Shown: positions 1 through 64,000 of the stretch, piece by piece
How positions within the stretch are numbered: the first letter of the stretch is position 1
Layout of the letters: every line of letters starts with the position of its first letter
Source of the DNA: Terriglobia bacterium
Lineage (GTDB): Bacteria; Acidobacteriota; Terriglobia; Acidiferrales; UBA7541
Direction of reading: 5' to 3'
Length of the DNA: 64,000 bases
Assembly (NCBI GenBank): GCA_020072805.1
Contig: JAIQGC010000024.1
Location: forward strand, 47,577-111,576
Position numbers and translations under genes: made by a program
Notes under the pieces: generated by a model
Told to the model about the DNA's origin: nothing
Seen by the model: the letters and a program-made list of their open reading frames with translations, nothing else
The model's database searches: none

Positions 1-174
1 GGGGGGGGGGGTGGAGGATTCCGTGGAAGCCGCGGGGGCGGCGGGAGGTTTTTCCTGGCTGCGGAGGAGAGAGGAACGCCCGGCGAGAAGAACTACTCCC
101 GCACAGGATGCGAGAAGAATGGCGGTGCGGGTGAATTTAGCGAACGAGTGCAGAAGGGGATGGGACACGGGCAT
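1..174 (-). CDS. Putative secreted or membrane-anchored protein, 5' part only (runs off the window start)
   Basis: Too short for the ORF track. The minus strand opens at ATG 174 after a good ribosome binding site (GAGAGGTGA), 7 bases past the TGA of the aminotransferase, so the two are probably one operon. The visible 58 codons begin MPVSHPLLHSF, then a hydrophobic segment (TAILLASCAGVVLLAG, residues about 18-33) and an Ala/Pro/Ser-rich stretch ending in polyproline encoded by the C run at the window edge. This looks like a signal anchor followed by a flexible linker. Function is unknown. The 11-base G run at the very edge could hide a length error. Confidence 0.55.
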   Translation of the reverse strand, partial: MPVSHPLLHSFAKFTRTAILLASCAGVVLLAGRSSLLRSQEKPPAAPAASTESSTPPP

Positions 175-181
175 TCACCTC

Positions 182-1519
182 TCAGGTTGAAAAAACGCGG
201 TCGAGTGCAACGGAAATGGCATTGGCGATGATGCGGGCCTCGTCATTGGAAAGGATGAAGGGAGGGGCGAGGAGGAGATGGTCGCCGCGAACACCGTCCA
301 CAGTTCCCTGCGAGGGGTAGGTGAGAACGCCCGCGTCCATGGCGGCGCGGCGGATTTTTTCGGCGATGCCTTCGGAGGGTTCGAAAGGGGTGCGGGAGGC
401 TTTATCGCGAACGAATTCGATGCCCAGGAGGAGGCCGAGACCGCGGATTTCGGAGACATGAGGGTGCGCGGCAAGCGGTGCCAGGGCGGCGCGAAGAGCG
501 GCTGAGGCGGGAGCGACGCGTTCGAAAAGGCGATGGGCTTCAATGTAATCGAGCACGGCATTGCCGGCGGCGGCGGCAACGGGATGGGCCTGGTAGGTGA
601 AACCGTGAGCGAAAGCGCCAGAGCCGGAGGCGAAAGCTTCCACGACGCGAGGGCCGACGAGGATGGCGCCGAGAGGGGCGTAGCCGCCGCCGATACCCTT
701 GCCGACGGTGATGAGGTCGGGCTCTATGTTCCAGTGGTCCACGGCGAAATTTTTTCCGGTGCGGCCGAGGCCGGTCATGACTTCGTCGGCGATGAGGAGC
801 AGGCCGCGATTGCGGCAGATTTCGGCAATGCGCGCGGCGTAGCCTTCGGGAGGAGCGGCGGCGCCGAGAGTGGCGCCGACGACGGGTTCGAAAATGAAGG
901 CGGCGGCGTCCTTGTCGTCGTTTTCACGGAGATGGGTTTCGAGATCGTCGGCGCAGGCGAGTTTGCAATCGGGATAGCGGGCGTCGAAGGGGCAGCGGGA
1001 GCAGAAACAGGGAGCGATGTGGCCCCATTCGGGGAGAAGCGGGAGATAAGGTACGCGGCGGCCGACGTTGCCGGAGAGAGACATGGCGCCGAGAGTGCTG
1101 CCGTGATAGCTCTGGCGGCGGGAGAGGATGCGGAAGCGAGCGGAGTCGCCGCGTTCGAGATGATATTGGCGGGCGAGCTTGATGGCGGTTTCGTTGGCTT
1201 CGGAGCCGCCGGAGACGAGATAGACGCGGCCGCCGTTGCGGAAGGAGGGCGGAGCGAGGGCGAGAAGGCGGGCGGCGAGGCGTTCGGCGGCGTCGGTGTG
1301 AAATTGAGAGGTGTGGGCGAAGGCGATGCGGGAGGACTGCTCGGCCATGGCGCGGCCGATTTCGGGGACGCCGTGGCCGATATTGACGACGGCGGCCTGC
1401 CCCGCGGCGTCGAGATACTTTTTGCCAGATGCGTCGTGGATCCAGCAGCCTTCGGCGCGGACGGCGACGGGGTAGTCTTTTTTGAAATTGCGAGGGAAGA
1501 GGGCGGAGTGGGTGGTCAT
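182..1519 (-). CDS. Class III PLP-dependent aminotransferase
   Basis: The product is 445 residues, normal for the acetylornithine/beta-alanine/GABA aminotransferase class, which moves an amino group from an omega-amino donor to a keto acid. Visible signatures are YLVSGGSEANETAIKLAR (cofactor phosphate region), FEPVVGAT, the PLP-contacting LLIADEVMTGLGRTG, and VGKGIGGGYAPLGA, whose lysine should form the Schiff base. The ORF track runs 363 bases further upstream, but that part is repeat DNA without family similarity, so I use the ATG before MTTHSALFPRNF. Substrate cannot be read from the sequence. The gene is followed at once by the partial secreted protein at the window edge. Confidence 0.88.
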   Translation of the reverse strand: MTTHSALFPRNFKKDYPVAVRAEGCWIHDASGKKYLDAAGQAAVVNIGHGVPEIGRAMAEQSSRIAFAHTSQFHTDAAERLAARLLALAPPSFRNGGRVYLVSGGSEANETAIKLARQYHLERGDSARFRILSRRQSYHGSTLGAMSLSGNVGRRVPYLPLLPEWGHIAPCFCSRCPFDARYPDCKLACADDLETHLRENDDKDAAAFIFEPVVGATLGAAAPPEGYAARIAEICRNRGLLLIADEVMTGLGRTGKNFAVDHWNIEPDLITVGKGIGGGYAPLGAILVGPRVVEAFASGSGAFAHGFTYQAHPVAAAAGNAVLDYIEAHRLFERVAPASAALRAALAPLAAHPHVSEIRGLGLLLGIEFVRDKASRTPFEPSEGIAEKIRRAAMDAGVLTYPSQGTVDGVRGDHLLLAPPFILSNDEARIIANAISVALDRVFST

Positions 1520-1740
1520 GCGGTGTCCGGAAGGCAATTGTAGCAGAGTCGGGGGGCGAGCTGAACCGGCGGGTAAGGAGAAGAAAAATACGCAGCCCGG
1601 CGCCACGTCAACGCATGAACAAGGAGGCGGGGCGGATGTGATAGGCTGGCAGCGATTCGCGAGTGACAGACCGGATTTCGCAGAAAGACAGGGGCGTAGC
1701 CGTAATTGCGGGGATACGGGGTTGAGATCCTGTGGCCGCA

Positions 1741-1764
1741 GGCGGGGCAAGCCCCCGCCCCTAC
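1741..1764 (-). repeat. REP-like hairpin, GGCGGGG...CCCCGCC family
   Basis: GGCGGGG and CCCCGCC form a stem; on the minus strand the hairpin is preceded by the tetranucleotide GTAG (read here as CTAC). Near-identical units occur at 9117-9145 and 10140-10168. Confidence 0.75.
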
Positions 1765-1810
1765 CGGAGGGATTCTTGCACGGCATGCGGGTAGGGTCAC
1801 GCGCGACTGC

Positions 1811-1836
1811 AGGGGCACGGCATGCCGTGCCCCTAC
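1811..1836 (-). repeat. REP-like perfect palindrome with GTAG foot
   Basis: AGGGGCACGGCATGCCGTGCCCCT is a perfect 24-base palindrome followed by AC, giving GTAG on the minus strand. The ATG inside it is the longest possible start of the downstream permease frame, which is a reason to reject that start. Confidence 0.75.
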
Positions 1837-1869
1837 CAAGACGGTGATGAGGAGTGCGAGGGGAGCAGC

Positions 1870-3159
1870 GTGGGGGAAACACAAACGAGTTTGGTGAGGA
1901 CGATTGGGCGGGGGAGCTTGACGGCGCTGATGGTGAATTCGATCATCGGGGCGGGGATATTCGGTTTGCCGTCGCTGCTGGCGGGGAGATTGGGGGGATA
2001 TAGTCCGCTGGCGAGCATGGCGGCGGGGGCGGCGACTGTGCTGATCGCGGGGTGCATCGCGGAGGTTTCTTCGCGGTATGAGGAGACGGGCGGGGTTTAT
2101 CTGTATGCGCGGGACGCGTTCGGGAGGTTCGCGGGGCTGGCAATTGCGTGGCTGACGTGGGTGACGAGGATCGCGGCGCCGGCGGCGGCGGCGAATCTGT
2201 TTGTAATTTATGCGGCGCAGTTTTTTCCGGCGCTGGGGACGAAATGGGGAAGGCTGGGAGTGCTGGCGGCGCTGGTGGGACAGCTGGCGGTGGTGAATCA
2301 CCTGGGGGTGAAGCAGGGGAGCCGGGTGAGCAACGTGTTCACGGTGGTGAAGACGGGATTTCTGGTGTTTTTCGTGGTGGCGGGAGTGGCGGCGCTGCTG
2401 AGCAAGCCGGAGATGCGCGTGGCGCTGACCTATCCGGCGGTGAGGGTCAGCGACTGGATGGACAGTATTCTGCTGATGATTTATGCGTATGGCGGATTCG
2501 AGGGAGCGCTTTTTGTGGGAGGAGAGTCGTGCAATCCGCGGAGGGATACGCCGGTGGCGCTGCTGGCGGCGCTGGCGGTGGTGGCGGTGATTTACACGGG
2601 AGTGCAGTACGTGGTGATCCTGACGCTGCCGGGAGCGGCGGGTTCGGCGCGGCCGCTGGGAGACGCGGCGCGGATTTTTCTGGGGCCGGGCGGGGCAATG
2701 GCCATGGGAGTGGCGGCGCTGGTTTCGACATACGGATATTTGAGCGCGAATCTGCTGCATGCGCCGCGGATCACGTATGCCCTGGGGCGGCAGGGTGATT
2801 TTCCGGAATTTTTTGGCGCGGTGCATCCGGAGTTTCGAACGCCGTATGTTTCGATCTGGGTGTACGCGGCGGCGCTGTTCGCGTTTGCGGCGCTGGGGAC
2901 GTTCCGGTGGAACGCGGTGCTTTCGGCGGTGACGCGGCTGGGGATTTACGGGGCGATGGCGGTGGCGGTGGTGGTGATGAGGAGGCGAGACCCGGAGGGG
3001 GCGAGGTTCCGGTTGCCGTGGGTGTATTTGTTCGCAGTGGCGAGCGTGGCGTTTACGGCGGGGATGATGCTGGGGATGAAGAGGGGAGAGTTTTTGGTGG
3101 TGTGCGGGACGATGGCAGTGGCGATGGTGAATTGGGTGGCGGTGAGGGGAAAGAGATAG
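1870..3159 (+). CDS. APC-superfamily amino acid permease
   Basis: An inner-membrane amino acid/polyamine carrier of about 429 residues with roughly 12 hydrophobic segments. The N-terminal GRGSLTALMVNSIIGAGIFGLPSLLA is the typical first APC helix, where the unwound GAGIF-type motif binds substrate; ETGGVYLYARDAFG matches the second conserved region. I prefer the GTG at 1870, preceded by GAGGGG at proper distance, over the ATG at 1822 that lies inside a repeat palindrome. Divergent from the aminotransferase, so the pair may serve amino acid catabolism (inference). Third positions are strikingly G-rich. Confidence 0.85.
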   Translation: MGETQTSLVRTIGRGSLTALMVNSIIGAGIFGLPSLLAGRLGGYSPLASMAAGAATVLIAGCIAEVSSRYEETGGVYLYARDAFGRFAGLAIAWLTWVTRIAAPAAAANLFVIYAAQFFPALGTKWGRLGVLAALVGQLAVVNHLGVKQGSRVSNVFTVVKTGFLVFFVVAGVAALLSKPEMRVALTYPAVRVSDWMDSILLMIYAYGGFEGALFVGGESCNPRRDTPVALLAALAVVAVIYTGVQYVVILTLPGAAGSARPLGDAARIFLGPGGAMAMGVAALVSTYGYLSANLLHAPRITYALGRQGDFPEFFGAVHPEFRTPYVSIWVYAAALFAFAALGTFRWNAVLSAVTRLGIYGAMAVAVVVMRRRDPEGARFRLPWVYLFAVASVAFTAGMMLGMKRGEFLVVCGTMAVAMVNWVAVRGKR

Positions 3160-3260
3160 TTTGCGGTTTTCAGTTGTCAGTTTTCAGTAACCCATATTCA
3201 GTTTTGAGATTTCAGTGGTTTGTTTTGGTTTTAGGTTGTAGGTTTTAGGCGGGGGGAAGA
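3160..3260. repeat. Low-complexity TTTTCAGT / GGTTTTAGG direct-repeat tract
   Basis: Short imperfect direct repeats (TTGTCAGTTTTCAGTAACC, TTTTGGTTTTAGGTTG) fill the gap before the peptidase and are much more AT-rich than the surroundings. A similar tract in the opposite sense occurs at about 46812-46845. No gene is visible. Confidence 0.5.
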
Positions 3261-3293
3261 GCGGGCGGAAGTTTGCGGAAAAGGAGAGCGGAG

Positions 3294-5396
3294 ATGAAGA
3301 TGACGAAGAGGATTGTGGTGGCGGTAGTTTTTGTGATGGTGATGGGGCTGGGGATTGGGGCGGAGGCGCGGGCGCAAGAGAGCATGGCGGGGGCGCGGCA
3401 TGCGATTGGGTTTGCGGATTTGATGCGGATGCAAAGGGTGAGCGAGGCGCGGATATCGCCGGATGGAAAGTGGGTGGCGTATACGGTGGCAGAGGCGGAC
3501 GTGGAGGGCAACCGGTTCAACCGGAATATCTGGATGGTGGCGGCGGGGGGCGGAGCGGCGGCGCAACTGACGAGAAGCGGGAAGGATACGTCGCCGGCGT
3601 GGTCGCCGGACGGGAAGATGATTGCGTTTATCTCCGGGCGCGGAGGGAGCGGGCAGATTTATCTGCTGTCGATGGAGGGGGGAGAGGCGCGGCAACTGAC
3701 GCACATTTCTACGGAGACGGACATGGTGAAGTGGTCACCAGACGGGAAGACGATTGCGTTCACGTCAGCGGTCTATCCGGATTGCGTAAGCCGCTCAGCG
3801 GCTTCCCTGAATAATGATGATGCGTGCAACAGCGCGCGGAACGAGGCGCGGGAGAAGAGCAAGGTGAAGGCGCACGTGGCGGATGGGCTGCTGTACCGGC
3901 ACTGGACGTCGTGGAAGGACGGGAAGCGCGAGCATCTTTTTGTGGTGGCGGCAGACGGCGGCGCGGAACCGCGGGACATTACGGCGGGAGCGAATTATGA
4001 TGTGCCGCCGGATGAGCGGAGCGGGCCGGGGGACATCGCGTTTTCGCCGGACAGCCGGGAGATCTGTTTTGTGGCGGTGACGGACAAGGTGGAGGCGATC
4101 AGTACGAATGCGGATTTGTTCACCGTCCCAGTGGCGGGAGGCGAAGCGAAGCGGATCACGACGAGCGCGGGGTTCGATGGCGGGCCGGCGTATTCGCCGG
4201 ACGGGCAGTGGATCGCCTACCGTTCGCAGAAGACGGCGGGGTACGAGTCGGACTTGTGGCGGGTGATGCTGTATGAGCGGAAGAGCGGGACGCACACGCA
4301 ACTGGCTGCAAAATTCGACCGCAGCGCGGAGGATCTGAATTGGTCGGCGGATTCGAAGACGATCTATTTCACGGCGGAGAACGAGACGCTGAGTCCGGTG
4401 TATGCGCTGGAGGCCAGAGCAGGCACGGAGCCGAAGAAGATCGTGGGGGAAGGATTTAATTCGGGGCTGGAGGCGAGCAAGGACGGGAAGACGCTGGTGT
4501 TCACGCGGTCGAGCCTGGCGGCGCCGGCGGAGGTTTTTGCGGCGGGGAGCGACGGGAGCGGGGTGCGGCAACTGACGCAGCACAACGCGGCGGTGCTGGC
4601 CACGCTGGAGATGAACGCGGCGGAGACGTTCTGGTTCGACGGAGCAGGCGGGACGAAGGTGCAGGCGATGATGATTCGGCCGCCGAATTTCGATGCGGCG
4701 AAGAAATATCCGGTGCTGGTGCTGCTGCACGGGGGTCCGCAGACGATGTGGACGAATTCGTGGGGCTACCGTTGGAACGAGCAGGTATTTTCGGCGCCGG
4801 GGTACGCGACGCTGATGATCAACCGGCGGGGCTCGACGGGTTACGGGCAGAAGTTCACGGACGAAATTACGGGGGATTGGGGCGGGAAGGCGTACGAGGA
4901 CGTGATGAAGGGAGTGGACGCGGCGCTGGCGAAATATGCGTTCCTGGACGGGACGAGGATGGCGGCGGCGGGCGGGTCGTACGGCGGGTACATGGCGGAC
5001 TGGATCGCGACGCACACGGGGAGGTTCAAGGCGATCATTTCGCATGCGGGCGTGTATGACAAGGTGTCCATGTACGCGACGGAGGAGCTGTGGTTCGAGG
5101 AGCACGACATGCAGGGGACACCGTGGGGAAATCCGGAGGGGTATCGCAAGTGGGCGCCGGTGAGCTTCGCGGGGGATTTGGGGAAATACAAGACTCCGAC
5201 GCTGGTGATCGCCGGGGAGATGGATTACCGCGTGCCGTATACGCAGAGCCTGGAACTGTTTTCGGCGCTGCAGAGGCAGGAGGTGCCGTCGCGGCTGATT
5301 GTTTTTCCGGATGAGGGGCATTGGATCATGAAGCCGCAGAACAGCCGGTTCTGGTATGGGGCATTTCTGGGCTGGCTGGGGAAATACTTGAAGTAG
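3294..5396 (+). CDS. Secreted S9-family prolyl oligopeptidase (acylaminoacyl/dipeptidyl peptidase type)
   Basis: About 700 residues. An N-terminal signal peptide (MKMTKRIVVAVVFVMVMGLGIGAEARA) predicts export. It is followed by WD40-like/TolB-type beta-propeller repeats with recurring SPDGKWVAY-like motifs, then a C-terminal alpha/beta-hydrolase domain. The nucleophile elbow is GGSYGGYMADW; the acid is expected near GEMDYRVP and the histidine in DEGHWI. HGGPQTMW is the usual oxyanion region. The start is ATG 3294 with AAGGAG seven bases upstream; the TTG at 3273 is weaker. It probably degrades peptides in the periplasm or outside. A good terminator follows. Confidence 0.9.
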   Translation: MKMTKRIVVAVVFVMVMGLGIGAEARAQESMAGARHAIGFADLMRMQRVSEARISPDGKWVAYTVAEADVEGNRFNRNIWMVAAGGGAAAQLTRSGKDTSPAWSPDGKMIAFISGRGGSGQIYLLSMEGGEARQLTHISTETDMVKWSPDGKTIAFTSAVYPDCVSRSAASLNNDDACNSARNEAREKSKVKAHVADGLLYRHWTSWKDGKREHLFVVAADGGAEPRDITAGANYDVPPDERSGPGDIAFSPDSREICFVAVTDKVEAISTNADLFTVPVAGGEAKRITTSAGFDGGPAYSPDGQWIAYRSQKTAGYESDLWRVMLYERKSGTHTQLAAKFDRSAEDLNWSADSKTIYFTAENETLSPVYALEARAGTEPKKIVGEGFNSGLEASKDGKTLVFTRSSLAAPAEVFAAGSDGSGVRQLTQHNAAVLATLEMNAAETFWFDGAGGTKVQAMMIRPPNFDAAKKYPVLVLLHGGPQTMWTNSWGYRWNEQVFSAPGYATLMINRRGSTGYGQKFTDEITGDWGGKAYEDVMKGVDAALAKYAFLDGTRMAAAGGSYGGYMADWIATHTGRFKAIISHAGVYDKVSMYATEELWFEEHDMQGTPWGNPEGYRKWAPVSFAGDLGKYKTPTLVIAGEMDYRVPYTQSLELFSALQRQEVPSRLIVFPDEGHWIMKPQNSRFWYGAFLGWLGKYLK

Positions 5397-5419
5397 AAGC
5401 AAGCGAGGAAGCGAAGGGC

Positions 5420-5465
5420 GGGCGGGTGCGCGGATTGTGCGTACCCGCCCGTTTTGTATTTTACA
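5420..5465 (+). terminator. Rho-independent terminator after the S9 peptidase
   Basis: GGGCGGGTGCGC and GCGTACCCGCCC form a 12-base stem with one mismatch around a 7-base loop, followed by GTTTTGTATTTT. It starts 24 bases after the peptidase stop. Confidence 0.8.
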
Positions 5466-5490
5466 GGAACAGTCCAAGCAAGCGCGGAGA

Positions 5491-5572
5491 GATTCCTTCC
5501 GACCGAGTCGGAATCTTCGATCCACTCTGGGCCGATAGAAAGCACCAGCCCTCCGGTCGGAATGACAATCGT
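5491..5572. repeat. ATTCTTCG...AATGACA-type intergenic repeat
   Basis: The unit starts GATTCCTTCCGACCGAGTCGG and ends GGTCGGAATGACAATCG. It belongs with 6303-6350 and 18781-18829, which share a GAGATYCTTCG-like left edge and a CTCAGRATGACA-like right edge with a variable hairpin in the middle. Confidence 0.55.
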
Positions 5573-5604
5573 ATGGCCTTTTCCAGGGGTCTTCCGTGAA
5601 GAGG

Positions 5605-6192
5605 TCAATTTGCGGAGAAAAGGAGCGAGAGGCCGCGGCGAAGGAAGCGGAAGAGGTGGACGAGGAGGTAGATGCAGAGGGCGAGGAGGGCGGCGACTAC
5701 GGCGAGGGTGAGGAGAGGATGAGTGGAGGCGAGCCAGGAGAGCCAGACTGCGAGGACGTCTTCGCCGAAGCTGAGGGCCCAATTGGAAAAAGGTTCGGGA
5801 CTGGTGTTGACGGCGGCGCGGGTGGTGGCTTTCGTGCCGTGGGCGGTGAGGGCGACGCCTCCGGCAAGAAGGGCGGCAGCCCAGTGCCAATGAGGGGCGG
5901 CGGAGCCGAGAGCGCCAAAGGCGAGGAGAGCGGCGGCGGGCGGGCGGATGAAGGTGTGCACGGAGTCCCAAAGGGAGTCGAGCCAGGGAATTTTGTCGGC
6001 GAAGAATTCGACGAGGTAGAGAGCGACGGCGAGAACGAGAACGGCGGGGTGCGAGAGGACGCGGAGGGAGGCGGGGAGTTGGATGACGCCGAAGCGCTGG
6101 AGAAGGCCGAGAGTGGCGACGGTAGCGTAGAGATTGAGTCCGGAGGAGAAGCCGGAGCCGAGGACCAGGCCGAGAGTCTCGAGGGGATTCAT
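5605..6192 (-). CDS. DUF4126-family membrane protein
   Basis: About 195 residues with several hydrophobic segments. The N-terminus PLETLGLVLGSGFSSGLNLYATVATLGLLQRFG, the WLDSLWDSVHTFIRPPAAALLA segment and the THGTKATTRAAVNTSPEPFSNW motif are characteristic of this family of unknown function. I chose ATG 6192 because the longer frame runs through non-conserved sequence. No operon partner is evident: the peptidase ends convergently and mgtA lies upstream on the same strand after a repeat. Confidence 0.8.
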   Translation of the reverse strand: MNPLETLGLVLGSGFSSGLNLYATVATLGLLQRFGVIQLPASLRVLSHPAVLVLAVALYLVEFFADKIPWLDSLWDSVHTFIRPPAAALLAFGALGSAAPHWHWAAALLAGGVALTAHGTKATTRAAVNTSPEPFSNWALSFGEDVLAVWLSWLASTHPLLTLAVVAALLALCIYLLVHLFRFLRRGLSLLFSAN

Positions 6193-6302
6193 GGGGGGAT
6201 TGTACGGGAAACGGGGGACGGGCGGAAGCGTTGAAAGTGGCCACGGATTGTTTCGAACGGGACGCAAAGAACCGCAGATTCACGTTGTGCAACTGTGGGC
6301 AG

Positions 6303-6350
6303 TTGAGATCCTTCGCCCATCCTCATGGGATGGGCTCAGGATGACAATCG
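6303..6350. repeat. ATTCTTCG...AATGACA-type intergenic repeat
   Basis: TTGAGATCCTTCGCCCATCC..GGATGGGCTCAGGATGACAATCG: a hairpin core (CCCATCC/GGATGGG) with the conserved outer edges also seen at 5491-5572 and 18781-18829. Confidence 0.6.
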
Positions 6351-6366
6351 CTATTTTTTCAACCGA

Positions 6367-8886
6367 CTATGCAGATGCAACGGCGTGGGCGGCGAAGAGG
6401 CGGCGTTTGACGAGTTCGACGAGAGCGAGGTAGGTGAGGGAGGCGAAGGCGAGGAAGGCGAAGAATTTTGCGGGGAGCGGAGTGAGGCCGAGGGTGTGGG
6501 CAACCGGGGAGAAGGGGAGGAGGATGCCGACGAGGACGATGAAGAGAGTGGTGAGTGTGAGGGGGAGGCTGGGGCGGCTGCGTAGCGGATTGCCCATGGT
6601 GCGGATGACGAAGAGGACGAGGGTCTGAGTAGCGAGGGACTCGACGAACCAGCCAGTGTGGAAGAGGGTTTCGCCGGCGTGGAAGACGGCGAGGAGGACG
6701 TAGAAGGTGAGGAAGTCGTAGAGGGAGCTGACGGGGCCGATGAAGATCATAAAGTTGCGGATGAGGCGGAGGTCCCAGCGCTGGGGGGAGCGGAGCTGGA
6801 TGTCCTCGACGTTGTCGGTGGGGATGGTGACCTGGGCGAGGTCATAGAGGAAATTATTGAGCAAAATCTGAAAAGGGAGCATGGGGAGGAAGGGGAGAAA
6901 GAGAGAAGCGGCGGCCATGCTGAACATGTTGCCGAAATTGGAGCTGGTGCCCATGAGGAGATATTTGAGGACGTTGGCGGAGGCTTTGCGGCCTTCGAGG
7001 ATGCCGCGGTGGAGGACGCTCAGGCCGGGCTCGACAAGGATGATGTCGGCGGCGTCGCGGGCGATGTCCACGGCGGTGGAGACGGAGATGCCCACGTCGG
7101 CGGCGTGGAGCGAGGGAGCGTCATTGATGCCGTCGCCAATGTAGCCAGCGACGTGGCTGCGGTGCTTGAGGGCCAGGATGATGCGGTGCTTCTGCGTCGG
7201 GGAGATGCGCGCGAAGAGCATGGTCTGCTCGGCGACGTGGCCGATGGCGGCGTCGCTGGTGCGCTCGAGCTCCTCGCCAAGCATGGTGGGGGGATCCGCG
7301 ATGCCGAGCTGCTTGCAGACGTGGCGGGCGACGAGTTCGTTGTCGCCAGTGAGGATTTTGAGTTGAACACCGTCGCGGGCGAGTGCCTGTACCGCCGCGG
7401 CGGCGTCATCACGAAGCGGGTCGGAGAAGGCCAGGAAGCCGGCAAGGGTCAGTTCCCTTTCGTCCTGGACGGAGAGGCCATCGGTGAGTTGGACCTCGCG
7501 CCAGGCGACGGCCAGAACGCGGAAGCCGTCGGCGCAGAGGGACTGGTAGAGCTGCGAGGAACGGTCGCGGGCGGCGGCGTCCATAGGGACGGGCTGGCCG
7601 GCGGATTCGCAGGAGACGCACAGGGGCAGAATGCCTTCGGGTGCGCCTTTGGTGATGAGCAGATGGCGCGAGCCGGCGGCGGATTTCTGATCGACGACGA
7701 TGGAGAGGCGGCGGCGTTCGAAATCGAAGGGAATTTCGTCGCGCTTGGAATAGTCCTCGGCATGGGAGACCTGGGAGAGGAGGATGGTGGCGTCGAGGGG
7801 GCTGCGGATGCCGGTTTCGAATTTGCTGTTGAGCCAGGCGAGGAGGAGGGGGCGGTCAGCGGGTTGGCCGGCGGCGTCGAGAGATTTTTCGAGGGACATT
7901 TCGCCGCGGGTGAGCGTGCCGGTCTTGTCGCTGCAGAGGACGTCAATGCTGCCGAGATTCTGGATGGCCGAGAGGTGCTTGACGATGACTTTGGCCTGAG
8001 CCATGCGCACGGCGCCCCGGGCCAGGGTGACGGAAGTGATCATGGGAAGGAATTCGGGAGTAAGGCCGACGGCGAGGGCCACGGCGAAAATGAGGGATTC
8101 GAGGGCGTCTTTGTGGAGGGCCACGCGCAGAACGAGGATGAAGAGGACCAGAAAAAAAACGGTGCGCATGATGAGCAGGCCGAAGAGGCGCAAGCCGCGT
8201 TCGAATTCGGTCTCTTCGGGGCGCATGGCCAGGCGCTCGGCGATGGAGCCGAAGGCGGTGCGCGGGCCAGTGACGAGGACGCGGGCGAGGGCCGTGCCGC
8301 TGACGACGGAGGTGCCCAGGAAGACGAGGTCGGGAGCGGCGGGACCGGCGGAGAGGTCGCTGGGACGGGGGAGAGTTTCCTTGTCCACGGGCATGGATTC
8401 ACCGGTGAGGGCGGCTTGCTGAACGAAGAGGTCGCGGGCGAGAACGATGCGGGAGTCGGCGGGGACGAGGTCGCCGGCGGAGAGGCGGACGAGATCGCCG
8501 GGAACGATTTCGCTGCGATGGATTTCCCGCCAAGAGCCGTCGCGGAGAGCGGTGGCGGTGGGAGCGACGCGGGCGCGGAGCATTTCGACGGCGCGCCTGG
8601 AGCGGTAGGTCTGAATAAAGTTGATGCCCACGCCGACGAGGACCATGCCGGTGATGAGGCCGGCGTTGATGAGTTCGCCGAGGAAGGCGGCGACGGCGCT
8701 GGCGATGAGCAGGATGATAACGAGGGGATTGAAAAAGAGGCGGAGGAATTCGAGGAATTCGCCGCGGTGGACGCGCGGGCTGGGGTCGTTGGGGCCAACC
8801 TGGGCGAGGAGATCGGCGGCCTGCTGCGAAGTCAGGCCAACTTCTTGCGGCGTTTGGGTGAGATCGGGCTCGTGGAGTATGGGCAT
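6367..8886 (-). CDS. mgtA: Magnesium-translocating P-type ATPase (MgtA/MgtB type)
   Basis: About 839 residues. It imports Mg2+ across the inner membrane at the expense of ATP. Visible P-type landmarks in order: the N-terminal cation ATPase region (GLTSQQAADLLAQVGPND), the actuator motif LTGESMPVDKE, the membrane segment with VGLTPEFLPMITS, the phosphorylation motif CSDKTGTLT, the nucleotide domain (ITKGAPEGI), the hinge GDGINDAPSL, and C-terminal transmembrane helices with LPFQILLNNFLYDLAQ. The LTPE (not PEGL) motif and the C-terminal region fit class P3B. ATG 8886 gives MPILHEPDLTQTPQEVGLT; the longer frame runs into a repeat. No mgtR or leader is recognisable. Confidence 0.92.
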   Translation of the reverse strand: MPILHEPDLTQTPQEVGLTSQQAADLLAQVGPNDPSPRVHRGEFLEFLRLFFNPLVIILLIASAVAAFLGELINAGLITGMVLVGVGINFIQTYRSRRAVEMLRARVAPTATALRDGSWREIHRSEIVPGDLVRLSAGDLVPADSRIVLARDLFVQQAALTGESMPVDKETLPRPSDLSAGPAAPDLVFLGTSVVSGTALARVLVTGPRTAFGSIAERLAMRPEETEFERGLRLFGLLIMRTVFFLVLFILVLRVALHKDALESLIFAVALAVGLTPEFLPMITSVTLARGAVRMAQAKVIVKHLSAIQNLGSIDVLCSDKTGTLTRGEMSLEKSLDAAGQPADRPLLLAWLNSKFETGIRSPLDATILLSQVSHAEDYSKRDEIPFDFERRRLSIVVDQKSAAGSRHLLITKGAPEGILPLCVSCESAGQPVPMDAAARDRSSQLYQSLCADGFRVLAVAWREVQLTDGLSVQDERELTLAGFLAFSDPLRDDAAAAVQALARDGVQLKILTGDNELVARHVCKQLGIADPPTMLGEELERTSDAAIGHVAEQTMLFARISPTQKHRIILALKHRSHVAGYIGDGINDAPSLHAADVGISVSTAVDIARDAADIILVEPGLSVLHRGILEGRKASANVLKYLLMGTSSNFGNMFSMAAASLFLPFLPMLPFQILLNNFLYDLAQVTIPTDNVEDIQLRSPQRWDLRLIRNFMIFIGPVSSLYDFLTFYVLLAVFHAGETLFHTGWFVESLATQTLVLFVIRTMGNPLRSRPSLPLTLTTLFIVLVGILLPFSPVAHTLGLTPLPAKFFAFLAFASLTYLALVELVKRRLFAAHAVASA

Positions 8887-9020
8887 ATGCGCGCGACCAC
8901 AAAAGGGGCCCAGTGCGCGTCCGGCGAGATGGAGAAGGCTGGGCGCGGGTTGAGTATGGCACGGGGATGGGCTGGGCTTCCAGAGGAGAGCGAACGGGGG
9001 CGAGGAATCAGGCGGAGGGG

Positions 9021-9079
9021 AAAGGCCCGCCCTCTCCGGCTGCTGCCCGGAGTCTTGCGACTGAACAGGGCGGCTACAG
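9021..9079 (-). repeat. REP-like unit with expanded loop
   Basis: It starts AAAGGCCCGCCCTC and ends AGGGCGGCTACAG like the units at 12411-12442 and 34756-34787, but the loop holds about 33 extra bases. Confidence 0.6.
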
Positions 9080-9116
9080 GAGTTTGAGCGACGAAACATG
9101 AAATCGTGATGGTGCT

Positions 9117-9145
9117 GCAGCGGGCGGGGCAAGCCCCGCCCCTAC
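9117..9145 (-). repeat. REP-like hairpin, 29-mer identical to 10140-10168
   Basis: GCAGCGGGCGGGGCAAGCCC.. ending in CCCCTAC; exact match to the copy 1 kb downstream. GTAG on the minus strand. Confidence 0.85.
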
Positions 9146-9193
9146 GCGTGATTCTTGTGAGAAATAGTAATTTGGGATGGGTAGAGTGAAGGA

Positions 9194-9934
9194 TCAGGCG
9201 GAGGCAAGCTGCTTGAGGAGGGATTTGCCTTTGCGGAACCAGGGGCGTTCGATGCGGCGCATGTAGCGAGGGAGGGTGCGCTGCTTGTGCAGGAGTTTTT
9301 GGGTCCACTCGCGGGACTCTTCGGGGCGTCCGATGGATTTCAGGAAGCAGGCGAAGTTGTAGAGGGTTTCGGGAGTGGTGGAGTACTGAGTGACTTCGGC
9401 GAAGAGCGGAGTGGCCAGGTCGGGGCGGCCGGTGCGGGCGTAGGCGTCGGCGAGGAGGCCGGCGGCGCGGTAGTAGTCGAGCTTGAAATCGGAGCGGACG
9501 GCGTGTTCGAGGTCGGGAATGGCGGCGGGAAGATCACCCAGGGCCAGAGCGCAGAGAGCGCGGCGGTAGAAGGCGTGGGGAGAATCGGAGCGGGCGGCGA
9601 TGGCGCGGTCGAAGGCGTCGCGGGCGCGGACATACTGCTTCTGGTCCCAGCAGAGTTCGCCCAGTTCCTCGTAGTTCCCTGCCGAAGGATTATCGAGGAT
9701 AACAGCTTCGAGAGAGGCGATGCGCGAGCGGCGGCCAAAGCCCTGAAAGACATCGCGGAGGAGCGAAGCGTCCGGGAGAACCTCAACGACGAAATAGGCG
9801 GCGGCGCCGAGAATGCCGCCCATGAGGATGATCCAGAACCAGTAGTATTCGGGGCGGCGGCGATAGAAATGGACAATGGCGAGGATCTGAAAGATGTATC
9901 CCCAGGGATAGTAAAGATGAAGAAGGTCCGACAT
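9194..9934 (-). CDS. Membrane-anchored TPR protein
   Basis: 246 residues. The N-terminus (LHLYYPWGYIFQILAIVHFYRRRPEYYWFWIILMGGILGAAAYFVVEVLPD) has two hydrophobic helices resembling the short membrane module of PLDc_N-like proteins. From about residue 85 it has tetratricopeptide-like helices (NYEELGELCWDQKQYVRARDAFDRAIAARSDSPHAFYRRALCALALGDLPAAIPDLEHAV). TPRs mediate protein-protein contacts; the partner is unknown. The ATG at 9934 is the natural start. The 3' end lies next to a repeat that separates it from mgtA. Confidence 0.7.
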   Translation of the reverse strand: MSDLLHLYYPWGYIFQILAIVHFYRRRPEYYWFWIILMGGILGAAAYFVVEVLPDASLLRDVFQGFGRRSRIASLEAVILDNPSAGNYEELGELCWDQKQYVRARDAFDRAIAARSDSPHAFYRRALCALALGDLPAAIPDLEHAVRSDFKLDYYRAAGLLADAYARTGRPDLATPLFAEVTQYSTTPETLYNFACFLKSIGRPEESREWTQKLLHKQRTLPRYMRRIERPWFRKGKSLLKQLASA

Positions 9935-10139
9935 GGTGGATTGTGCAGGGCCAGATTCGCAGAAGGGGCGGCATTGGTCAAATATAACGTGAACAAGCGT
10001 TACACGGCGGGTTACCTGTCCCTGGCGGGGGCGGAGAAAGGTAGGAGCGATATTCGGACGACGGGGAGAATATGGTGTTCCCTGTTGGGGTGGATTGGTT
10101 TACGCTGAGGCGCTGAAGAATAGGCAACCGTGCTTGTGT

Positions 10140-10168
10140 GCAGCGGGCGGGGCAAGCCCCGCCCCTAC
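10140..10168 (-). repeat. REP-like hairpin, 29-mer identical to 9117-9145
   Basis: Second exact copy of the GGGCGGGG..CCCCGCCC hairpin with CCCCTAC end. It lies in the divergent promoter region between the TPR gene and the oxidoreductase small subunit. Confidence 0.85.
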
Positions 10169-10225
10169 AGTGAACTGGGAATTAGGTTTTCAATGAGCGA
10201 AGAGGACGGAGAAGGAGGAAGAGTT

Positions 10226-10780
10226 ATGGAGACGCTGGTAAGACTGGACCGCCGGGAGATGCTGAAGACGGCGACGGGAGTGTTGACGGGGCTGGTGGTG
10301 GCGGGGAGTCCGCTGGCGCTGATTGCGGGAGGGCCGGCGTGGGCGGTGGACCTGGGGGCGCTGACGAGCGCGGAGGGAGCGGCGCTGATGGCCATGGTGC
10401 GGACGATTGCGCCGCACGACAAGCTGGAGGATGCGGCGTATGCGCTGGTGATTCAGGCGGTGGACAGAGAGGCGGCCAAGGATGAAGGGCTGCGCAAGAT
10501 GATCCGGGAAGGCGCGGCGGGGCTGGGGGCGGATTTCGCGGGGAAGGCGGAGAGCGAGCGCGTGGAAGCGCTGAAGAAGATCGAGAGCGGGGCGTTTTTT
10601 CAGACGATGCGGATCAAGACGCTGCTGACACTGTATGCAAGTCCGATTGCGTATGCGTATTTCGGGTATGAAGGCGAGGCGTTTTCGAAGGGCGGGTATT
10701 TGTACCGCGGGTTTAACGATTTGCGGTGGCTTGCGGAAGTGCCGGCGGAGGACAGTGGTCCGATGCCGGGGCAGAGATAA
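10226..10780 (+). CDS. Tat-exported small subunit of a GMC-type dehydrogenase (gluconate 2-dehydrogenase subunit 3-like)
   Basis: About 184 residues. The N-terminus METLVRLDRREMLKTATGVLTGLVVAGSPLALIAGGPAWA is a twin-arginine signal (RREMLK). The body resembles small subunits that ride with a FAD-containing GMC partner so that both are exported together: LTSAEGAALMAMVRTIAPHDKLEDAAYALVIQAVD followed by a C-terminal region with YASPIAYAYFGYEG. ATG 10226 is chosen because GGAGGAA precedes it at good distance. The GMC gene begins 9 bases after the stop. A cytochrome c subunit, usual in gluconate and fructose dehydrogenases, is not present next to the pair. Confidence 0.75.
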   Translation: METLVRLDRREMLKTATGVLTGLVVAGSPLALIAGGPAWAVDLGALTSAEGAALMAMVRTIAPHDKLEDAAYALVIQAVDREAAKDEGLRKMIREGAAGLGADFAGKAESERVEALKKIESGAFFQTMRIKTLLTLYASPIAYAYFGYEGEAFSKGGYLYRGFNDLRWLAEVPAEDSGPMPGQR

Positions 10781-10789
10781 GAGGAGAGG

Positions 10790-12364
10790 ATGACCATGGC
10801 CCGCATAGAGCAGAACGACGCAAGCGCGGTGGTGATTATCGGATCGGGAGCCGGCGGAGGGACGCTGGCGTACGAGCTGACGCGGCAGGGGATTCCGGTG
10901 GTGGTGCTGGAGGCCGGGAAAAGGCAGTCCACGGCGACGTTTTCGCAGGTGCCGGGGGAGGCCTTCGGGCAACTGACGTGGCTGGACCGGCGGACGCAGA
11001 GCGGAAGCTGGGACGTGGCCAAGAGTTCGCCGAATATGCCGGCGTGGCACTGCAAGACGGTGGGCGGGACGACGGTGCACTGGACCGCGGCGTGTCCGCG
11101 GCTGGAGCTGTGGGAGATGAAGGCGCGGAGCGTTTACGGAAACATCGCGGGAACGTCGCTGATTGACTGGCCGGTTTCCCACGAGGAGCTGCTGAAATAT
11201 TACGAGATGGCGGAGAAGAAGATGGGAGTCACGCGGCGCAACGGGATACCAGGAATGCCGGCGTCGAATAATTTTAAGGTGATGTACGCGGGGGCGAAGA
11301 AGCTGGGATACAGAAAGGTGCACACGGGGCACCTGGCGATCAATCCGAAGACGTTTGACGGGCGGGGATTCTGCATCCAGCAGGGGTTCTGCGTGCAAGG
11401 GTGCAAGATGGGCGCGAAATGGAGCACGCTGTACACGGACATTCCGCGGGCGGAGCGCACGGGAAAGCTGGATTTGCGCAGCGAGTGCATGGCCTCGCGG
11501 ATCGAGCACGGAGAAGACGGAAAGGTGAACGCGGTGGTCTACCGCGACGCGCAGGGCCAGGAGCAGAGGCAGAAGGCGCGGATCGTGTGCGTGGCGGGAA
11601 ACGGAATCGAAACGCCGAGGCTGCTGCTGCTATCGGAATCGGCGAAGTTTCCGAAGGGGCTGGCGAATTCGTCGGATCAGGTGGGGAGGAACTACTGTCA
11701 CCAGATTAACGGGTTCGTGTGGGGATTTTTCGAAAAGCCGGTGTATTCGTGGCGCGGGGTGACGCTGGGGGGAGTGATCGAGGACGAAGTGTTCAACGAG
11801 CCGAAGCGCGGGTTCGTGGGCGGCTACCGGATGGAGCTGGTGACGCTGGACCTGCCGACGCTGCCGCTGGTGGGGCTGCCGTATGGATGGGGGCGGGACT
11901 TTGCGTGGATGCTGGAGAATTACCGGAACATGGCGGGGATGCTGATCAACGGGGAGGACATGCCGCGCGCGGAGAATCGCGTGACGCTGAACCGCGAGGT
12001 GAAGGACGCGCACGGGCTGCCCGTGCCGAACGTGCACGTCGACGAGCATGCCAACGATCAGGCGCTGCGGAAGCACGCGCAGGGACAGATGACGAAAGTG
12101 TTCGAGGCGGTGGGAGCGAAGCGCGTGGTGCTGGGGCCGCTGCCGCCGGCGACGCACAATACCTGCTCGGCGCGGATGAGCGAGAAGCCGGAAGAGGGAG
12201 TGACGAATGCGTGGGGGCGGACGCACGACGTGAAGAACCTTTATATTTCGGACGGGAGCGTGCTGACGACGCCGGGGTCGGCGAATCCGACGCTGACGAT
12301 CGTGGCGCTGGCGCTGCGGCAGGCGGAGCATATTGTAGGGGAGATGAAGGCGGGGAGGATTTAG
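10790..12364 (+). CDS. GMC-family FAD oxidoreductase, large subunit
   Basis: 524 residues. Residues about 13-45 form the FAD-binding Rossmann motif (VVIIGSGAGGGTLAYELTRQGIPVVVLEAG). CKTVGGTTVHWTAACPRL is the second flavin region, and the C-terminus has the conserved NLYISDGSVLTTPGSANPTLTIVALALR stretch. There is a Cys-rich patch (GFCIQQGFCVQGCKMG) as in gluconate 2-dehydrogenase-like GMC enzymes. No signal peptide of its own, so co-export with the Tat-bearing small subunit is expected. Substrate is probably a sugar, sugar acid or alcohol; it cannot be fixed from sequence. RBS GAGGAGAGG precedes the ATG. Confidence 0.85.
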   Translation: MTMARIEQNDASAVVIIGSGAGGGTLAYELTRQGIPVVVLEAGKRQSTATFSQVPGEAFGQLTWLDRRTQSGSWDVAKSSPNMPAWHCKTVGGTTVHWTAACPRLELWEMKARSVYGNIAGTSLIDWPVSHEELLKYYEMAEKKMGVTRRNGIPGMPASNNFKVMYAGAKKLGYRKVHTGHLAINPKTFDGRGFCIQQGFCVQGCKMGAKWSTLYTDIPRAERTGKLDLRSECMASRIEHGEDGKVNAVVYRDAQGQEQRQKARIVCVAGNGIETPRLLLLSESAKFPKGLANSSDQVGRNYCHQINGFVWGFFEKPVYSWRGVTLGGVIEDEVFNEPKRGFVGGYRMELVTLDLPTLPLVGLPYGWGRDFAWMLENYRNMAGMLINGEDMPRAENRVTLNREVKDAHGLPVPNVHVDEHANDQALRKHAQGQMTKVFEAVGAKRVVLGPLPPATHNTCSARMSEKPEEGVTNAWGRTHDVKNLYISDGSVLTTPGSANPTLTIVALALRQAEHIVGEMKAGRI

Positions 12365-12410
12365 GGGGAGATTTTTTCAAGGATAGGTGAAGTTTGCGCC
12401 GGCCGCGCGG

Positions 12411-12442
12411 AAAGGCCCGCCCTCTGAAGAGGGCGGCTACAG
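12411..12442 (-). repeat. REP-like hairpin that also supplies a stop codon
   Basis: AAAGGCCCGCCCTC-TGAA-GAGGGCGGCTACAG, identical over 32 bases to 34756-34787. It lies between convergent genes and can act as a bidirectional terminator. The TAG stop of the minus-strand ligase (12437-12439) is part of its GTAG foot. Confidence 0.85.
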
Positions 12443-13762
12443 ACGCTCGGAGAGCGGAGGGTCGGGGATGCGTTTGAAGCGGCGGGCTTTGGCCTCGTAG
12501 CGGGGGAGCGCGCCGGCGGGGACGCATTCTACTCCGATGCGGATATTGAACTGGGCGCGGAAGGCTTCGACAAGAGTCTGCGCGGGGTCGCCAGAAGGGA
12601 GATCGGCGGCTTCGATCCGAAAGCGCAGGTCGTCCATGCCGGAGACGCGGCGGATTTCGACTTCGTATTCGAGGATGAAGGGCAGGCTGCGGACGAGATT
12701 GTCGATGGCGCTGGGATAGAGATTGGTGCCGCGGACGATGAGCATATCGTCGGCGCGGCCAATGACGCCGCCCTGGATGCGGGCGAGGGTGCGTCCGCAG
12801 GCACAGGGCGAGGTAACCATTTCGACGAGGTCGCCGGTGCGATAGCGCAGGACGGGCATGCCGGGGCGGGCAAGAGTGGTGATGACAAGTTCTCCGCGCT
12901 GGCCTTCGGCGGCGGGGCGAAGCGTGGCGGGATCAATCACTTCAAAAAAGAAATCGGTTTCGTTAAGGTGCATGGCGCCGGTGCGGGCTTCGCAGCCGAA
13001 GCCCCACGCGCCAACTTCCGTGGCGCCGGCGTGGTCGTAGCAGTGCGCGCCCCAGCCGTCCTCGATGGCGCGCTTGACGTTGGGAACGCTCGCGCCGGGT
13101 TCGCCGGCGTGGATGGTGACGCGGATGGCGGAGGAGCGCAGGTCAATGGATTCGCGGCGGGCAACTTCGATGAGATGCAGTGCGTAGGTGGGAGTGCAAA
13201 GGAGGACGGTACAGCGGCGGTCGAGGATGGCGCGGAGGCGCTGTTCGGAGCTGAGGCCGCCGCCGGCGATGGTAAGAGCGCCCATGTTGCGCGCGCCTTC
13301 GATGGCCGCCCAGTGGCTGACATAGGGACCGAAGGAGTAGGCGAAATAAATGATGTCGTTCTCGGTGACGCCGGCGCCGCGATAAACGAAGCCCCAGCAG
13401 CGCAGCCAGGAATCGGCCCAGTCTTCTTTGGTGTCCAGCCAGAGGAGCGGGCGGCCGGTGGTGCCGGAGGTCTGGTGGAGATGGGTGTAGCGGGAGAGCG
13501 GGTAGCTGAGGAGAGTGCCGTAGGGCGGAGCGGCGGCCTGGTCGGCGACGAGATCGCTCTTGGTGGTAAAGGGAATTTTTTGCAGGTCATCGAGGGTAAG
13601 GATTTCTTCGCGGCGGAGGCCCGCGGCGGCGAATTTGGCGGCGTAGAAGCGATTGGCGGACATTTCCCGGAGAAGACGGCCGAGGCGTTCGGTTTGCAGG
13701 GCGCGCAACTGCTCGCGGGGGAGGGTTTCGAGGCGCTGGTCGAAGAAATGAAAGTGGCTCAT
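12437..13762 (-). CDS. PaaK-like phenylacetate/aryl-CoA ligase family protein
   Basis: 441 residues, the size of phenylacetate-CoA ligase. These adenylating enzymes make an acyl-AMP and transfer it to CoA. Visible motifs are the P-loop-like HLHQTSGTTGRPLLW, the middle region CYDHAGATEVGAWGFGCEA, LRYRTGDLVEM and the C-terminal IQGGVIGRADDMLIVRGTNLYPSAID. The cysteines CACGRT are usual in PaaK members. ATG 13762 gives MSHFHFFDQRLETLPREQLRALQTERL. It stands alone, convergent with the GMC pair. The exact acid is unknown; an aromatic acid fits the surroundings. Confidence 0.85.
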   Translation of the reverse strand: MSHFHFFDQRLETLPREQLRALQTERLGRLLREMSANRFYAAKFAAAGLRREEILTLDDLQKIPFTTKSDLVADQAAAPPYGTLLSYPLSRYTHLHQTSGTTGRPLLWLDTKEDWADSWLRCWGFVYRGAGVTENDIIYFAYSFGPYVSHWAAIEGARNMGALTIAGGGLSSEQRLRAILDRRCTVLLCTPTYALHLIEVARRESIDLRSSAIRVTIHAGEPGASVPNVKRAIEDGWGAHCYDHAGATEVGAWGFGCEARTGAMHLNETDFFFEVIDPATLRPAAEGQRGELVITTLARPGMPVLRYRTGDLVEMVTSPCACGRTLARIQGGVIGRADDMLIVRGTNLYPSAIDNLVRSLPFILEYEVEIRRVSGMDDLRFRIEAADLPSGDPAQTLVEAFRAQFNIRIGVECVPAGALPRYEAKARRFKRIPDPPLSERL

Positions 13763-13942
13763 CAAATTTCCATCAATTAAGTTAAAACAAGATTCCCGGT
13801 TCGAGGCTGAAGAGACTGGCCGCCATCGAGAGGAACAGAAACAATATCATCGTGCGGAAGGTGGATTCAAGGGCGGGAAGATGTGGGCCGCGGAGCAGTT
13901 GCTGATTCAGATGTCCCAACCAACGACACCCCGCTACACTGG

Positions 13943-15067
13943 TCATTTGGGAGTAAAGGCGCCGCACGTCAATCGATAGAGAAACTTGATGGGGAATCCC
14001 GCCGGCTGCCCCCGCGTCACCTTGAATTTCCAAGTTCGCACCGTGGCAATGGCCGCTTCATCGATCAGAGGGTCCACCGACTTTGTCACCCGCGCTCCAA
14101 GCACATCACCATCAGGCGCGACCGTGATGAACAGCTCCAAATCTCCCTCTATCCCGGCCTCTCTTGCCGCATCCGGATAAGGCGGCATGGGCGCGGACAC
14201 TTCGCCCACAACTTTCAACAGGCCCGCATGCTCCGTTTTCATGGGAAGGCGCTGAGCATAGAAAACATTGGACTGGTACGGCTTTACGCCGGGGGGACAT
14301 GGCTGCGGCGAAAGGCCGTAGCCCATCCGCAGTTGTGTTGTTACAGGAGCGTTTTGTGGCGGCTCGAATTGATACTGCTGCGCGGCATTGACAGCCGACG
14401 GATAAAGTTCGGGAGGCCCGTTCAATGCCTTGGCATCCGCAACCTTGCCGTTCTTGTCCACCACAATCCTTACGACCACCGTTCCTTCAATATGCTTGTT
14501 CACGGCTTCCTGCGGATAAACAGGATCAACGCTTTTGATTACTTTCAGGCTGGCCCTCCGTTCGGCCGCCTGCGTTTGCTTTTCAAATTCCTTGATCAGT
14601 TGCTCGCCCACACTGTCAAATCCGGTAAGCAAACCACCCCAGCGGTGAGATGCGCTCCAAAGATTGTTTCCGGTTCGGGAATCCACCACGGATAAAAATG
14701 CATAGCGGACGGGCGTCTGGTTGCCGTAACGGGGAACGGGATCTTCCTCAATGCGCCCCTTAGAATCGATCGCTCCCGTTTGTCCGCCCGAGATGATGAG
14801 ATTGCCTCCCCGCGGCGGGTCGGCCGAAAGCACGATGACGAGATCAGCGCTTTTCTTGTCTTGAACGATTTGAAACCGTCCCCACTTTTTCAACTCAGCC
14901 AACGCCATCCTGCCGACCGCGTCCGCGCCGGACTTGTCTTCGAACCAGACATTCTTTGCGGACACAATCGCCTCGGGATTGGCGATTTCTTCCTGGGCCT
15001 GCGCGGAACCAGCCGCCATCAGGCCCCCTGCGAAGAGCATCGCAAATAGAAAGGCTGAAGAGTGCAT
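13943..15067 (-). CDS. Exported protein with two TonB C-terminal domains
   Basis: 374 residues with an N-terminal signal peptide (MHSSAFLFAMLFAGGLMAAGSAQA). Residues about 25-165 form an unassigned domain (ADLVIVLSADPPRGGNLIISGG). It is followed by two TonB-C-like domains: VDPVYPQEAVNKHIEGTVVVRIVVDKNGKVADAKAL.. and PPYPDAAREAGIEGDLELFITVAPDGDVLGARV..VRTWKFKV. TonB-C domains normally contact TonB-box peptides of outer-membrane receptors. Two in tandem without an obvious N-terminal membrane anchor or proline linker is unusual, so this is not a classical energy transducer. Start ATG 15067 opens directly on the signal peptide. Confidence 0.75.
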   Translation of the reverse strand: MHSSAFLFAMLFAGGLMAAGSAQAQEEIANPEAIVSAKNVWFEDKSGADAVGRMALAELKKWGRFQIVQDKKSADLVIVLSADPPRGGNLIISGGQTGAIDSKGRIEEDPVPRYGNQTPVRYAFLSVVDSRTGNNLWSASHRWGGLLTGFDSVGEQLIKEFEKQTQAAERRASLKVIKSVDPVYPQEAVNKHIEGTVVVRIVVDKNGKVADAKALNGPPELYPSAVNAAQQYQFEPPQNAPVTTQLRMGYGLSPQPCPPGVKPYQSNVFYAQRLPMKTEHAGLLKVVGEVSAPMPPYPDAAREAGIEGDLELFITVAPDGDVLGARVTKSVDPLIDEAAIATVRTWKFKVTRGQPAGFPIKFLYRLTCGAFTPK

Positions 15068-15281
15068 AGCAACCACCGAGCTAGCTATCGAGAGCGTACA
15101 CCCTCGACCGCGTTCGGCTCAACCCCCTCTTTTTCCTGGTTGGGAGACGATTGGCGCGGGCGATTACCGAAGCGTGCGGGAAACAGCGTGGGGGAGCGGA
15201 CGTTGCGGGCATTTCGCGGCGCGGCGGAATCGAGTAGTATGGCAAGGGAAAACAGCGGAATCTTCGGTGCGGAGCATAAGC

Positions 15282-16898
15282 GTGGCGACAGTCCGGGAAG
15301 TGACTTACCAACTATTGCGCGAGCTGGACATGAAGGTGATCTTCGGCAATCCGGGGTCCACGGAGCTGCCGTTTTTGCGGGACATGCCCGCGGATTTCCA
15401 GTACGTGCTGGGGCTGCATGAGCGATGCGCGGCGGGGATGGGGCTGGGATACGCGATGGCGCGGAATCGCGCGGCGTTCGTGAACCTGCATTCGATCGCC
15501 AGCGCGGGCAACGGGCTTTCCGCGCTGATTGACGCGCACTATTCGCACGCGCCGCTGGTGGTGACCACGGGGCAGCAGGACCGGCGGCAGATCCTGAAGG
15601 AGCCGTTCCTGGTGAGCCGCGCGGTGGAGGTGGTGAAGCCGTACGTGAAGTGGGCGTGCGAGCCGGTGCGGGCGGAGGACGTGCCGGCGGTGATTGCGCG
15701 GGGATATTACCTGGCGATGCAGCCGCCGATGGGGCCGGTGTTTATCTCGATCCCGATGGACGACTGGACGCATGAGTGCGAGCCGGTGGAGGTGCGCGCG
15801 GTGGCGCATTCGGTTCTGGCGGACCCGGCGGCGCTGGACGCGGTGGCGACGGCGGTGGACGGAAGCAAAAAGCTGGCGCTGGTGGCGGGAGCGGAAATCG
15901 AAGAGGACGGCGGTTGGGACGAGATGCTGGCACTGGCGGAGCATCTGGAAGCGGACGTGTACCAGGAGCCGATTGCGACGCGGTGGACGTTTCCGCGGAC
16001 GCACCGGCTCTTCCGCGGCGGGCTTTTGCCGGCGCAGAAGCCGCTGGCGGAGCAACTGGCGGGGTACGACACGGTGGTGGTGCTGGGAGCGCCGGTGTTT
16101 TTGTATTACGCATATGTGCCGGGGCCGACGATCCTGCCGGGGACCAAGCTGTTTCAGATCACGAATTCGCAGGCGGATGCGGTAGCGGCGCTGGCGGGTA
16201 GCAGCATCGTGGGAAATATCGCGGCGGCGGCGCGGCACATCCGCATGAACACGAAGAAGCGGGAACGGCGCGCGGGCAGCGAAGCGCAGGCGCCGGCGGC
16301 GCCGCCGGCGGAGTATCCGATCACGCCGGCGTATCTATTCAGCGTGCTGGACCGCGTGTTGCCGCGCGATGCGGTGATCGCGGAGGAGTGCCCGTCGTCG
16401 AAGGGGGATCTGGACCGCTATTTGCGCAGAGAAGTGCCCGGAGCGTTTTATTCGGTGCGCAACGGCGTGCTGGGATTCGGGCTGCCGGCGGCGGTGGGAT
16501 TGCAACTGGCGCTGCCGGAGCGGCGGGTGATCTGTCCGGTGGGGGACGGTTCCATCCAGTATTCGGTGCAGGCGCTGTGGAACGCGGTGCAGTACAAGGC
16601 GCCGGTGATTTTCATCGTGCTGCGCAACGGGGAATATTCGGCGCTGAAGGGCTTTTGCGATTTCACGCAGGTGGGGCGGAACGTGCACGGGATGGACCTG
16701 CCGGGAATCGACATGGTGAAGATCGCGCAGGGGTACGGGATGGAAGCGCGAGAGGTGGACCGGCCGGAGGAGCTGGAGGGATCGATCCGGGAAGCGCTGG
16801 CGGCGCGGGGGCCGCGATTGATCAGCGTGAATTTGGTGAGCCGCACGGCGAAGTGCATGGGGATGGATCAGTCGGTGAATCCGCCGAAGTATGGGTGA
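15282..16898 (+). CDS. mdlC: Benzoylformate decarboxylase (ThDP-dependent)
   Basis: About 538 residues (family about 528). It converts benzoylformate to benzaldehyde and CO2. The ThDP N-terminal domain begins VREVTYQLLRELDMKVIFGNPGSTELPFLRDMP, close to the classical enzyme. FVNLHS carries the histidine equivalent to catalytic His70, and HRLFRGGLLPA carries the equivalent of His281. The ThDP-binding segment is GDGSIQYSVQALWNAVQYKAPVIFIVLRNGEYSAL. I chose GTG 15282, seven bases after GGAG; the longer ORF overlaps the divergent TonB-domain gene. Other 2-keto acid decarboxylases or carboligases are possible, but the two histidines favour benzoylformate. Confidence 0.85.
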   Translation: MATVREVTYQLLRELDMKVIFGNPGSTELPFLRDMPADFQYVLGLHERCAAGMGLGYAMARNRAAFVNLHSIASAGNGLSALIDAHYSHAPLVVTTGQQDRRQILKEPFLVSRAVEVVKPYVKWACEPVRAEDVPAVIARGYYLAMQPPMGPVFISIPMDDWTHECEPVEVRAVAHSVLADPAALDAVATAVDGSKKLALVAGAEIEEDGGWDEMLALAEHLEADVYQEPIATRWTFPRTHRLFRGGLLPAQKPLAEQLAGYDTVVVLGAPVFLYYAYVPGPTILPGTKLFQITNSQADAVAALAGSSIVGNIAAAARHIRMNTKKRERRAGSEAQAPAAPPAEYPITPAYLFSVLDRVLPRDAVIAEECPSSKGDLDRYLRREVPGAFYSVRNGVLGFGLPAAVGLQLALPERRVICPVGDGSIQYSVQALWNAVQYKAPVIFIVLRNGEYSALKGFCDFTQVGRNVHGMDLPGIDMVKIAQGYGMEAREVDRPEELEGSIREALAARGPRLISVNLVSRTAKCMGMDQSVNPPKYG

Positions 16899-16974
16899 GT
16901 GGTGGGGCGGGGATGGTGCGGTTCCCTGCCCTGTCGATGGAGTTGGTTGCCGGAAAATCAAAAAAAACAAAGAT

Positions 16975-16998
16975 GCCGGGCTAAAGCCCGGCGCCTAC
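16975..16998 (-). repeat. REP-like hairpin GCCGGGCTAAAGCCCGGC with GTAG foot
   Basis: GCCGGGCT-AA-AGCCCGGC stem-loop followed by GCCTAC (GTAG on the minus strand), between convergent genes. Same core as the units flanking the RAYT at 45 kb. Confidence 0.85.
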
Positions 16999-17018
16999 AT
17001 AAGCAAGACAAGAGCGGT

Positions 17019-17432
17019 TCAGGAGAGCTTGTCTTTCACTTCTCGCGGGATGGGAGCGCCTTTGAGGCGCTGGGAACCGTCTTCGGGGCGGACGACCCAG
17101 ACGCGCTTTTCGAAAACTTCTACGGCGAGGACGTCGCCGCGGAGCAGGCGGTGGTGAACTGTGAAGCTGCTCGTGCCCCATTCGGAGATGGAGGATTCCA
17201 CGACGACGGTTTCGGTATAGGCGCTGGGGACGAGAAATTGGGCGTTGATGCTGACCATGGGAATGCCGGCGATGCCGTAGCGTTTCATCATTTCGGGCTT
17301 GCTGAGGCCGACGGAAGTGAACAGGCGGAAGGTGCAGGAATCGAAGTATTCGAAATAGCGCGGGAAATAGACGATGCCCTCGGGGTCGCAATCGCCCCAT
17401 TCGATCATGATTTCCTTGCGGCTGGTCAGCAT
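17019..17432 (-). CDS. Hotdog-fold acyl-CoA thioesterase, 4-hydroxybenzoyl-CoA thioesterase family
   Basis: 137 residues, the usual size. The N-terminus EIMIEWGDCDPEGIVYFPRYFEYFDSC is the active-site signature of the 4-HBT family; the aspartate of DPxGIV is the catalytic residue in 4-hydroxybenzoyl-CoA thioesterase. It would release an aryl acid from its CoA ester in the cytoplasm. It lies 18 bases after the thiolase on the same strand. An aryl-CoA product of thiolysis would thus be its natural substrate (inference). RBS AGAGGA precedes ATG 17432. Confidence 0.82.
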   Translation of the reverse strand: MLTSRKEIMIEWGDCDPEGIVYFPRYFEYFDSCTFRLFTSVGLSKPEMMKRYGIAGIPMVSINAQFLVPSAYTETVVVESSISEWGTSSFTVHHRLLRGDVLAVEVFEKRVWVVRPEDGSQRLKGAPIPREVKDKLS

Positions 17433-17450
17433 GCGGTCCTCTTCCCTGCC

Positions 17451-18695
17451 TTAACTCGGATTTTCCAGGAGCATGGCGATGCCCTGTCCACCGCCGATGC
17501 AGGCGGAGGCAATGCCGTAACGGAGATTCGCGCGGCGGAGTTCGCGGGAGACGGTGACGGCGAGGCGGATGCCCGTGGCGGCCAGGGGATGGCCGATGGC
17601 GATGGCGCCGCCATTGACGTTGAGCTTATTGGGGTCGAGCTGGAGTTCGCGCTCGACGCTCATGACTTGCGCGGCGAAGGCTTCGTTGATTTCGAAGCGG
17701 TCGATTTTGTCGAGGGCCAGTCCGGCGCCATCGAGAACTTTGCGAATGGCGGGAGCGGGGCCAATGGCCATGATTTCCGGGGGAACGCCGACGACGGCGA
17801 CGGCAGCGACGCGGGCCAGCGGCTTGGCGGAGCGGGACTTGGCGTAAGCGCCGGAAGCGACGAGCGCGGCGGATGCGCCGTCCACGATGGCCGAGCTGTT
17901 ACCGCCGGTCTGCACGCCGCCGAAAGCGGGAGGAATCTTGGCGAGAACCTCGAAGGGCGAGGGGCGGATGTGGCTATCGGCGGAGAGAGCATCGATTCCG
18001 CGGGGGATGCGAATGCCGCGGGGATGATAGCCTTCGAGGACAAACTGTTCGGAGACGACGGGAACGATTTCGCCGGCAAGGAAGGAGGATTTCTGGGCTG
18101 CGATAGCGCGGTTGAAGCTGCGCTCGGCGAAGCGGTCGGCGTCTTCACGGGTAATTTTGTATTTGATGGCGGCCTTTTCGGCGGTGCCGCCCATGGTTAG
18201 GCCCGGAGCGGTGTCCATCAGGGCTTCCCAGAGGAAATCCTTGAATTCGACCTGGCCCAGGCGGAAGCCGGAGCGGTGGGTGAAGGCGGCGATGGGGTTG
18301 CGGCTCATGGATTCGGCGCCGACGCAGAGGCCCAGATCAATTTTTTTGAGGGTGATGGCGTCGGCGGCCTGGCTGATGGCTTCGATACCCGTGCCGCAGA
18401 CGCGCTGCACGAGGTGCGCGGGACGGTCCACGGGAACACCGGAATAGAGGCCGATATGGCGCGGGAGAACGTAGGCGTCGAAGCTGGCCTGGGCCACGCT
18501 GCCGGCGATGACCGAACCGACGTCGGCGGGAGAGATGCCGGTGCGTTCGAAAACGGCGCGGGCGGCCTTGATGCCGAGGTCGATGGGCGATACCAGCCCG
18601 AGCGGACCGTTGTAATCGATGAAGGGCGTGCGCACGCCGTCCAGCAGCCAGATGTCCTCGAAGGATTGAAAGAGACCGCCGCTTCCTTTTGTCAT
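17451..18695 (-). CDS. Thiolase (acetyl-CoA C-acyltransferase)
   Basis: 414 residues. It cleaves a 3-oxoacyl-CoA with CoA to a shortened acyl-CoA and acetyl-CoA (or the reverse). All catalytic elements are seen: nucleophile cysteine in LVQRVCGTGIEAIS, FEINEAFAAQ, the histidine in NVNGGAIAIGHPLAATG, and the second cysteine in SACIGGGQG. ATG 18695 follows GGGGAGAA. Downstream of the carboxylase-like operon and upstream of the thioesterase, it is well placed to cleave an aroylacetyl-CoA; beta-ketoadipyl-CoA thiolysis (PcaF role) is an alternative that sequence alone cannot exclude. Confidence 0.88.
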   Translation of the reverse strand: MTKGSGGLFQSFEDIWLLDGVRTPFIDYNGPLGLVSPIDLGIKAARAVFERTGISPADVGSVIAGSVAQASFDAYVLPRHIGLYSGVPVDRPAHLVQRVCGTGIEAISQAADAITLKKIDLGLCVGAESMSRNPIAAFTHRSGFRLGQVEFKDFLWEALMDTAPGLTMGGTAEKAAIKYKITREDADRFAERSFNRAIAAQKSSFLAGEIVPVVSEQFVLEGYHPRGIRIPRGIDALSADSHIRPSPFEVLAKIPPAFGGVQTGGNSSAIVDGASAALVASGAYAKSRSAKPLARVAAVAVVGVPPEIMAIGPAPAIRKVLDGAGLALDKIDRFEINEAFAAQVMSVERELQLDPNKLNVNGGAIAIGHPLAATGIRLAVTVSRELRRANLRYGIASACIGGGQGIAMLLENPS

Positions 18696-18780
18696 TTTCC
18701 GTTCTCCCCTTGCCACATTACAGAAAAACTCGCTTAACCCGGGCATCCTGCCTCAACGGTACTTGGCTGCAACACATGCC

Positions 18781-18829
18781 GTTGAGATTCTTCGTCCCGG
18801 TAAAAAGCACCGGGACTCAGAATGACAGG
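18781..18829. repeat. ATTCTTCG...AATGACA-type intergenic repeat
   Basis: GTTGAGATTCTTCGTCCCGGT...ACCGGGACTCAGAATGACAGG, hairpin core CCCGGT/ACCGGG. It separates the thiolase from the carboxylase operon. Confidence 0.65.
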
Positions 18830-18877
18830 TTTCTTTACTGCTGCAAACTGCTACACCTGCGAAATCACAAATTTCGC

Positions 18878-19903
18878 TCAATAGGCGCGCGGAATTGCTT
18901 CCAGCACCTTCAGCATGCGCTTCATGTCCGTGGCGGGAGGAATATCGCCCGCGGTAGTGAGAATGGCCGGACGGAGATCGGAAACGGTGCGGCGGAAGGA
19001 CGCGCGGAAGGAGTCCAGCGCGGCATCGTCCATTTCGAAGGCGGCGAGGGGCAAGCCGAGAGCCAGCGCGGCGCCAGCGGGAATTTTTCCCGAGAGTTCC
19101 GCCGAGGAGTCATGGAGCGGGGGGAAGAGCAGGCAGTCCCACTGGCGCTGGAAAATCAAGGAAGCGTTGCCGGCGAAAGAGGCAGCGTCGGAGAGTTGCA
19201 GAACCGGGAGAGCCTGGTAGAAGCGGATGACATTGAAGGCGGGTTCGAGCGCGGAGGCCCAGGAGGCGCAGAGATCTTCGGAAAGAGCGGGAAGCAGCGG
19301 CTCGTGGATAAAGATGAGATTGGCGCCGGCTTCGACGAAGGAGCGGGCCAGCTGGGTGAGAAGCGCGGCGGCGAGTTCGAGAGCGGAATCGGGAGGAGTC
19401 TGCGTGCGCCAGGCGTCGCCGCGGTCGAGTTGCGCGAGGCGCGCGGCGAGCGTGAAGGGCCCGGAGAGGCCGGCCATGAGGATGGAATCGTCGCGGGTCA
19501 TGGCATTCATGCGGCGGAGAACGTCAGCGGCGACGGCGGCGCGCCCGCTCTTGACGGCTTCTTCGGGGGAGCGCAGATCATCGGGAAGCTCGCCGGGCGT
19601 GGCGCCGTGGGGCCAGGAGATGGAAGGAGGCTGATTCTCCGCGCCCCACTGGAGCGAGGCGCCGAGGGCTTCGAGTTCGAGCGTGGGATCGAAATAGCAA
19701 GAAAAGCCGTCGGTGCGCAGAGGGCCGCGCAACTGGCGCTGCGCGCTGCAAATTTTCGTGGGATTGGAGAGAAACGCGGGAAGCGGCTGGCTTTCCACGC
19801 GCGCGCCGGGAGAAAAAACGAGCGGCAAGAACAGAGGCCGCGGCGGGGCCGTGCCTTGCAACAGCCCCTTAAGCATCTGCCGGGGAGTGGAATTCTCCGC
19901 CAT
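18878..19903 (-). CDS. Uroporphyrinogen decarboxylase-like protein, last gene of the carboxylase operon (Apc5/epsilon-position)
   Basis: 341 residues. MLKGLLQGTAPPRPLFLPLVFSPGARVES resembles the start of URO-D/MetE-type TIM barrels; MAGLSGPFTLAARLAQ and EAGANLIFIHEPLLPAL also fit that fold. It starts 3 bases after the HyuB-like gene. In the acetophenone carboxylase gene cluster the fifth gene encodes the separate epsilon component of about 34 kDa; this gene has that position and a similar size. I cannot verify homology to Apc5, so the role is inferred from gene order. A corrinoid-type methyl transfer role is not supported by visible motifs. Confidence 0.65.
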   Translation of the reverse strand: MAENSTPRQMLKGLLQGTAPPRPLFLPLVFSPGARVESQPLPAFLSNPTKICSAQRQLRGPLRTDGFSCYFDPTLELEALGASLQWGAENQPPSISWPHGATPGELPDDLRSPEEAVKSGRAAVAADVLRRMNAMTRDDSILMAGLSGPFTLAARLAQLDRGDAWRTQTPPDSALELAAALLTQLARSFVEAGANLIFIHEPLLPALSEDLCASWASALEPAFNVIRFYQALPVLQLSDAASFAGNASLIFQRQWDCLLFPPLHDSSAELSGKIPAGAALALGLPLAAFEMDDAALDSFRASFRRTVSDLRPAILTTAGDIPPATDMKRMLKVLEAIPRAY

Positions 19904-19906
19904 GGG

Positions 19907-21967
19907 TTATGGCCGGAAAACGGGTCCGGTGGATTTGGCGTCGGGCCAGGTGCCGTAATAGATCAGCGCTTCCTTGGGGGGAGACTTCTTGTTCCATTCC
20001 TTCTCGAACTCGCCGTAGGATTTGCCGCGAGCCAGGCGGGATTTCCGTTCCGCCGCACGTTGCTGATTTGTTTTTTCGATATCCACTTTTCTGCGCTCGT
20101 GGTCGTAGGCGATTTTATAGATTTCCGTCGCGGTCCAATCGGAGATGAGGCACTTCTTCAGGTCTTCCATCACGAACTCGGGGTCGCGTTCGAGGGGGTC
20201 GCCGTAACCGGGGCCGCCGCCGCTGAAGCCAAAGAGCAGATCGCCTTCCTGATAGACCTTGGGGGTGCGGGCGATGAGTTCGTAAGTCCAGTCGCCATGC
20301 ACCGTGGCTTTTTCCATGATCTCGCGGTGGTCCATGGTGAGTTCGGGATTGCCCTCCTTCATCTGCTTGAGGAGGTCGGTCTTTTTGACGCTGATGCCGG
20401 GAATGGGCGAAGAGGCGTAGCCGCCGAACATGGGCTGGCCGAGAGGCACCTTGCTGCCGTTGCCCATGCACAGGGAAACGATGTCGGGAACTTTGTGCAC
20501 CATCCATTGCTGGACGGCGCCGGAGCCGCCGCGGTGAATGCCGTGGCCGCAGGAGTCGCGCCAGTGCTGCGAGAGCATGACGGAGAGCGGGAGTTCGCTT
20601 TCGACCTGCTCGGAATCGGGAGCGCGGCCGAAGGCGCACCAGGCGAAGCCGTAGGAGTCCATGCCGTCGGTGGCGGCGCGGCCTCCCTGCCCCTGGGTGT
20701 TGAGGGAGAAGGAAAGCACGTCGGAGATGGCCAGCTTCCACTGGGAAACGCCGGCGCAGATCTGCGCGGTGTGCTGGCTGCCGGGAGAAGCGGCCACCTG
20801 CTGCCAGAGGCTGGCGCTCGAGAAGGTCATTTTGGCGAAAGCGTTGTGCGTGGCGCAGCGGGCCTGCATGCCGATATAGACGCAGCAACTGGTGGCGGCA
20901 AGCTTATCGGGGTTGAGGATGATGCCTTCGGGAAATTCGAAATCGATGGGAGCGAAGGTGGAGCTGCAGATGGGCAGGTCGTGGAAAAAATACTCGTACA
21001 TGAAATTGGCGATATGCCCAACGACGGCCTGGGTGTGCACGTTGTAGGAGGAGGGATTCTCGGGAGAGGTGCCCTCGAAATTGAAGACCAGGCGGCCGTC
21101 TTTCTTGGTGAGCGTAAGGAAGCAAGCGCGGACGAGCGCCGGGGTCCAGCCGATGGCGTCGTTGAAAACAACGGAGCGAAATTTTCCGTCGGGAAGGTGC
21201 TTGACCTTTTCGCGGGCGCCGGCTTCGGCGGTGTCCAGCATCTTGCGCATGAGGCCGATGACGAAATCCTCGCCGCGCTTCTTGACCAGTTCGAGGATGC
21301 GCACGCGAACGCGGTCGGCGGTGGTGCAGCGGGCGCGCAGGTCGGAGATGAACATGGCCGGGGCGCGCAGGCCGTAGACGGAATACATTTCCAAAAAGTC
21401 GTTGCGGATTTTGAAATTTTCGCCGATTTTGATGGGGGGCATGTTGAGCCCTTCCTCGAATCGGGATTTGGCGCTGACGGGCATGCCGCCGGGTTCGACC
21501 GCGCCGGTTTCGGTGGTGTGCAGAGCGGCGGTGGCCCAGGCGATGAGCCTGCCTTCGTGGAAAACGGGGATGAGGGCGACCTGGTCGGGATTGTGGATGC
21601 CGCCATAGAGGGCATCATTGGTGTACCAGATGTCGCCGTCGTGGATGCCGGGATTTTCGGCGTAATACTTCTGGATGAATTTGATGACGATGGGCTGAAT
21701 GATGGCGTGGAGATAGGTGCCGCAAGAGGCGTTGATGAGGTCGCCGTTGGCGGTGAAGATGGCCACCATGGAGTCGCCGGAAACCCCGAAATAGCTGCGC
21801 GAGGAGCGCACGAAGATTTCCATGGCCTCGTCGAGGATGTCGTTGGTGATCTGCGCGCCGATTTCGTAGTCGCCCTGAGCGAGCTTGGCGGCGCATTCGA
21901 TTTCATGGGGCGTGGGCGGGGACGGCTTGAGCCAAGCCAGTTTTTCCGCCAGTGTGGGTATGGGCAT
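19907..21967 (-). CDS. HyuB-like (hydantoinase B/acetone carboxylase alpha-type) subunit; acetophenone carboxylase beta (Apc4)-like
   Basis: 686 residues. Family features are seen throughout: QITNDILDEAMEIFVRSSRSYFGVSGDSMVAIFTANGDLI, the metal-site-like GDIWYTNDALYGGIHNPDQVALIPVF, FEGTSPENPSSYNV, and the glycine-rich tail FGFSGGGPGYGDPLERDPE. In this superfamily the B subunit carries the carboxylation or hydrolysis site while A subunits handle ATP. Two other gene products in the same operon are HyuA-like and a third is a small Zn protein, the composition of acetophenone carboxylase rather than of a two-subunit hydantoinase. ATG 21967 follows GAGGAG. Confidence 0.82.
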   Translation of the reverse strand: MPIPTLAEKLAWLKPSPPTPHEIECAAKLAQGDYEIGAQITNDILDEAMEIFVRSSRSYFGVSGDSMVAIFTANGDLINASCGTYLHAIIQPIVIKFIQKYYAENPGIHDGDIWYTNDALYGGIHNPDQVALIPVFHEGRLIAWATAALHTTETGAVEPGGMPVSAKSRFEEGLNMPPIKIGENFKIRNDFLEMYSVYGLRAPAMFISDLRARCTTADRVRVRILELVKKRGEDFVIGLMRKMLDTAEAGAREKVKHLPDGKFRSVVFNDAIGWTPALVRACFLTLTKKDGRLVFNFEGTSPENPSSYNVHTQAVVGHIANFMYEYFFHDLPICSSTFAPIDFEFPEGIILNPDKLAATSCCVYIGMQARCATHNAFAKMTFSSASLWQQVAASPGSQHTAQICAGVSQWKLAISDVLSFSLNTQGQGGRAATDGMDSYGFAWCAFGRAPDSEQVESELPLSVMLSQHWRDSCGHGIHRGGSGAVQQWMVHKVPDIVSLCMGNGSKVPLGQPMFGGYASSPIPGISVKKTDLLKQMKEGNPELTMDHREIMEKATVHGDWTYELIARTPKVYQEGDLLFGFSGGGPGYGDPLERDPEFVMEDLKKCLISDWTATEIYKIAYDHERRKVDIEKTNQQRAAERKSRLARGKSYGEFEKEWNKKSPPKEALIYYGTWPDAKSTGPVFRP

Positions 21968-22001
21968 GTTTCTCCTCGCCTTGCAGCGTGCAGTCTGACG
22001 C

Positions 22002-24125
22002 TTACTTCTTCTCCAGAATTCCCAGGCCGCGCTGGTCCACGGAAAATTTCATGGACGGAGGCACGACCAGAGTGGTGTATTCGCCTTCGACGATGGCCGG
22101 GCCTTCGATGAGGTTGCCGGGGCGCAGCGATTCGTAGGCAAAGAGCGGAGTGGGAACGTAGGCCTTGGTTTCGGCCCAATAGACGGGGCGTTCGCCCTTG
22201 CGCGCCGCGGAGGCATCCGGCCCTTCGAGCGGCATAATCGGCATTTCGATTTTCTTGGTCGGGACGATGGCTTTGAGAATAAAGCTCTCGATGAACACGC
22301 CGCCTTCGGGATTGACCACGTACGGGCTGAAGGCCTCGCTGAACTCTTTTTCGAACGCGGCGCAAATGGCGCGAACGTCTTCGGCGGACTTCAGGGCGAG
22401 GCGCGGGGAGAGCGTGCGCTTTACGTGGAACTGCCCGCCATAGAGCATGTCCAGTTCGAGAACGAAGCCGGCGGCGTCGGGACTGAGGCCGTCGGCGACG
22501 AGGTCGCGGCGGGCCTGCTCGATGAGCATTTCGACGGAGCGGTTGAAGGAAGAAAAATCGTCGGTGAGTTTCTGAGTGCCCGGTTCGAGCAAAGTAATTT
22601 TCTTCGAGTTTTCATAGACGTGCATGATGTCCATGGTCGAAGAGCCGAAGGCGCAGAAGACGGGAGAAAAATTGAAGATGACGGCTTTGGGAATATCGGC
22701 CATGTAGCCTTCCACGTGGGTGGCCCCGGCGCCGCCGCCGACGAAGAGAATAAACTCCTCGGGGCTGTAACCGCGCAGATGGACTTCCTTCATGATGGCG
22801 GAGGCCATATTGCCGTTGACGATTTTGCGGATAATCAGCGCGGCCTGTTCGACCTCCATGCCCAGGGGCTTGGCGATTTTGTCGCGGATGGCCTGGACGG
22901 AGCGTTCGCGGTTGAGCTTAAGCTTGCCGCCGTAATAAAAATCGGGATTGAGGTAGCCGAGGACAACGTCGGCATCGGTGACAGTGGGTTCCGTGCCGCC
23001 CTGATTGAAGCAGGCGGGGCCGGGCATCGAGCCGGCGCTCTTGGGGCCGACCTGAACCTGATTCTGGAGAAGTTTATTGAGCCAGCCGATGGAGCCGCCG
23101 CCGGCGCCGATGGAGAGCGTCTTGATCATGGTGATGCCGACCATCCAGCGGTCGATGATGGGGCGGAAATCGTAGCTGCGCACGCTGTCCTCGACAACCA
23201 GACCGACGTCGAAGCTGGTGCCGCCCATGTCGCTCATGACCACGTTCTTGTGGCCGAGGATTTTGGCGACGTGGTGCGCGCCCATGAGGCCGGAGACGGG
23301 GCCGCTGTTGAAGGTGCGGCTGGCGGCGGTGCGGAAGACTTCGGCGATGCCGCCGGAGCTCTGGATCATTAGCAGGGGCTTGGTATAGCCGCGGTCGCGC
23401 AGCTTGTCCCACATGGCGGAAAGCTCGATCTGCATGGAGCGCTGGAGATAGGCGTCGAGAATGGCGGCCAGGGTGCGTTCGTATTCGCCGAGCTTGCCGA
23501 CGACCTGCCCGCCGAGAACGACGGGAAGGAAGCCGATGTGGAACTCCTTGTACTCGTCGCGAATGATCTCCTTGATGCGTTTTTCGTGAATGGGATTCAG
23601 GAAGCCCCACAGCAGCGAAACGACGAAGCCGCGCACGCCCTTGGCGATGAGCGAGCGCACCTTGGCGCGCACGTCCTCCTCATCGAGCGGGCGAAGGATC
23701 AGTCCGCGCGAATCCACGCGTTCCTTCACGCCCACAATGCGGTCGCGGGGAATGAGCGGGTCCGGTTTTTTCTGGATGGAGAGGTTGCGGCGTTCGGTGA
23801 CGCGCGTGCCGTCAATCCATTGCGCGCCGCGTCCGATGAGCACAACGTCTTCATGGCCTTCGGTGGTGATCAGTCCGAGCCGCGGCCCCTTTTTCTCGAT
23901 GAGGCGGTTGAGGGCGATGGTGGTGGAATAGCGGATCATGTCGATGGCGGGAAGCAACTCCTCCATCTTCAGGCCCACGGCGGCGGCGCCCTCTTCGATC
24001 ACTTTGGTGAAGCAGACGGAGAGGTCGTAGGGCGTCGTGGGAACTTTTTTGATCAGGCTTTTCCCGCGGTAGTTGAGAACGAGATCGGTAAACGTTCCGC
24101 CCACATCGATGTCGATGGAATTCAT
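22002..24125 (-). CDS. HyuA-like ATPase subunit, acetophenone carboxylase alpha' (Apc3)-like
   Basis: 707 residues with the ASKHA-type ATP-binding landmarks of the hydantoinase A family: phosphate 1 motif IDVGGTFTDLVL at the N-terminus, phosphate 2 motif SDMGGTSFDVGLV, and the GPKSAGSMPGPACFNQGGTEPTVTDADVVLGYLNPD stretch. It would couple ATP hydrolysis to activation of a keto or enol group. Its ATG overlaps the stop of the small zinc protein by ATGA, indicating translational coupling. It is longer at the C-terminus than its paralogue at 24555-26561, as expected for a heteromeric alpha/alpha' pair. Confidence 0.82.
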   Translation of the reverse strand: MNSIDIDVGGTFTDLVLNYRGKSLIKKVPTTPYDLSVCFTKVIEEGAAAVGLKMEELLPAIDMIRYSTTIALNRLIEKKGPRLGLITTEGHEDVVLIGRGAQWIDGTRVTERRNLSIQKKPDPLIPRDRIVGVKERVDSRGLILRPLDEEDVRAKVRSLIAKGVRGFVVSLLWGFLNPIHEKRIKEIIRDEYKEFHIGFLPVVLGGQVVGKLGEYERTLAAILDAYLQRSMQIELSAMWDKLRDRGYTKPLLMIQSSGGIAEVFRTAASRTFNSGPVSGLMGAHHVAKILGHKNVVMSDMGGTSFDVGLVVEDSVRSYDFRPIIDRWMVGITMIKTLSIGAGGGSIGWLNKLLQNQVQVGPKSAGSMPGPACFNQGGTEPTVTDADVVLGYLNPDFYYGGKLKLNRERSVQAIRDKIAKPLGMEVEQAALIIRKIVNGNMASAIMKEVHLRGYSPEEFILFVGGGAGATHVEGYMADIPKAVIFNFSPVFCAFGSSTMDIMHVYENSKKITLLEPGTQKLTDDFSSFNRSVEMLIEQARRDLVADGLSPDAAGFVLELDMLYGGQFHVKRTLSPRLALKSAEDVRAICAAFEKEFSEAFSPYVVNPEGGVFIESFILKAIVPTKKIEMPIMPLEGPDASAARKGERPVYWAETKAYVPTPLFAYESLRPGNLIEGPAIVEGEYTTLVVPPSMKFSVDQRGLGILEKK

Positions 24126-24508
24126 TCAGAGACCTCGAGACGCTGCTTGCGAATTTTGTATTCCCCGCTCTGCAGCCGCTTTTTCAGGCTGTCCAGATCA
24201 ATTTCGATGTCCCAGGTGAGGGGATGTCCGGGGGGCAGATATTCGGTCTCCATCTGCACGCCGCAGCCGGGGCAATAAAACTCGACGATGCGCACCCACA
24301 GCGGGTCGGGGGAAAAGTTATATTCGCCGGAGACCAGCGGGGGATGAATCTCGCGGGGGTCGCGGTCGTGAATCAGGAGGCACCGCTTATAGTTCTCGCG
24401 GGCGGCGCCGAGTTCCTTGCCGCAGCGGTTGCAGTGCCATTTTTCCTTTTCGATGTCCAGGTCGAGATACTCGGTGACCCGGATTCGGTTTTGCTGTTCT
24501 GCCGCCAT
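24122..24508 (-). CDS. Small Zn-binding subunit, acetone carboxylase gamma / Apc2-like
   Basis: 128 residues. Two Cys pairs, CNRCGKELG (residues about 26-34) and CPGCGVQME (about 78-86), form a likely tetra-cysteine zinc site. YLDLDIEKEKWHCNRCGKELG and ENYKRCLLIHDRDPREIHPP resemble the gamma subunit family of acetone and acetophenone carboxylases. Position between two HyuA-like genes is the position of the 15-kDa gamma subunit in the apc cluster. I start at ATG 24508, which has GAGGAG upstream and removes a non-conserved arginine-rich extension. Confidence 0.8.
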   Translation of the reverse strand: MAAEQQNRIRVTEYLDLDIEKEKWHCNRCGKELGAARENYKRCLLIHDRDPREIHPPLVSGEYNFSPDPLWVRIVEFYCPGCGVQMETEYLPPGHPLTWDIEIDLDSLKKRLQSGEYKIRKQRLEVSE

Positions 24509-24554
24509 GGTTCTCCTCGTGCGCAAAGCGCGAGACACGCTGTCCGCGCGTTTG

Positions 24555-26561
24555 CTAACTTCGGGTCAGTTTCGCGTTGCCGTGCTGGTCCATGACCAGC
24601 GTCCAGCCTTCGGGAACGAAAAATGTGCTGTTGGCGCCTTCCAAAATGGCGCAGCCTTCCACCTTGTTGCCGGGCTCCAGCTTTTCCCAGGTGTAGAGCT
24701 GGGCTTCGCCCTTCTTGCTGCCCCAGGCGACGGCGCGCTGGCCCTTGAGGGCGGCGGATGCGCTGGCGCCCCTGTCCTGTTTTTTCGCAAGGGCCGGCTT
24801 GGGCATGGGCTTCTTGATGCGCACGCGGATCAGGCCGATGGCAAAGGTTTTCTTCGCGCCACCGACGGAATCCTCCAGGGAAGTTTTGAGCGCGGCGGCG
24901 TTGGTGAAGGCCAGCGGCGAGCAGGCGAGGGTTTCGAAAGGTTTTCCCGCGCGGGAAATTTCCAGCTCCACCGAATATTCGATGCCTTGAGGTTTGATGC
25001 CTTCGCCGAGAAGGTCGCGCGTGCCTTCGGCCTTGCAGTCATGGAAAGCGTCGAAGACGCGCTGGACGCCGGCTTCGTCGAGGGCGGTGACGTGCAGGGC
25101 GCGCTCGTAGAGATGGGAGATGTCCGAAACGGACGAACCGAAGGCGCTGAAGACCGGGCCGAGGTTGAAAAAATACACTTCGCGCAGGCCGGCTTTTTCG
25201 GCGACGCCGCAGGCGATGAGGCCGCCGTTGCCGCCGTAAGCGAACAGCGCGTGCTTGGCGAAATCCTGGTGCAGTTCCTTGCCGGCCGCGGCGATCATTT
25301 CGGCAACCATTTCATAGGCGCGTTCGATGATGGCGCAGGAAACTTCCTCGGGAGTTTTCTTGAGCGGCGTGGCAACGCGCTGCTCGATGGCCTGGCGGGC
25401 CGCATCTTTGCTGATGGATTTTGCGCCGCCGAGGAAATAATCGGGATTGATCAGCCCGGCGGTGACGAAGGCGTCGGTGAGCGTCGGTTCTTCTCCGCCG
25501 AGCGTATAGCAGGCCGGGCCGGGATAGGAGCCCATGCTCTCGGGACCGAGCGTGACCGGGGAATCCTTCCCTTTTCCCTTCCCTGCCGCGGGGCGGACGA
25601 TGCTGCCGCCGCCGAGAGCAATCGAGCGCAGATAGGGCAGAGAAATTTCCACGGGAATGCCGAAGAAATCGGACGGCTTGATCTGCACCGGGGCGGAATT
25701 GCGCAGGACGCTGACCTTGGCGGTGGTGCCGCCGACGTCGAGCGCGACGACGTCCTTCACACCATAGAGGGCGGCCAGATGCGCGCTGCCGTGAATGCCC
25801 AGGATGGGGCCGGATTCGATGGTGTCAATGGCCTTGGTCTTGGCGATGCCGGAAACGCCGCCGTTGATATGGCTGACGAGGAAGGTGCCGTCGTATTTGT
25901 GCGCGTCGCGGAGATCGTCTTCGGCCTTGAAGAGCGTGGCGGCGAGAGCGCCGTGGGTATAGGCGTTGATGAGCGCGCAGTCGGTGCGGGTCATGTCGTC
26001 GTAACTTTTGGAGCTATCGCTGCCGGCGAGAACCGGAACGGAGCCGAGAAAATGGTCGGGATATTGCTGGCCGACGATTTTCTTGATGCGGATTTCCAGT
26101 TCGGGATTGCGGTGAGCGCCCTCGAAGGAGACGCAGATGCGGCGGACGCCGGTCTCGAGCAGCGAGCGCACCGCGTTCATGACTTCGGCGTCGGACGCGG
26201 CGGGGTCAATGCCAATGACGTCGCGCTCGGAAAGGATGCGGCCCATGACCACGCTCCGGGCGTCCTTGCTGTAGATATTCTTTTCGTGGCCGGGAGAGAT
26301 GAGCAGGCCGATGCGCGGCCCGCGAAGCTCGGCCAGGACGTTCGAGGTGATGGTGGTGGACCAGCGGATCAGGTCCACTTTTTCGAGGAAGAGGTCCACG
26401 TCGGAATAGCCCAGTTGCACGGCACCCTGCGTGAGGCAGTCGAACAGGCAGATGGTCAGGTCGTGGGGAGTGGTATCCACCTTGGCGCAGACAATTTTCC
26501 CGCCATCGGTGAAGATGCCGTCCGTCAGTGTACCGCCGATATCGATATCAACAGTCAGCAC
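24555..26561 (-). CDS. HyuA-like ATPase subunit, acetophenone carboxylase alpha (Apc1)-like
   Basis: 668 residues. Same fold as the second HyuA gene: DIDIGGTLTDGIF (phosphate 1), LDVGGTTAKVSVL (phosphate 2), ESMGSYPGPACYTLGGEEPTLTDAFVTAGLINPDYFLGG. The start is GTG 26561 (VLTVDIDIGGT), 19 bases after the RutB-like stop. First carboxylase gene of the operon. Two diverged HyuA paralogues plus a gamma-type protein distinguish this from hydantoin racemase/hydantoinase operons. C-terminal third (LYTWEKLEPGNKVEGCAILEGANSTFFVPEGW) is the usual HyuA tail domain. Confidence 0.82.
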   Translation of the reverse strand: MLTVDIDIGGTLTDGIFTDGGKIVCAKVDTTPHDLTICLFDCLTQGAVQLGYSDVDLFLEKVDLIRWSTTITSNVLAELRGPRIGLLISPGHEKNIYSKDARSVVMGRILSERDVIGIDPAASDAEVMNAVRSLLETGVRRICVSFEGAHRNPELEIRIKKIVGQQYPDHFLGSVPVLAGSDSSKSYDDMTRTDCALINAYTHGALAATLFKAEDDLRDAHKYDGTFLVSHINGGVSGIAKTKAIDTIESGPILGIHGSAHLAALYGVKDVVALDVGGTTAKVSVLRNSAPVQIKPSDFFGIPVEISLPYLRSIALGGGSIVRPAAGKGKGKDSPVTLGPESMGSYPGPACYTLGGEEPTLTDAFVTAGLINPDYFLGGAKSISKDAARQAIEQRVATPLKKTPEEVSCAIIERAYEMVAEMIAAAGKELHQDFAKHALFAYGGNGGLIACGVAEKAGLREVYFFNLGPVFSAFGSSVSDISHLYERALHVTALDEAGVQRVFDAFHDCKAEGTRDLLGEGIKPQGIEYSVELEISRAGKPFETLACSPLAFTNAAALKTSLEDSVGGAKKTFAIGLIRVRIKKPMPKPALAKKQDRGASASAALKGQRAVAWGSKKGEAQLYTWEKLEPGNKVEGCAILEGANSTFFVPEGWTLVMDQHGNAKLTRS

Positions 26562-26580
26562 AGGAGCCTCGGGAGAAAAC

Positions 26581-27249
26581 CTATCTTACCGCTTTCAAAA
26601 ACTCTTGCGAAGAAACCGTCCACCCAAAGAAACTTTCCACATTGAACACGGTGGCTTCCTGCAGCGCGGGCGGCCCGGCCTGCATGGCGGCGTCGGTGAT
26701 GAGCACGGGCCAGTAGTCCAGGAAATAGCCGTGGCGCAGCGTGGATTCCACGCAGACGTTGGTGGCGATGCCGGTCATGAAGAGGTACTGGATGCCGCGC
26801 ATGCGCAACTGGGAATCGAGCGTGGTGCCCTGAAAACCGCTGTAGCGCGTCTTGATGATGACGATGTCTTGCGGCTGGGGCTTCAGTTCGTCCACGATCT
26901 CAAAATCCCAGGTGCCTTCGGTGAGCAGCTTGCCCTTGAGTTCGGGGCGGCAGTTCATCAGGTGCATGGCCAGTTCTTTGTGGAAATTGGGAGAACCCGG
27001 ACCTCCGCTGTTGCTCAGGTCGGGCTTGTAGCCCATCTGCAGATGCACAACGGGCATGGAGGCGCGCCGCGCGGCCTCGGCGATGCCGCGGATGGCGCTG
27101 ATGACCTGAGCGGCGCCGGAGATGTCCACGCCGGCGATATCCAGCATGCCGCCCTTGGTGGCGAAGGCGTTCTGCATGTCCACGATGACCACGGCGGCCT
27201 TTTTCAGGTCGATTTCCACCGGGGCGGGCTTGGCATTAAGAACAGGCAT
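26581..27249 (-). CDS. Isochorismatase-like cysteine amidohydrolase, RutB-like
   Basis: 222 residues. Catalytic triad residues of the family are visible: aspartate in VVIVDMQNAFATKGG, lysine in IIKTRYSGFQGTTLDS, cysteine in MTGIATNVCVESTLRHGYFLDYWPV. GGPGSPNFHKE and AGPPALQEATVFNVESFFGW are very like ureidoacrylate amidohydrolase (RutB), which releases carbamate from ureidoacrylate. No other rut gene is here. It is the first gene after operator A and 19 bases upstream of the first HyuA-like gene, so it is co-transcribed with the carboxylase genes. Its substrate in that setting is unknown. Confidence 0.8.
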   Translation of the reverse strand: MPVLNAKPAPVEIDLKKAAVVIVDMQNAFATKGGMLDIAGVDISGAAQVISAIRGIAEAARRASMPVVHLQMGYKPDLSNSGGPGSPNFHKELAMHLMNCRPELKGKLLTEGTWDFEIVDELKPQPQDIVIIKTRYSGFQGTTLDSQLRMRGIQYLFMTGIATNVCVESTLRHGYFLDYWPVLITDAAMQAGPPALQEATVFNVESFFGWTVSSQEFLKAVR

Positions 27250-27357
27250 GGTTTTTACCGCTTTTTGCCAGACAGATGTTCGGCGTTTATTTCCAAAAAC
27301 ATGCGAATCGAAGACCAAAGCTCCCGGATGTAAATGGCTCCGGGTAGGAATTTAAGG

Positions 27358-27416
27358 AATCTAGCGTCAAAAGGAGAGGGCGTCAAGGCCGATAATCGTG
27401 CAACCGTGCGAATATC
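27358..27416 (-). promoter_or_regulatory. Operator A plus sigma70-type promoter of the RutB/carboxylase operon
   Basis: Inverted repeat GATAATCG (27391-27398), 10-base spacer, CGAATATC (27409-27416). Read on the minus strand it is followed after 4 bases by TTGACG (27386-27381), a 17-base spacer and TAGATT (27363-27358). The leader to ATG 27249 is about 100 bases. The same arrangement recurs at three other promoters. A site directly upstream of -35 suits an activating IclR-type protein. Confidence 0.8.
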
Positions 27417-27427
27417 GGACGTTCCTC

Positions 27428-28759
27428 CTATCCTTCATATAGCTTCTTGATCAACTGCCCCTTCATCTCGAATCTCGGCAGCGTGCCTGCGGGAACCAGC
27501 TGCACGGAGGCGGGCACGGTCAGCATGCCTTTAATCTTATCTTCCAGTTGTTTTTTCAGGACGGGCTGGTCGGCCGAGCCATTGGCGCATTCGGCGACAA
27601 CTTTGAGGGGCGGCTTCACCCCGGGACCGGGCTGATCGAGCAGAATCTGTATCTCGCCGGTCACCTGCGGATAGAAGCTAGAAACGATATCGCGGACGGC
27701 GGAGGGGAAGACGTTGACGCCCAGGACGATGAGCATGTCATCGGTGCGGCCGACGCAGCGCATCTTGTAGCTGGTGCGGCCGCAGTTGCAGGAGGTGGCC
27801 AGGATGGAGACGCGGTCGCGAGTGCGGAAGCGCAGCAGCGGGACGCATTCGCGTTCGAGAGAAGTGTAGACCAGTTCGCCGGAAACGCCCGACTCGATGG
27901 GAAGAACCGCGCCGGTCTCGGGGTCAATGATTTCCGTATAAACGTACTCCTGGCCGCAGTAGTGCATCCCGGTCTGCTCCGGGCATTCGCCGAAGATGAT
28001 CGGACCCATGTCGGCATTGCCGAGTCCCTCGGTGACGCGCGCGCCCCACTCTTCGGTGAGCTTGGCGCGAATTGAGGGGATGCCGGCGCCGGGTTCCGCT
28101 CCGCAGACCAGTTTCTTAATGCCGAAATCGCGCGGGTTCATCTTGGCTTCCCGGCGGATGTATTCGGCGAGATAGATGGCGTAAGAAGGCGTGCAGTGGA
28201 TGACGTTGGCGCCCAACGAGCGGGCGTAGAGGACCACCTTTTCGGACGCGCCGGTGCCCAGGGGCACGAAGGTTGCGCCAATGAGCTCCATGGCGTCCTT
28301 CGAAGGCAGGCCGCCGACGAACATGGTAAGCCCTGCGGCGTGAATAACGATATCCGAGGGGCGAATGCCCTGGGTATAGAAGGAGCGCGCGGTCATGTTG
28401 GTCCAGCACTGCGCGTCCTTGCGGGTGACGCCGACGAAACTGGGCCGTCCGGTGGTGCCGGTCGAGGAATGCAGGCGGACGACGTCCACCATGTCGGCGG
28501 CCATGTGGCGGCCGAGAGGCGGGCTGGCCAATTGGCTTTCGCGCAACTCTTCCTTGGAAGTGAAAGGAAAGCGGGCCAAGTCGTCGAGCGAGCGGAAATC
28601 GGCACGGCGAAGGCCGGCGGCGGCGAATTTGTCCTGGTAGAAGAGCGAGCGGGCGAAAAGGTAGTCGAGTTGAGTGGAAAGTTTCTGCACCTGCAACTGG
28701 CGCAGGGCGGCGGGGCTCATCGTTTCTATTTCGGGGTCCAGGTATTGCTCGGTTCTCAT
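27428..28759 (-). CDS. PaaK-like aryl-CoA ligase
   Basis: 443 residues, phenylacetate-CoA ligase family. Motifs: VRLHSSTGTTGRPSFVGVT (AMP/phosphate loop), CGAEPGAGIPSIRAKL, TEGLGNADMGPIIFGEC, LLRFRTRDRVSIL, SCNCGRTSYKMRCVGRTDDMLIVLGVNVFPSAV. It precedes operator A on the same strand and follows the TonB receptor after a hairpin terminator, so it is probably transcribed separately from both or by read-through from the receptor. In this context it is a candidate to activate the carboxylation product (an aroylacetate) to its CoA ester; this assignment is inference. It shares clear overall family similarity with the ligase at 12437-13762. Confidence 0.85.
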   Translation of the reverse strand: MRTEQYLDPEIETMSPAALRQLQVQKLSTQLDYLFARSLFYQDKFAAAGLRRADFRSLDDLARFPFTSKEELRESQLASPPLGRHMAADMVDVVRLHSSTGTTGRPSFVGVTRKDAQCWTNMTARSFYTQGIRPSDIVIHAAGLTMFVGGLPSKDAMELIGATFVPLGTGASEKVVLYARSLGANVIHCTPSYAIYLAEYIRREAKMNPRDFGIKKLVCGAEPGAGIPSIRAKLTEEWGARVTEGLGNADMGPIIFGECPEQTGMHYCGQEYVYTEIIDPETGAVLPIESGVSGELVYTSLERECVPLLRFRTRDRVSILATSCNCGRTSYKMRCVGRTDDMLIVLGVNVFPSAVRDIVSSFYPQVTGEIQILLDQPGPGVKPPLKVVAECANGSADQPVLKKQLEDKIKGMLTVPASVQLVPAGTLPRFEMKGQLIKKLYEG

Positions 28760-28879
28760 CGTGATGGTACGTCGCAGCTCCGGAGGGGCTGGGGCTTCTA
28801 CTGCTTGTCACTGTACCGCACTCAACCAACTGCTCAAATCGGACGGTCCGCGACGGGTGGAACAAAAGCCCGGAGAAAC

Positions 28880-28908
28880 GAGTGGCCGGCAGATTTCGCC
28901 GGCCACTC
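28880..28908 (-). terminator. Perfect hairpin downstream of the TonB receptor gene
   Basis: GAGTGGCCGGC and GCCGGCCACTC form a perfect 11-base stem around a 7-base loop, starting 13 bases after the receptor stop. The following minus-strand sequence is only moderately T-rich (GTTTCTCC), so termination may be partial. Confidence 0.7.
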
Positions 28909-28921
28909 GGTCCCCGCGGGG

Positions 28922-31900
28922 TTAGAAGGAGTACTTGAGCGAGATCTGGAGCTGGCGCGGATTGAACATGGTGCGCGCCGAACCAAAGCTCGGGTTGGGG
29001 ACCGGGGGGCCGGCCACCGGGCAGCTGAAAACTGTGATTTGCTGTATGGCAATCGAGGTAGCGTCCTTATAGCTGACGGGAACCTGGCCGTTGCAGAAGC
29101 CGTAGGTTCCGTAAACAGAGGTGACTTCGTTCACGTTGGGCCGGTTGAGGGCGTCGAAGACGTCCAGGGCCAGATCGATCCTCTGCTTCTCACGGAACTT
29201 AAAGTGCTGCGTGAGGCGCAGGTCAACCGTCTTGAACTTGTCGCCCCAGTAGGTGTTGCGGGCGGAAAGACCGACGCGATCGGTGACCGGGTTGGTGTCA
29301 TTGTTGGCGTCAAAGCCCACGAACATGGTGAAGGGGCGGGCGCCTTGCAGGGTGACGATGCCGCTCAACTCCGTATTGCGCAGGAAGGTCTCCTTCGGTC
29401 CGGTGGCGGTAAAGTTGGCCACGAAGCGGTGACGCACGTCCTGGTTGGAGTTTCCGCGTTCGGCGGCCCGGTTATAGAGATCCTGAGGGGTGCTGACGAA
29501 GGTGGTGAACGTGCCGTCATCCAGGGTCTTGGAGTAGGTGTAGTTGGCGTTCCAGCTCAGATTCTGGCCAATCCGCTGCTTCGCGGTAAAGGTCACACCG
29601 TGATAGACGCTGTTCCCGCTGTTGTCGGTGTAATAGAGCAGACCGACAGGGATGAGCACGCTTTGGAAGTAGCTCTTGCCGGCCGGGAAATCCGGCGGCG
29701 GAGCGGCGTAGTTGCCAAACGCATTGGAACCGCACTCATACCAGCCGGTGGTCATGGAAGGCGTCACACCGCCGGTGGAGTTTGACGGGCAGACGTTCAA
29801 GTTTTCCGCGCGCACCTGATGGTGAGCGGAAACGAAGAGATAGCCAATGTTGAGCACCAGGCCATGTCCGATTTCGCGGTCAATTTCAAAACTGCCCTGC
29901 TCGGCGTAGGGCATCTTGCTGGCGGTTTCAACCGTGCCGTCACCCACGGTGGAGAATTCCGGTTTGGTGACGTCGGTGACTAGTTGAACGGGAGTATAGA
30001 GGCCATTGATGAGAAGATTCGCGGCCGTGTTCGCCGGTATCCAGCCGAGGCTCGGAACGAAGGGCTGCTGGTTGAGCGCGTAGGTGGCGTTCGGCCCGCC
30101 CTGGCGGATGCCCGGCAGGTCATAGTTGGTTCCGGAACAGTTCGCAGTGGGCACCACGCAGACGAACGTCGTGGGGCGCTGCGGCCGGGTGACGAAGAAG
30201 AACGACGTGTTATACCGGTCGCTGAAGAGACCGAAGCCGGCGCGCACAACGGTGTGCTTGTCCGGCGAATAGGCGAAGCCGACGCGCGGCTGGAACGCCT
30301 TGTAGTAGTGATTGACGGTATCGCTGATGCCCGGCTCGAAATCCCAGCGCACCCCGTAATTCACTGTGAATTTGGAGCTGACGCGCCACTGGTCCTGCGC
30401 GTAGAAGCCCAGGTAGCCGTGCTTCATGTCCGAGAAATAATTCGGAGTTTGGCTGTCCTGATAGGCCTTATCCCAATTCAAAGGCAGGGAAAATGCCGGA
30501 GCCGTGGCTGCGGTGCCATCCACCACCGAGGTGTCCGCCGAACCCAGCGGAGAGGGCCAGAAGACGATCGGGGTGCCGTTCATGAACCCAGGAAGCGGAC
30601 AGGTGTCACCCGGGTTGGCCGTATATCCCAAAGCGGGCATCGGAGATCCCCTTTGGATATTGATGAAATTGGCGAAGTCCACCAGGCAGTCAACGCTGGG
30701 CAGAACGATGCGCATCGGAGAGAAACCCGGCCAGATGATGTGGTCGTCGACACGGTTATAGTCGGCGCCAAACTTGGCTACGTGCGCTCCCTTAACCCAC
30801 GAAACGTTGTCCGAAAGCTGGATGCGGCTCTCGTAGGTGGCGTCGAATACGCCGAAGTTATGCCCCATCAGCAGCGAGTTGGGGATATCCAGACCGGGCT
30901 GGCCCGTGACGCCGGGGAAAGTGGAGTGGCGCCGGCCATACTGAACGAGCACCGAATTCATCAGATTGGGAGAAAATTGCGTATTGAGCGTGCCCACCAG
31001 GGACTGATCGCGCAGGAAGTTATCGTGCGCGCTGCTGGGAGCGGCAATGCCTCCTCCGTCCAGCGTGTCGCCCATGAGCACGTTCAGGCTGCGGCCATCC
31101 TCGATGCTGTAGCGCAGGGCCAGACGGTTGTTCTTGTTGATTTCGTGGTCCAGCTTGATGAAGCCCTTGTCGGTATCCTGGGTCTTCAGGTTGCCGGTGA
31201 GCTCGTCGAATTGACCCGGCGCGCCGCCATACAGCATTGCCTTCGCCGTATTGATCAACGCCAGATTGGCCATCAGCACCGGGGACTGCACCGGCGCTTC
31301 CGCGCGGCGCTGTCCTTCGTAGTTCATAAAGAAGAACGTCTTATCCTGCTTGATGGCGCCGCCCAAGGTGCCGCCAAACTGGTTCTGCCGGAACGTCTTC
31401 GGCAGCGGGTCAGGCAGAAGCATGGGGCGCGCGTTCATGGCGCTGTTTTCCAGGTAATCGTAGAGTGAGCCGTGCCGGTCGTTGGTCCCGGACTTGGTGA
31501 TGATGTTGACGATGCCGCCCATGGCCCGGCCCTGTTCCGCCGAGAAGCCGTTGTTGACCACGCGGAATTCGCTGACCGCCTCCTGCGAAGGAGTGGCGCG
31601 CTGCGAACCGGTGGCGGAGTTGATGGTGTCCGCTCCGTCCACGGTAACCAGGTTGCTCAGGTCGCGCATGCCGCCAAACGAGATGCGCGTAACTTCCGTC
31701 TCGGTGATGGTGGACTGCAGCGAGGTGCGGCCGGTGGTGACGCCGGGGGTGAGCAGGGCGAAGTCGGTGAAGAGGCGGCCGCTGATGGGCAGCGAGCCGA
31801 TCTGCTTCGAGTCAATCACCTGGCTGACTTCCGTACGCGTGGGCTCGACGGGCGGGGTCTCGGTGCTGACTTCGACTTTTTCGCCGACCGCGGCGACCTT

Positions 31901-32236
31901 GAGATCGATGTCAATGGTGGCCACCTGACCGACGCTCAAGACGATTCCGGTGTGCGTGGACTTGGCGAAACCGGTGGCATCCACGACCAACTCGTAATGA
32001 GCCGGCGACAGATTGGGCAGAACGTAATAGCCCGTATCCGTGGAAACGGCCGAATAGGTGCGGCCAGTATCCACGTCGCGCAGGGTGACCGTGGCCTTGG
32101 CCACGGAACCACCGCTGGCGTCACGGATTGTGCCGTTCAACTGCGCGCCGCTGCTGCCCTGCGCGTAAGCGGCAGGCATGCCAGCTACCAAGAAGACTAT
32201 CGCGAAAACGACTAAGAGCATTCCCCGTAGTTTCAT
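28922..32236 (-). CDS. TonB-dependent outer-membrane receptor with carboxypeptidase-regulatory-like domain
   Basis: 1104 residues. Signal peptide MKLRGMLLVVFAIVFLVAGMPAAYA; residues about 30-115 form a CarboxypepD_reg beta-sandwich (GTIRDASGGSVAKATVTLRDVDTGRTYSAVSTDTGYYVLPNLSPAHYEL); about 125-250 form the plug (SQVIDSKQIGSLPISGRLFTDFALLTPGV); the rest is the beta-barrel ending in the aromatic LQISLKYSF. This Oar-like type is abundant in Acidobacteriota and imports unknown organic substrates. Its promoter carries operator B, shared with the aromatic genes, so an aromatic or lignin-derived substrate is plausible. ATG 32236 is followed at once by the signal peptide. Confidence 0.9.
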   Translation of the reverse strand: MKLRGMLLVVFAIVFLVAGMPAAYAQGSSGAQLNGTIRDASGGSVAKATVTLRDVDTGRTYSAVSTDTGYYVLPNLSPAHYELVVDATGFAKSTHTGIVLSVGQVATIDIDLKVAAVGEKVEVSTETPPVEPTRTEVSQVIDSKQIGSLPISGRLFTDFALLTPGVTTGRTSLQSTITETEVTRISFGGMRDLSNLVTVDGADTINSATGSQRATPSQEAVSEFRVVNNGFSAEQGRAMGGIVNIITKSGTNDRHGSLYDYLENSAMNARPMLLPDPLPKTFRQNQFGGTLGGAIKQDKTFFFMNYEGQRRAEAPVQSPVLMANLALINTAKAMLYGGAPGQFDELTGNLKTQDTDKGFIKLDHEINKNNRLALRYSIEDGRSLNVLMGDTLDGGGIAAPSSAHDNFLRDQSLVGTLNTQFSPNLMNSVLVQYGRRHSTFPGVTGQPGLDIPNSLLMGHNFGVFDATYESRIQLSDNVSWVKGAHVAKFGADYNRVDDHIIWPGFSPMRIVLPSVDCLVDFANFINIQRGSPMPALGYTANPGDTCPLPGFMNGTPIVFWPSPLGSADTSVVDGTAATAPAFSLPLNWDKAYQDSQTPNYFSDMKHGYLGFYAQDQWRVSSKFTVNYGVRWDFEPGISDTVNHYYKAFQPRVGFAYSPDKHTVVRAGFGLFSDRYNTSFFFVTRPQRPTTFVCVVPTANCSGTNYDLPGIRQGGPNATYALNQQPFVPSLGWIPANTAANLLINGLYTPVQLVTDVTKPEFSTVGDGTVETASKMPYAEQGSFEIDREIGHGLVLNIGYLFVSAHHQVRAENLNVCPSNSTGGVTPSMTTGWYECGSNAFGNYAAPPPDFPAGKSYFQSVLIPVGLLYYTDNSGNSVYHGVTFTAKQRIGQNLSWNANYTYSKTLDDGTFTTFVSTPQDLYNRAAERGNSNQDVRHRFVANFTATGPKETFLRNTELSGIVTLQGARPFTMFVGFDANNDTNPVTDRVGLSARNTYWGDKFKTVDLRLTQHFKFREKQRIDLALDVFDALNRPNVNEVTSVYGTYGFCNGQVPVSYKDATSIAIQQITVFSCPVAGPPVPNPSFGSARTMFNPRQLQISLKYSF

Positions 32237-32348
32237 TCCAGCACCCCTTTATGTGTTAGGCAGCCGTTAAGCGCCTATTCCCAAATCACTGCTTACCTAA
32301 GATAAAAAATCCCATGGGCCTCGACAGACCCATCGCAACGTGAGGGAT

Positions 32349-32406
32349 GATTTACAACGGGCGGAATTGGTTGTCAAGGCAATAATCGAGCATTCGTGCG
32401 ATTATC
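32349..32406 (-). promoter_or_regulatory. Operator B and promoter of the TonB receptor gene
   Basis: AATAATCG (32381-32388), 10-base spacer, CGATTATC (32399-32406): same spacing as operators A and C. On the minus strand, 3 bases after the repeat comes TTGACA (32377-32372), then 17 bases and TAAATC (32354-32349). The -10 box is weak. The site also lies upstream of the divergent PQQ dehydrogenase. Confidence 0.75.
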
Positions 32407-32428
32407 GTTGTTTCGCCTTTTCCCTTGC

Positions 32429-32455
32429 TTGACATCTCAATCTCCTGGGGATAAT
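32429..32455 (+). promoter_or_regulatory. Candidate promoter of the PQQ dehydrogenase
   Basis: TTGACA (32429-32434) and GATAAT (32450-32455) with a 15-base spacer, somewhat short; TAATCA at 17 bases is the alternative. The -35 box begins 22 bases after operator B, so the operator could serve both directions. Confidence 0.45.
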
Positions 32456-32505
32456 CAACTGTTACACGCCTGTGACTGGCACGCCCACGGGTCAGGAGAA
32501 TCCAC

Positions 32506-34710
32506 ATGGATCGAAGGACAATTTCCGTCATCGCGGTGGGACTGGCAATGGCAGTGGCAGGGCTTTACGCACCGAGTTCCGCTTTCGCGCAGGGCGCGAA
32601 GAGCGCCGGCGCGAAAAAGCGCGCGAGCGCGGTCAAAGCCGCCGCGGTGAATGGAAAGCGCATCGCCCAGGCCGACCAGGAGCCGGGAAACTGGATGAGC
32701 CAGGGGCGCACCTACAGCGAGCAGCGCTTCAGCCCGCTGAAGCAGATCAATGAGAAAAACATCGGGGAACTGGGGCTGGCGTGGTCCTACGACCTGGACA
32801 CGCATCGCGGGCAGGAGGCCACGCCGCTGGTGGTGGATGGAACGATGTATTTTTCGACGGCGTGGAGCAAGGTGGTGGCCCTGGATGCGGCCAGCGGAAA
32901 ACTACGCTGGGAGTATGACCCCAAAGTGCCGGGGGAATGGGCCATCAACGCCTGCTGCGACGTGGTCAACCGCGGCGTGGCCGTCTGGGAAGGAAAAGTT
33001 TTCGTGGGCACGCTGGACGGGCGGCTGGTGGCGCTGGATGCGGCCACGGGCAAGCTGCTCTGGGAAACGCTGACGATTGATCGCAACTGGCGCTATACGA
33101 TCACCGGAGCGCCGCGCGTGGTCAAGGGCAAGGTGCTGATCGGCAACGGCGGAGCGGAAATGGGCGTGCGCGGGTATGTCTCGGCTTACGATGCCGCGAC
33201 GGGCAAGATGGCGTGGCGTTTCTACACCGTGCCGGGTGATCCCTCGAAGCCCTTCGAGAGCCCGGCAATGGAAAAGGCCGCTAAAACCTGGACGGGCGAA
33301 TGGTGGAAGTACGGGGCAGGCGGAACGGCATGGGACGCGATTGTGTACGACCCGGACCTCGATCTGGTGTATATCGGCACCGGGAACGGCTCGCCGTGGG
33401 ACCGCCGGGTGCGCAGCCCGCAGGGCGGCGACAATCTCTACCTCAGCTCCATCGTGGCCCTGAATCCGGATACCGGCGAATACGTCTGGCACTACCAGGA
33501 AACGCCGGGAGAGAGCTGGGACTTCACCGCCTGCCAGCCCATTATCATTGCCGACCTCAAGCTGGATGGGCGGACGAGGCGCGTTCTGCTGCATGCGCCG
33601 AAGAACGGGTTCTTCTACGTGCTGGACGCCAAAAGCGGCGAGCTGATTTCGGCCACGGCGTACACGAAGACCACCTGGGCCACGGGAGTGGACCTGAAGA
33701 CGGGGCGGCCAATAGAAACGCCCGTGGGGCGCTACCCCGGCACCAGCCCCGAGCCCACGCAGCCGGGCCCGCTGGGCGGGCACAACTGGCAGTCCATGTC
33801 CTATAGCCCGCTCACCGGCCTCGTCTACATTCCCGTACACGAATCGGGTTTTCTGTACAAGTCCGACCCGGAGTTCACGCCCAAGAAGCTGGCATTCAAC
33901 ACCGCCACGGACGGCGTAGCCGCGGGCATGCCGCAGGATCCCAAAATCAAGAAAGCGATTCTGGAGGGGATCAAGGGGCGGCTGGTGGCCTGGGACCCGG
34001 TGCAGCAGAAGAAAGTGTGGGACGTGGAACGGCCCGGACCGTGGAACGGAGGAATCCTGTCCACGGCGGGAAACCTGGTCTTTGAAGGAACGGCGTCGGG
34101 AAATTTTGAAGCCTACCGCGCGAATAGCGGCGAGAAGCTCTGGTCGGCGCCGGCGCAGACCGGAATCATCGCCGCGCCCATCAGCTATACGGTGAAGGGC
34201 GAGCAGTACGTAGCGGTGCTGGCGGGTTTGGGCGGAGCCTTTCCGCCGAACACCGGCGAGGTGTCGCACAAGCGCGGGCTGATGCTTCCGCTGATCACCG
34301 GCGAGGTGTCGCACAAGTCCGGGCTGATGCACAACGTGAGCCGCATGCTGGTGTTCAAGCTGAACGGCAAGGCCACGCTTCCGCCGCGCAAGGTGGTCGA
34401 GCCGGTGCTGAATCCCCCGCCCTCGACGGCCAGCGCGGAGGAGATTCACAAGGGCGAAAAACTGTTCCAACGCTACTGCTCGGCCTGCCATGGAGACGTC
34501 GCGGTGGGGGGCGGAGTCCTGCCGGACCTGCGCTATTCGGGGACGCTGACGGATGACACCTTCTACAGCGTGGTTCTCGACGGAATCCTGAAACAGGCAG
34601 GGATGATCGCCTTCGGCAAGGAACTCTCGAAGGAAGATGCCACGCTCATCCGCGAGTACGTGATCTATCGGGCGAACCAGAGCGTGGAGGAGAGCAAACA
34701 GAAGAATTAG
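32506..34710 (+). CDS. PQQ-dependent quinohemoprotein alcohol dehydrogenase
   Basis: 734 residues. Signal peptide [28 protein letters not shown] sends it to the periplasm. An eight-bladed PQQ propeller follows: [21 protein letters not shown] at the start, tryptophan-docking-like repeats ([34 protein letters not shown]), and adjacent cysteines in [13 protein letters not shown], the disulfide ring over PQQ. The C-terminal cytochrome c domain has the heme motif CSACH (about residue 660) and a later methionine, so electrons leave via heme. A 45-base in-frame tandem duplication sits before that domain. Divergent from the TonB receptor and next to operator B; substrate is probably an aromatic alcohol (inference). 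Confidence 0.9.
34252..34341 (+). repeat. 45-base in-frame tandem duplication in the PQQ dehydrogenase
   Basis: Two consecutive 45-base units start with the identical 21-mer ACCGGCGAGGTGTCGCACAAG (quoted as its 21 bases minus none in frame: TGEVSHK) and share GGGCTGATGC; the encoded units read [15 protein letters not shown] and [15 protein letters not shown]. Confidence 0.8.
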
Positions 34711-34755
34711 CAGGCATTTCTCACGAGCAGCGGCACGCCTGCGCCATCGGATTGA

Positions 34756-34787
34756 AAAGGCCCGCCCTCTGAAGAGGGCGGCTACAG
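34756..34787 (-). repeat. REP-like hairpin, 32-mer identical to 12411-12442
   Basis: AAAGGCCCGCCCTC-TGAA-GAGGGCGGCTACAG between the convergent PQQ dehydrogenase and E1 beta genes; a likely bidirectional terminator. Confidence 0.85.
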
Positions 34788-34851
34788 AAATTCCAGGATT
34801 GCGATTGAACAAACAGTCGCGCTGACGACGCAGCGGGTGGGCCGTCTGCGG

Positions 34852-35817
34852 CTATTTGCCCAGGACGGCCTTGACCGCCTTGACGATCTTGGCTTCGTCC
34901 GGGAGCACGAACGTCTCCATCGGCTCGCTGTAGGGGATGGAGGTATCCAGCGCGGTCACCATCCTGACCGGCGCCTTCAGCAGATCAAATCCGTGTTCGG
35001 CCACTTCGGCGGCGATGATCGCCGAAACGGAAGCATGGCGCGGGGCCTGATCCACCAGCACCAGCCGTCCGGTCTTTTTGAGCGAAGTGAGAATGGTCTG
35101 CACATCGAGAGGAGCGATCGTGCGCGGGTCAATCACCTCTACGCTGATGCCCTCCTTGGCCAGCGCTTCGGCGGCGGCCAGGGAATGCTTGACCATCCAT
35201 CCAGTGGCCACGAGCGTGACGTCCGAACCGGTGCGCTTGATATCGGCCACGCCGAAGGGGATGACGAACTCGCCGTCGGGCACCGGGCCTTTGTCGATCG
35301 TCAGCATGTAGTGGTGCAGGTACACGACCGGATTGTCGTCGCGGATGGCCGCAGCCATCAGTCCCTTGGCGTCGGCGGGCGTGGAGGGAAGAACCACTTT
35401 CAGACCGGGAATGCCCATCATGGTGTGATAGATGCAGTTGGAATGCTGCCCGGCCCAGCCCGCGGCGAATCCGTATCCCGCCTTGAAGACCAGGGGCACC
35501 TTGACCTGCCCGCCGGTCATGTAGCGGATGCGCGGCGCCTCGTTGAGCACCTGGCCCATGGCCACCAGCATGAATTCGCTCATCCACAGTTCGACGACGG
35601 GGCGCAGGCCGGTCATGGCCGCGCCCACGGCGATGCCCATCTCCGCGGTTTCCGAAATGGGGGTGATGCGCACGCGGTCCTTGCCAAACTGGCGGACCAT
35701 GGGATCGCGCTCGGTCATGCCCAAATTCTGGCCGTAGAAAATCACGTCGGAATCGCGCTTCATCTCTTCCACCAGGGCGGTGGCCATCGCTTCGGCGTAC
35801 ATCATTTCGCGCGGCAT
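34852..35817 (-). CDS. 2-oxo acid/acetoin dehydrogenase-type E1 component, beta subunit
   Basis: 321 residues. Transketolase-like pyrimidine and C-terminal domains: MMYAEAMATALVEEMKRDSDVIFYGQNLG, RVRITPISETAEMGIAVGAAMTGLRPVVELW (the glutamate that activates ThDP is in SETAE), PGLKVVLPSTPADAKGLMAAAIRDDNPVVYLHH, and SVEVIDPRTIAPLD. With E1 alpha it forms an alpha2beta2 ThDP enzyme that decarboxylates a 2-oxo acid or cleaves a C-C bond and hands the acyl group to lipoate. It follows E1 alpha by 14 bases. Sequence does not fix pyruvate, branched-chain or acetoin-type specificity. Confidence 0.87.
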   Translation of the reverse strand: MPREMMYAEAMATALVEEMKRDSDVIFYGQNLGMTERDPMVRQFGKDRVRITPISETAEMGIAVGAAMTGLRPVVELWMSEFMLVAMGQVLNEAPRIRYMTGGQVKVPLVFKAGYGFAAGWAGQHSNCIYHTMMGIPGLKVVLPSTPADAKGLMAAAIRDDNPVVYLHHYMLTIDKGPVPDGEFVIPFGVADIKRTGSDVTLVATGWMVKHSLAAAEALAKEGISVEVIDPRTIAPLDVQTILTSLKKTGRLVLVDQAPRHASVSAIIAAEVAEHGFDLLKAPVRMVTALDTSIPYSEPMETFVLPDEAKIVKAVKAVLGK

Positions 35818-35831
35818 CGGTTTCTCCCTCT

Positions 35832-36067
35832 CTAGGCGTACACGTACTTGAGTGCGTCTTCGGGCGCCGGGAAGGGGCTTTTCAGCGCGAACTGCACCAC
35901 CTCTTCCATCTCCGCGCGAACGCCTTCTTCGATTTTCTTGGCCGCTTCGTCGCTCAGCGTAGCGTTGCCAGTTAGCTTGGCGCGGAACTGCAGAATGGGA
36001 TCGCGCGCGCGCGCCGCCGCGTATTCCGCTTTCCGCCCGTAGGTTTCAATCGCTTCGTGCTCGGGGG
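35832..36067 (-). pseudogene. Out-of-frame C-terminal part of E1 alpha
   Basis: Reading the minus strand in the frame one base off the E1 alpha ORF gives PEHEAIETYGRKAEYAAARARD, then about 50 more residues ending ALKYVYA and TAG at 35834-35832. This is a normal E1 alpha tail. The frame changes at the G5 run 36063-36067 (C5 on the coding strand); removing one base joins TQFP to EHEAIETYG and gives a 343-residue protein of standard length. Confidence 0.85.
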
Positions 36068-36864
36068 AACTGCGTGGGCACGGGAGGCACGGTGATAGCG
36101 TTGCCGTGCGCGCTGAAACGGTAGAACTTGGATTCGATCAGGCTGGGCCCGCGTCCGGCGCGCGCGCGTTCCACGGCCGTGCCCACTGCTTCAAACACCT
36201 TCAGCACGTCCGTTCCGTCCACGGTCACGCCGGGAATGCTGTAGGCCTGGGCCTTCTGCGAGAGCGGGTCGCCGGCGGCTTCGTTGGCGTCTTCCAAGCT
36301 GACGTGCGTATAGACCTGATAGCCGTTGTTTTCGAGGATGTACACGATGGGCAGCTTCCACACCGAAGCCATATTGAGCGACTCATGGAACGCGCCCTGC
36401 TTGCTCGCTCCATCGCCGAAAAAGCAGTAGACCACCTGCCCCGTCTTTTTCACCTGCGCCGTCAGCGCCGCTCCGGTAGCATGGGCGATGGATTGGCCGA
36501 TGATGCCCGAAGTTCCCGGAAAGTGATGGGCGGGATCGGCCAGGTGCATCGAGCCGCCGTAGCCCTGGCACAGCCCGTCCTTGCGGCCATAAATTTCGGC
36601 CATGATTTTCTTGGCCGGTGAGCCCAGCACGATGGGATAGCCGTGGCAGCGGTAGGTGGGCATGGCCAAATCTGTTTCGTTGCGCGTGGCCAGCGAACCC
36701 ACAATGGAGGCTTCCGCGCCGTCGGCCAGATGCGAGTGCCCGCGAATCGCTCCGGGATGCTCGATGAAGGTGCGCTTGATGCGCTCCTCGAACTCGCGAA
36801 TGCGCACCATCTGCGTGTACATCCAGATCAGGCGCTCTTGGGAAAGTGCTTCCCGCTTTTCCAT
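36046..36864 (-). CDS. 2-oxo acid/acetoin dehydrogenase-type E1 component, alpha subunit, frameshifted near its 3' end
   Basis: The open frame encodes about 272 residues. ThDP-binding motif VVYCFFGDGASKQGAFHESLNMASVWKLPIVYILENNGYQVYT is intact (GDG...NN), as are MPTYRCHGYPIVLG and GYGGSMHLADPAHHFPGTSGIIGQSIAHATGAAL. The last residues PRARSD are a frameshift artefact; the true C-terminal continuation is in the next frame. Start ATG 36864 follows AGGAGGGAG. Without the tail the alpha2beta2 contacts would be impaired, so either this is a sequencing indel in a homopolymer or the gene has recently decayed. Confidence 0.82.
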   Translation of the reverse strand: MEKREALSQERLIWMYTQMVRIREFEERIKRTFIEHPGAIRGHSHLADGAEASIVGSLATRNETDLAMPTYRCHGYPIVLGSPAKKIMAEIYGRKDGLCQGYGGSMHLADPAHHFPGTSGIIGQSIAHATGAALTAQVKKTGQVVYCFFGDGASKQGAFHESLNMASVWKLPIVYILENNGYQVYTHVSLEDANEAAGDPLSQKAQAYSIPGVTVDGTDVLKVFEAVGTAVERARAGRGPSLIESKFYRFSAHGNAITVPPVPTQFPRARSD

Positions 36865-36883
36865 GACTGGCTCCCTCCTGCGT

Positions 36884-37234
36884 TCAGGACTGCGGAATAA
36901 CGTCGCCGGGCTGCCCGATATGGCCGAGCAGGTCGCCCACCGGAACTTCCGAGTCTTCCTTGGCGACAATCGCAAGCAGCACGCCCCCGGCGGGGGCGTC
37001 CAGCTCATAGTTCACCTTGTCGGTCTGCAGTTCGACGATGGGCTCGCCGGACTGGATGGCGTCGCCCACCTGCTTGAGCCACTTGATGACGATCACCTTG
37101 GTGGTGGGAATTCCGCCGGTTTTGGGAACTCGAACGCTGGTAACGATGGATTCCTCCCGCCACGAATGTGCGCCGCAAGCGCACGCGTGGGTCCGCAAAA
37201 ATCTCTCAAATTTTGGCGCTCTTCGCGCGGCCAT
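36884..37234 (-). CDS. Stand-alone lipoyl-domain protein (E2-type lipoyl carrier without acyltransferase)
   Basis: The folded part is an 87-residue biotinyl/lipoyl domain: VRVPKTGGIPTTKVIVIKWLKQVGDAIQSGEPIVELQTDKVNYELDAPAGGVLLAIVAKEDSEVPVGDLLGHIGQ, with the modified lysine in TDKVNYEL. It would carry acyl groups for the E1 pair that follows 19 bases later. There is no E2 catalytic domain and no E3 nearby. The ATG at 37234 adds a 29-residue non-conserved arginine/cysteine-rich leader; a strong GGGAGGA lies just before an ATC codon at 37147, so the true start is uncertain. The operon promoter is at 37264-37292. Confidence 0.72.
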   Translation of the reverse strand: MAARRAPKFERFLRTHACACGAHSWREESIVTSVRVPKTGGIPTTKVIVIKWLKQVGDAIQSGEPIVELQTDKVNYELDAPAGGVLLAIVAKEDSEVPVGDLLGHIGQPGDVIPQS

Positions 37235-37263
37235 CGAACGGCCGTTCAAATTGCCTACAGCGA

Positions 37264-37322
37264 TTTGTAAACCCAATTCAGGCGTCTGTCAATTCACCCT
37301 CGCGCGCGCCGGCCGATAATCG
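37264..37322 (-). promoter_or_regulatory. Promoter of the lipoyl/E1 operon with an upstream operator half-site (site D)
   Basis: TTGACA (37292-37287), 17-base spacer, TACAAA (37269-37264) on the minus strand. CGATTATCG lies at 37322-37314, with 21 bases between it and the -35 box, the place of the distal half in operators A-C (21-22 bases). The proximal half is degenerate. CGATAATCGCCA is identical over 12 bases to part of operator C. Confidence 0.65.
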
Positions 37323-37332
37323 CCACGCAAGT

Positions 37333-38901
37333 TTAATGCACGCTGCGCTCTTTGCCCGCCCAGTAGCGCTCGCGAATCTTTTTCTTGTCGGTCTTGCCCG
37401 CGCCGGTCCGGGGAATTTCCGGCCAGAACTCCGCCGACTTGGGCGCTTTCACCCCGCCCAGCCGCGCTTTGCAGTGAGCAATCAGCGCTTCTTCGCTCAG
37501 CGGCTGGGCCTCGCGCAACGCCACAATAGCCTTCACCGCTTCGCCCCACTTGGGGTCGGGCACGCCCACCACAGCGCAGTCGCGCACCTGAGGAAGCTCC
37601 ATGACACAGGCTTCCACTTCCGCGCAGTACACGTTGAAGCCCCCGGTGATGATCATGTCCTTCTTGCGGTCCACGATGTAGAAGAATCCGTCGGCGTCGC
37701 GGTAGCCGACATCCCCCGTGTGGTGCCAGCCGAACGTGCGAATCTCCGCCGTGGCTTCCGGCATCTGGTAATAGCCCGGCGTAACCAGCGTTCCACGGGC
37801 CACGATTTCCCCGCGCTGGCCCGCCGGGAGAATTTGTCCATCGTCGTCCATGGCCGCCAGGCGCACCGCTGAAGTGGCTTTTCCGCAACTGCTCAGCCGC
37901 TCCGGATGATCGCCCGCGGCGGCCGCCGCGAGAGTTTTCGTATCCAGCCAGGTCAGCAGCATGGGCGCTTCCGTCTGACCGTAGCATTGGCACATGCACG
38001 GGCCGAAAACTTCCACGGCGCGCTTGAGCTTGTCCGGGGAGACCGGAGCGGCCGCCAGGAGAAACCGGCGCAGGCTGGAATAGTCGTGCCGGCCGAGTTC
38101 CGGATGGGCCAAAAGAGAATAGAGCGCGGTGGGCGGAAGAAAAAGATGGGTGACGCGGTGGCGCTCGATATTGCGCAGCACTTCCCCGGCGTCGAAGCCG
38201 GGCATGACCACATTGGTGGCACCCAGCGGAAACAAGGCAAAAGCGACGGTGCCGGCGGCATGGGAAAGCGGAGCGGTGCTCAGGCAAACGGGGTCGCGGT
38301 CGTCAATGCGCCAGTAGTGCGTGGCCATTTCGATCATGGAGCCCCAGGCCAGATTGGTGACCATGACGCCCTTGGCGGGACCGGTCGTGCCCCCGGTGGG
38401 CACTAAACCCATGAGCTTTTCCGAATCGCCGCAGGCGCCGCCCCAGTCCTCTTCGCGCGCCGCGCTTCCCTGCTCGAGGAAAGTTTCCAGCGATGGATTT
38501 TCGCCGTCGCGCGCATCAATGCAGATCATGTGGCGGAGCGTGGGCGTGCGGCTCTGCAGCTCGCGCGCCTGCGCGGCAAAACTGCTGTGATAGAAGAGCA
38601 GGGACACTCCGGCGTATTTCATGTATTCGGCGTTGGCGTCGAGAGCGTTGCGGAAATTGATGGGCACCCAGACGCAGCCCGCGCGCAACAGCCCCACCAT
38701 GCAGAACAGCACCCGCGGGTCATTGGGCGAATAAATGGCCACGCGCTCTTCGTTGCGCAGCCCGGCGGCGCGCAGCGCGGCGGAGATGCGCCGGCTGACG
38801 GCCTGCATTTCGCGGTAGGTGTAGCTGCCGGAGGAAACCAGTATCGCGATTCGCTCGGGAAACGCTTCCGCGCCCTTGTCAAAATAATCGATGGCCCGCA
38901 T
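37333..38901 (-). CDS. AMP-dependent acyl-CoA synthetase/ligase (ANL family)
   Basis: 522 residues, standard class I adenylating enzyme. Motifs: LVPTGGTTGPAKGVMVTN (phosphate loop), CYGQTEAPMLLTW (A5), FGWHHTGDVGYRDADGFFYIVDRKKDMIITGGFNVY (A7-A8), and PRTGAGKTDKKKIRER with the C-terminal lysine (A10). It forms an acyl-AMP and then acyl-CoA in the cytoplasm. It ends 10 bases upstream of operator half-site D, so the lipoyl/E1 genes have their own promoter but follow in the same direction. Substrate unknown; an aromatic or phenylpropanoid acid is suggested by context only. Confidence 0.87.
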   Translation of the reverse strand: MRAIDYFDKGAEAFPERIAILVSSGSYTYREMQAVSRRISAALRAAGLRNEERVAIYSPNDPRVLFCMVGLLRAGCVWVPINFRNALDANAEYMKYAGVSLLFYHSSFAAQARELQSRTPTLRHMICIDARDGENPSLETFLEQGSAAREEDWGGACGDSEKLMGLVPTGGTTGPAKGVMVTNLAWGSMIEMATHYWRIDDRDPVCLSTAPLSHAAGTVAFALFPLGATNVVMPGFDAGEVLRNIERHRVTHLFLPPTALYSLLAHPELGRHDYSSLRRFLLAAAPVSPDKLKRAVEVFGPCMCQCYGQTEAPMLLTWLDTKTLAAAAAGDHPERLSSCGKATSAVRLAAMDDDGQILPAGQRGEIVARGTLVTPGYYQMPEATAEIRTFGWHHTGDVGYRDADGFFYIVDRKKDMIITGGFNVYCAEVEACVMELPQVRDCAVVGVPDPKWGEAVKAIVALREAQPLSEEALIAHCKARLGGVKAPKSAEFWPEIPRTGAGKTDKKKIRERYWAGKERSVH

Positions 38902-38977
38902 CCGGAAAAATCCTCCCCGGCGGGAATCGCGTGCGCGACTCCCGCCGCCGCTCCTTCATTTTCCGTTCAGCACTTTC

Positions 38978-40090
38978 TTACGAGGTTACCTTGGCGCGGG
39001 AAAGCCCGAAGTTCTCGAGCGTGCGCAGCAGATCGCGATGGCCCAGAGCCGCGCAGGGCGAAGCATAGCCCACCGTGCGCGGGGAGCCGTGCACCAGCAC
39101 GTGCGCCGCGTAGGCCTGCACCAGCCCGGTCTGGCGGTAGGTGCAATTCCCCACCATGGTGCACTGCACCGAAGTCATGCTGCCGCGCGCGTAGACCACG
39201 TCAATGGTGCGGTTCACGCGCGAATTTTCCCGCGGCGGCGTTCCCGCCTGCACCGAACTGGCCATTTCCGCCAGGACCTTCTCCTGCTCCGCCTTGGGCA
39301 GCGGGCGGATATTTTCCTCGAAATGTTTTTCCGTGGCCAGAACCTTTTCCATGATTCCGCGGTCGAGCAATCCGCCGAGCGTTTTCACGTTGGCGATTTG
39401 CGGATGGTCCTTGTACCAGACCGGGTGCGGAAAGCCGCCCCAGGGAAGAACCAGTTGCGTGAGCGCCTGGCCGGGCACGATCGCTTCATGCGCGGTGGCG
39501 CGGGCCCACGGCTTGTACTCGTTCTGCTCCAGATAATAAGCGTCGGTGGGAATCGCCGCGAAAATCGTCTGCGTCGAACCAAACGTGGGCATGCCCTTGA
39601 ACATGGAAATAATCTCGACGGTGTCGATTCCTTCCGTCTCCAGGCACAGGCGCACGGCAATATCGCTGGCCGCGGACATATAGGCCATGCCGGGGGCCAG
39701 CAGCAGCCCCTTCTGCGCGAATTTATCGCCCCAATTTTCCGCGGCGTTGCGGTGCCAGGCCTGCTCTCCGCCGATGTCGATGTAATGGCAGCCGGCCTTG
39801 AGGCAGGCTTCGACGACGCGCGGGCCGTTGTAGAGGAACGGGCCCACTGTGTTGCAGACAACCTTGGCCCCAGTGAACAGCTTGGTGAGTTCCTCGACGG
39901 AGCCGCCGGTTTCGGCCACCTCGTAGTTGGCCGTCTCGATGCCCGGGACGCGGCTCATCACGTCCTCGATTCGCGCGCGGCTGCGCCCCGCGGCGATGAA
40001 GGGCAGGTTATACTCGCGCAGGAATTCGACAACCAGGCGTCCGGAAAATCCGTTCGCTCCGTATACGATGACTGGCTTCTTGCTGCTCAT
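38978..40090 (-). CDS. Saccharopine dehydrogenase-like NAD(P)-dependent oxidoreductase
   Basis: About 370 residues. The N-terminal Rossmann motif VIVYGANGFSGRLVVEFLREYNLPFIAAGRS and VVCNTVGPFLYNGPRVVEACLKAGCHYIDIGGEQAW are typical of saccharopine-dehydrogenase-like and trans-acting enoyl reductase-like proteins. The C-terminal part is not specific. Actual substrates in this family vary (lipids, polyketides, amino acids), so no reaction is claimed. ATG 40090 is preceded by GGAGGACC. Divergent from a small HxlR regulator, which probably controls it. Confidence 0.75.
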   Translation of the reverse strand: MSSKKPVIVYGANGFSGRLVVEFLREYNLPFIAAGRSRARIEDVMSRVPGIETANYEVAETGGSVEELTKLFTGAKVVCNTVGPFLYNGPRVVEACLKAGCHYIDIGGEQAWHRNAAENWGDKFAQKGLLLAPGMAYMSAASDIAVRLCLETEGIDTVEIISMFKGMPTFGSTQTIFAAIPTDAYYLEQNEYKPWARATAHEAIVPGQALTQLVLPWGGFPHPVWYKDHPQIANVKTLGGLLDRGIMEKVLATEKHFEENIRPLPKAEQEKVLAEMASSVQAGTPPRENSRVNRTIDVVYARGSMTSVQCTMVGNCTYRQTGLVQAYAAHVLVHGSPRTVGYASPCAALGHRDLLRTLENFGLSRAKVTS

Positions 40091-40170
40091 GGAGGTCCTC
40101 CGATGGGCCGGGGCGGTCACACTCCGCATCCCCTGGCACTGCAAGCCATTTTAGTCTAAAGTCTCTTTTA

Positions 40171-40182
40171 TGCCAGTAGGCA
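40171..40182. promoter_or_regulatory. Short palindrome between the reductase and HxlR genes
   Basis: TGCCAGTAGGCA (TGCC/GGCA arms) lies in the divergent region if the HxlR protein starts at 40230. A possible HxlR operator; support is limited to position and symmetry. Confidence 0.35.
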
Positions 40183-40229
40183 CCTTTTCGAAACCAGGTA
40201 CCCCGGTAAAGCCCCAGGGAGGTTCCCGC

Positions 40230-40550
40230 ATGGAAGAGTTCGATTGCCCGGTTCAGCTCACCACCAACATCATCGGCGGAAAATGGAAACCGCTGATTCT
40301 CTATTATCTTCAGGCGCACACGCGGCGCTTCGGCGAACTGCAGCGGCTGGTTCCCGCGGCCACCAAAAAAATGCTCACGCAGCGCCTGCGCGAACTGGAA
40401 AAGGACGGCATCATCCTGCGCAAGGTCTATGCCCAGGTGCCTCCGCGCGTCGAATACTCGCTCACCCGCCACGGCCAGAGCCTGCGCCCCATCCTGGAAT
40501 TGATGTCCGCCTGGGGAAAGAAGCACCGCGTGCGCCACAGCGGAAATTAG
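40230..40550 (+). CDS. HxlR-family winged-helix regulator
   Basis: About 106 residues. MEEFDCPVQLTTNIIGGKWKPLILYYLQAHTRRFGELQRLVPAATKKMLTQRLRELEKDGIILRKVYAQVPPRVEYSLTRHG is a full HxlR domain: Cys near the N-terminus (CPV), IGGKWKPLIL, KMLTQRLRELE recognition helix, YSLTxxG wing. ATG 40230 after GGGAGG is preferred; ATG 40170 would add a non-conserved 20-residue leader. These proteins often sense reactive or aromatic compounds through the cysteine. Divergent from the saccharopine-dehydrogenase-like gene. Confidence 0.83.
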   Translation: MEEFDCPVQLTTNIIGGKWKPLILYYLQAHTRRFGELQRLVPAATKKMLTQRLRELEKDGIILRKVYAQVPPRVEYSLTRHGQSLRPILELMSAWGKKHRVRHSGN

Positions 40551-40569
40551 TCCCGCCCCGCGCCGCCCG

Positions 40570-41424
40570 CTATTTCAGCAGGCCGGAAATCTCCTCCGCC
40601 GCGCTCTGCAAGTGCGGCAGAAACGTTCCCACCATATCCTGCACGGAAACCCGCTGCGCGTGCGCCCCCACGTTCAGCGCGGCAATCACCTTCCCCGAGG
40701 AATTGCGGATGGGCACCGCCAGCGCGCGCAGTCCGATCTCCAGCTCCTGGTCCACCAGCGCATACCCGTTGGTGCGCACAAACTGAATCGCATGGCGCAA
40801 ATCGGCCATGCTCACGATCGTGCGCGCCGTGTGCGGAACCAGTTCGGCGCGGGCCAGTTGCGCTTCCAAATCTTCGGGAGAAAGGCTCGCCAGCATCACC
40901 CGCCCCAGCGACGTGTTAATCGCCGGCAACCGGCTGCCCATGGACAGGTCAATCGCCAGGATGCGAGTCACATTCGAATGCGCCACGTGGATCACGTCGC
41001 TGCCGTCCAGCATGGCAATCGAGCAGCTTTCGCGCAGCGTCTGGCTCAAGCGGTCCAGGATGGGCTGCGCCAGCTTGGCCACCGGCAACGACGAAATATA
41101 CGAATGCCCCAGCGTCAGTATCCGCGGCCGCAGCGAAAAATGCCGCCCGTCTTCGCTGACCGCCAGCCCCAGCTTGGTCAGCGTGTACAGGCAGCGGCGC
41201 ACCGCGGCCCGCGAAAGCCCCGTCGTCACGCTCAACTGCGAAATGGTCAGAAAGGACTTGGCGTGAGAAAACGCTTGAATCACCGCCAGCCCCCGCGCCA
41301 GCGAAGTCATGAAGTTGGGGTCGCCGCTAAAAACGTCAATCAGCGCCGCGGGGAGCACGGAAGGATTCGAGGAGTCCCCCAGCGGGATCACGTCTGGTCG
41401 TTGCGGTTTGATCTTCGTACTCAG
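40570..41424 (-). CDS. pcaR: IclR-family regulator of the PcaR/PcaU/PobR subgroup
   Basis: About 284 residues from a CTG start, close to known PcaR lengths. DPNFMTSLARGLAVIQAFSHAKSFLTISQLSVTTGLSRAAVRRCLYTLTKLG is nearly the PcaR-type helix-turn-helix region, and CSIAMLDGSDVIHVAHS with LVDQELEIGLRALAVPIRNSSGKVIAALNV is the effector domain. The ORF track start (GTG 41502) lies inside operator C and upstream of a likely -10 box, so it cannot be right. CTG 41424 has GGAAGGTG five bases upstream; ATG 41310 is the alternative but has no RBS. Divergent from pcaHGBD; expected to bind the GATAATCG operators and respond to a pathway intermediate such as beta-ketoadipate. Confidence 0.85.
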   Translation of the reverse strand: MSTKIKPQRPDVIPLGDSSNPSVLPAALIDVFSGDPNFMTSLARGLAVIQAFSHAKSFLTISQLSVTTGLSRAAVRRCLYTLTKLGLAVSEDGRHFSLRPRILTLGHSYISSLPVAKLAQPILDRLSQTLRESCSIAMLDGSDVIHVAHSNVTRILAIDLSMGSRLPAINTSLGRVMLASLSPEDLEAQLARAELVPHTARTIVSMADLRHAIQFVRTNGYALVDQELEIGLRALAVPIRNSSGKVIAALNVGAHAQRVSVQDMVGTFLPHLQSAAEEISGLLK

Positions 41425-41473
41425 AACAGCACCTTCCCGTGAGCTTGCTAATCGCCAGGGAACAGAAAAAAGG

Positions 41474-41550
41474 ATAATACACCCGATGTCCAATATTCGC
41501 ACACGTTTTCGATAATCGCCATTGACACTTTTTCCTTAATTTAATACATT
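41474..41550. promoter_or_regulatory. Operator C with the divergent pcaR and pcaH promoters
   Basis: AATATTCG (41492-41499), 10-base spacer, CGATAATC (41510-41517). Four bases on, the plus strand has TTGACA (41522-41527), 17 bases, TACATT (41545-41550), leading to pcaH at 41642. On the minus strand TATTAT (41479-41474) is a -10 box for pcaR whose -35 region is covered by the operator, which suggests autorepression together with activation of pcaH. Confidence 0.82.
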
Positions 41551-41641
41551 TTCCTCTACATTTTATTGCTCCCTGATTTTGAGGATGCGTGCTCCATCCC
41601 CCTGCGTTACTGTTTTCGGGCACTACAGGAGATCATCACCC

Positions 41642-42349
41642 ATGTCGAACATCGCCGGCTACCGCAGACCCATGGCCGGGACGCAGCCCAATCACCTGCA
41701 CCCTCCCTACGCCTCCAGCGTGGCACGCTCTCCCCGCCAGCCGCTCGTCTACCTGCCACACACCCTGTCCGAGGTGACCGGCCCGATCGTCGGGCCAGAG
41801 CGCGTGGACGTAAAAGCCTTTGACCTCACCAAGCAGCACAAAGGGGAGCCCCTCGGCGAGCGCATCGTGGTCAGCGGGCGGGTGATTGACGAAAACGGCC
41901 GCCCCGTGCCGCACACTCTGGTGGAAATTTGGCAGGCCAATTCCGCCGGGCGCTACCTGCACAAAGTAGACCAGCACAACGCTCCGCTGGACCCGAACTT
42001 CACAGGCTGCGGGCATACCCTGACCGACAGCGAAGGCCGCTACCGCTTCGTCAGCATCCGCCCCGGCGAATATCCCTGGAAAAATCACTACAACGCCTGG
42101 CGCCCCGCGCACATCCATTTTTCGCTCTTCGGCCCGGCCTTCGCCACGCGTCTGGTCACGCAGATGTATTTCCAGGGCGATCCGCTCATCCCCTACGATC
42201 CCATCTTCAACTGCACCAGCGACGAAAAGGCCCGCAACCGGCTGATCTCCCAGTTCGACTGGGAATCCACGATTCCCGAGCAGGCCCTCGGCTACAAGTT
42301 CGACATCATCCTAAACGGACGCGACTCCACACCCTGGGAGAATAAATAA
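41642..42349 (+). CDS. pcaH: Protocatechuate 3,4-dioxygenase beta subunit
   Basis: About 235 residues. With PcaG it opens the protocatechuate ring between the hydroxyls to 3-carboxy-cis,cis-muconate. The catalytic Fe(III) ligands are present in order: Tyr in AGRYLHKVDQHNAPLDPNFTGCG, Tyr in RPGEYPWKNHY and the two histidines in RPAHIHFSLFG. IVVSGRVIDENGRPVPHTLVEIWQANSAGRY is the standard dioxygenase sandwich. ATG 41642 follows AGGAGA. First gene of pcaHGBD, with its promoter touching operator C. Confidence 0.93.
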   Translation: MSNIAGYRRPMAGTQPNHLHPPYASSVARSPRQPLVYLPHTLSEVTGPIVGPERVDVKAFDLTKQHKGEPLGERIVVSGRVIDENGRPVPHTLVEIWQANSAGRYLHKVDQHNAPLDPNFTGCGHTLTDSEGRYRFVSIRPGEYPWKNHYNAWRPAHIHFSLFGPAFATRLVTQMYFQGDPLIPYDPIFNCTSDEKARNRLISQFDWESTIPEQALGYKFDIILNGRDSTPWENK

Positions 42350-42350
42350 G

Positions 42351-42911
42351 ATGAGCCTCGTGAAAACCACTTCGCAAACCGTCGGCCCTTATTTCGCCAT
42401 CGGCCTCACGTGGCTGAACAAGAGCGACCTGACCGCTCCGGGCGTCTCCGGCAAAAAGGTCACCATCGAAGGCCGCCTCCTCGACGCCGACGGCAAACCC
42501 ATTCCGGACGGCCTGATCGAAGTCTGGCAGGCCAACTCTCACGGCAAATACGCCCATCCCGAAGACAAGCAGGACAAGCCTCTCGAAAAAGGTTTTCAGG
42601 GATTTGGGCGTATCCCCATGGACGGCAACGGCTGCTTCCGCTTCACCACCATTCAGCCCGGCCCCGTCCCCGGCCCGGACGGCAAGCCCCAGGCGCCGCA
42701 CATCCTGGTCTCCGTCTTCGCCCGCGGCATGCTGGACCGCCTCGTGACCCGCATTTACTTCCCCGACGAGCCGCTCAACAACAGCGACTTCGTCCTCAAC
42801 CTGATCGAGCCGGCCCGGCGCGGGACGCTGATTGCCAGGAAAAAGGGCGAAGGCCTCGAGTGGAACATTGTCGTACAAGGACCCGAAGAAACAGTTTTCT
42901 TCAACTGCTAA
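42351..42911 (+). CDS. pcaG: Protocatechuate 3,4-dioxygenase alpha subunit
   Basis: 186 residues. QTVGPYFAIGLTW at the N-terminus and VTIEGRLLDADGKPIPDGLIEVWQANSHGKYAHP are typical of PcaG; it lacks the iron ligands of the beta subunit, as expected (APHILVSVFARGMLDRLVTRIYFPDE replaces the HIH segment). It shapes the substrate pocket in the heterodimer. It starts one base after the pcaH stop. Confidence 0.92.
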   Translation: MSLVKTTSQTVGPYFAIGLTWLNKSDLTAPGVSGKKVTIEGRLLDADGKPIPDGLIEVWQANSHGKYAHPEDKQDKPLEKGFQGFGRIPMDGNGCFRFTTIQPGPVPGPDGKPQAPHILVSVFARGMLDRLVTRIYFPDEPLNNSDFVLNLIEPARRGTLIARKKGEGLEWNIVVQGPEETVFFNC

Positions 42912-42930
42912 GAGTGTTTACACTCTCTGC

Positions 42931-44304
42931 ATGAGATTGCTGCAGCCACTGTTCCGCTGGGACCCCGTCGAAGCGGAATTCTCCAATCACGCGCGCGTGC
43001 AGGGCATGCTCGATTTCGAAGCCGCCCTCGCCCGCGCCGAAGCTCGCGCCGGTGTCATCCCCGCCTCCGCCGCTCCGCTCATCGCCGCGCAATGCCGCGC
43101 CGAACTTTTCAACATGGATGAACTCGCGCAATCCGCCGCGCGCGCCGGCAATCTCGCCATTCCCCTCATCAAGCGCCTCACCGCCCTCGTCGCCGCCACC
43201 GACAACGACGCCCAGCGCTTCGTCCACTGGGGCGCCACCAGTCAGGACGCCATCGACACCGGCCTGGTCCTGCAACTCCGCGCCGCACTCCTCCTCATGG
43301 AATCCGAATTCGAAACGTTTTCCAGCGCGCTCGCCCATCTCGCCGAAACGCACCGCGCCACTCCCATCGCCGCGCGCACCTGGATGCAGCAAGCCCTCCC
43401 CACCACCTTCGGCATCAAGGCCGCCGCATGGCTCGACGCAATCAACCGCGATCGCCTCCGCCTCGCCGCCGCCCGCCGCAACGCCGAAGTTTTGCAGTTC
43501 GGCGGCGCCGTCGGCACCCTCGCCTCGCTCGGCGCCAAGGGCCTCGACGTATCCAAAGCCCTCGCCGAAGACCTGCACCTCGCCCTCCCCGATCTTCCCT
43601 GGCACACCCAGCGCGACCGCATCGCCGAAGTCGCCACCGCGCTCGGCCTCGCCACCGGCACCCTCGGCAAAATCGCCCGCGACATTTCTCTCCACACGCA
43701 AACCGAAGTCGCCGAACTCTTCGAGCCTGCCGCCCCCCGCCGCGGCGGCTCCTCCACCATGCCCCACAAGCGCAATCCCGTCACCTGCGCCGTCGTCCTT
43801 TCCGCCGCCGCTCGCGTCCCCGGCCTCGTAGGCACCATGCTCTCAGCCATGGTCCAGGAACAAGAACGCGGCCTCGGCGGCTGGCACGCCGAATGGGAAA
43901 CGTTTCCGGAAATCATCAGCCTAGCCGCCGGCGCTCTCCATCACCTCACCGCAACCGTGAGCGGCCTCGAAGTGGACACCGCGCGCATGGCCGCGAATCT
44001 CGAACTTACCCGCGGCCTCCTCTTCGCCGAAGCCGTCCAGATGGCCCTCGGAAAAACCCTCGGCCGCCAGCAGGCCCACGACCTGATCGAAGCCGCCTGC
44101 CAGCGCGCGCAAAAAGAAAATCGCCACCTGCGCGACGTCCTCGCCGAAGACGCCGCAGTCTCCAAGCACCTGAACAAGGAAGCCTTGGCCAAACTTTTCG
44201 ACCCCGCTCAGTACCTCGGCGTGGCCGAGCAATTCATCAACCGCGTGCTCGCGGCTCATGCCGCGCAGAACGCGAAAAAAAATCCGGCGAAAGAAGGTAG
44301 GTAA
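42931..44304 (+). CDS. pcaB: 3-carboxy-cis,cis-muconate cycloisomerase
   Basis: 457 residues, fumarase/aspartase superfamily. It lactonises 3-carboxy-cis,cis-muconate to 4-carboxymuconolactone. The signature GGSSTMPHKRNPV and the upstream VHWGATSQDAIDTGLVLQLR are both present. ATG 42931 is used; the ORF track start lies within pcaG. Third positions are extremely C-rich compared with genes at the left of the window. Confidence 0.92.
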   Translation: MRLLQPLFRWDPVEAEFSNHARVQGMLDFEAALARAEARAGVIPASAAPLIAAQCRAELFNMDELAQSAARAGNLAIPLIKRLTALVAATDNDAQRFVHWGATSQDAIDTGLVLQLRAALLLMESEFETFSSALAHLAETHRATPIAARTWMQQALPTTFGIKAAAWLDAINRDRLRLAAARRNAEVLQFGGAVGTLASLGAKGLDVSKALAEDLHLALPDLPWHTQRDRIAEVATALGLATGTLGKIARDISLHTQTEVAELFEPAAPRRGGSSTMPHKRNPVTCAVVLSAAARVPGLVGTMLSAMVQEQERGLGGWHAEWETFPEIISLAAGALHHLTATVSGLEVDTARMAANLELTRGLLFAEAVQMALGKTLGRQQAHDLIEAACQRAQKENRHLRDVLAEDAAVSKHLNKEALAKLFDPAQYLGVAEQFINRVLAAHAAQNAKKNPAKEGR

Positions 44305-44305
44305 A

Positions 44306-45085
44306 ATGCCCTTTGCGGACTTGAACGGCTTGCGCGTGCACTATTCCCTCTCGGGAGCGGAAAACGCCCCCGTCCTGATCTTCTCCAATTCCCTCGGCAC
44401 CAATTTCTCCATGTGGAACCCGCAAGCGGCCGCGCTAGAAAAAGACTTCCGCATCCTCCGCTACGACACCCGCGGCCACGGCCAAACCGCCGTGCCCCCC
44501 GGCCCCTACTCCATCGAACAACTCTCCCGCGACGTTCTCGCCCTGCTCGACCATCTCCATCTCGACCGCGTCAACTTCTGCGGCCTCTCCATGGGCGGCA
44601 TGATCGGCATGTGGCTGGGCATCAACGCCCCGCAGCGTTTCCACCGCATCGTCCTCTGCAACACCGCCGCCAAAATTGGCACTGCCGAGATGTGGAACGC
44701 CCGCATCGCCACCGTGCGCAAGGGCGGCACAAGATCCGTCGCGGGCGCCGTCGTCGAGCGCTGGTTCACTCCCGAATTCCGCGCCGCGTCTCCCGCTCTC
44801 GTCGCCACCGCTCTGCACATGCTCGAAAACTCCCCCACGGAAGGCTACGCCGAATGCTGCGCCGCCATCCGCGACATGGACCAGCGCGAAACCATCAAAA
44901 ACGTGCGCGTGCCCACCCTCGTCATCGCCGGATCCAGGGACCCCGTGACTCCTCCCGCCGAAGGCCATTTCCTCGCCGACCACATCCCCGGCGCAAAATA
45001 CGCCGAACTCCCCGCCGCCCACCTTTCCAACATCGAAGCGACAGCCCAATTCAACGCGGAATTAACAAAATTCCTGAACTCCTGA
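44306..45085 (+). CDS. pcaD: 3-oxoadipate enol-lactonase
   Basis: 259 residues, alpha/beta-hydrolase. It hydrolyses beta-ketoadipate enol-lactone to beta-ketoadipate. Nucleophile elbow NFCGLSMGGMIG (serine), acid expected in IAGSRDPVTPPAEG, histidine in LPAAHLSNIE. Starts one base after pcaB with AAGGTAGG as RBS. Its stop is one base before a GTAG-footed repeat that begins the RAYT element. It is not fused to PcaC; pcaC lies beyond the element. Confidence 0.9.
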   Translation: MPFADLNGLRVHYSLSGAENAPVLIFSNSLGTNFSMWNPQAAALEKDFRILRYDTRGHGQTAVPPGPYSIEQLSRDVLALLDHLHLDRVNFCGLSMGGMIGMWLGINAPQRFHRIVLCNTAAKIGTAEMWNARIATVRKGGTRSVAGAVVERWFTPEFRAASPALVATALHMLENSPTEGYAECCAAIRDMDQRETIKNVRVPTLVIAGSRDPVTPPAEGHFLADHIPGAKYAELPAAHLSNIEATAQFNAELTKFLNS

Positions 45086-45086
45086 T

Positions 45087-45112
45087 GTAGAGGCCGGGCT
45101 TTAGCCCGGCTC
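45087..45112 (+). repeat. REP upstream of RAYT
   Basis: GTAG foot followed by AGGCCGGGCT-TT-AGCCCGGC hairpin; differs by one base from the downstream copy. Confidence 0.85.
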
Positions 45113-45174
45113 TTGGGTTTGACTCTGCTCTTCCCCCCCAACCACCCACTCCGCCAATCGCTCCTTCTACACCC

Positions 45175-45198
45175 GCCGCCCTAAAGGGCGGCCTCTAC
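45175..45198 (-). repeat. Inverted REP upstream of RAYT
   Basis: On the minus strand GTAGAGGCCGCCCTTTAGGGCGGC: same foot, different stem. With 45087-45112 it forms an inverted pair like a bacterial interspersed mosaic element. Confidence 0.8.
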
Positions 45199-45238
45199 AA
45201 ATTCCCCTAAATCCCCCATCCCATGCTAATTTCCCCCC

Positions 45239-45763
45239 GTGCCGTTCTTCCAAAAACGCCTGCGCCTTCCCTCCAGCCAATACCGCGGCCGCCGCATCTA
45301 TTTCATCACCATCGGAACCGAAAACCGCGCTCCCTTTTTCGCCGACCCCGCCGCCGGCCATTGGCTGCTCGCTCATCTCCTGAAACTCGCCCCGCAACAC
45401 GATTTCCTGCTCGATGGCTATTGCCTCATGCCCGACCACATCCATTTCGTTTCCGAAGGCATTTCCGACACCTCCGATCTCGTCCGCTTCGTCAACGATT
45501 TCAAGCAGCGCACCGCCTATGAATTCCTCAAGGCCCACAACACCCGCCTCTGGCAAAGGCGTTTCTACGACCACATCCTGCGCCCCGACGACGCCCTCGA
45601 AGACGTCGCCTGCTACATCTGGCTCAATCCCGTCCGCAAAGGCCTCTGCTCCAACCCCCGCCTCTACCCCCTCTCCGGCTCCCAAACCATCGACTGGAAA
45701 ACGCGCATCCCCGCCACCCTATCCTGGACTCCCCCCTGGAAACCCCCGCTCCCGCCTTTGTAG
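45239..45763 (+). CDS. REP-associated tyrosine transposase (RAYT, Y1/IS200-like)
   Basis: 174 residues. RGRRIYFITIGTENRAPFF is the N-terminal strand; YCLMPDHIHFV holds the HUH-type histidine pair, and RRFYDHILRPDDALEDVACYIWLNPVRKGL holds the catalytic tyrosine region typical of RAYTs. Such enzymes nick single-stranded REP DNA at the GTAG foot and are thought to spread REPs. The start is a GTG without a clear RBS. The stop codon TAG is contained in the GTAG foot of the downstream REP. It interrupts pcaHGBD-pcaC in the same direction. Confidence 0.9.
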   Translation: MPFFQKRLRLPSSQYRGRRIYFITIGTENRAPFFADPAAGHWLLAHLLKLAPQHDFLLDGYCLMPDHIHFVSEGISDTSDLVRFVNDFKQRTAYEFLKAHNTRLWQRRFYDHILRPDDALEDVACYIWLNPVRKGLCSNPRLYPLSGSQTIDWKTRIPATLSWTPPWKPPLPPL

Positions 45764-45785
45764 AGGCCGGGCTTCAGCCCGGCTC
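45760..45785 (+). repeat. REP downstream of RAYT
   Basis: GTAGAGGCCGGGCTTCAGCCCGGCTC type; its first bases overlap the RAYT stop codon. Confidence 0.85.
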
Positions 45786-45972
45786 ATGCTCTTGCCTTTG
45801 CTCTTATTCTTGCCCTCGCCTCTGCTCTTCCCACCTATCTCCTCCACCCAACCCTTGCATTCCCTCCTCCACCTGACCCAAAATAACCGCCACACAACTT
45901 CCCTGGCCTTTCTTCCGCAACCAGCCAGCACCGCCAGGCGCCAAACGTCTTGCACCACCGAGGAGCGAACCA

Positions 45973-46371
45973 ATGGACGACCGCGAAAAACACGAGCAGG
46001 GAATGAAAATCCGCCGCGCCGTCCTGGGCGACGCCCACGTGGACCGCGCCCAGAGAAACAAAAACGCCTTCAACGAAGAGTTTCAGGACCTCATCACCCG
46101 CTACGCCTGGGGCGAAATCTGGACCCGCCCGGGCCTCCCCCCCCATACCCGCAGTTGCATCACCATCGCCATGATGGTCGCCCTCAACCGCGGCGACGAA
46201 CTCCGCATGCACATCCGCGCCGCCTTCAATAACGGCGTCACCCGCGAGGAAATCAAGGAAGTCCTCCTCCAAACGGCCATCTACTGCGGCGTCCCCGCGG
46301 CCAACACCGCCTTCCACATCGCCGGCGAAGTTTTTGCTGAAATGGAAGCCCAGGGTGATTCGCGGCGCTGA
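45973..46371 (+). CDS. pcaC: 4-carboxymuconolactone decarboxylase
   Basis: 132 residues, CMD family. It converts 4-carboxymuconolactone to beta-ketoadipate enol-lactone, the step between PcaB and PcaD. GEIWTRPGLPPHTRSCITIAMMVALNRGDELRMHIRAAFNNGVTREEIKEVLLQTAIYCGVPAANTAFHIAGEVF matches PcaC throughout. RBS GAGGAGCG precedes ATG 45973. The RAYT element separates it from pcaD by 890 bases. Confidence 0.92.
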   Translation: MDDREKHEQGMKIRRAVLGDAHVDRAQRNKNAFNEEFQDLITRYAWGEIWTRPGLPPHTRSCITIAMMVALNRGDELRMHIRAAFNNGVTREEIKEVLLQTAIYCGVPAANTAFHIAGEVFAEMEAQGDSRR

Positions 46372-46851
46372 AGCACGGGTGCCCCAGGCGTCGTTTCTAC
46401 GCCTGAGCCTTTTGACTTTGATTCTCCACCTCGCCCTTTCCCCATCCCCACTCCGCGCCCTCTGCGTCTCTGCGTTCCACTCCTTCTTCCCGCTCCTCCA
46501 CTATCTTGCTCCATTCAGACCAGTGCTAACTCTCTTACGATCTGCAGTTACAGGAAAACCGGGGGGTTGGGGGGGGTATTGTTTACTTGCCCCGATGCAA
46601 TCGGGACCAGAGAACCGGCGAAGGGTATCTTTCTTGAGCGATCAGCGGGAGCCGAGATCTCCCTAGCCCGTCCGGCCAGCCAGCGATTGGGCTAGCCGCA
46701 GCACACGGCCACGGCGGCCCAGTGGCACAGGCTTTAGCCTGTGCGGGTTCTGCCTTCCTGTCATTGGAAAAGCGCACAGACTGAAGTCTGTGCCACCAAA
46801 ATCACGCGCGTCTCTTACTTTCAACTGTCAACTTTGAACTTCCCGCCATCC
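46372..46851. other. Intergenic region with an inverted repeat pair and G-rich tract
   Basis: 480 bases between pcaC and the convergent aldehyde dehydrogenase. It contains a G-rich stretch (CCGGGGGGTTGGGGGGGG, about 46559-46576), the GTGG-footed hairpin pair, and a TTTCAACTGTCAACTTTGAACTT tract resembling the one at 3.2 kb. No coding sequence is supported. Confidence 0.6.
46722..46796. repeat. Inverted pair of GTGG-footed REP-like hairpins (BIME-like)
   Basis: GTGGCACAGGCTTTAGCCTGTGC (46722-46744) and, on the minus strand, GTGGCACAGACTTCAGTCTGTGC (46796-46774), separated by 29 bases. A third REP subfamily with GTGG instead of GTAG. Confidence 0.75.
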
Positions 46852-48198
46852 CTAAAACGGATACGGATGCTTCCCCATCTGAATCGTGATCCACTTCGTC
46901 TCCGTCATTTCGTCAATGGACCAGCGCCCGCCTTCGCGCCCGCTGCCGGAGTCCTTCACGCCGCCGAAGGGCACGATGGCGTCGTCATGGATCGTCGGGC
47001 CGTTGAGGTGCACCATGCCGGCTTCCAGTTCCAGAGCGAAGCGCATGGCCAGTTGCAGGTCATTGGTGATCACCGCGGAGGAAAGTCCGTAGACCGAGGA
47101 ATTGGCCAGCTTCAAGGCGTGCTCCGCGTCGTTGGCCCTGGTCACCGCAGCGACGGGGCCGAACAGTTCGTCCTTGAAGACGGCCATCTCCGGGGTGACG
47201 TCTGCAATCACCGTCGGATGATAGAAATTCCCTTCGTATTTTCCGCCGGTCAGCACGCGCCCGCCCGCGGCCACCGCGGCCTTCACCTTGCCGTCAATCA
47301 TGGGGCACTGCGAAGTGCGGATGAGCGGGCCAATGACCGTGTGCGGATCGCGCGGGTTGCCGACGGTCATCTTCGCGGCCTTGGCCGCGAATCGCTTGAG
47401 GAACTCGTCATAGACCGGCGCTTCCACGATGATGCGCGAGCCGGCCATGCAGATCTGCCCCTGGTGGATGAAGATGCCGAAGCAGGCGGTGTCCACGGCG
47501 TAATCCAGATCAGCGTCCTTCAGCACAATCACCGGGCTTTTGCCGCCCATTTCCAGCACGACGCGCTTGCCGCGCCGCGCGCATTCCGTGGCGATGATGC
47601 GGCCCACGGCGGTCGAGCCGGTGAAGGTCACCAGCTTCACGCGCGGGTCTTCGAGAATCACCTTGGCCATGGCCGGGCCGTCGCCGGGGACGACGTTGAA
47701 AACGCCCGCGGGCACTCCCGCCTTATGGAAAACTTCCGCCAGCTTGAGCACCGTGAGCGAAGTCTCTTCCGACGGCTTCAGCACAAACGTATTGCCGGCG
47801 GCCAGCGCGAAGGCCACTTTCTTGAGCGAAAGAATCACGGGAAAGTTGAACGGCGAAATGCCTGCCACCACGCCCAGCGGACGGCGCACGGCCATCGAGA
47901 AAAGACCCGGCTCGTTGTTGAAAACTTCGCCCTGAATGCGCCGCGCTTCTCCGGCAATCGAATGCACCATGTTGGCGGCGAAGGGCACTTCGAACATGGC
48001 CTTGCCGAACGTGGCCCCGCCTTCGTCAATCAGCAGGTCCACGATCTCCTGCCGCGCCGCCATCAGTCCATCGGCGGCCTGGTGCAGGATGCGTTCGCGT
48101 TCGGCCGGTGGCGTGGCCGCCCACGACGCGCGCGCCGCGTCGGCGGCGTCTGGAACCTGTCCTCCTCCGGAATTTAAACACAGACGCGCTTGCTGCAA
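46852..48198 (-). CDS. Aldehyde dehydrogenase (vanillin/benzaldehyde dehydrogenase-like), N-terminally short
   Basis: 448 residues against about 480-490 usual. The catalytic core is complete: FTGSTAVGR, glutamate in LEMGGKSPVIV, cysteine in HQGQICMAGSR, and PFGGVKDSGSGREGG. It would oxidise an aldehyde with NAD(P)+. Homology begins only at DAADAARASWAATPPAERERIL; about 45 N-terminal residues (the usual INGEW...NPATGE segment) are absent, and the stop of the upstream MetE-like gene leaves just 7 bases. The start is TTG 48198; a GGAGGAGG motif lies before a GTT codon further in. Aromatic aldehyde as substrate is suggested by context only. Confidence 0.8.
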   Translation of the reverse strand: MQQARLCLNSGGGQVPDAADAARASWAATPPAERERILHQAADGLMAARQEIVDLLIDEGGATFGKAMFEVPFAANMVHSIAGEARRIQGEVFNNEPGLFSMAVRRPLGVVAGISPFNFPVILSLKKVAFALAAGNTFVLKPSEETSLTVLKLAEVFHKAGVPAGVFNVVPGDGPAMAKVILEDPRVKLVTFTGSTAVGRIIATECARRGKRVVLEMGGKSPVIVLKDADLDYAVDTACFGIFIHQGQICMAGSRIIVEAPVYDEFLKRFAAKAAKMTVGNPRDPHTVIGPLIRTSQCPMIDGKVKAAVAAGGRVLTGGKYEGNFYHPTVIADVTPEMAVFKDELFGPVAAVTRANDAEHALKLANSSVYGLSSAVITNDLQLAMRFALELEAGMVHLNGPTIHDDAIVPFGGVKDSGSGREGGRWSIDEMTETKWITIQMGKHPYPF

Positions 48199-48205
48199 AA
48201 ACCGT

Positions 48206-49306
48206 TTACTTCCAGACGCGGCGCGCCGTTTCGGCCACCAGCCGCATCTTGGCCCACTGATCGTCCTCGGTCAGCAGATTCCCTTCCATGGTGGAAGCGA
48301 AGCCGCACTGGGGGCTGAGCGTCAGATTTTCGAGCGGCACGAACTTCGCCGCTTCCTCGATGCGCTTCACCAGATCGTCGCCGCTCTCCAGCTTGGCGAT
48401 CTTGGAACTCACCAGCCCCAGCACCACGGTTTTTCCGCGCGGCACGAAGCGCAGCGGCTCGAAGGTTCCCGAACGCGCGTCGTCGTATTCCAGCAGGAAA
48501 CAGTCCACGGCGAGAGTGCCGAATAGTTTTTCCGCGATGGCGTCATAGCCGCCCTCGGCGTACCAATGGCTGCGATTGTTGCCGCGGCAGAGATGAATGG
48601 CCAGCGTCACGCCGGGGCGGCGCGCGGCTTCGAAGCAGGCGTTGTCCGCGCGCACCGCTTCGTCCAGCAGCGCGTCGGGGTCGGCCTGCATCTCCGCGCG
48701 AATCCATTCGCGCCACTTGGGGTCCATGTAATAGCTGTAGCGCGGCGCGTCAATCTGAATGTAGCTGACGCCCTCGGCGCTCAGCTTGGCGAGATCCGCC
48801 TTCATGATGCCCACAATGTCCCAGAGCAGCGCGGAGTGGTCCTTATATACCTTGTCGGTGACGCCGCGCTTGAAGGAGATGGCCGGAAACTGCGTGGCGC
48901 TGGGCAGGGTCATCTTGATCGCGCCGGGGCTGTTTTTCTTCAGAAACGGCAGCTCATGGCCGGTCAGAGGACGCGCCTGGCGCAGCTTGGCGCCGACGAT
49001 TCCGGTGACACTGCTGACGTGCGCGTCTTCTTTTTCGCCGGCTTTCCACGCGCGCGCCACGGCATCGCCCAGGTCGAATCCCTCGACGGCGTCGGTAAAA
49101 TCGCTCATGAAGTTGCGCCGGCGCAGTTCGCCGTCGGTGAAAATCTCGAATCCCAGTTCTTTCTGCTTGGCCAGGACCCGCAGGATGTGGCGGTCTTCGA
49201 TGGCCTTCAACTGCTCGGGGGTAACGGCGGGATTGCGCCGCGCCTCCAGAATTTCGGCGGGCCGCAGAAAACTTCCGATATGATCGGCTCGGTAGCGCAC
49301 TGGCAT
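48206..49306 (-). CDS. MetE-like cobalamin-independent methionine synthase C-terminal family protein
   Basis: 366 residues, a stand-alone catalytic barrel without the N-terminal MetE half. YRADHIGSFLRPAEILEARR, FEIFTDGELRRRNFMSDF, YIQIDAPRYSYYMD, the zinc-ligand candidates in IHLCRGNN (His, Cys) and LSPQCGFAST (Cys) are seen. Such short MetE-like proteins move a methyl group to a thiol, but the methyl donor is often unknown; the donor might be folate-bound methyl from O-demethylation of methoxy-aromatics (speculative). ATG 49306 follows AAAGAGGAT. Upstream partner of the truncated aldehyde dehydrogenase. Confidence 0.82.
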   Translation of the reverse strand: MPVRYRADHIGSFLRPAEILEARRNPAVTPEQLKAIEDRHILRVLAKQKELGFEIFTDGELRRRNFMSDFTDAVEGFDLGDAVARAWKAGEKEDAHVSSVTGIVGAKLRQARPLTGHELPFLKKNSPGAIKMTLPSATQFPAISFKRGVTDKVYKDHSALLWDIVGIMKADLAKLSAEGVSYIQIDAPRYSYYMDPKWREWIRAEMQADPDALLDEAVRADNACFEAARRPGVTLAIHLCRGNNRSHWYAEGGYDAIAEKLFGTLAVDCFLLEYDDARSGTFEPLRFVPRGKTVVLGLVSSKIAKLESGDDLVKRIEEAAKFVPLENLTLSPQCGFASTMEGNLLTEDDQWAKMRLVAETARRVWK

Positions 49307-49400
49307 TTCGTAATCCTCTTTCCCGAATTCCTTGAAACTTTTCGATTTCACGCCGCGCGGCAGCCTCGGCGGCTCCGCGCAACCCATCCACTATGCCAAA

Positions 49401-50237
49401 TTAGTGCACTCCGGGCCAGTCCGTGTGATCTCCCAGATTGGCCGCGATTTTCCGCGCCGTTTCCCGCACCAGGTCGATCTTTTCGCCCAGTTCCCGGCCC
49501 TGAAACCGCTGCGTGGGGCCGGAAATTCCCACCGCGCCGACGACGTGGGCATCCTGAAGAATGATCGGAGCGGCCACTCCGTTGAGCCCGCGCTCGAGTT
49601 CCTGCTCGTCCAGGGCGTAGCCCCTTTGCCGGACGCGCCGCAGATCGTTCTTCAATTCCTCGATGCGCGCATGCGTGCCGGCGGTATAGCGCTGCATTCC
49701 ATTGCGCTGAACGATCTCGCTGACGTCCTGCTCGCTGAGGTAGGCCAGCACGGCCTTGCCGGCAGCCGTGCAGTGCGCCGGAAAAAGCGAGCCCACCGGC
49801 GTGCGCACGGTGATCCGCGCGCCGGGAGAATCGAAGCGCTCCACGCACACGACGCCGCTTGATCCCGGCACGGCCAGGCTGACGGCCTCGTTCGAAACGC
49901 GCGCCAGATCCGCCAGGAATCGCCGGGCTTCGCTCTGCAGGGTTCTGGCTTTCAGCGCCTTGGTTCCAAGATCGTGCAGCTTCAGTCCCAGCCGGTATTT
50001 CTCGCCTTCCGGGTCCCGTTGAATCAGGTCGAATTTCTCCATGGCGCCCAGCAAGCGGTAGACCGTGGTCTTGTTCAGACGGAGGCTTGCGGCAATTTCG
50101 GAAATGCGCAGTTCGGGACCGTTCTGGCCCATGTGCAAGAGGATGCGGATGGCCTTCTGCAGCGACTTGCTGGCGCCGGACGCCGACTCGCGCCGTCTGG
50201 CTACCGGAACTCGTCTGCGCAAAGAAGCTAACGCCAT
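49401..50237 (-). CDS. IclR-family transcriptional regulator
   Basis: About 278 residues. SASGASKSLQKAIRILLHMGQNGPELRISEIAASLRLNKTTVYRLLGAMEKFDLIQRDPEGEKYRLGLKLHDLG is a classical IclR winged helix; GYALDEQELERGLNGVAAPIILQDAHVVGAVGISGP is the effector domain. It is not of the PcaR subgroup. ATG 50237 follows GGGAGG; the longer frame reads through the operator region. It is divergent from an MFS carrier with a palindromic site between them, so it likely controls the carrier and itself. Confidence 0.87.
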   Translation of the reverse strand: MALASLRRRVPVARRRESASGASKSLQKAIRILLHMGQNGPELRISEIAASLRLNKTTVYRLLGAMEKFDLIQRDPEGEKYRLGLKLHDLGTKALKARTLQSEARRFLADLARVSNEAVSLAVPGSSGVVCVERFDSPGARITVRTPVGSLFPAHCTAAGKAVLAYLSEQDVSEIVQRNGMQRYTAGTHARIEELKNDLRRVRQRGYALDEQELERGLNGVAAPIILQDAHVVGAVGISGPTQRFQGRELGEKIDLVRETARKIAANLGDHTDWPGVH

Positions 50238-50308
50238 GGCAACCTCCCTCCCCCGAAAGGAACGGGCCTTTGGAGGATGGGGCATTGTAGTAGAAAGCAG
50301 ATTTCTGT

Positions 50309-50339
50309 CAATATGAAACTTCAATTCACAATATGAATT
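50309..50339. promoter_or_regulatory. Candidate IclR operator between the regulator and MFS genes
   Basis: CAATATGAA occurs twice 20 bases apart (50309-50317 and 50329-50337), and the second copy is part of the palindrome AATTCA-CAATA-TGAATT (50323-50339). Two turns of spacing on one helix face suits a dimer of dimers. Confidence 0.65.
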
Positions 50340-50444
50340 CCTCGGCGGGCGCGGCGGCGGCGCGATTTCGTGTATACTCACCGGCGCGAAACGATTCACG
50401 GGCCGGACAGGAGAACGAAGGGGAACTCCCCGGGGAAGCCAACG

Positions 50445-51734
50445 ATGACCGAGAAACAAAGGTTTTACGGGTGGACGCTGGTTGCAGTGCTGTTTGCCAT
50501 GGACTTCCTGAACATGGGATTTCCTCTTTATGGCGGGAACGTCATCAACACCTACATGCTGAAAGAGATTGTGATGAGCCGGGGCACCTACGGCCTGGGC
50601 TTCACCTTCATCAATTTGTTCATCGGCGTGCCCTCGATCCTGGTGGCCGCTTGCATCCTGAAATGGAGCATCAAGCGGGCATTCGCCATGGGATCGGCGC
50701 TGCTGCTATGCGGCGCGCTGTGGATGTCCTTCTTCGCCAGCAAGCCCTGGCACTATCTGGTGGGCTTCGGGGTGATCAACGGCACGGGCATTTGCTTCGG
50801 CACGATCGTTCCGGTCTCGACCGCGGTGACGCGCTGGTTCAAACGCTACCGCGGGCGGGCCATGGCCATCGCCCTGAGCGCTTCCGGCTTCGCGGGATTT
50901 TTTATCGCGCCGCTGATTAACCGCGTCCTGGCGGCCAACGGCGGCAACTGGCGGCAGGCCTGGCAGGTGGTGGGCGGCGCGGCGGTACTCTCCGCAATTC
51001 TGGCTTATCTTTTTGTGCGCGAGAGACCGGAAGAGCTGGGGCAGTTCCCCGACGGCTCTCTGGAATCTTCTTCTGCTGTGCAGACCGGCGCGAACCAGGG
51101 CCTGACCACGCGGCATTCGTGGACTCCGCAGGAGGCCTACAGAACGCGATCATTCTGGCTGATGCTGATCGGTGGATTCGGCTGCCAGTTCCCTTTTTTC
51201 TTCTTTACCGCGCATTGGATTCTGCACCTGCGCGGCGCGGGGATTTCTCCCGCGACGGCGGCCTGGGCCATGGGGCTTTTTACGCTGGGAGGAATCGGCG
51301 GGCGGGCCATTGGCGGATGGATGATGGACGTCCTGCCGGCGCGCTATGCGTACATGATCGGACTGTGCTGCTATCTAGTGGGGTCGGTCCTGGCGATTCA
51401 AGTTAGTCCCAGCGCATTGCCTATCGCGTTCGCGGCGGCCATTCTCTATGGCGCGGGATTTGGCTGGACCTTCGTTTGCGCCAACACCATCACCGGACAT
51501 TTCTATGGACCGCTGGCTTTCCCCAAGGTGAATGGAATGATGCTGGTGGTGACGGGGGCGGTGTGCTCTCCAGCCGGGGTGATCGGCGGGAGAATTTTTG
51601 ACCGCTTCGGAAGCTACAAGATGGCTTTTGAACTGAACATGCTGATCAGCTTGATTGGCATCATCGCGCTGGCTTTCGCGACCATGCCGCGGCCGCGCAC
51701 GCTTGGAAGCGAGAACGAGGCCGGGGCAGCCTAG
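50445..51734 (+). CDS. MFS transporter, oxalate/formate antiporter-like family
   Basis: About 429 residues with 12 hydrophobic segments. MTEKQRFYGWTLVAVLFAMDFLNMGFPLYGGNVINTYM, the loop TRWFKRYRGRAMAIALSASGFAG between helices, and the second-half GLFTLGGIGGRAIGGWMMD are the MFS signatures. The first-helix YGWTLV pattern is common in the OFA group, which moves small carboxylates. Substrate probably an organic or aromatic acid (inference). ATG 50445 is used instead of the longer frame. Regulated presumably by the divergent IclR protein. Confidence 0.82.
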   Translation: MTEKQRFYGWTLVAVLFAMDFLNMGFPLYGGNVINTYMLKEIVMSRGTYGLGFTFINLFIGVPSILVAACILKWSIKRAFAMGSALLLCGALWMSFFASKPWHYLVGFGVINGTGICFGTIVPVSTAVTRWFKRYRGRAMAIALSASGFAGFFIAPLINRVLAANGGNWRQAWQVVGGAAVLSAILAYLFVRERPEELGQFPDGSLESSSAVQTGANQGLTTRHSWTPQEAYRTRSFWLMLIGGFGCQFPFFFFTAHWILHLRGAGISPATAAWAMGLFTLGGIGGRAIGGWMMDVLPARYAYMIGLCCYLVGSVLAIQVSPSALPIAFAAAILYGAGFGWTFVCANTITGHFYGPLAFPKVNGMMLVVTGAVCSPAGVIGGRIFDRFGSYKMAFELNMLISLIGIIALAFATMPRPRTLGSENEAGAA

Positions 51735-51785
51735 CCCGCATTTCTTACGCGGAAGGCAAGTCCGCGCTGGCGGGGCGTGCCAGGC

Positions 51786-54476
51786 TCAGTGTGCCGGGAA
51801 AACGTTCCAGCCGTCGACGGCGAGAATGGGCTGGGCGCCGGGAGCGTCGCTGGTTCTATAGTGCACGGAAATTTCCCGCCGTTCGCCCGGCAGCAGCGAG
51901 ATGTAATTATCCTCCCACCAGACGGGCAGGATCTCTTCCCCTCCGGGTCCTTTCAGCAGGCGCAAGCGGACAAGAAACGCCAGGGTTTTGCCGGTGTTTT
52001 CCACGGTCACCTGCGCCGGGGTCATCGTGCCGGGTTCTCCCATTTTCAGGACAGCGTTCACTGTAACTTTGGGCAGGTTTTGCAGGGCGGAGAAATCCGC
52101 GTAGGCGGTTTGCGGGGTGTAATACCACTCGCCTTTGGGCCAGTCCAGGACGTCGGGTTTGGTGGAGAGCCAGTAGAAGTTGCGGCTGACCAGAGCGCCG
52201 GAGGGATTGAGCAAGCGCAGGGTCAGAAAGTATGTGGTGGAAATGCCGGCGGGTTGGGGAAGGACGAAGGCACGAACCACGCCATCGGCGGGAATGTCGA
52301 CGACGGCTGCGGCGGCAAAGCGTTCGCGCATGTCCAAGTCGTAGAGCTTCGCTTCGACCTTCATGCCGCGGAGCGGAGTCTGGCGGTCGCTGACGACGGC
52401 GACGGAGCGATCGTCGTAGGAAAATTGGACGTGGACGGGTTCGAGGGCTTTTTTGGAGCCGAAGTAGCCGCCGCCGGGGCGCAGGTAGTAATCGTAGAGG
52501 TGCCAGATAATGCCCGGCCAGGCGTTGTTGAGCATCCACTGGATAACGCCGGTTGCGTGGTATTTGTTGCGGGCAAAAGCCTCGAACATGGCCCGCTCGC
52601 CCTCGTAGGCTGCGGCCTGGGATTTCCAGGCGAAATCGGCGGCGTCCCTGGACGTGCCGTAGCGCAGGTCGAGCGCGCTGGTATATTTTTCAATGTTTTT
52701 GAAGGCGCCGCCGCCGGCGTGAAAATTCCAGGCGTCCTTCACCGGCCAAAGTTTGTCCGCGGGAAGCATGGTTTGCAGCGATTCGAGAGGAGGAACGGCG
52801 GGGCCGGGGCTGGTCTCCGTGTTGAAGCCGTGAGCTCCGCCGGTCTTGGTGTCCAGCAACCAGTAGTTGGGCGGGACGTAATCGTAGGGGCCGGTCATCT
52901 TGACGCCGGACTTGCCGGTAACTTCCGTGGGCTTTTCCGTGGCGGAAGAAACGACGGAGTAGGGCCAGTTGGTCTGCTGGAGGACTTCGAGATAGGCGCG
53001 CTCGCGGTCGGGCGGCGGGGGGTTGTCGCTGCCGTTGAGCCAGACGAAGACGCTGGGATGAGCGCGGAGGCGGAGGGACTGGTCGCGCAAGGAGTCCAGG
53101 GAAACGCGGCGGTGCTCGTCGCCCCACTTGGCCCATTTTTCCCAGGCGTCACAGCAGCACCAGCCGGCCATGATCAGGATTCCTTCGCGGTCGGCCATTT
53201 GGAAAAAGTTTTCATCCTCGAGTTTGCCCTCGAGGCGAATGGTGTTCAGTCCTATGTCCTTCACGTAGCGGAATTCCGCCTCGCGCCGGCGGGCATCCAC
53301 GCGCAGCATCATGTCCGGAGCCCATCCGCCACCGCGGATGAGCACGGGCTTGCCGTTGACGCGGAAGAGGCGATGACCCTCGTCGGTCATCCGCGAATCG
53401 TGCTGCACAATGCCGAATTCGATGGACTGGCGGTCGGAAACGGCACCGCTCGAACTGGCGAATTCGAGAGTGAGCGTGTGCAGGAAAGGCTCGCCCAGGG
53501 TGTAGGGCCACCAGAGGCGGGGATGGGGGACGACGAGGGCGGCGATGGTGTCCGGCGAGAGAGTCACCGTGCGCTGTTCGCCGGGCGCAAGAGTCACTGC
53601 CTGGCTGAACTCGATGGGCTTTTCCTCTCCCAGGATTTTGCCGCGCAGGGTTCCGTCAATTTTTTCGGTGCTGGTGTTGGCCAGCTCGGTGCGAATCGTG
53701 AGCCGGGCGGAGTCCGTTGCGGGCAAATTCAGTTTGGTTTCGACAAACGGATGGCGAACCGCCACGGGCCCGCTCGCGCTGACCACCACTTCCTGCCACA
53801 AGCCCATGTCCTTGTCCGGGGGCGTGGGGTTCCAGTCCACCCAGGTGATGCCCAGATCGCCGGCCGCCGGGGCGAAGACCTTGACCGCCAAGGCATTCTT
53901 CGCGCCCGCCCGGACGTAGCGCGTGACATCCAGTTCGTAGCGCCGGAAGGCGCCGACGATGCGCTCTCCACCCGCCAGTTTCCTGCCGTTGATCCAAATT
54001 TCAGCGCGGTAGTTGATGCCGCGGAAAGCAATGCGCACCGTCTTGCCTCCATAGCTTGCGGGCAATTCGAATTCGGTGCGGTACCACCACGGTTTCGCGT
54101 AGGGACTCTCGGCGGGAATTTCCTGATTGGCGAATTGCGAGCCGATCTCGTATTTCACGCCGGGAATGGAGCGCAGATTATTTCCGAAGTAGGGGTCGGG
54201 GTAGACGCCGTTTTCGACGAGCGCGGCGAATACGGTTTTGGGCAGCAAAGTTTTGTACCAGCCCGCAGCGTCGAATCCGGCGCGGGAGACTTCTTCGGCG
54301 CGCGCGGCAACTTTCTCCAAAGACTGAATGGCCCAGCCGTTTTGCAGCACCATCTCTTCGCCGCCGCGCGCCGGACCGGAGAAGAGGGCAAAGGCCGCAG
54401 CAACCCCAGCGGCACGGAGCAGCCACCTCGAGGAACACAGTGTTCCGCACGCCGGCAAGGCTTTCAGGATGTCCAT
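51786..54476 (-). CDS. Secreted GH2 glycosidase, exo-beta-D-glucosaminidase-like
   Basis: 896 residues. Signal peptide about 1-38 (RWLLRAAGVAAAFALFSGPARG). The GH2 order is seen: jelly-roll sugar-binding domain (PWWYRTEFELPASYGGKTVRIAFRGINYRAEIWINGRKLA), immunoglobulin-like domain, TIM barrel (LFRVNGKPVLIRGGGWAPDMMLR). VWLNGSDNPPP and FNTETSPGPAVP resemble the Asp acid/base and Glu nucleophile of CsxA-type exo-chitosanases. The barrel is followed by two beta-domains. It would release glucosamine (or mannose in endo-mannosidase relatives) from oligosaccharides outside the cytoplasm. ATG 54476 follows GGAGAACG. Confidence 0.85.
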   Translation of the reverse strand: MDILKALPACGTLCSSRWLLRAAGVAAAFALFSGPARGGEEMVLQNGWAIQSLEKVAARAEEVSRAGFDAAGWYKTLLPKTVFAALVENGVYPDPYFGNNLRSIPGVKYEIGSQFANQEIPAESPYAKPWWYRTEFELPASYGGKTVRIAFRGINYRAEIWINGRKLAGGERIVGAFRRYELDVTRYVRAGAKNALAVKVFAPAAGDLGITWVDWNPTPPDKDMGLWQEVVVSASGPVAVRHPFVETKLNLPATDSARLTIRTELANTSTEKIDGTLRGKILGEEKPIEFSQAVTLAPGEQRTVTLSPDTIAALVVPHPRLWWPYTLGEPFLHTLTLEFASSSGAVSDRQSIEFGIVQHDSRMTDEGHRLFRVNGKPVLIRGGGWAPDMMLRVDARRREAEFRYVKDIGLNTIRLEGKLEDENFFQMADREGILIMAGWCCCDAWEKWAKWGDEHRRVSLDSLRDQSLRLRAHPSVFVWLNGSDNPPPPDRERAYLEVLQQTNWPYSVVSSATEKPTEVTGKSGVKMTGPYDYVPPNYWLLDTKTGGAHGFNTETSPGPAVPPLESLQTMLPADKLWPVKDAWNFHAGGGAFKNIEKYTSALDLRYGTSRDAADFAWKSQAAAYEGERAMFEAFARNKYHATGVIQWMLNNAWPGIIWHLYDYYLRPGGGYFGSKKALEPVHVQFSYDDRSVAVVSDRQTPLRGMKVEAKLYDLDMRERFAAAAVVDIPADGVVRAFVLPQPAGISTTYFLTLRLLNPSGALVSRNFYWLSTKPDVLDWPKGEWYYTPQTAYADFSALQNLPKVTVNAVLKMGEPGTMTPAQVTVENTGKTLAFLVRLRLLKGPGGEEILPVWWEDNYISLLPGERREISVHYRTSDAPGAQPILAVDGWNVFPAH

Positions 54477-54617
54477 GATCGTTCTCCAACGAAGGACTGG
54501 CCGGCCGAAGCAACGGGTCTTGCCGGATGCAGGCCATGTTATTGCATGGTGGAAGGGCGTGCAATCGGAAGGAGTTGTACGCAAGTTATACCGAACGCGG
54601 TGGGGTGAACCCAATTC

Positions 54618-55742
54618 TCAATCGGGTTCTTGCGTGACGATGTGGACGTCCACGGCGGGAGCTTGGCTGAGAAAGCGATTGATGGCGTTCATGTAGAGGA
54701 ATTTCCTCCAGCCGTCGACTGCGGACCTGCCAAAGATCACTTGGGTGATGTGCTTATCGCGCGCGAAAGCCGCGACAGGATCGGCCACGTTGCCGCCCTT
54801 CAGGCGCACCATGGTGGCGCCCAAACTCTCCGCAAACTGCACATTGGCTTCCAGTGTCTTCCGGTCTTCCTCGTCCGCATCCTCGCCAAGGTCCACATAC
54901 ACGGCATAAAGCTCCGCGTCGACTCGCCGGGCCATACGCGCTGCCCGCGCGATCAGGTATTGAGTTCTCGGGTGCGGGCTGATGCACACGGCAATTCGTT
55001 CGCGGACGGGCCAGGTCTCCTGAATGTCCTTCTGCTCCATGTAGGATTCCAGCGTGCGGTCCACTTGCTCGGCCACTTGCCGCAAGGCCAGTTCGCGCAG
55101 GGCGATCAGGTTGCCGCGCCGGAAAAAATTCCTTAGCGCTTGGTCCACCTTTTCAGTGGCATAAACATCGCCGCGTTTCATGCGGTTCTGCAGGGCTTCC
55201 GGCGTCAGGTCCACCATCACCGCTTCTTCCGCCGACTGCACGACCCAGTCCGGCACGGTCTCCCGCACCTTGATTCCGGTAATCGCTCCGACCGTAGGGG
55301 CGATGCTTTCCAGATGCTGAATATTGACGGTGGAAAGAACGTCGATTCCCGCCGCGACGAGCTCGAGCACGTCCTCGTAGCGCTTGCGGTGTTTGCTGCC
55401 GGGAATATTGGTGTGCGCTAATTCATCGACAACGACGACGTGGGGCTTACGGCTGAGGATGGCGTCGGTGTCCATTTCCTCGAAGGGCGTGCCTTTGTAT
55501 TCGATTTTCTTGCGCGGGATAGCAGTCAGCTGCTCGGACAGTTCCGCGATGGCCTTGCGGCCATGCGTTTCCACCACTCCGACAACGACATCTTCACCCC
55601 GGGTAGAACGGCGAATCGCCTCGCTCAGCATCGTGAACGTCTTGCCCACGCCAGGGGCATACCCCAAAAATACCTTGAAGCTGCCGCGAACCTTTTTCGG
55701 CGGCGAAGCCACTTCCAACCATTGCTCCGGTGTCTTGGGCAT
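54618..55742 (-). CDS. kdpD: KdpD N-terminal module as a separate protein (KdpD domain plus USP domain)
   Basis: 374 residues. GSFKVFLGYAPGVGKTFTMLSEAIRR holds the Walker A motif of the KdpD domain; VVVVDELAHTNIPGSKHRKRYEDVLELV is Walker B and the conserved partner region. Residues about 250-374 form a universal stress protein-like domain (IAVCISPHPRTQYLIARAARMARRV). It ends where the transmembrane part of a full KdpD would begin. In full KdpD this half senses K+/ATP/c-di-AMP and controls the kinase. Here the kinase half is a separate divergent gene 50 bases away. Confidence 0.88.
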   Translation of the reverse strand: MPKTPEQWLEVASPPKKVRGSFKVFLGYAPGVGKTFTMLSEAIRRSTRGEDVVVGVVETHGRKAIAELSEQLTAIPRKKIEYKGTPFEEMDTDAILSRKPHVVVVDELAHTNIPGSKHRKRYEDVLELVAAGIDVLSTVNIQHLESIAPTVGAITGIKVRETVPDWVVQSAEEAVMVDLTPEALQNRMKRGDVYATEKVDQALRNFFRRGNLIALRELALRQVAEQVDRTLESYMEQKDIQETWPVRERIAVCISPHPRTQYLIARAARMARRVDAELYAVYVDLGEDADEEDRKTLEANVQFAESLGATMVRLKGGNVADPVAAFARDKHITQVIFGRSAVDGWRKFLYMNAINRFLSQAPAVDVHIVTQEPD

Positions 55743-55792
55743 ATCTCTCTTCTCGTCAGCGGAACATACGAGAGCTAAGCTACAATGAAGCC

Positions 55793-57253
55793 ATGCGCGG
55801 CATCCTTACCAGCCGTTTACCCGGCTTTGTCGTCGCTTTGGGGACTGTAGCAGCGATCACCTTCCTCTGCTACAGGACCGCTCACGTCAACGCGACGACC
55901 GTTGCGCTGATCTTCCTGCTGGCTATTTTAGCAGTCTCTACGGTTTGGGGCATCCTTGTTTCCGTGGTGATGTCTCTCGCGGCGGTCTTCGCGTTCAACT
56001 TCTTCTTCATGCCTCCCGTCCTGACGCTCACCATTGCTGACCCCCAGAACTGGGTGGCCCTGTTCGCCTTTCTGGTCACTGCCGTCATTGGCAGTCATCT
56101 TTCCTCCAAGGCCCGGAACCAGGCCGAGGAAGCAGACCGGCGCCGGCGCGAGATCGAGAAGCTATACGAATTCAGCCAAAGATTGCTCAGCGCCGGGAAC
56201 GTCATCGAACTCATGAATGCCATTCCGCGCCAAGTCGTGGAATCCTTTGAAGTGGGCGCCGCCGCGCTGTTTTTGACGGAAAAGCAAAAGGTATACCGTT
56301 CGGGCCTGCTGATTCCTCAACTGGATGCGGAGAAGCTGAAGGCCGTGGTTGCCCGCGAAGAGTTACAGGTAGATGAAACACAGAGTCTGTGTTTCGTCCC
56401 CGTCCGTCTGGGTGTGCGCGTCATCGGCTGCCTGGGGATTTCCGGCCAAATCCTTTCCCGGCAGTCCCTGGAAGCGCTCGGCACACTTATCGCCGTCGGC
56501 ATTGAGAGGGCCCGGGCCATCGAGCAACTGGGCAAGACCGAGGCCTCCCGCGAGGGAGAGCGGTTGAAGTCAGCCTTGCTGGACTCCATTACCCACGACT
56601 TCCGGACTCCGCTCACTTCGATCAAAGCTTCGGTAACGAGCTTGCTCTCGGACTCCCGCCTGGATGCGGCGCACCGGACGGAACTACTCACGATCATTGA
56701 GGAAGAGACCAACCGGCTGAATGCCTTGATCGGAGAAGCGGCCGAGATGGCCCGCCTGGAGGCTGGGGAACTTAAGCTGGACTTGCAACCTCACCCCATT
56801 TCCGAGCTGGTCTCCGCTGCTCTCGAACAGTGCAAGGGATTGCTTGGCAACCGGCCTGTACAGATTCAAATGCCGGAGAACCTCCCTTCCGTGCGCGCGG
56901 ACATGAACAGCGCGAAGCAGATTCTGGTCCAGCTGCTGACGAACGCTCACAACTATTCGCCTTCGGAACTCCCGATCACGATCAGTGCGGAGGCGAACGG
57001 CAATTTCGTGGTGTCGAGCGTGGCCGACCGGGGGCCCGGAATTGAAGAGATGGAGCTCGGATTGATCTTCGACAAATTTTACCGCGGCAAAGACCAGCGA
57101 TACCGCGTGCATGGAACGGGGATGGGCTTGCCGATCGCGAAGGCTATCGTAGAAGCCCATGGCGGCACAATTAGCGTCGTCAGCCAACTGGGACACGGCT
57201 GCGTATTTTCCTTTAGCTTGCCCGTAAACCATAGCCAAAGCAGGCGGCAATGA
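55793..57253 (+). CDS. kdpD: KdpD C-terminal module as a separate sensor histidine kinase
   Basis: About 486 residues. Four transmembrane helices of the KdpD DUF4118 type (residues about 8-105), a GAF-like domain (about 125-265), HisKA with the phospho-acceptor in LLDSITHDFRTPLTSIKAS, and HATPase motifs LLTNAHNYS, DRGPGIEEMELGLIFDKFYRG, GTGMGLPIAKAIVEAHGG. It phosphorylates KdpE, whose start codon overlaps its stop (ATGA). ATG 55793 is used. It lacks the KdpD/USP part encoded by the divergent gene, so the two probably act as a complex (inference). Confidence 0.88.
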   Translation: MRGILTSRLPGFVVALGTVAAITFLCYRTAHVNATTVALIFLLAILAVSTVWGILVSVVMSLAAVFAFNFFFMPPVLTLTIADPQNWVALFAFLVTAVIGSHLSSKARNQAEEADRRRREIEKLYEFSQRLLSAGNVIELMNAIPRQVVESFEVGAAALFLTEKQKVYRSGLLIPQLDAEKLKAVVAREELQVDETQSLCFVPVRLGVRVIGCLGISGQILSRQSLEALGTLIAVGIERARAIEQLGKTEASREGERLKSALLDSITHDFRTPLTSIKASVTSLLSDSRLDAAHRTELLTIIEEETNRLNALIGEAAEMARLEAGELKLDLQPHPISELVSAALEQCKGLLGNRPVQIQMPENLPSVRADMNSAKQILVQLLTNAHNYSPSELPITISAEANGNFVVSSVADRGPGIEEMELGLIFDKFYRGKDQRYRVHGTGMGLPIAKAIVEAHGGTISVVSQLGHGCVFSFSLPVNHSQSRRQ

Positions 57254-57960
57254 GTTCCGCGAATATTCTGGTGGTTGACGATGAGCCCCAGATTCGGCGG
57301 GTGATGCGCACCACCCTGTCGAGTCAGGGTTACACCATCATGGAAGCGCGCAGCGGTGAAGAGGCCCTGGAACTGTTCGGGAGCGAGCGGCCCGATCTGG
57401 TTCTGCTTGACGTGAATATGCCGGGTATGGGCGGGCTGGCCGCCTGCCGGGAAATCCGAGAACGCTCCGACGTCCCCATCATCATTCTTACGGTCCGCAA
57501 TACGGAAAAGGACAAGGTGCAGGCACTCGACGCGGGAGCGGACGACTATGTCGTGAAGCCCTTCGGGATCCAGGAACTTCTCGCGCGCATCCGCGCCGCT
57601 CTCCGCCGCACGTCTGTCGCGGAGCCCCTGGCTCCGGTCGATTCGCCCGAGCTTCACATTGATTTTGAGAGCCGGAAGGTCCTCGTCCAAGGGCAGCCGG
57701 TCCGGCTGACACCCAAGGAGTTTGGCCTGCTGCAGCAACTGGCCGCCAATTCAGGCAAGCCCATTTCGCACCGCACTTTGCTGCAAGCCGTCTGGGGGCC
57801 GGACTACGGAGAGGAAACTGAATACCTTCGCGTGTTCATTAATCAGCTTCGCAAGAAAATCGAGCCTGATCCGCGCCACCCTCGCTATATTTGCACCGAA
57901 CCCTGGGTCGGCTACCGCTTTGAATTGCCCCGGCCCAGCTCCGCAAAAACTCGCCGTTGA
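57250..57960 (+). CDS. kdpE: KdpE response regulator
   Basis: 236 residues, OmpR/PhoB type. Receiver: VVDDEPQIRRV with the acidic pair, phospho-acceptor aspartate in DLVLLDVNMPG, TVRNTEKDKVQALDAGADDYVVKPFG (Lys switch). DNA-binding domain: LTPKEFGLLQQLAANSGKPISHRTLLQAVWGPDYGEETEYLRVFINQLRKKIEPDP, typical KdpE. Overlaps the kinase gene by 4 bases and converges on kdpC with 13 bases between stops. It should activate the kdp operon under low K+. Confidence 0.93.
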   Translation: MSSANILVVDDEPQIRRVMRTTLSSQGYTIMEARSGEEALELFGSERPDLVLLDVNMPGMGGLAACREIRERSDVPIIILTVRNTEKDKVQALDAGADDYVVKPFGIQELLARIRAALRRTSVAEPLAPVDSPELHIDFESRKVLVQGQPVRLTPKEFGLLQQLAANSGKPISHRTLLQAVWGPDYGEETEYLRVFINQLRKKIEPDPRHPRYICTEPWVGYRFELPRPSSAKTRR

Positions 57961-57973
57961 TTGAGATGCTTCC

Positions 57974-58546
57974 TTAGTGAAGAGGGGGATGCTGATCCAA
58001 GTCGAGATTCAGCTCCAGCACGTTTACGCGTGGCTCGCCAAGAAATCCCAGATCGCGATCTTTTGTATATTTCTTCACTAAACCACGCACCTCGTCCTCG
58101 TGAATACCGCGGGCCCTGGCCACGCGCGGTATCTGGAACTCCGCTGCCGCGGGAGAGATGTCCGGGTCCAGCCCGGATCCCGATGTCGTCACCAGATCCA
58201 CGGGAATCGACGCACCTGGATTCTCGCTTTGAAGCTTTTGCACGTCGCCTTTCACTCGCTCCAGCAGAGCCTTGTTCGTGGGCGCCAGATTCGAGCCACC
58301 GCTGGCCGTGGGATCATATCCGGTTCCGGCTGCGGACGGGCGCGGATGAAAGTAGCCGGGGCCGGTGAAGGCCTGCCCGATGATTCTCGAGCCTACGAGT
58401 TTGCCGTCCTTTTCGACCAGTTGCCCGTTCGCCCGCTCGCGAAAGAAAAGCTGCGCCAGGCCCGTGACTCCGAGCGGGTAGATCAGCCCAAAGATCATGG
58501 TTGTCACCAGCGTGAACCAAACGGCGATGATCAGGTTCTTTTTCAT
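57974..58546 (-). CDS. kdpC: Potassium-transporting ATPase subunit C
   Basis: 190 residues. A single N-terminal membrane helix (LIIAVWFTLVTTMIFGLIYPLGVTGLAQLFF) and the conserved GSRIIGQAFTGPGYFHPRPSAAG and SGSGLDPDISPAAAEFQIPRVARARG segments identify KdpC, which stabilises KdpAB and ATP binding. It follows kdpB by 9 bases. Confidence 0.94.
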   Translation of the reverse strand: MKKNLIIAVWFTLVTTMIFGLIYPLGVTGLAQLFFRERANGQLVEKDGKLVGSRIIGQAFTGPGYFHPRPSAAGTGYDPTASGGSNLAPTNKALLERVKGDVQKLQSENPGASIPVDLVTTSGSGLDPDISPAAAEFQIPRVARARGIHEDEVRGLVKKYTKDRDLGFLGEPRVNVLELNLDLDQHPPLH

Positions 58547-58555
58547 GAGTTCCTC

Positions 58556-60604
58556 TCAGACAATCCCGGCGTACGTGAGCAGCACGTCAATGAGCTTGAT
58601 CCCGAAGAACGGGGCGATCACTCCGCCGGCGCCATACAGCAGCAGATTGCGGCGGAGCAGCGCCGCGGCCCCTACCGGCCGGTAGCGCACGCCGCGCAGA
58701 GCCAGCGGAACCAAAGCAATGATGATCAGCGCGTTGAAAATAACTGCCGACAGAATTGCGGACTCCGGAGTGCGGAGCCGCATGATATTCAGAATACCGA
58801 GCTGCGGAAATGCGCCGGCGAACATCGCGGGAATGATGGCGAAGTACTTGGCCACATCATTCGCAACCGAAAACGTGGTCAGCGCGCCGCGAGTAATCAG
58901 AAGTTGCTTGCCAATTTCCACGATTTCGATGAGCTTGGTCGGGTTGGAGTCGAGGTCCACCATGTTGCCGGCTTCTTTCGCCGCTTGCGTGCCGGTATTC
59001 ATGGCAACTCCCACGTCGGCCTGTGCAAGCGCCGGAGCGTCGTTGGTGCCGTCGCCGGTCATGGCCACCAGTTTTCCCTTCGCTTGCTCTTTGCGAATGA
59101 GCGCCATCTTGTCTTCCGGCTTGGCTTCGGCGAGAAAATCGTCCACGCCCGCTTCCCGGGCGATCGCCGCCGCAGTTAGCGGATTGTCCCCGGTGATCAT
59201 CATCGTGCGAATGCCCATGGCCCGGAGGTGATCGAATCTTTCACGCATCCCGCCTTTAACCACATCCGTCAGAGCGATGGCGCCCAGCACGCGGCGGTCC
59301 TGTGAAACAAGCAGCGGAGTCCCGCCGGCATTGGAGATGTCCTTGACGATCTCCAGAATCTCGGCAGGCACCTCCTGGCCCCTCTCCGCGACGTATTTCG
59401 CAATGGTTTCCGGAGCCCCTTTGCGAATTTCGTGGACGTCCATGTCCACGCCGGACATGCGCGTCTGCGCCGAAAATGGAATAAACGTGGGATTGTGCGC
59501 CGCCAGCTCACGGCCGCGCAGCCCGTATTTTTCCTTAACCAGGACGACAATGGAACGCCCCTCGGGCGTTTCATCCGCTAAGGATGCCAGTTGTGCCGCG
59601 CTGGCCAGCTCTACCTCCGTGATATTCGGGCAAGGGTGCAGCGCCGTCGCCTGACGGTTGCCCAGCGTAATCGTCCCGGTTTTATCCAACAAAAGTACGT
59701 CCACGTCTCCCGACGCCTCGACGGCGCGTCCGGACATCGCGATGACATTTCTCTGAATCAGGCGGTCCATGCCCGCGATGCCTATCGCGGACAGCAGCCC
59801 GCCGATCGTCGTCGGAATCAGACAGACAAGGAGAGAAACAAGGACAAAGATGCTCTGCGGCGCGCCGGCATAGATGGCAAACGGCTGCAAGGTCACGACG
59901 GCGAGCAGGAAGATGATGGTCAACCCCGCCAGAAGGATATTGAGCGCGATCTCGTTGGGTGTTTTCTGCCGGGATGCGCCCTCGACAAGGTGAATCATAC
60001 GGTCGAGAAACGTCTCACCGGGATTTGAAGTGATGCGCACCCGGATCTCATCCGAGAGCACGCGCGTGCCCCCGGTAACCGCCGAGCGGTCTCCGCCGGA
60101 CTCGCGGATCACCGGCGCGGACTCCCCGGTAATCGCGGACTCGTCCACCGAGGCCACGCCCTCGATCACCTCCCCGTCTCCCGGAATGAATTCTCCGGCG
60201 CACACCAGAACCTCATCTCCGGCACGCAGCGCCGAACTCACGATGACCTCCGTGGAACCGTCCGGCAGCAAACGGCGCGCTTCCGTCTCTGCCCGGGCTT
60301 TGCGCAGAGTCTCCGCCTGCGCCTTGCCGCGCCCCTCCGCCATGGCCTCGGCAAAATTCGCAAACAGCACGGTAAACCATAACCACAGACTGATCTGCAG
60401 GCCGAAACCGATCTGTCCCGCGTGATGAACGGCATTCCACACGAGTTGCACCGTGGTCAGTACGGCACCAACCTCCACCACAAACATAACGGGGTTCTTG
60501 ACAATCGTCCGGGGGTCCAACTTTACAAAGGAGTCCACTACTGCCCCAGAAAGAATCTTCCTGTCCCCAAACGACTTTTTTCTGATTTGACCGGCTGAAC
60601 TCAT
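58556..60604 (-). CDS. kdpB: Potassium-transporting ATPase subunit B
   Basis: About 682 residues, class P1A P-type ATPase that powers K+ uptake. Motifs: [23 protein letters not shown] (actuator), [21 protein letters not shown] (membrane core), [15 protein letters not shown] (phosphorylated Asp), [12 protein letters not shown] and RKGAPETI (nucleotide site), [21 protein letters not shown] (hinge). ATG 60604 is preferred; GTG 60610 would sit in the ribosome binding site. The start is 7 bases after the kdpA stop. Confidence 0.95.
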
Positions 60605-60611
60605 AAACACC

Positions 60612-62384
60612 TCAGAAAGATTTTCCTGCGAGCATCAGCAGGTGTTCGAGAATCGGCCCCAGACTAAGAGCCGGGAAAAAGGTAAGAGCACCCACGATCA
60701 GAATCGTGGAAACGAGCAAACTCGCAAACAATCCGCCTGTTACGGGAAATGTCCCAGCCGACTCGGGAACAATCTTCTTCTTGGCCAGGTTTCCGGCTAT
60801 GGCCAGCACGGGAATGACCATGAAGAACCGCCCGAGCAATTGGGCGATGGCCGTGGAAGTGTTGTACCACATGGTATTGGCGTTCAGACCGGCGAACGCC
60901 GAGCCATTGTTGCCGGCGGAGGAGACATAGGCGTAGAGCACCTGGGAAAGCCCGTGCGGTCCCGGGTTCGAAATACTGGAAGTGCCAAAAGGCTTCACCA
61001 CGGCGATTGCCGAGAAGCCCAGAATGGTAAACGTCAAGATGAGAATCGCCAGCATGGCCATCTTCACGTCGTAGGATTCGATCTTCTTCCCCAAGTACTC
61101 CGGAGTTCGGCCCACCATCAGCCCGGCGATGAACACCGCGAGGATCACAAACACCACGATCCCGTAGAGCCCGGCTCCGACGCCGCCGAAGACAACCTCT
61201 CCCAGCATGATGTTGATCAAAGGGACCATGCCGCCAAGCGGCGTGAACGAATCATGCATGCTGTTCACGGCGCCGCAGCTCGCGTCGGTCGTCACCGTCG
61301 CGAACAGCGCGGAGTTCGCAATTCCGAAACGCACCTCTTTCCCTTCCATGTTCCCGCCAGATTGCAGCGCGCTCGCCCGCTGATCCGTGCCGGCCAAAAG
61401 TGGATTGCCTCTAGCCTCCGCCCAGTACACTGTCGTCACACCGACAAAAAACAAAAATGCCATCGCGGCCCACACGGCCCAGCCATGCCGCTGCGACCCC
61501 GTCATGCGGCCCAGTGTGTACGTGAGACCGGAGGGAATCGCGAAAATCAGCACGATCTGGAAAAAGTTCGAGAATGGCGTGGGATTTTCGAAAGGGTGTG
61601 CACTGTTGGCGTTGAAGAATCCGCCGCCATTCGTGCCGAATTCCTTGATGGCTTCCTGCGAGGCCACGGGGCCCTGCGCAATCACCTGTTGCGTCACCGT
61701 TTGTGTCGTGGTCTTACCGTCCGGGCCGGTCACCTGCACGGTCTGCGGTTCGATCAGTTGCACGGTGGCGTAGGGCTTCAGATTCTGTACGACCCCCTGA
61801 GACACGAACACCAGCGAGCTCACCAGGCAAATGGGCAGCAGAACCCACATTAGACAGCGCGTGGCATCCACCCAGAAGTTTCCGAGCTTGTCCGTTTCCT
61901 TGCGGGCGATGCCGCGAATGACCACGATGGCCAGAACGATACCGACAGCCGCCGAGGCGAAGTTGTGGTACGCCAGCCCCGCCATCTGCGTGAGATAGCT
62001 CATCGTGGACTCGCCACTGTAGGCCTGCCAGTTCGTATTCGTCGTGAACGAGGCCGCTGTGCCAAACGCCAGGCCTGGTTCCACATTGGGAAAATTCTGC
62101 GGGTTGAGCGGCAGCCACTTCTGCGTGCGCTCGATGAGATAGAGAAGCGCCATGGAGACGCCGCTAAACAGAAGCATGGCCATGGCGTACTCCGTCCAGC
62201 GCATCTCGTGCTTCTCGTCCACGCCGGTCAGCCGGTATACGATTCTTTCGACCGGCCGCAGGATCGGGTCGAGAAATGTCTTTTCCCGGTTGAATACTCG
62301 CGTCATGAAGATGCCGAGCGGCTTGGTGAGCAGAACAATCACCAGAAGGTAGAACGCAATTTGGAACCAGCCATTGGCCGTCAT
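60612..62384 (-). CDS. kdpA: Potassium-transporting ATPase subunit A (K+ channel-like)
   Basis: 590 residues with about ten membrane helices and four selectivity-filter-like pore loops; visible are [60 protein letters not shown] and [13 protein letters not shown]. It is the K+-binding and translocating subunit. ATG 62384 follows GGAGGAG and lies 2 bases after the kdpF stop. Confidence 0.94.
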
Positions 62385-62386
62385 GA

Positions 62387-62476
62387 TCAGAACTCCTCCG
62401 CCTTCAGCAGGGCATAGAGCAAATACCCAAAGAGAAGGACACAAATGATCAGCAACACCGCATTCCCTGTATTCAT
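62387..62476 (-). CDS. kdpF: KdpF small subunit
   Basis: Too short for the ORF track. ATG 62476 encodes [29 protein letters not shown], a 29-residue single membrane helix ending in the LL-YALLxAExF pattern of KdpF, a stabilising peptide of the KdpABC complex. Directly precedes kdpA. Confidence 0.88.
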
Positions 62477-62486
62477 AGGCTCGCTC

Positions 62487-62573
62487 CTACCTCAGCCGTT
62501 CGCATGCGCGAACGTAGAGAATGGCTACTCCGACAAACAGCGCCGTCGCGGCGATGAAAATGACGTCTAGCAT
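62487..62573 (-). CDS. 28-residue membrane peptide upstream of kdpF
   Basis: Too short for the ORF track. ATG 62573, with GAGAGGAAG upstream, encodes MLDVIFIAATALFVGVAILYVRACERLR and TAG. One hydrophobic helix with a C-terminal YVRACERL motif. Similar unnamed peptides often precede kdpF in other genomes (from memory), so I take it as a real gene of unknown function rather than chance. It ends 10 bases before the kdpF start. Confidence 0.7.
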   Translation of the reverse strand: MLDVIFIAATALFVGVAILYVRACERLR

Positions 62574-62616
62574 GATTCTTCCTCTCTTCCGCCTGAATCA
62601 TCCGGCAGTTGATGCT

Positions 62617-64000
62617 CTACCACGATCCCTGCTTCTGTCCCCACCACCAGACCAGGCCCACGGTCGCTGTGTTCTGTTCCTTCTTTAATTGGCCGGGCGT
62701 TTCTGTCAGGAAGAACGCCTGGTTGGAGAAATCTCGCCGCCATTCAAAACGCGTCAGGAAACCGTCGGCCAGTTTGTATTCGTAAGTAAGAGTAGTCTCT
62801 TTTAGGGCCTGGGTAACTCCACTGAACATCCCGCCACGATCCGACAAATATTCGGCACGAGCCGCGACCCCCGATTTCCGGATGAACTGATAATGCACGT
62901 ACGCCGCACCTCCGCTGACATGCGCGGGCGCTGAAGTTTCAAATTGCCGGTTGATGACGTAATCCGCCTCACCTACGAGTGTGAGCTTCGGTGACGCATT
63001 CCAGCAGATATAGGTATCCAGAAGGTGGAACCGGCCGTCAGGCGTCGGCACAATGGGCGTCGTGGAAAGACCGGGCTGGGTTGGGAGCGCAGGAAATCCC
63101 GGATTCAGCGCGGGTTGCAGGTCCCGCTGCTCCCTTCCGATGTGATAGATGAAATTCCACTGTACGGTTTTCGCGGGCTTGACGATCACCTGAACAACTT
63201 GCGACTTGAAGCCATTAAAGTCTTCTGTTTGCTGTACCCCGTTTATGAGCCAGTAGCTCAGCGTCAGTTTATCGTTGACGGTATACGTATTTCGGAAACC
63301 CATGTGATAAAACGGCAGGAAATTGAAGAAGTACGCCCGCGAATAGTTGAATTGATCCTTGGAATAGTTACCTTCGTAGCCCATCGCGCTGGCAAACTTC
63401 CCAAAATCAATGGTGAGCCCTTTCCCGATGGGAGCCACGTAGGTTCCGTAGGCTTGAAAAACAGGACGGTAGACCTGAGGCCGTGGTTCGTTTGCAGCAT
63501 TCCCCTGCAAAGTCTCCGTCGCTTGTCCATATTGAAGGTCCATCCGGGCTCCAAATCGCCTGCCGGCTGTCGGGTCTGCTGCTCGCTCAAGAATCACCGT
63601 CGCCTGATTCAGACTGAAGCTGTTGCTGCTGACGTCATAGGGGCGGAGCAGATTCACACGACCGATGGGCCGGTTGAAATTGTAGGCATAATAGCCATCG
63701 ATTGTGAGGTTCAGTGTGGCCCCCTGAAGAAAATCGTTGGAACTGCGCTCTGAAGCAGTCGCCGCCGGAACGCCCGGTCCCGCCCCAGCGGCCTGGACGA
63801 CCGGCTTCAAATCCGTAGTTTCCGGAGCAGCAGAGGACGCATCGAGCGAGCGTTTCTGTTTCAACTGCTCTTCGAGACCGTTGATTCGCGTGGAGAGCTG
63901 CACAACGAGCCTCCGCAACTCATCGAGCTGTTTTTGAACAGCCTCCTGGCCCGCCGGAAACGCCGCAGGTGTAGCTTGTGTTTGCCCATGTGCAACCCCG
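62617..64000 (-). CDS. Outer-membrane beta-barrel (porin-like) protein, 5' end beyond the window
   Basis: At least 460 codons are visible. The frame stays open to the window edge, above the TTG at 63918 given in the ORF track. The edge reads AHGQTQATPAAFPAGQEAVQKQLDELRRLVVQLSTRINGLEEQLKQK: end of a signal peptide and a short coiled coil. Then comes LNLTIDGYYAYNFNRPIGRVNLLRPYDVSSNSFSLNQATVILERAADPTAGRRFGARMDLQYG, a putative beta-barrel outer-membrane family, to the C-terminal TATVGLVWWWG. It lies 43 bases upstream of the kdp small ORFs on the same strand, so it may belong to the kdp transcript. Confidence 0.78.
   Translation of the reverse strand, partial: GVAHGQTQATPAAFPAGQEAVQKQLDELRRLVVQLSTRINGLEEQLKQKRSLDASSAAPETTDLKPVVQAAGAGPGVPAATASERSSNDFLQGATLNLTIDGYYAYNFNRPIGRVNLLRPYDVSSNSFSLNQATVILERAADPTAGRRFGARMDLQYGQATETLQGNAANEPRPQVYRPVFQAYGTYVAPIGKGLTIDFGKFASAMGYEGNYSKDQFNYSRAYFFNFLPFYHMGFRNTYTVNDKLTLSYWLINGVQQTEDFNGFKSQVVQVIVKPAKTVQWNFIYHIGREQRDLQPALNPGFPALPTQPGLSTTPIVPTPDGRFHLLDTYICWNASPKLTLVGEADYVINRQFETSAPAHVSGGAAYVHYQFIRKSGVAARAEYLSDRGGMFSGVTQALKETTLTYEYKLADGFLTRFEWRRDFSNQAFFLTETPGQLKKEQNTATVGLVWWWGQKQGSW

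Follow-up and report, generated by a model that had tools for sequence, protein, structure and literature searches.

The tandem PcaR/PcaU-type operator that separates a TonB-type receptor gene from a divergent quinohemoprotein dehydrogenase gene in a soil acidobacterium (genome 3.98 Mb, 99.8% complete) appears to belong to the receptor. Sequence comparisons make it likely that the regulator encoded at 40570–41310 binds this site, operator B, and drives the receptor together with an aromatic pathway, that the dehydrogenase is transcribed separately, and that the arrangement serves induced uptake of aromatics. All positions refer to the window, the 64,000-nucleotide stretch of DNA analysed here. 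The divergent pair anticipated by the original prediction was confirmed, with open reading frames at 28922–32236 (minus strand) and 32506–34710 (plus strand) and operator B at 32380–32407 between them.

The minus-strand gene encodes an Oar/TonB-type outer-membrane receptor of 1104 residues with matches to the Pfam families OMP_b-brl_4 (331 bits), TonB_dep_Rec_b-barrel (35 bits) and CarboxypepD_reg, the first two identifying a barrel of the TonB-receptor superfamily. An AlphaFold2 model, in which a plug domain and a 22-strand barrel were sought, was poor (pLDDT 39). The 734-residue plus-strand product is a type II quinohemoprotein (PQQ plus cytochrome c) alcohol dehydrogenase that scored 661 bits against TIGR03075 (cutoff 480), with PDB 1kv9 as the closest solved structure (E = 3e-235). 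It possesses a PQQ propeller, a C-terminal cytochrome c domain and a signal peptide, the last recognized by eye. Homology to the type II enzymes 1kv9, 1kb0 and 1yiq is full-length and includes both propeller and cytochrome c, but the host of the window enzyme lacks PQQ synthesis genes. Lanthanide-type XoxF/PedH enzymes carry an extra aspartate two residues past the catalytic aspartate (D-x-D); this motif is absent from the window dehydrogenase, which reads WDFT, as does 1kv9. Scans for Rfam families and tRNA genes returned no matches in the window.

Operator B consists of two tandem palindromes, CGATAATCG (32399–32407) and CGATTATTG (32380–32388), which face the receptor gene on the minus strand with centres 19 nt apart and hold a perfect ATAATCG-N10-CGATTAT (32382–32405). 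An inverted repeat of two half-sites had been proposed here; the repeat is present, but each supposed half-site, CGATWATCG, is itself a palindromic PcaR/PcaU core. The 19-nt spacing falls inside the 18–22 nt described for tandem IclR-family sites in a study that also gives the PcaR consensus as WWWRKTCGATWATCGSAYRRW (PMC8222616). The PcaR box of Pseudomonas putida is GTTCGATAATCGCAC (PMC12455658), and the minus strand of operator B carries 12 identical bases of it, CGATAATCGCAC, comprising the CGATWATCG core and the CAC flank. Two further sites in the window, A and C, are built like B from tandem CGATWATCG cores. Site A (27390–27417, minus) lies 3 bp upstream of TTGACG(27381–27386)-N17-TAGATT and faces isochorismatase/carboxylase genes, and site C (41491–41518, plus) lies 3 bp upstream of TTGACA(41522–41527)-N17-TACATT and faces pcaH.

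Searches allowing up to three mismatches found five matches in the window, against an expectation of 0.93; a count of five did not occur in any of 100 shuffles. At zero mismatches, only A, B and C were found in the 3.98-Mb genome, a uniqueness that is circular by itself because the pattern was taken from these sites. We also used a weight matrix trained on other genomes only, which was run on the window and on individually retrieved loci. Sites A, B and C scored 38.3, 38.1 and 38.2 bits, respectively, with the next window site at 16.5 bits and a maximum of 13.9 bits among 30 shuffled windows. The 16.5-bit site D (10048–10075) is intergenic with no adjoining −35 element, and we did not count it among the operators. 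Overall, these data support B as a genuine operator that belongs to one type with A and C. Searches of open-access papers yielded no description of this regulon in acidobacteria.

The gene adjoining site C, divergent from pcaHGBDC, encodes an IclR-family regulator (40570–41310, minus). Its score against TIGR02431 (298.2 bits, curated cutoff 284.75) places it in the PcaR/PcaU/PobR group, and its best PDB match, 8eju ("Pca regulon"), spans the full length of the protein (residues 1–241, E = 1e-69). The long reading frame begins at 41502 and overlaps site C, which makes the internal ATG at 41310 the more probable start. One regulator probably controls A, B and C. It is unlikely to be a different protein, and we assign only a very small chance to binding by another regulator such as the second IclR-family protein of the same cluster (49401–50459): although 27% identical to the first, it scored 141 bits against the TIGR02431 cutoff of 285 and does not adjoin site C, and the sites match the PcaR/PcaU consensus specifically.

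Both promoters flanking operator B are consensus readings; a stricter sigma-70 scan of 32150–32600 listed no promoter. On the receptor side, a minus-strand −35 TTGACA (32372–32377) lies 2 bp from the operator and is separated by a 17-bp spacer from a −10-like TAAATC (32349–32354). This geometry, absent from the original prediction, resembles that of A and C, where the gap is 3 bp. On the dehydrogenase side, a plus-strand −35 TTGACA (32429–32434) lies 21 bp from the operator, with a −10-like GATAAT (32450–32455, N15) or alternatively TAATCA (32452–32457, N17). Sharing of the operator had been argued from a 22-base distance between the repeat and the plus-strand TTGACA, equal to that between the distal half-site and −35 in A and C. 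As arithmetic, the near-equality holds: measured with the 9-mer CGATWATCG, the distal half-site is separated from the −35 by 22 in both A and C and by 21 on the minus side of B, and the distance from B to the plus-strand TTGACA is 21 rather than 22. The near-match is not conserved, being confined to the window genome, and we rejected it as an argument for sharing.

Comparison with related clusters distinguished the two sides of the operator. Some clusters had been retrieved by means of the operator, whose presence there is therefore no test, and others (G051, G052, G053, G083, G084 and G030) by means of the dehydrogenase; operator position and orientation were not among the selection criteria. 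In 14 clusters, window included, the operator lies 2–3 bp upstream of the receptor's TTGACA (TTGACT in two), a count drawn from several genera of one family, largely metagenome-assembled genomes (MAGs) and not independent. A fifteenth cluster, G030, holds a degenerate operator copy, and the sites of G083 and G084 are weaker. When the gap was fixed at 3 bp in a stricter pattern, only sites having that gap were returned. Receptor relatives in G068, G056, G070 and G008 (53–69% identical) had no site in the stretch examined. Several one-mismatch matches to the pattern in relatives (e.g. G010, G011, G021 and G035) lacked both the CGCAC flank and an adjoining −35, and were set aside as chance-like.

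Across the operator from the receptor, at least five kinds of neighbour were observed: the PQQ dehydrogenase (G000, G028, G029, G083, G084, G051 and G030), a CoA ligase (G062, G063 and G066), an E1 subunit (G019), the regulator (G026), and a second TonB receptor followed by the dehydrogenase (G052 and G053). A promoter-like element of the dehydrogenase, with TTGACA and a GATA-type −10, was recognisable in seven genomes, in which the gap between operator and −35 is 21 bp (window) or 79, 80, 122, 143, 197 and 253 bp (six relatives). Position is thus conserved relative to the receptor promoter (2–3 bp) but not to the dehydrogenase promoter (21–253 bp). The orientation of operator B is likewise the receptor's, scoring 38.1 bits toward the receptor versus 19.8 bits toward the dehydrogenase.

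These comparisons divide the proposal that one regulator governs both uptake and oxidation genes. Its receptor half is supported by the conserved operator geometry; sharing with the dehydrogenase fails across relatives, in which the operator stays with the receptor. Dehydrogenase orthologues located away from the receptor had no operator upstream, with best matrix scores below zero. One operator might nonetheless activate both promoters in this lineage alone, where the intergenic region is short and only 21 bp separate operator B from the dehydrogenase promoter. The operator would then sit ~50–80 bp upstream of the expected dehydrogenase transcription start, and in the window genome the −35 is near enough for a bound activator. 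Acinetobacter has divergent genes under one common PcaU-type site, and the dehydrogenase lies close to pca/apc genes in many relatives. However, the gap is unconserved and keeps no helical phase (2.0, 7.5, 7.6, 11.6, 13.6, 18.8 and 24.1 turns), and together with the orientation of B and the relocated dehydrogenase genes without an operator, this leaves dual activation unlikely. A role for the dehydrogenase in the same metabolism is plausible because its gene is often near pca/apc genes when not beside the receptor.

The genes associated with the three sites provide a clue regarding the function of the regulon. Downstream of the receptor on the minus strand is a PaaK-like CoA ligase (27428–28759), and site A is followed first by an isochorismatase/RutB-like hydrolase (26581–27318, minus). 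The acetophenone-carboxylase-like subunits apcA, B, C and D with an apcE/URO-D-like protein (18878–26561, minus) and a thiolase plus 4HBT-type thioesterase (17019–18746, minus) lie beyond, the latter pair likely at the end of the carboxylase transcription unit. On the plus strand, pcaH, pcaG, pcaB, pcaD and pcaC (41642–46371) encode the protocatechuate branch. Although homologous throughout, the ApcA–E proteins all scored under the NCBIfam equivalog cutoffs, and we therefore do not claim acetophenone itself as the substrate. The gene set would fit a route in which an aryl methyl ketone is carboxylated, activated with CoA, and then thiolysed and hydrolysed to give an aromatic acid, with protocatechuate cleavage to follow; a scheme of related logic has been published for acetovanillone and 4-hydroxyacetophenone (PMC9618137). 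No 4-hydroxybenzoate hydroxylase was detected in the window genome, whereas several relatives have one. Site A looks like a local addition, because close relatives lack it and have ligase and isochorismatase genes that overlap or are ≤25 bp apart. With a common regulator for A, B and C, the receptor, the aryl-ketone-type pathway and protocatechuate cleavage would constitute one regulon.

PcaR activated transcription from upstream boxes and repressed it from boxes at or after the −10 (PMC12455658). We infer that the window regulator would bind all three sites immediately upstream of the −35 elements and act as an activator, its putative inducer being an aromatic acid or a product of ring cleavage. 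From B, the receptor would be turned on via the minus-strand promoter 2 bp away, and the PaaK-like ligase by readthrough. The isochorismatase-like, acetophenone-carboxylase-like, thiolase and thioesterase genes would be expressed from A, plus readthrough from B, and pcaHGBDC from C. The outcome would be induced import of a plant-derived aromatic, most likely an aryl ketone or the corresponding alcohol, which would then be converted to protocatechuate. The dehydrogenase would have a separate sigma-70-like promoter, and its proximity to the operator would reflect mainly gene order.

A different basis for the gene pair is suggested by cofactor supply, as pqqB, pqqC and pqqE were all below cutoff in the window genome. 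The window receptor might then import PQQ, the dehydrogenase cofactor that the organism apparently cannot make, and the two genes would be neighbours for this reason. Among relatives, G030, G083, G084 and G051 also lack pqqB, pqqC and pqqE; pqqB and pqqC are missing from G052 and G053, and G028 retains pqqB alone. Direct adjacency of receptor and dehydrogenase occurs in six of eight genomes without the pathway versus one of ten with it (p = 0.009, ignoring phylogeny). Nonetheless, PQQ import by this receptor is highly improbable, because the receptor occurs with the carboxylase operon, whose genes lie downstream of it, and, together with the operator, in genomes carrying pqq genes (G026, G029, G066, G063, G055 and G019). 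Furthermore, G019 has receptor and operator with no close dehydrogenase orthologue, and it is a different receptor family that is linked to pqq genes.

This other TonB receptor family (alignment A3, 20 members) is represented in the window genome at C141:12762–15092. Its members adjoin pqq biosynthesis genes in G007, G008, G071 and G080 and lie directly upstream of the dehydrogenase in G052 and G053. The family occurs in five of eight genomes without the pqq pathway versus one of 11 that possess it (p = 0.024, ignoring phylogeny). The best single-sequence PDB match of a relative's A3-family receptor is Escherichia coli YncD/PqqU, at 21–25% identity. Like PqqU (PMC12124388), the A3 family is a TonB receptor, but the signature residues Y/F/W99, R304 and R365 were not aligned in it (alignment A2), loop alignment being uncertain at this identity. 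A profile search placed the family among general TonB receptors with PqqU not favoured, and among Acidobacteria PqqU has been reported only in Vicinamibacteria (PMC12124388). Tentatively, and with the chances slightly against it, the organism may supply its dehydrogenase by importing PQQ through a Terriglobia receptor family other than E. coli-type PqqU. As the window receptor's named relatives are MAGs of Terriglobia, this would, if confirmed, represent a novel type of PQQ receptor. It would then also explain the cofactor source of PQQ-dependent soil acidobacteria without PQQ synthesis.

The regulon for which we argue, with operator B serving the receptor, shares its regulator subgroup and CGATWATCG core with the IclR-family PcaR/PcaU/PobR regulons of P. 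putida and Acinetobacter baylyi, as well as an adjacent pca operon and a site upstream of the core promoter. It differs in its acidobacterial host, in a site made of two tandem palindromes, and in its predicted extension to an outer-membrane receptor and an acetophenone-carboxylase-like operon. In Sphingobium SYK-6, DdvR similarly places a TonB receptor, DdvT, and catabolic genes for a lignin-derived aromatic under one regulator, but DdvR is a MarR repressor, and the receptor and pathway differ from those of the window (PMC6874591). PheR of Sphingobium SHPJ-2 is likewise an IclR regulator with effects on both aromatic catabolism and TonB receptors; it is a repressor with a different site, and its receptor control may be indirect (PMC13273656).

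Overall, comparison of relatives allowed a spacing coincidence in a single genome to be tested and then discarded. The arrangement described here would add uncultivated soil acidobacteria to the range of an established regulon for aromatic acids. The conserved operator geometry links an outer-membrane receptor to that regulon, which in turn suggests plant-derived aryl ketones or alcohols as the class of substrate that the receptor may import.

A DUF5938/saccharopine-dehydrogenase-like protein (window 38978-40144) is kept in nearly all related clusters, and a MetE-like (Meth_synt_2) protein (48206-49387), possibly tied to O-demethylation, is retained beside the pca genes in many relatives at 77-85% identity. 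E1 alpha and beta subunits (34852-37008) stay beside the dehydrogenase in several relatives and may act in diketone or 2-oxoacid cleavage; no E2/E3 partner was recognised among the genes examined. Between pcaD and pcaC lies an IS200-type transposase gene (Y1_Tnp, 45239-45763). No PobA (4-hydroxybenzoate hydroxylase) match was found in the genome, unlike in several relatives, some of which encode it near the cluster; the substrate might accordingly be a dihydroxy or methoxylated compound.

Elsewhere in the window, this acidobacterium carries an acetophenone-carboxylase-like operon (18878-26561), followed by a thiolase and a thioesterase, in which every subunit falls short of equivalog cutoffs. 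A weak operator-like palindrome of 16.5 bits (10048-10075) sits between divergent genes, with a GMC oxidoreductase gene nearby and no adjoining -35.

The whole genome, in which the window occupies C103:47577-111576, encodes a PQQ dehydrogenase without pqqB, pqqC or pqqE above cutoff, and on these gene contents the organism is probably a PQQ scavenger. A candidate PQQ importer is a TonB receptor family represented in this genome at L142:6762-9095 (contig C141:12762-15092) and in other loci at L072:10718-13318 and in L145, L146, L169, L174 and L181. Its members lack the signature residues of PqqU, and in six relatives they adjoin pqq biosynthesis genes or the PQQ dehydrogenase.
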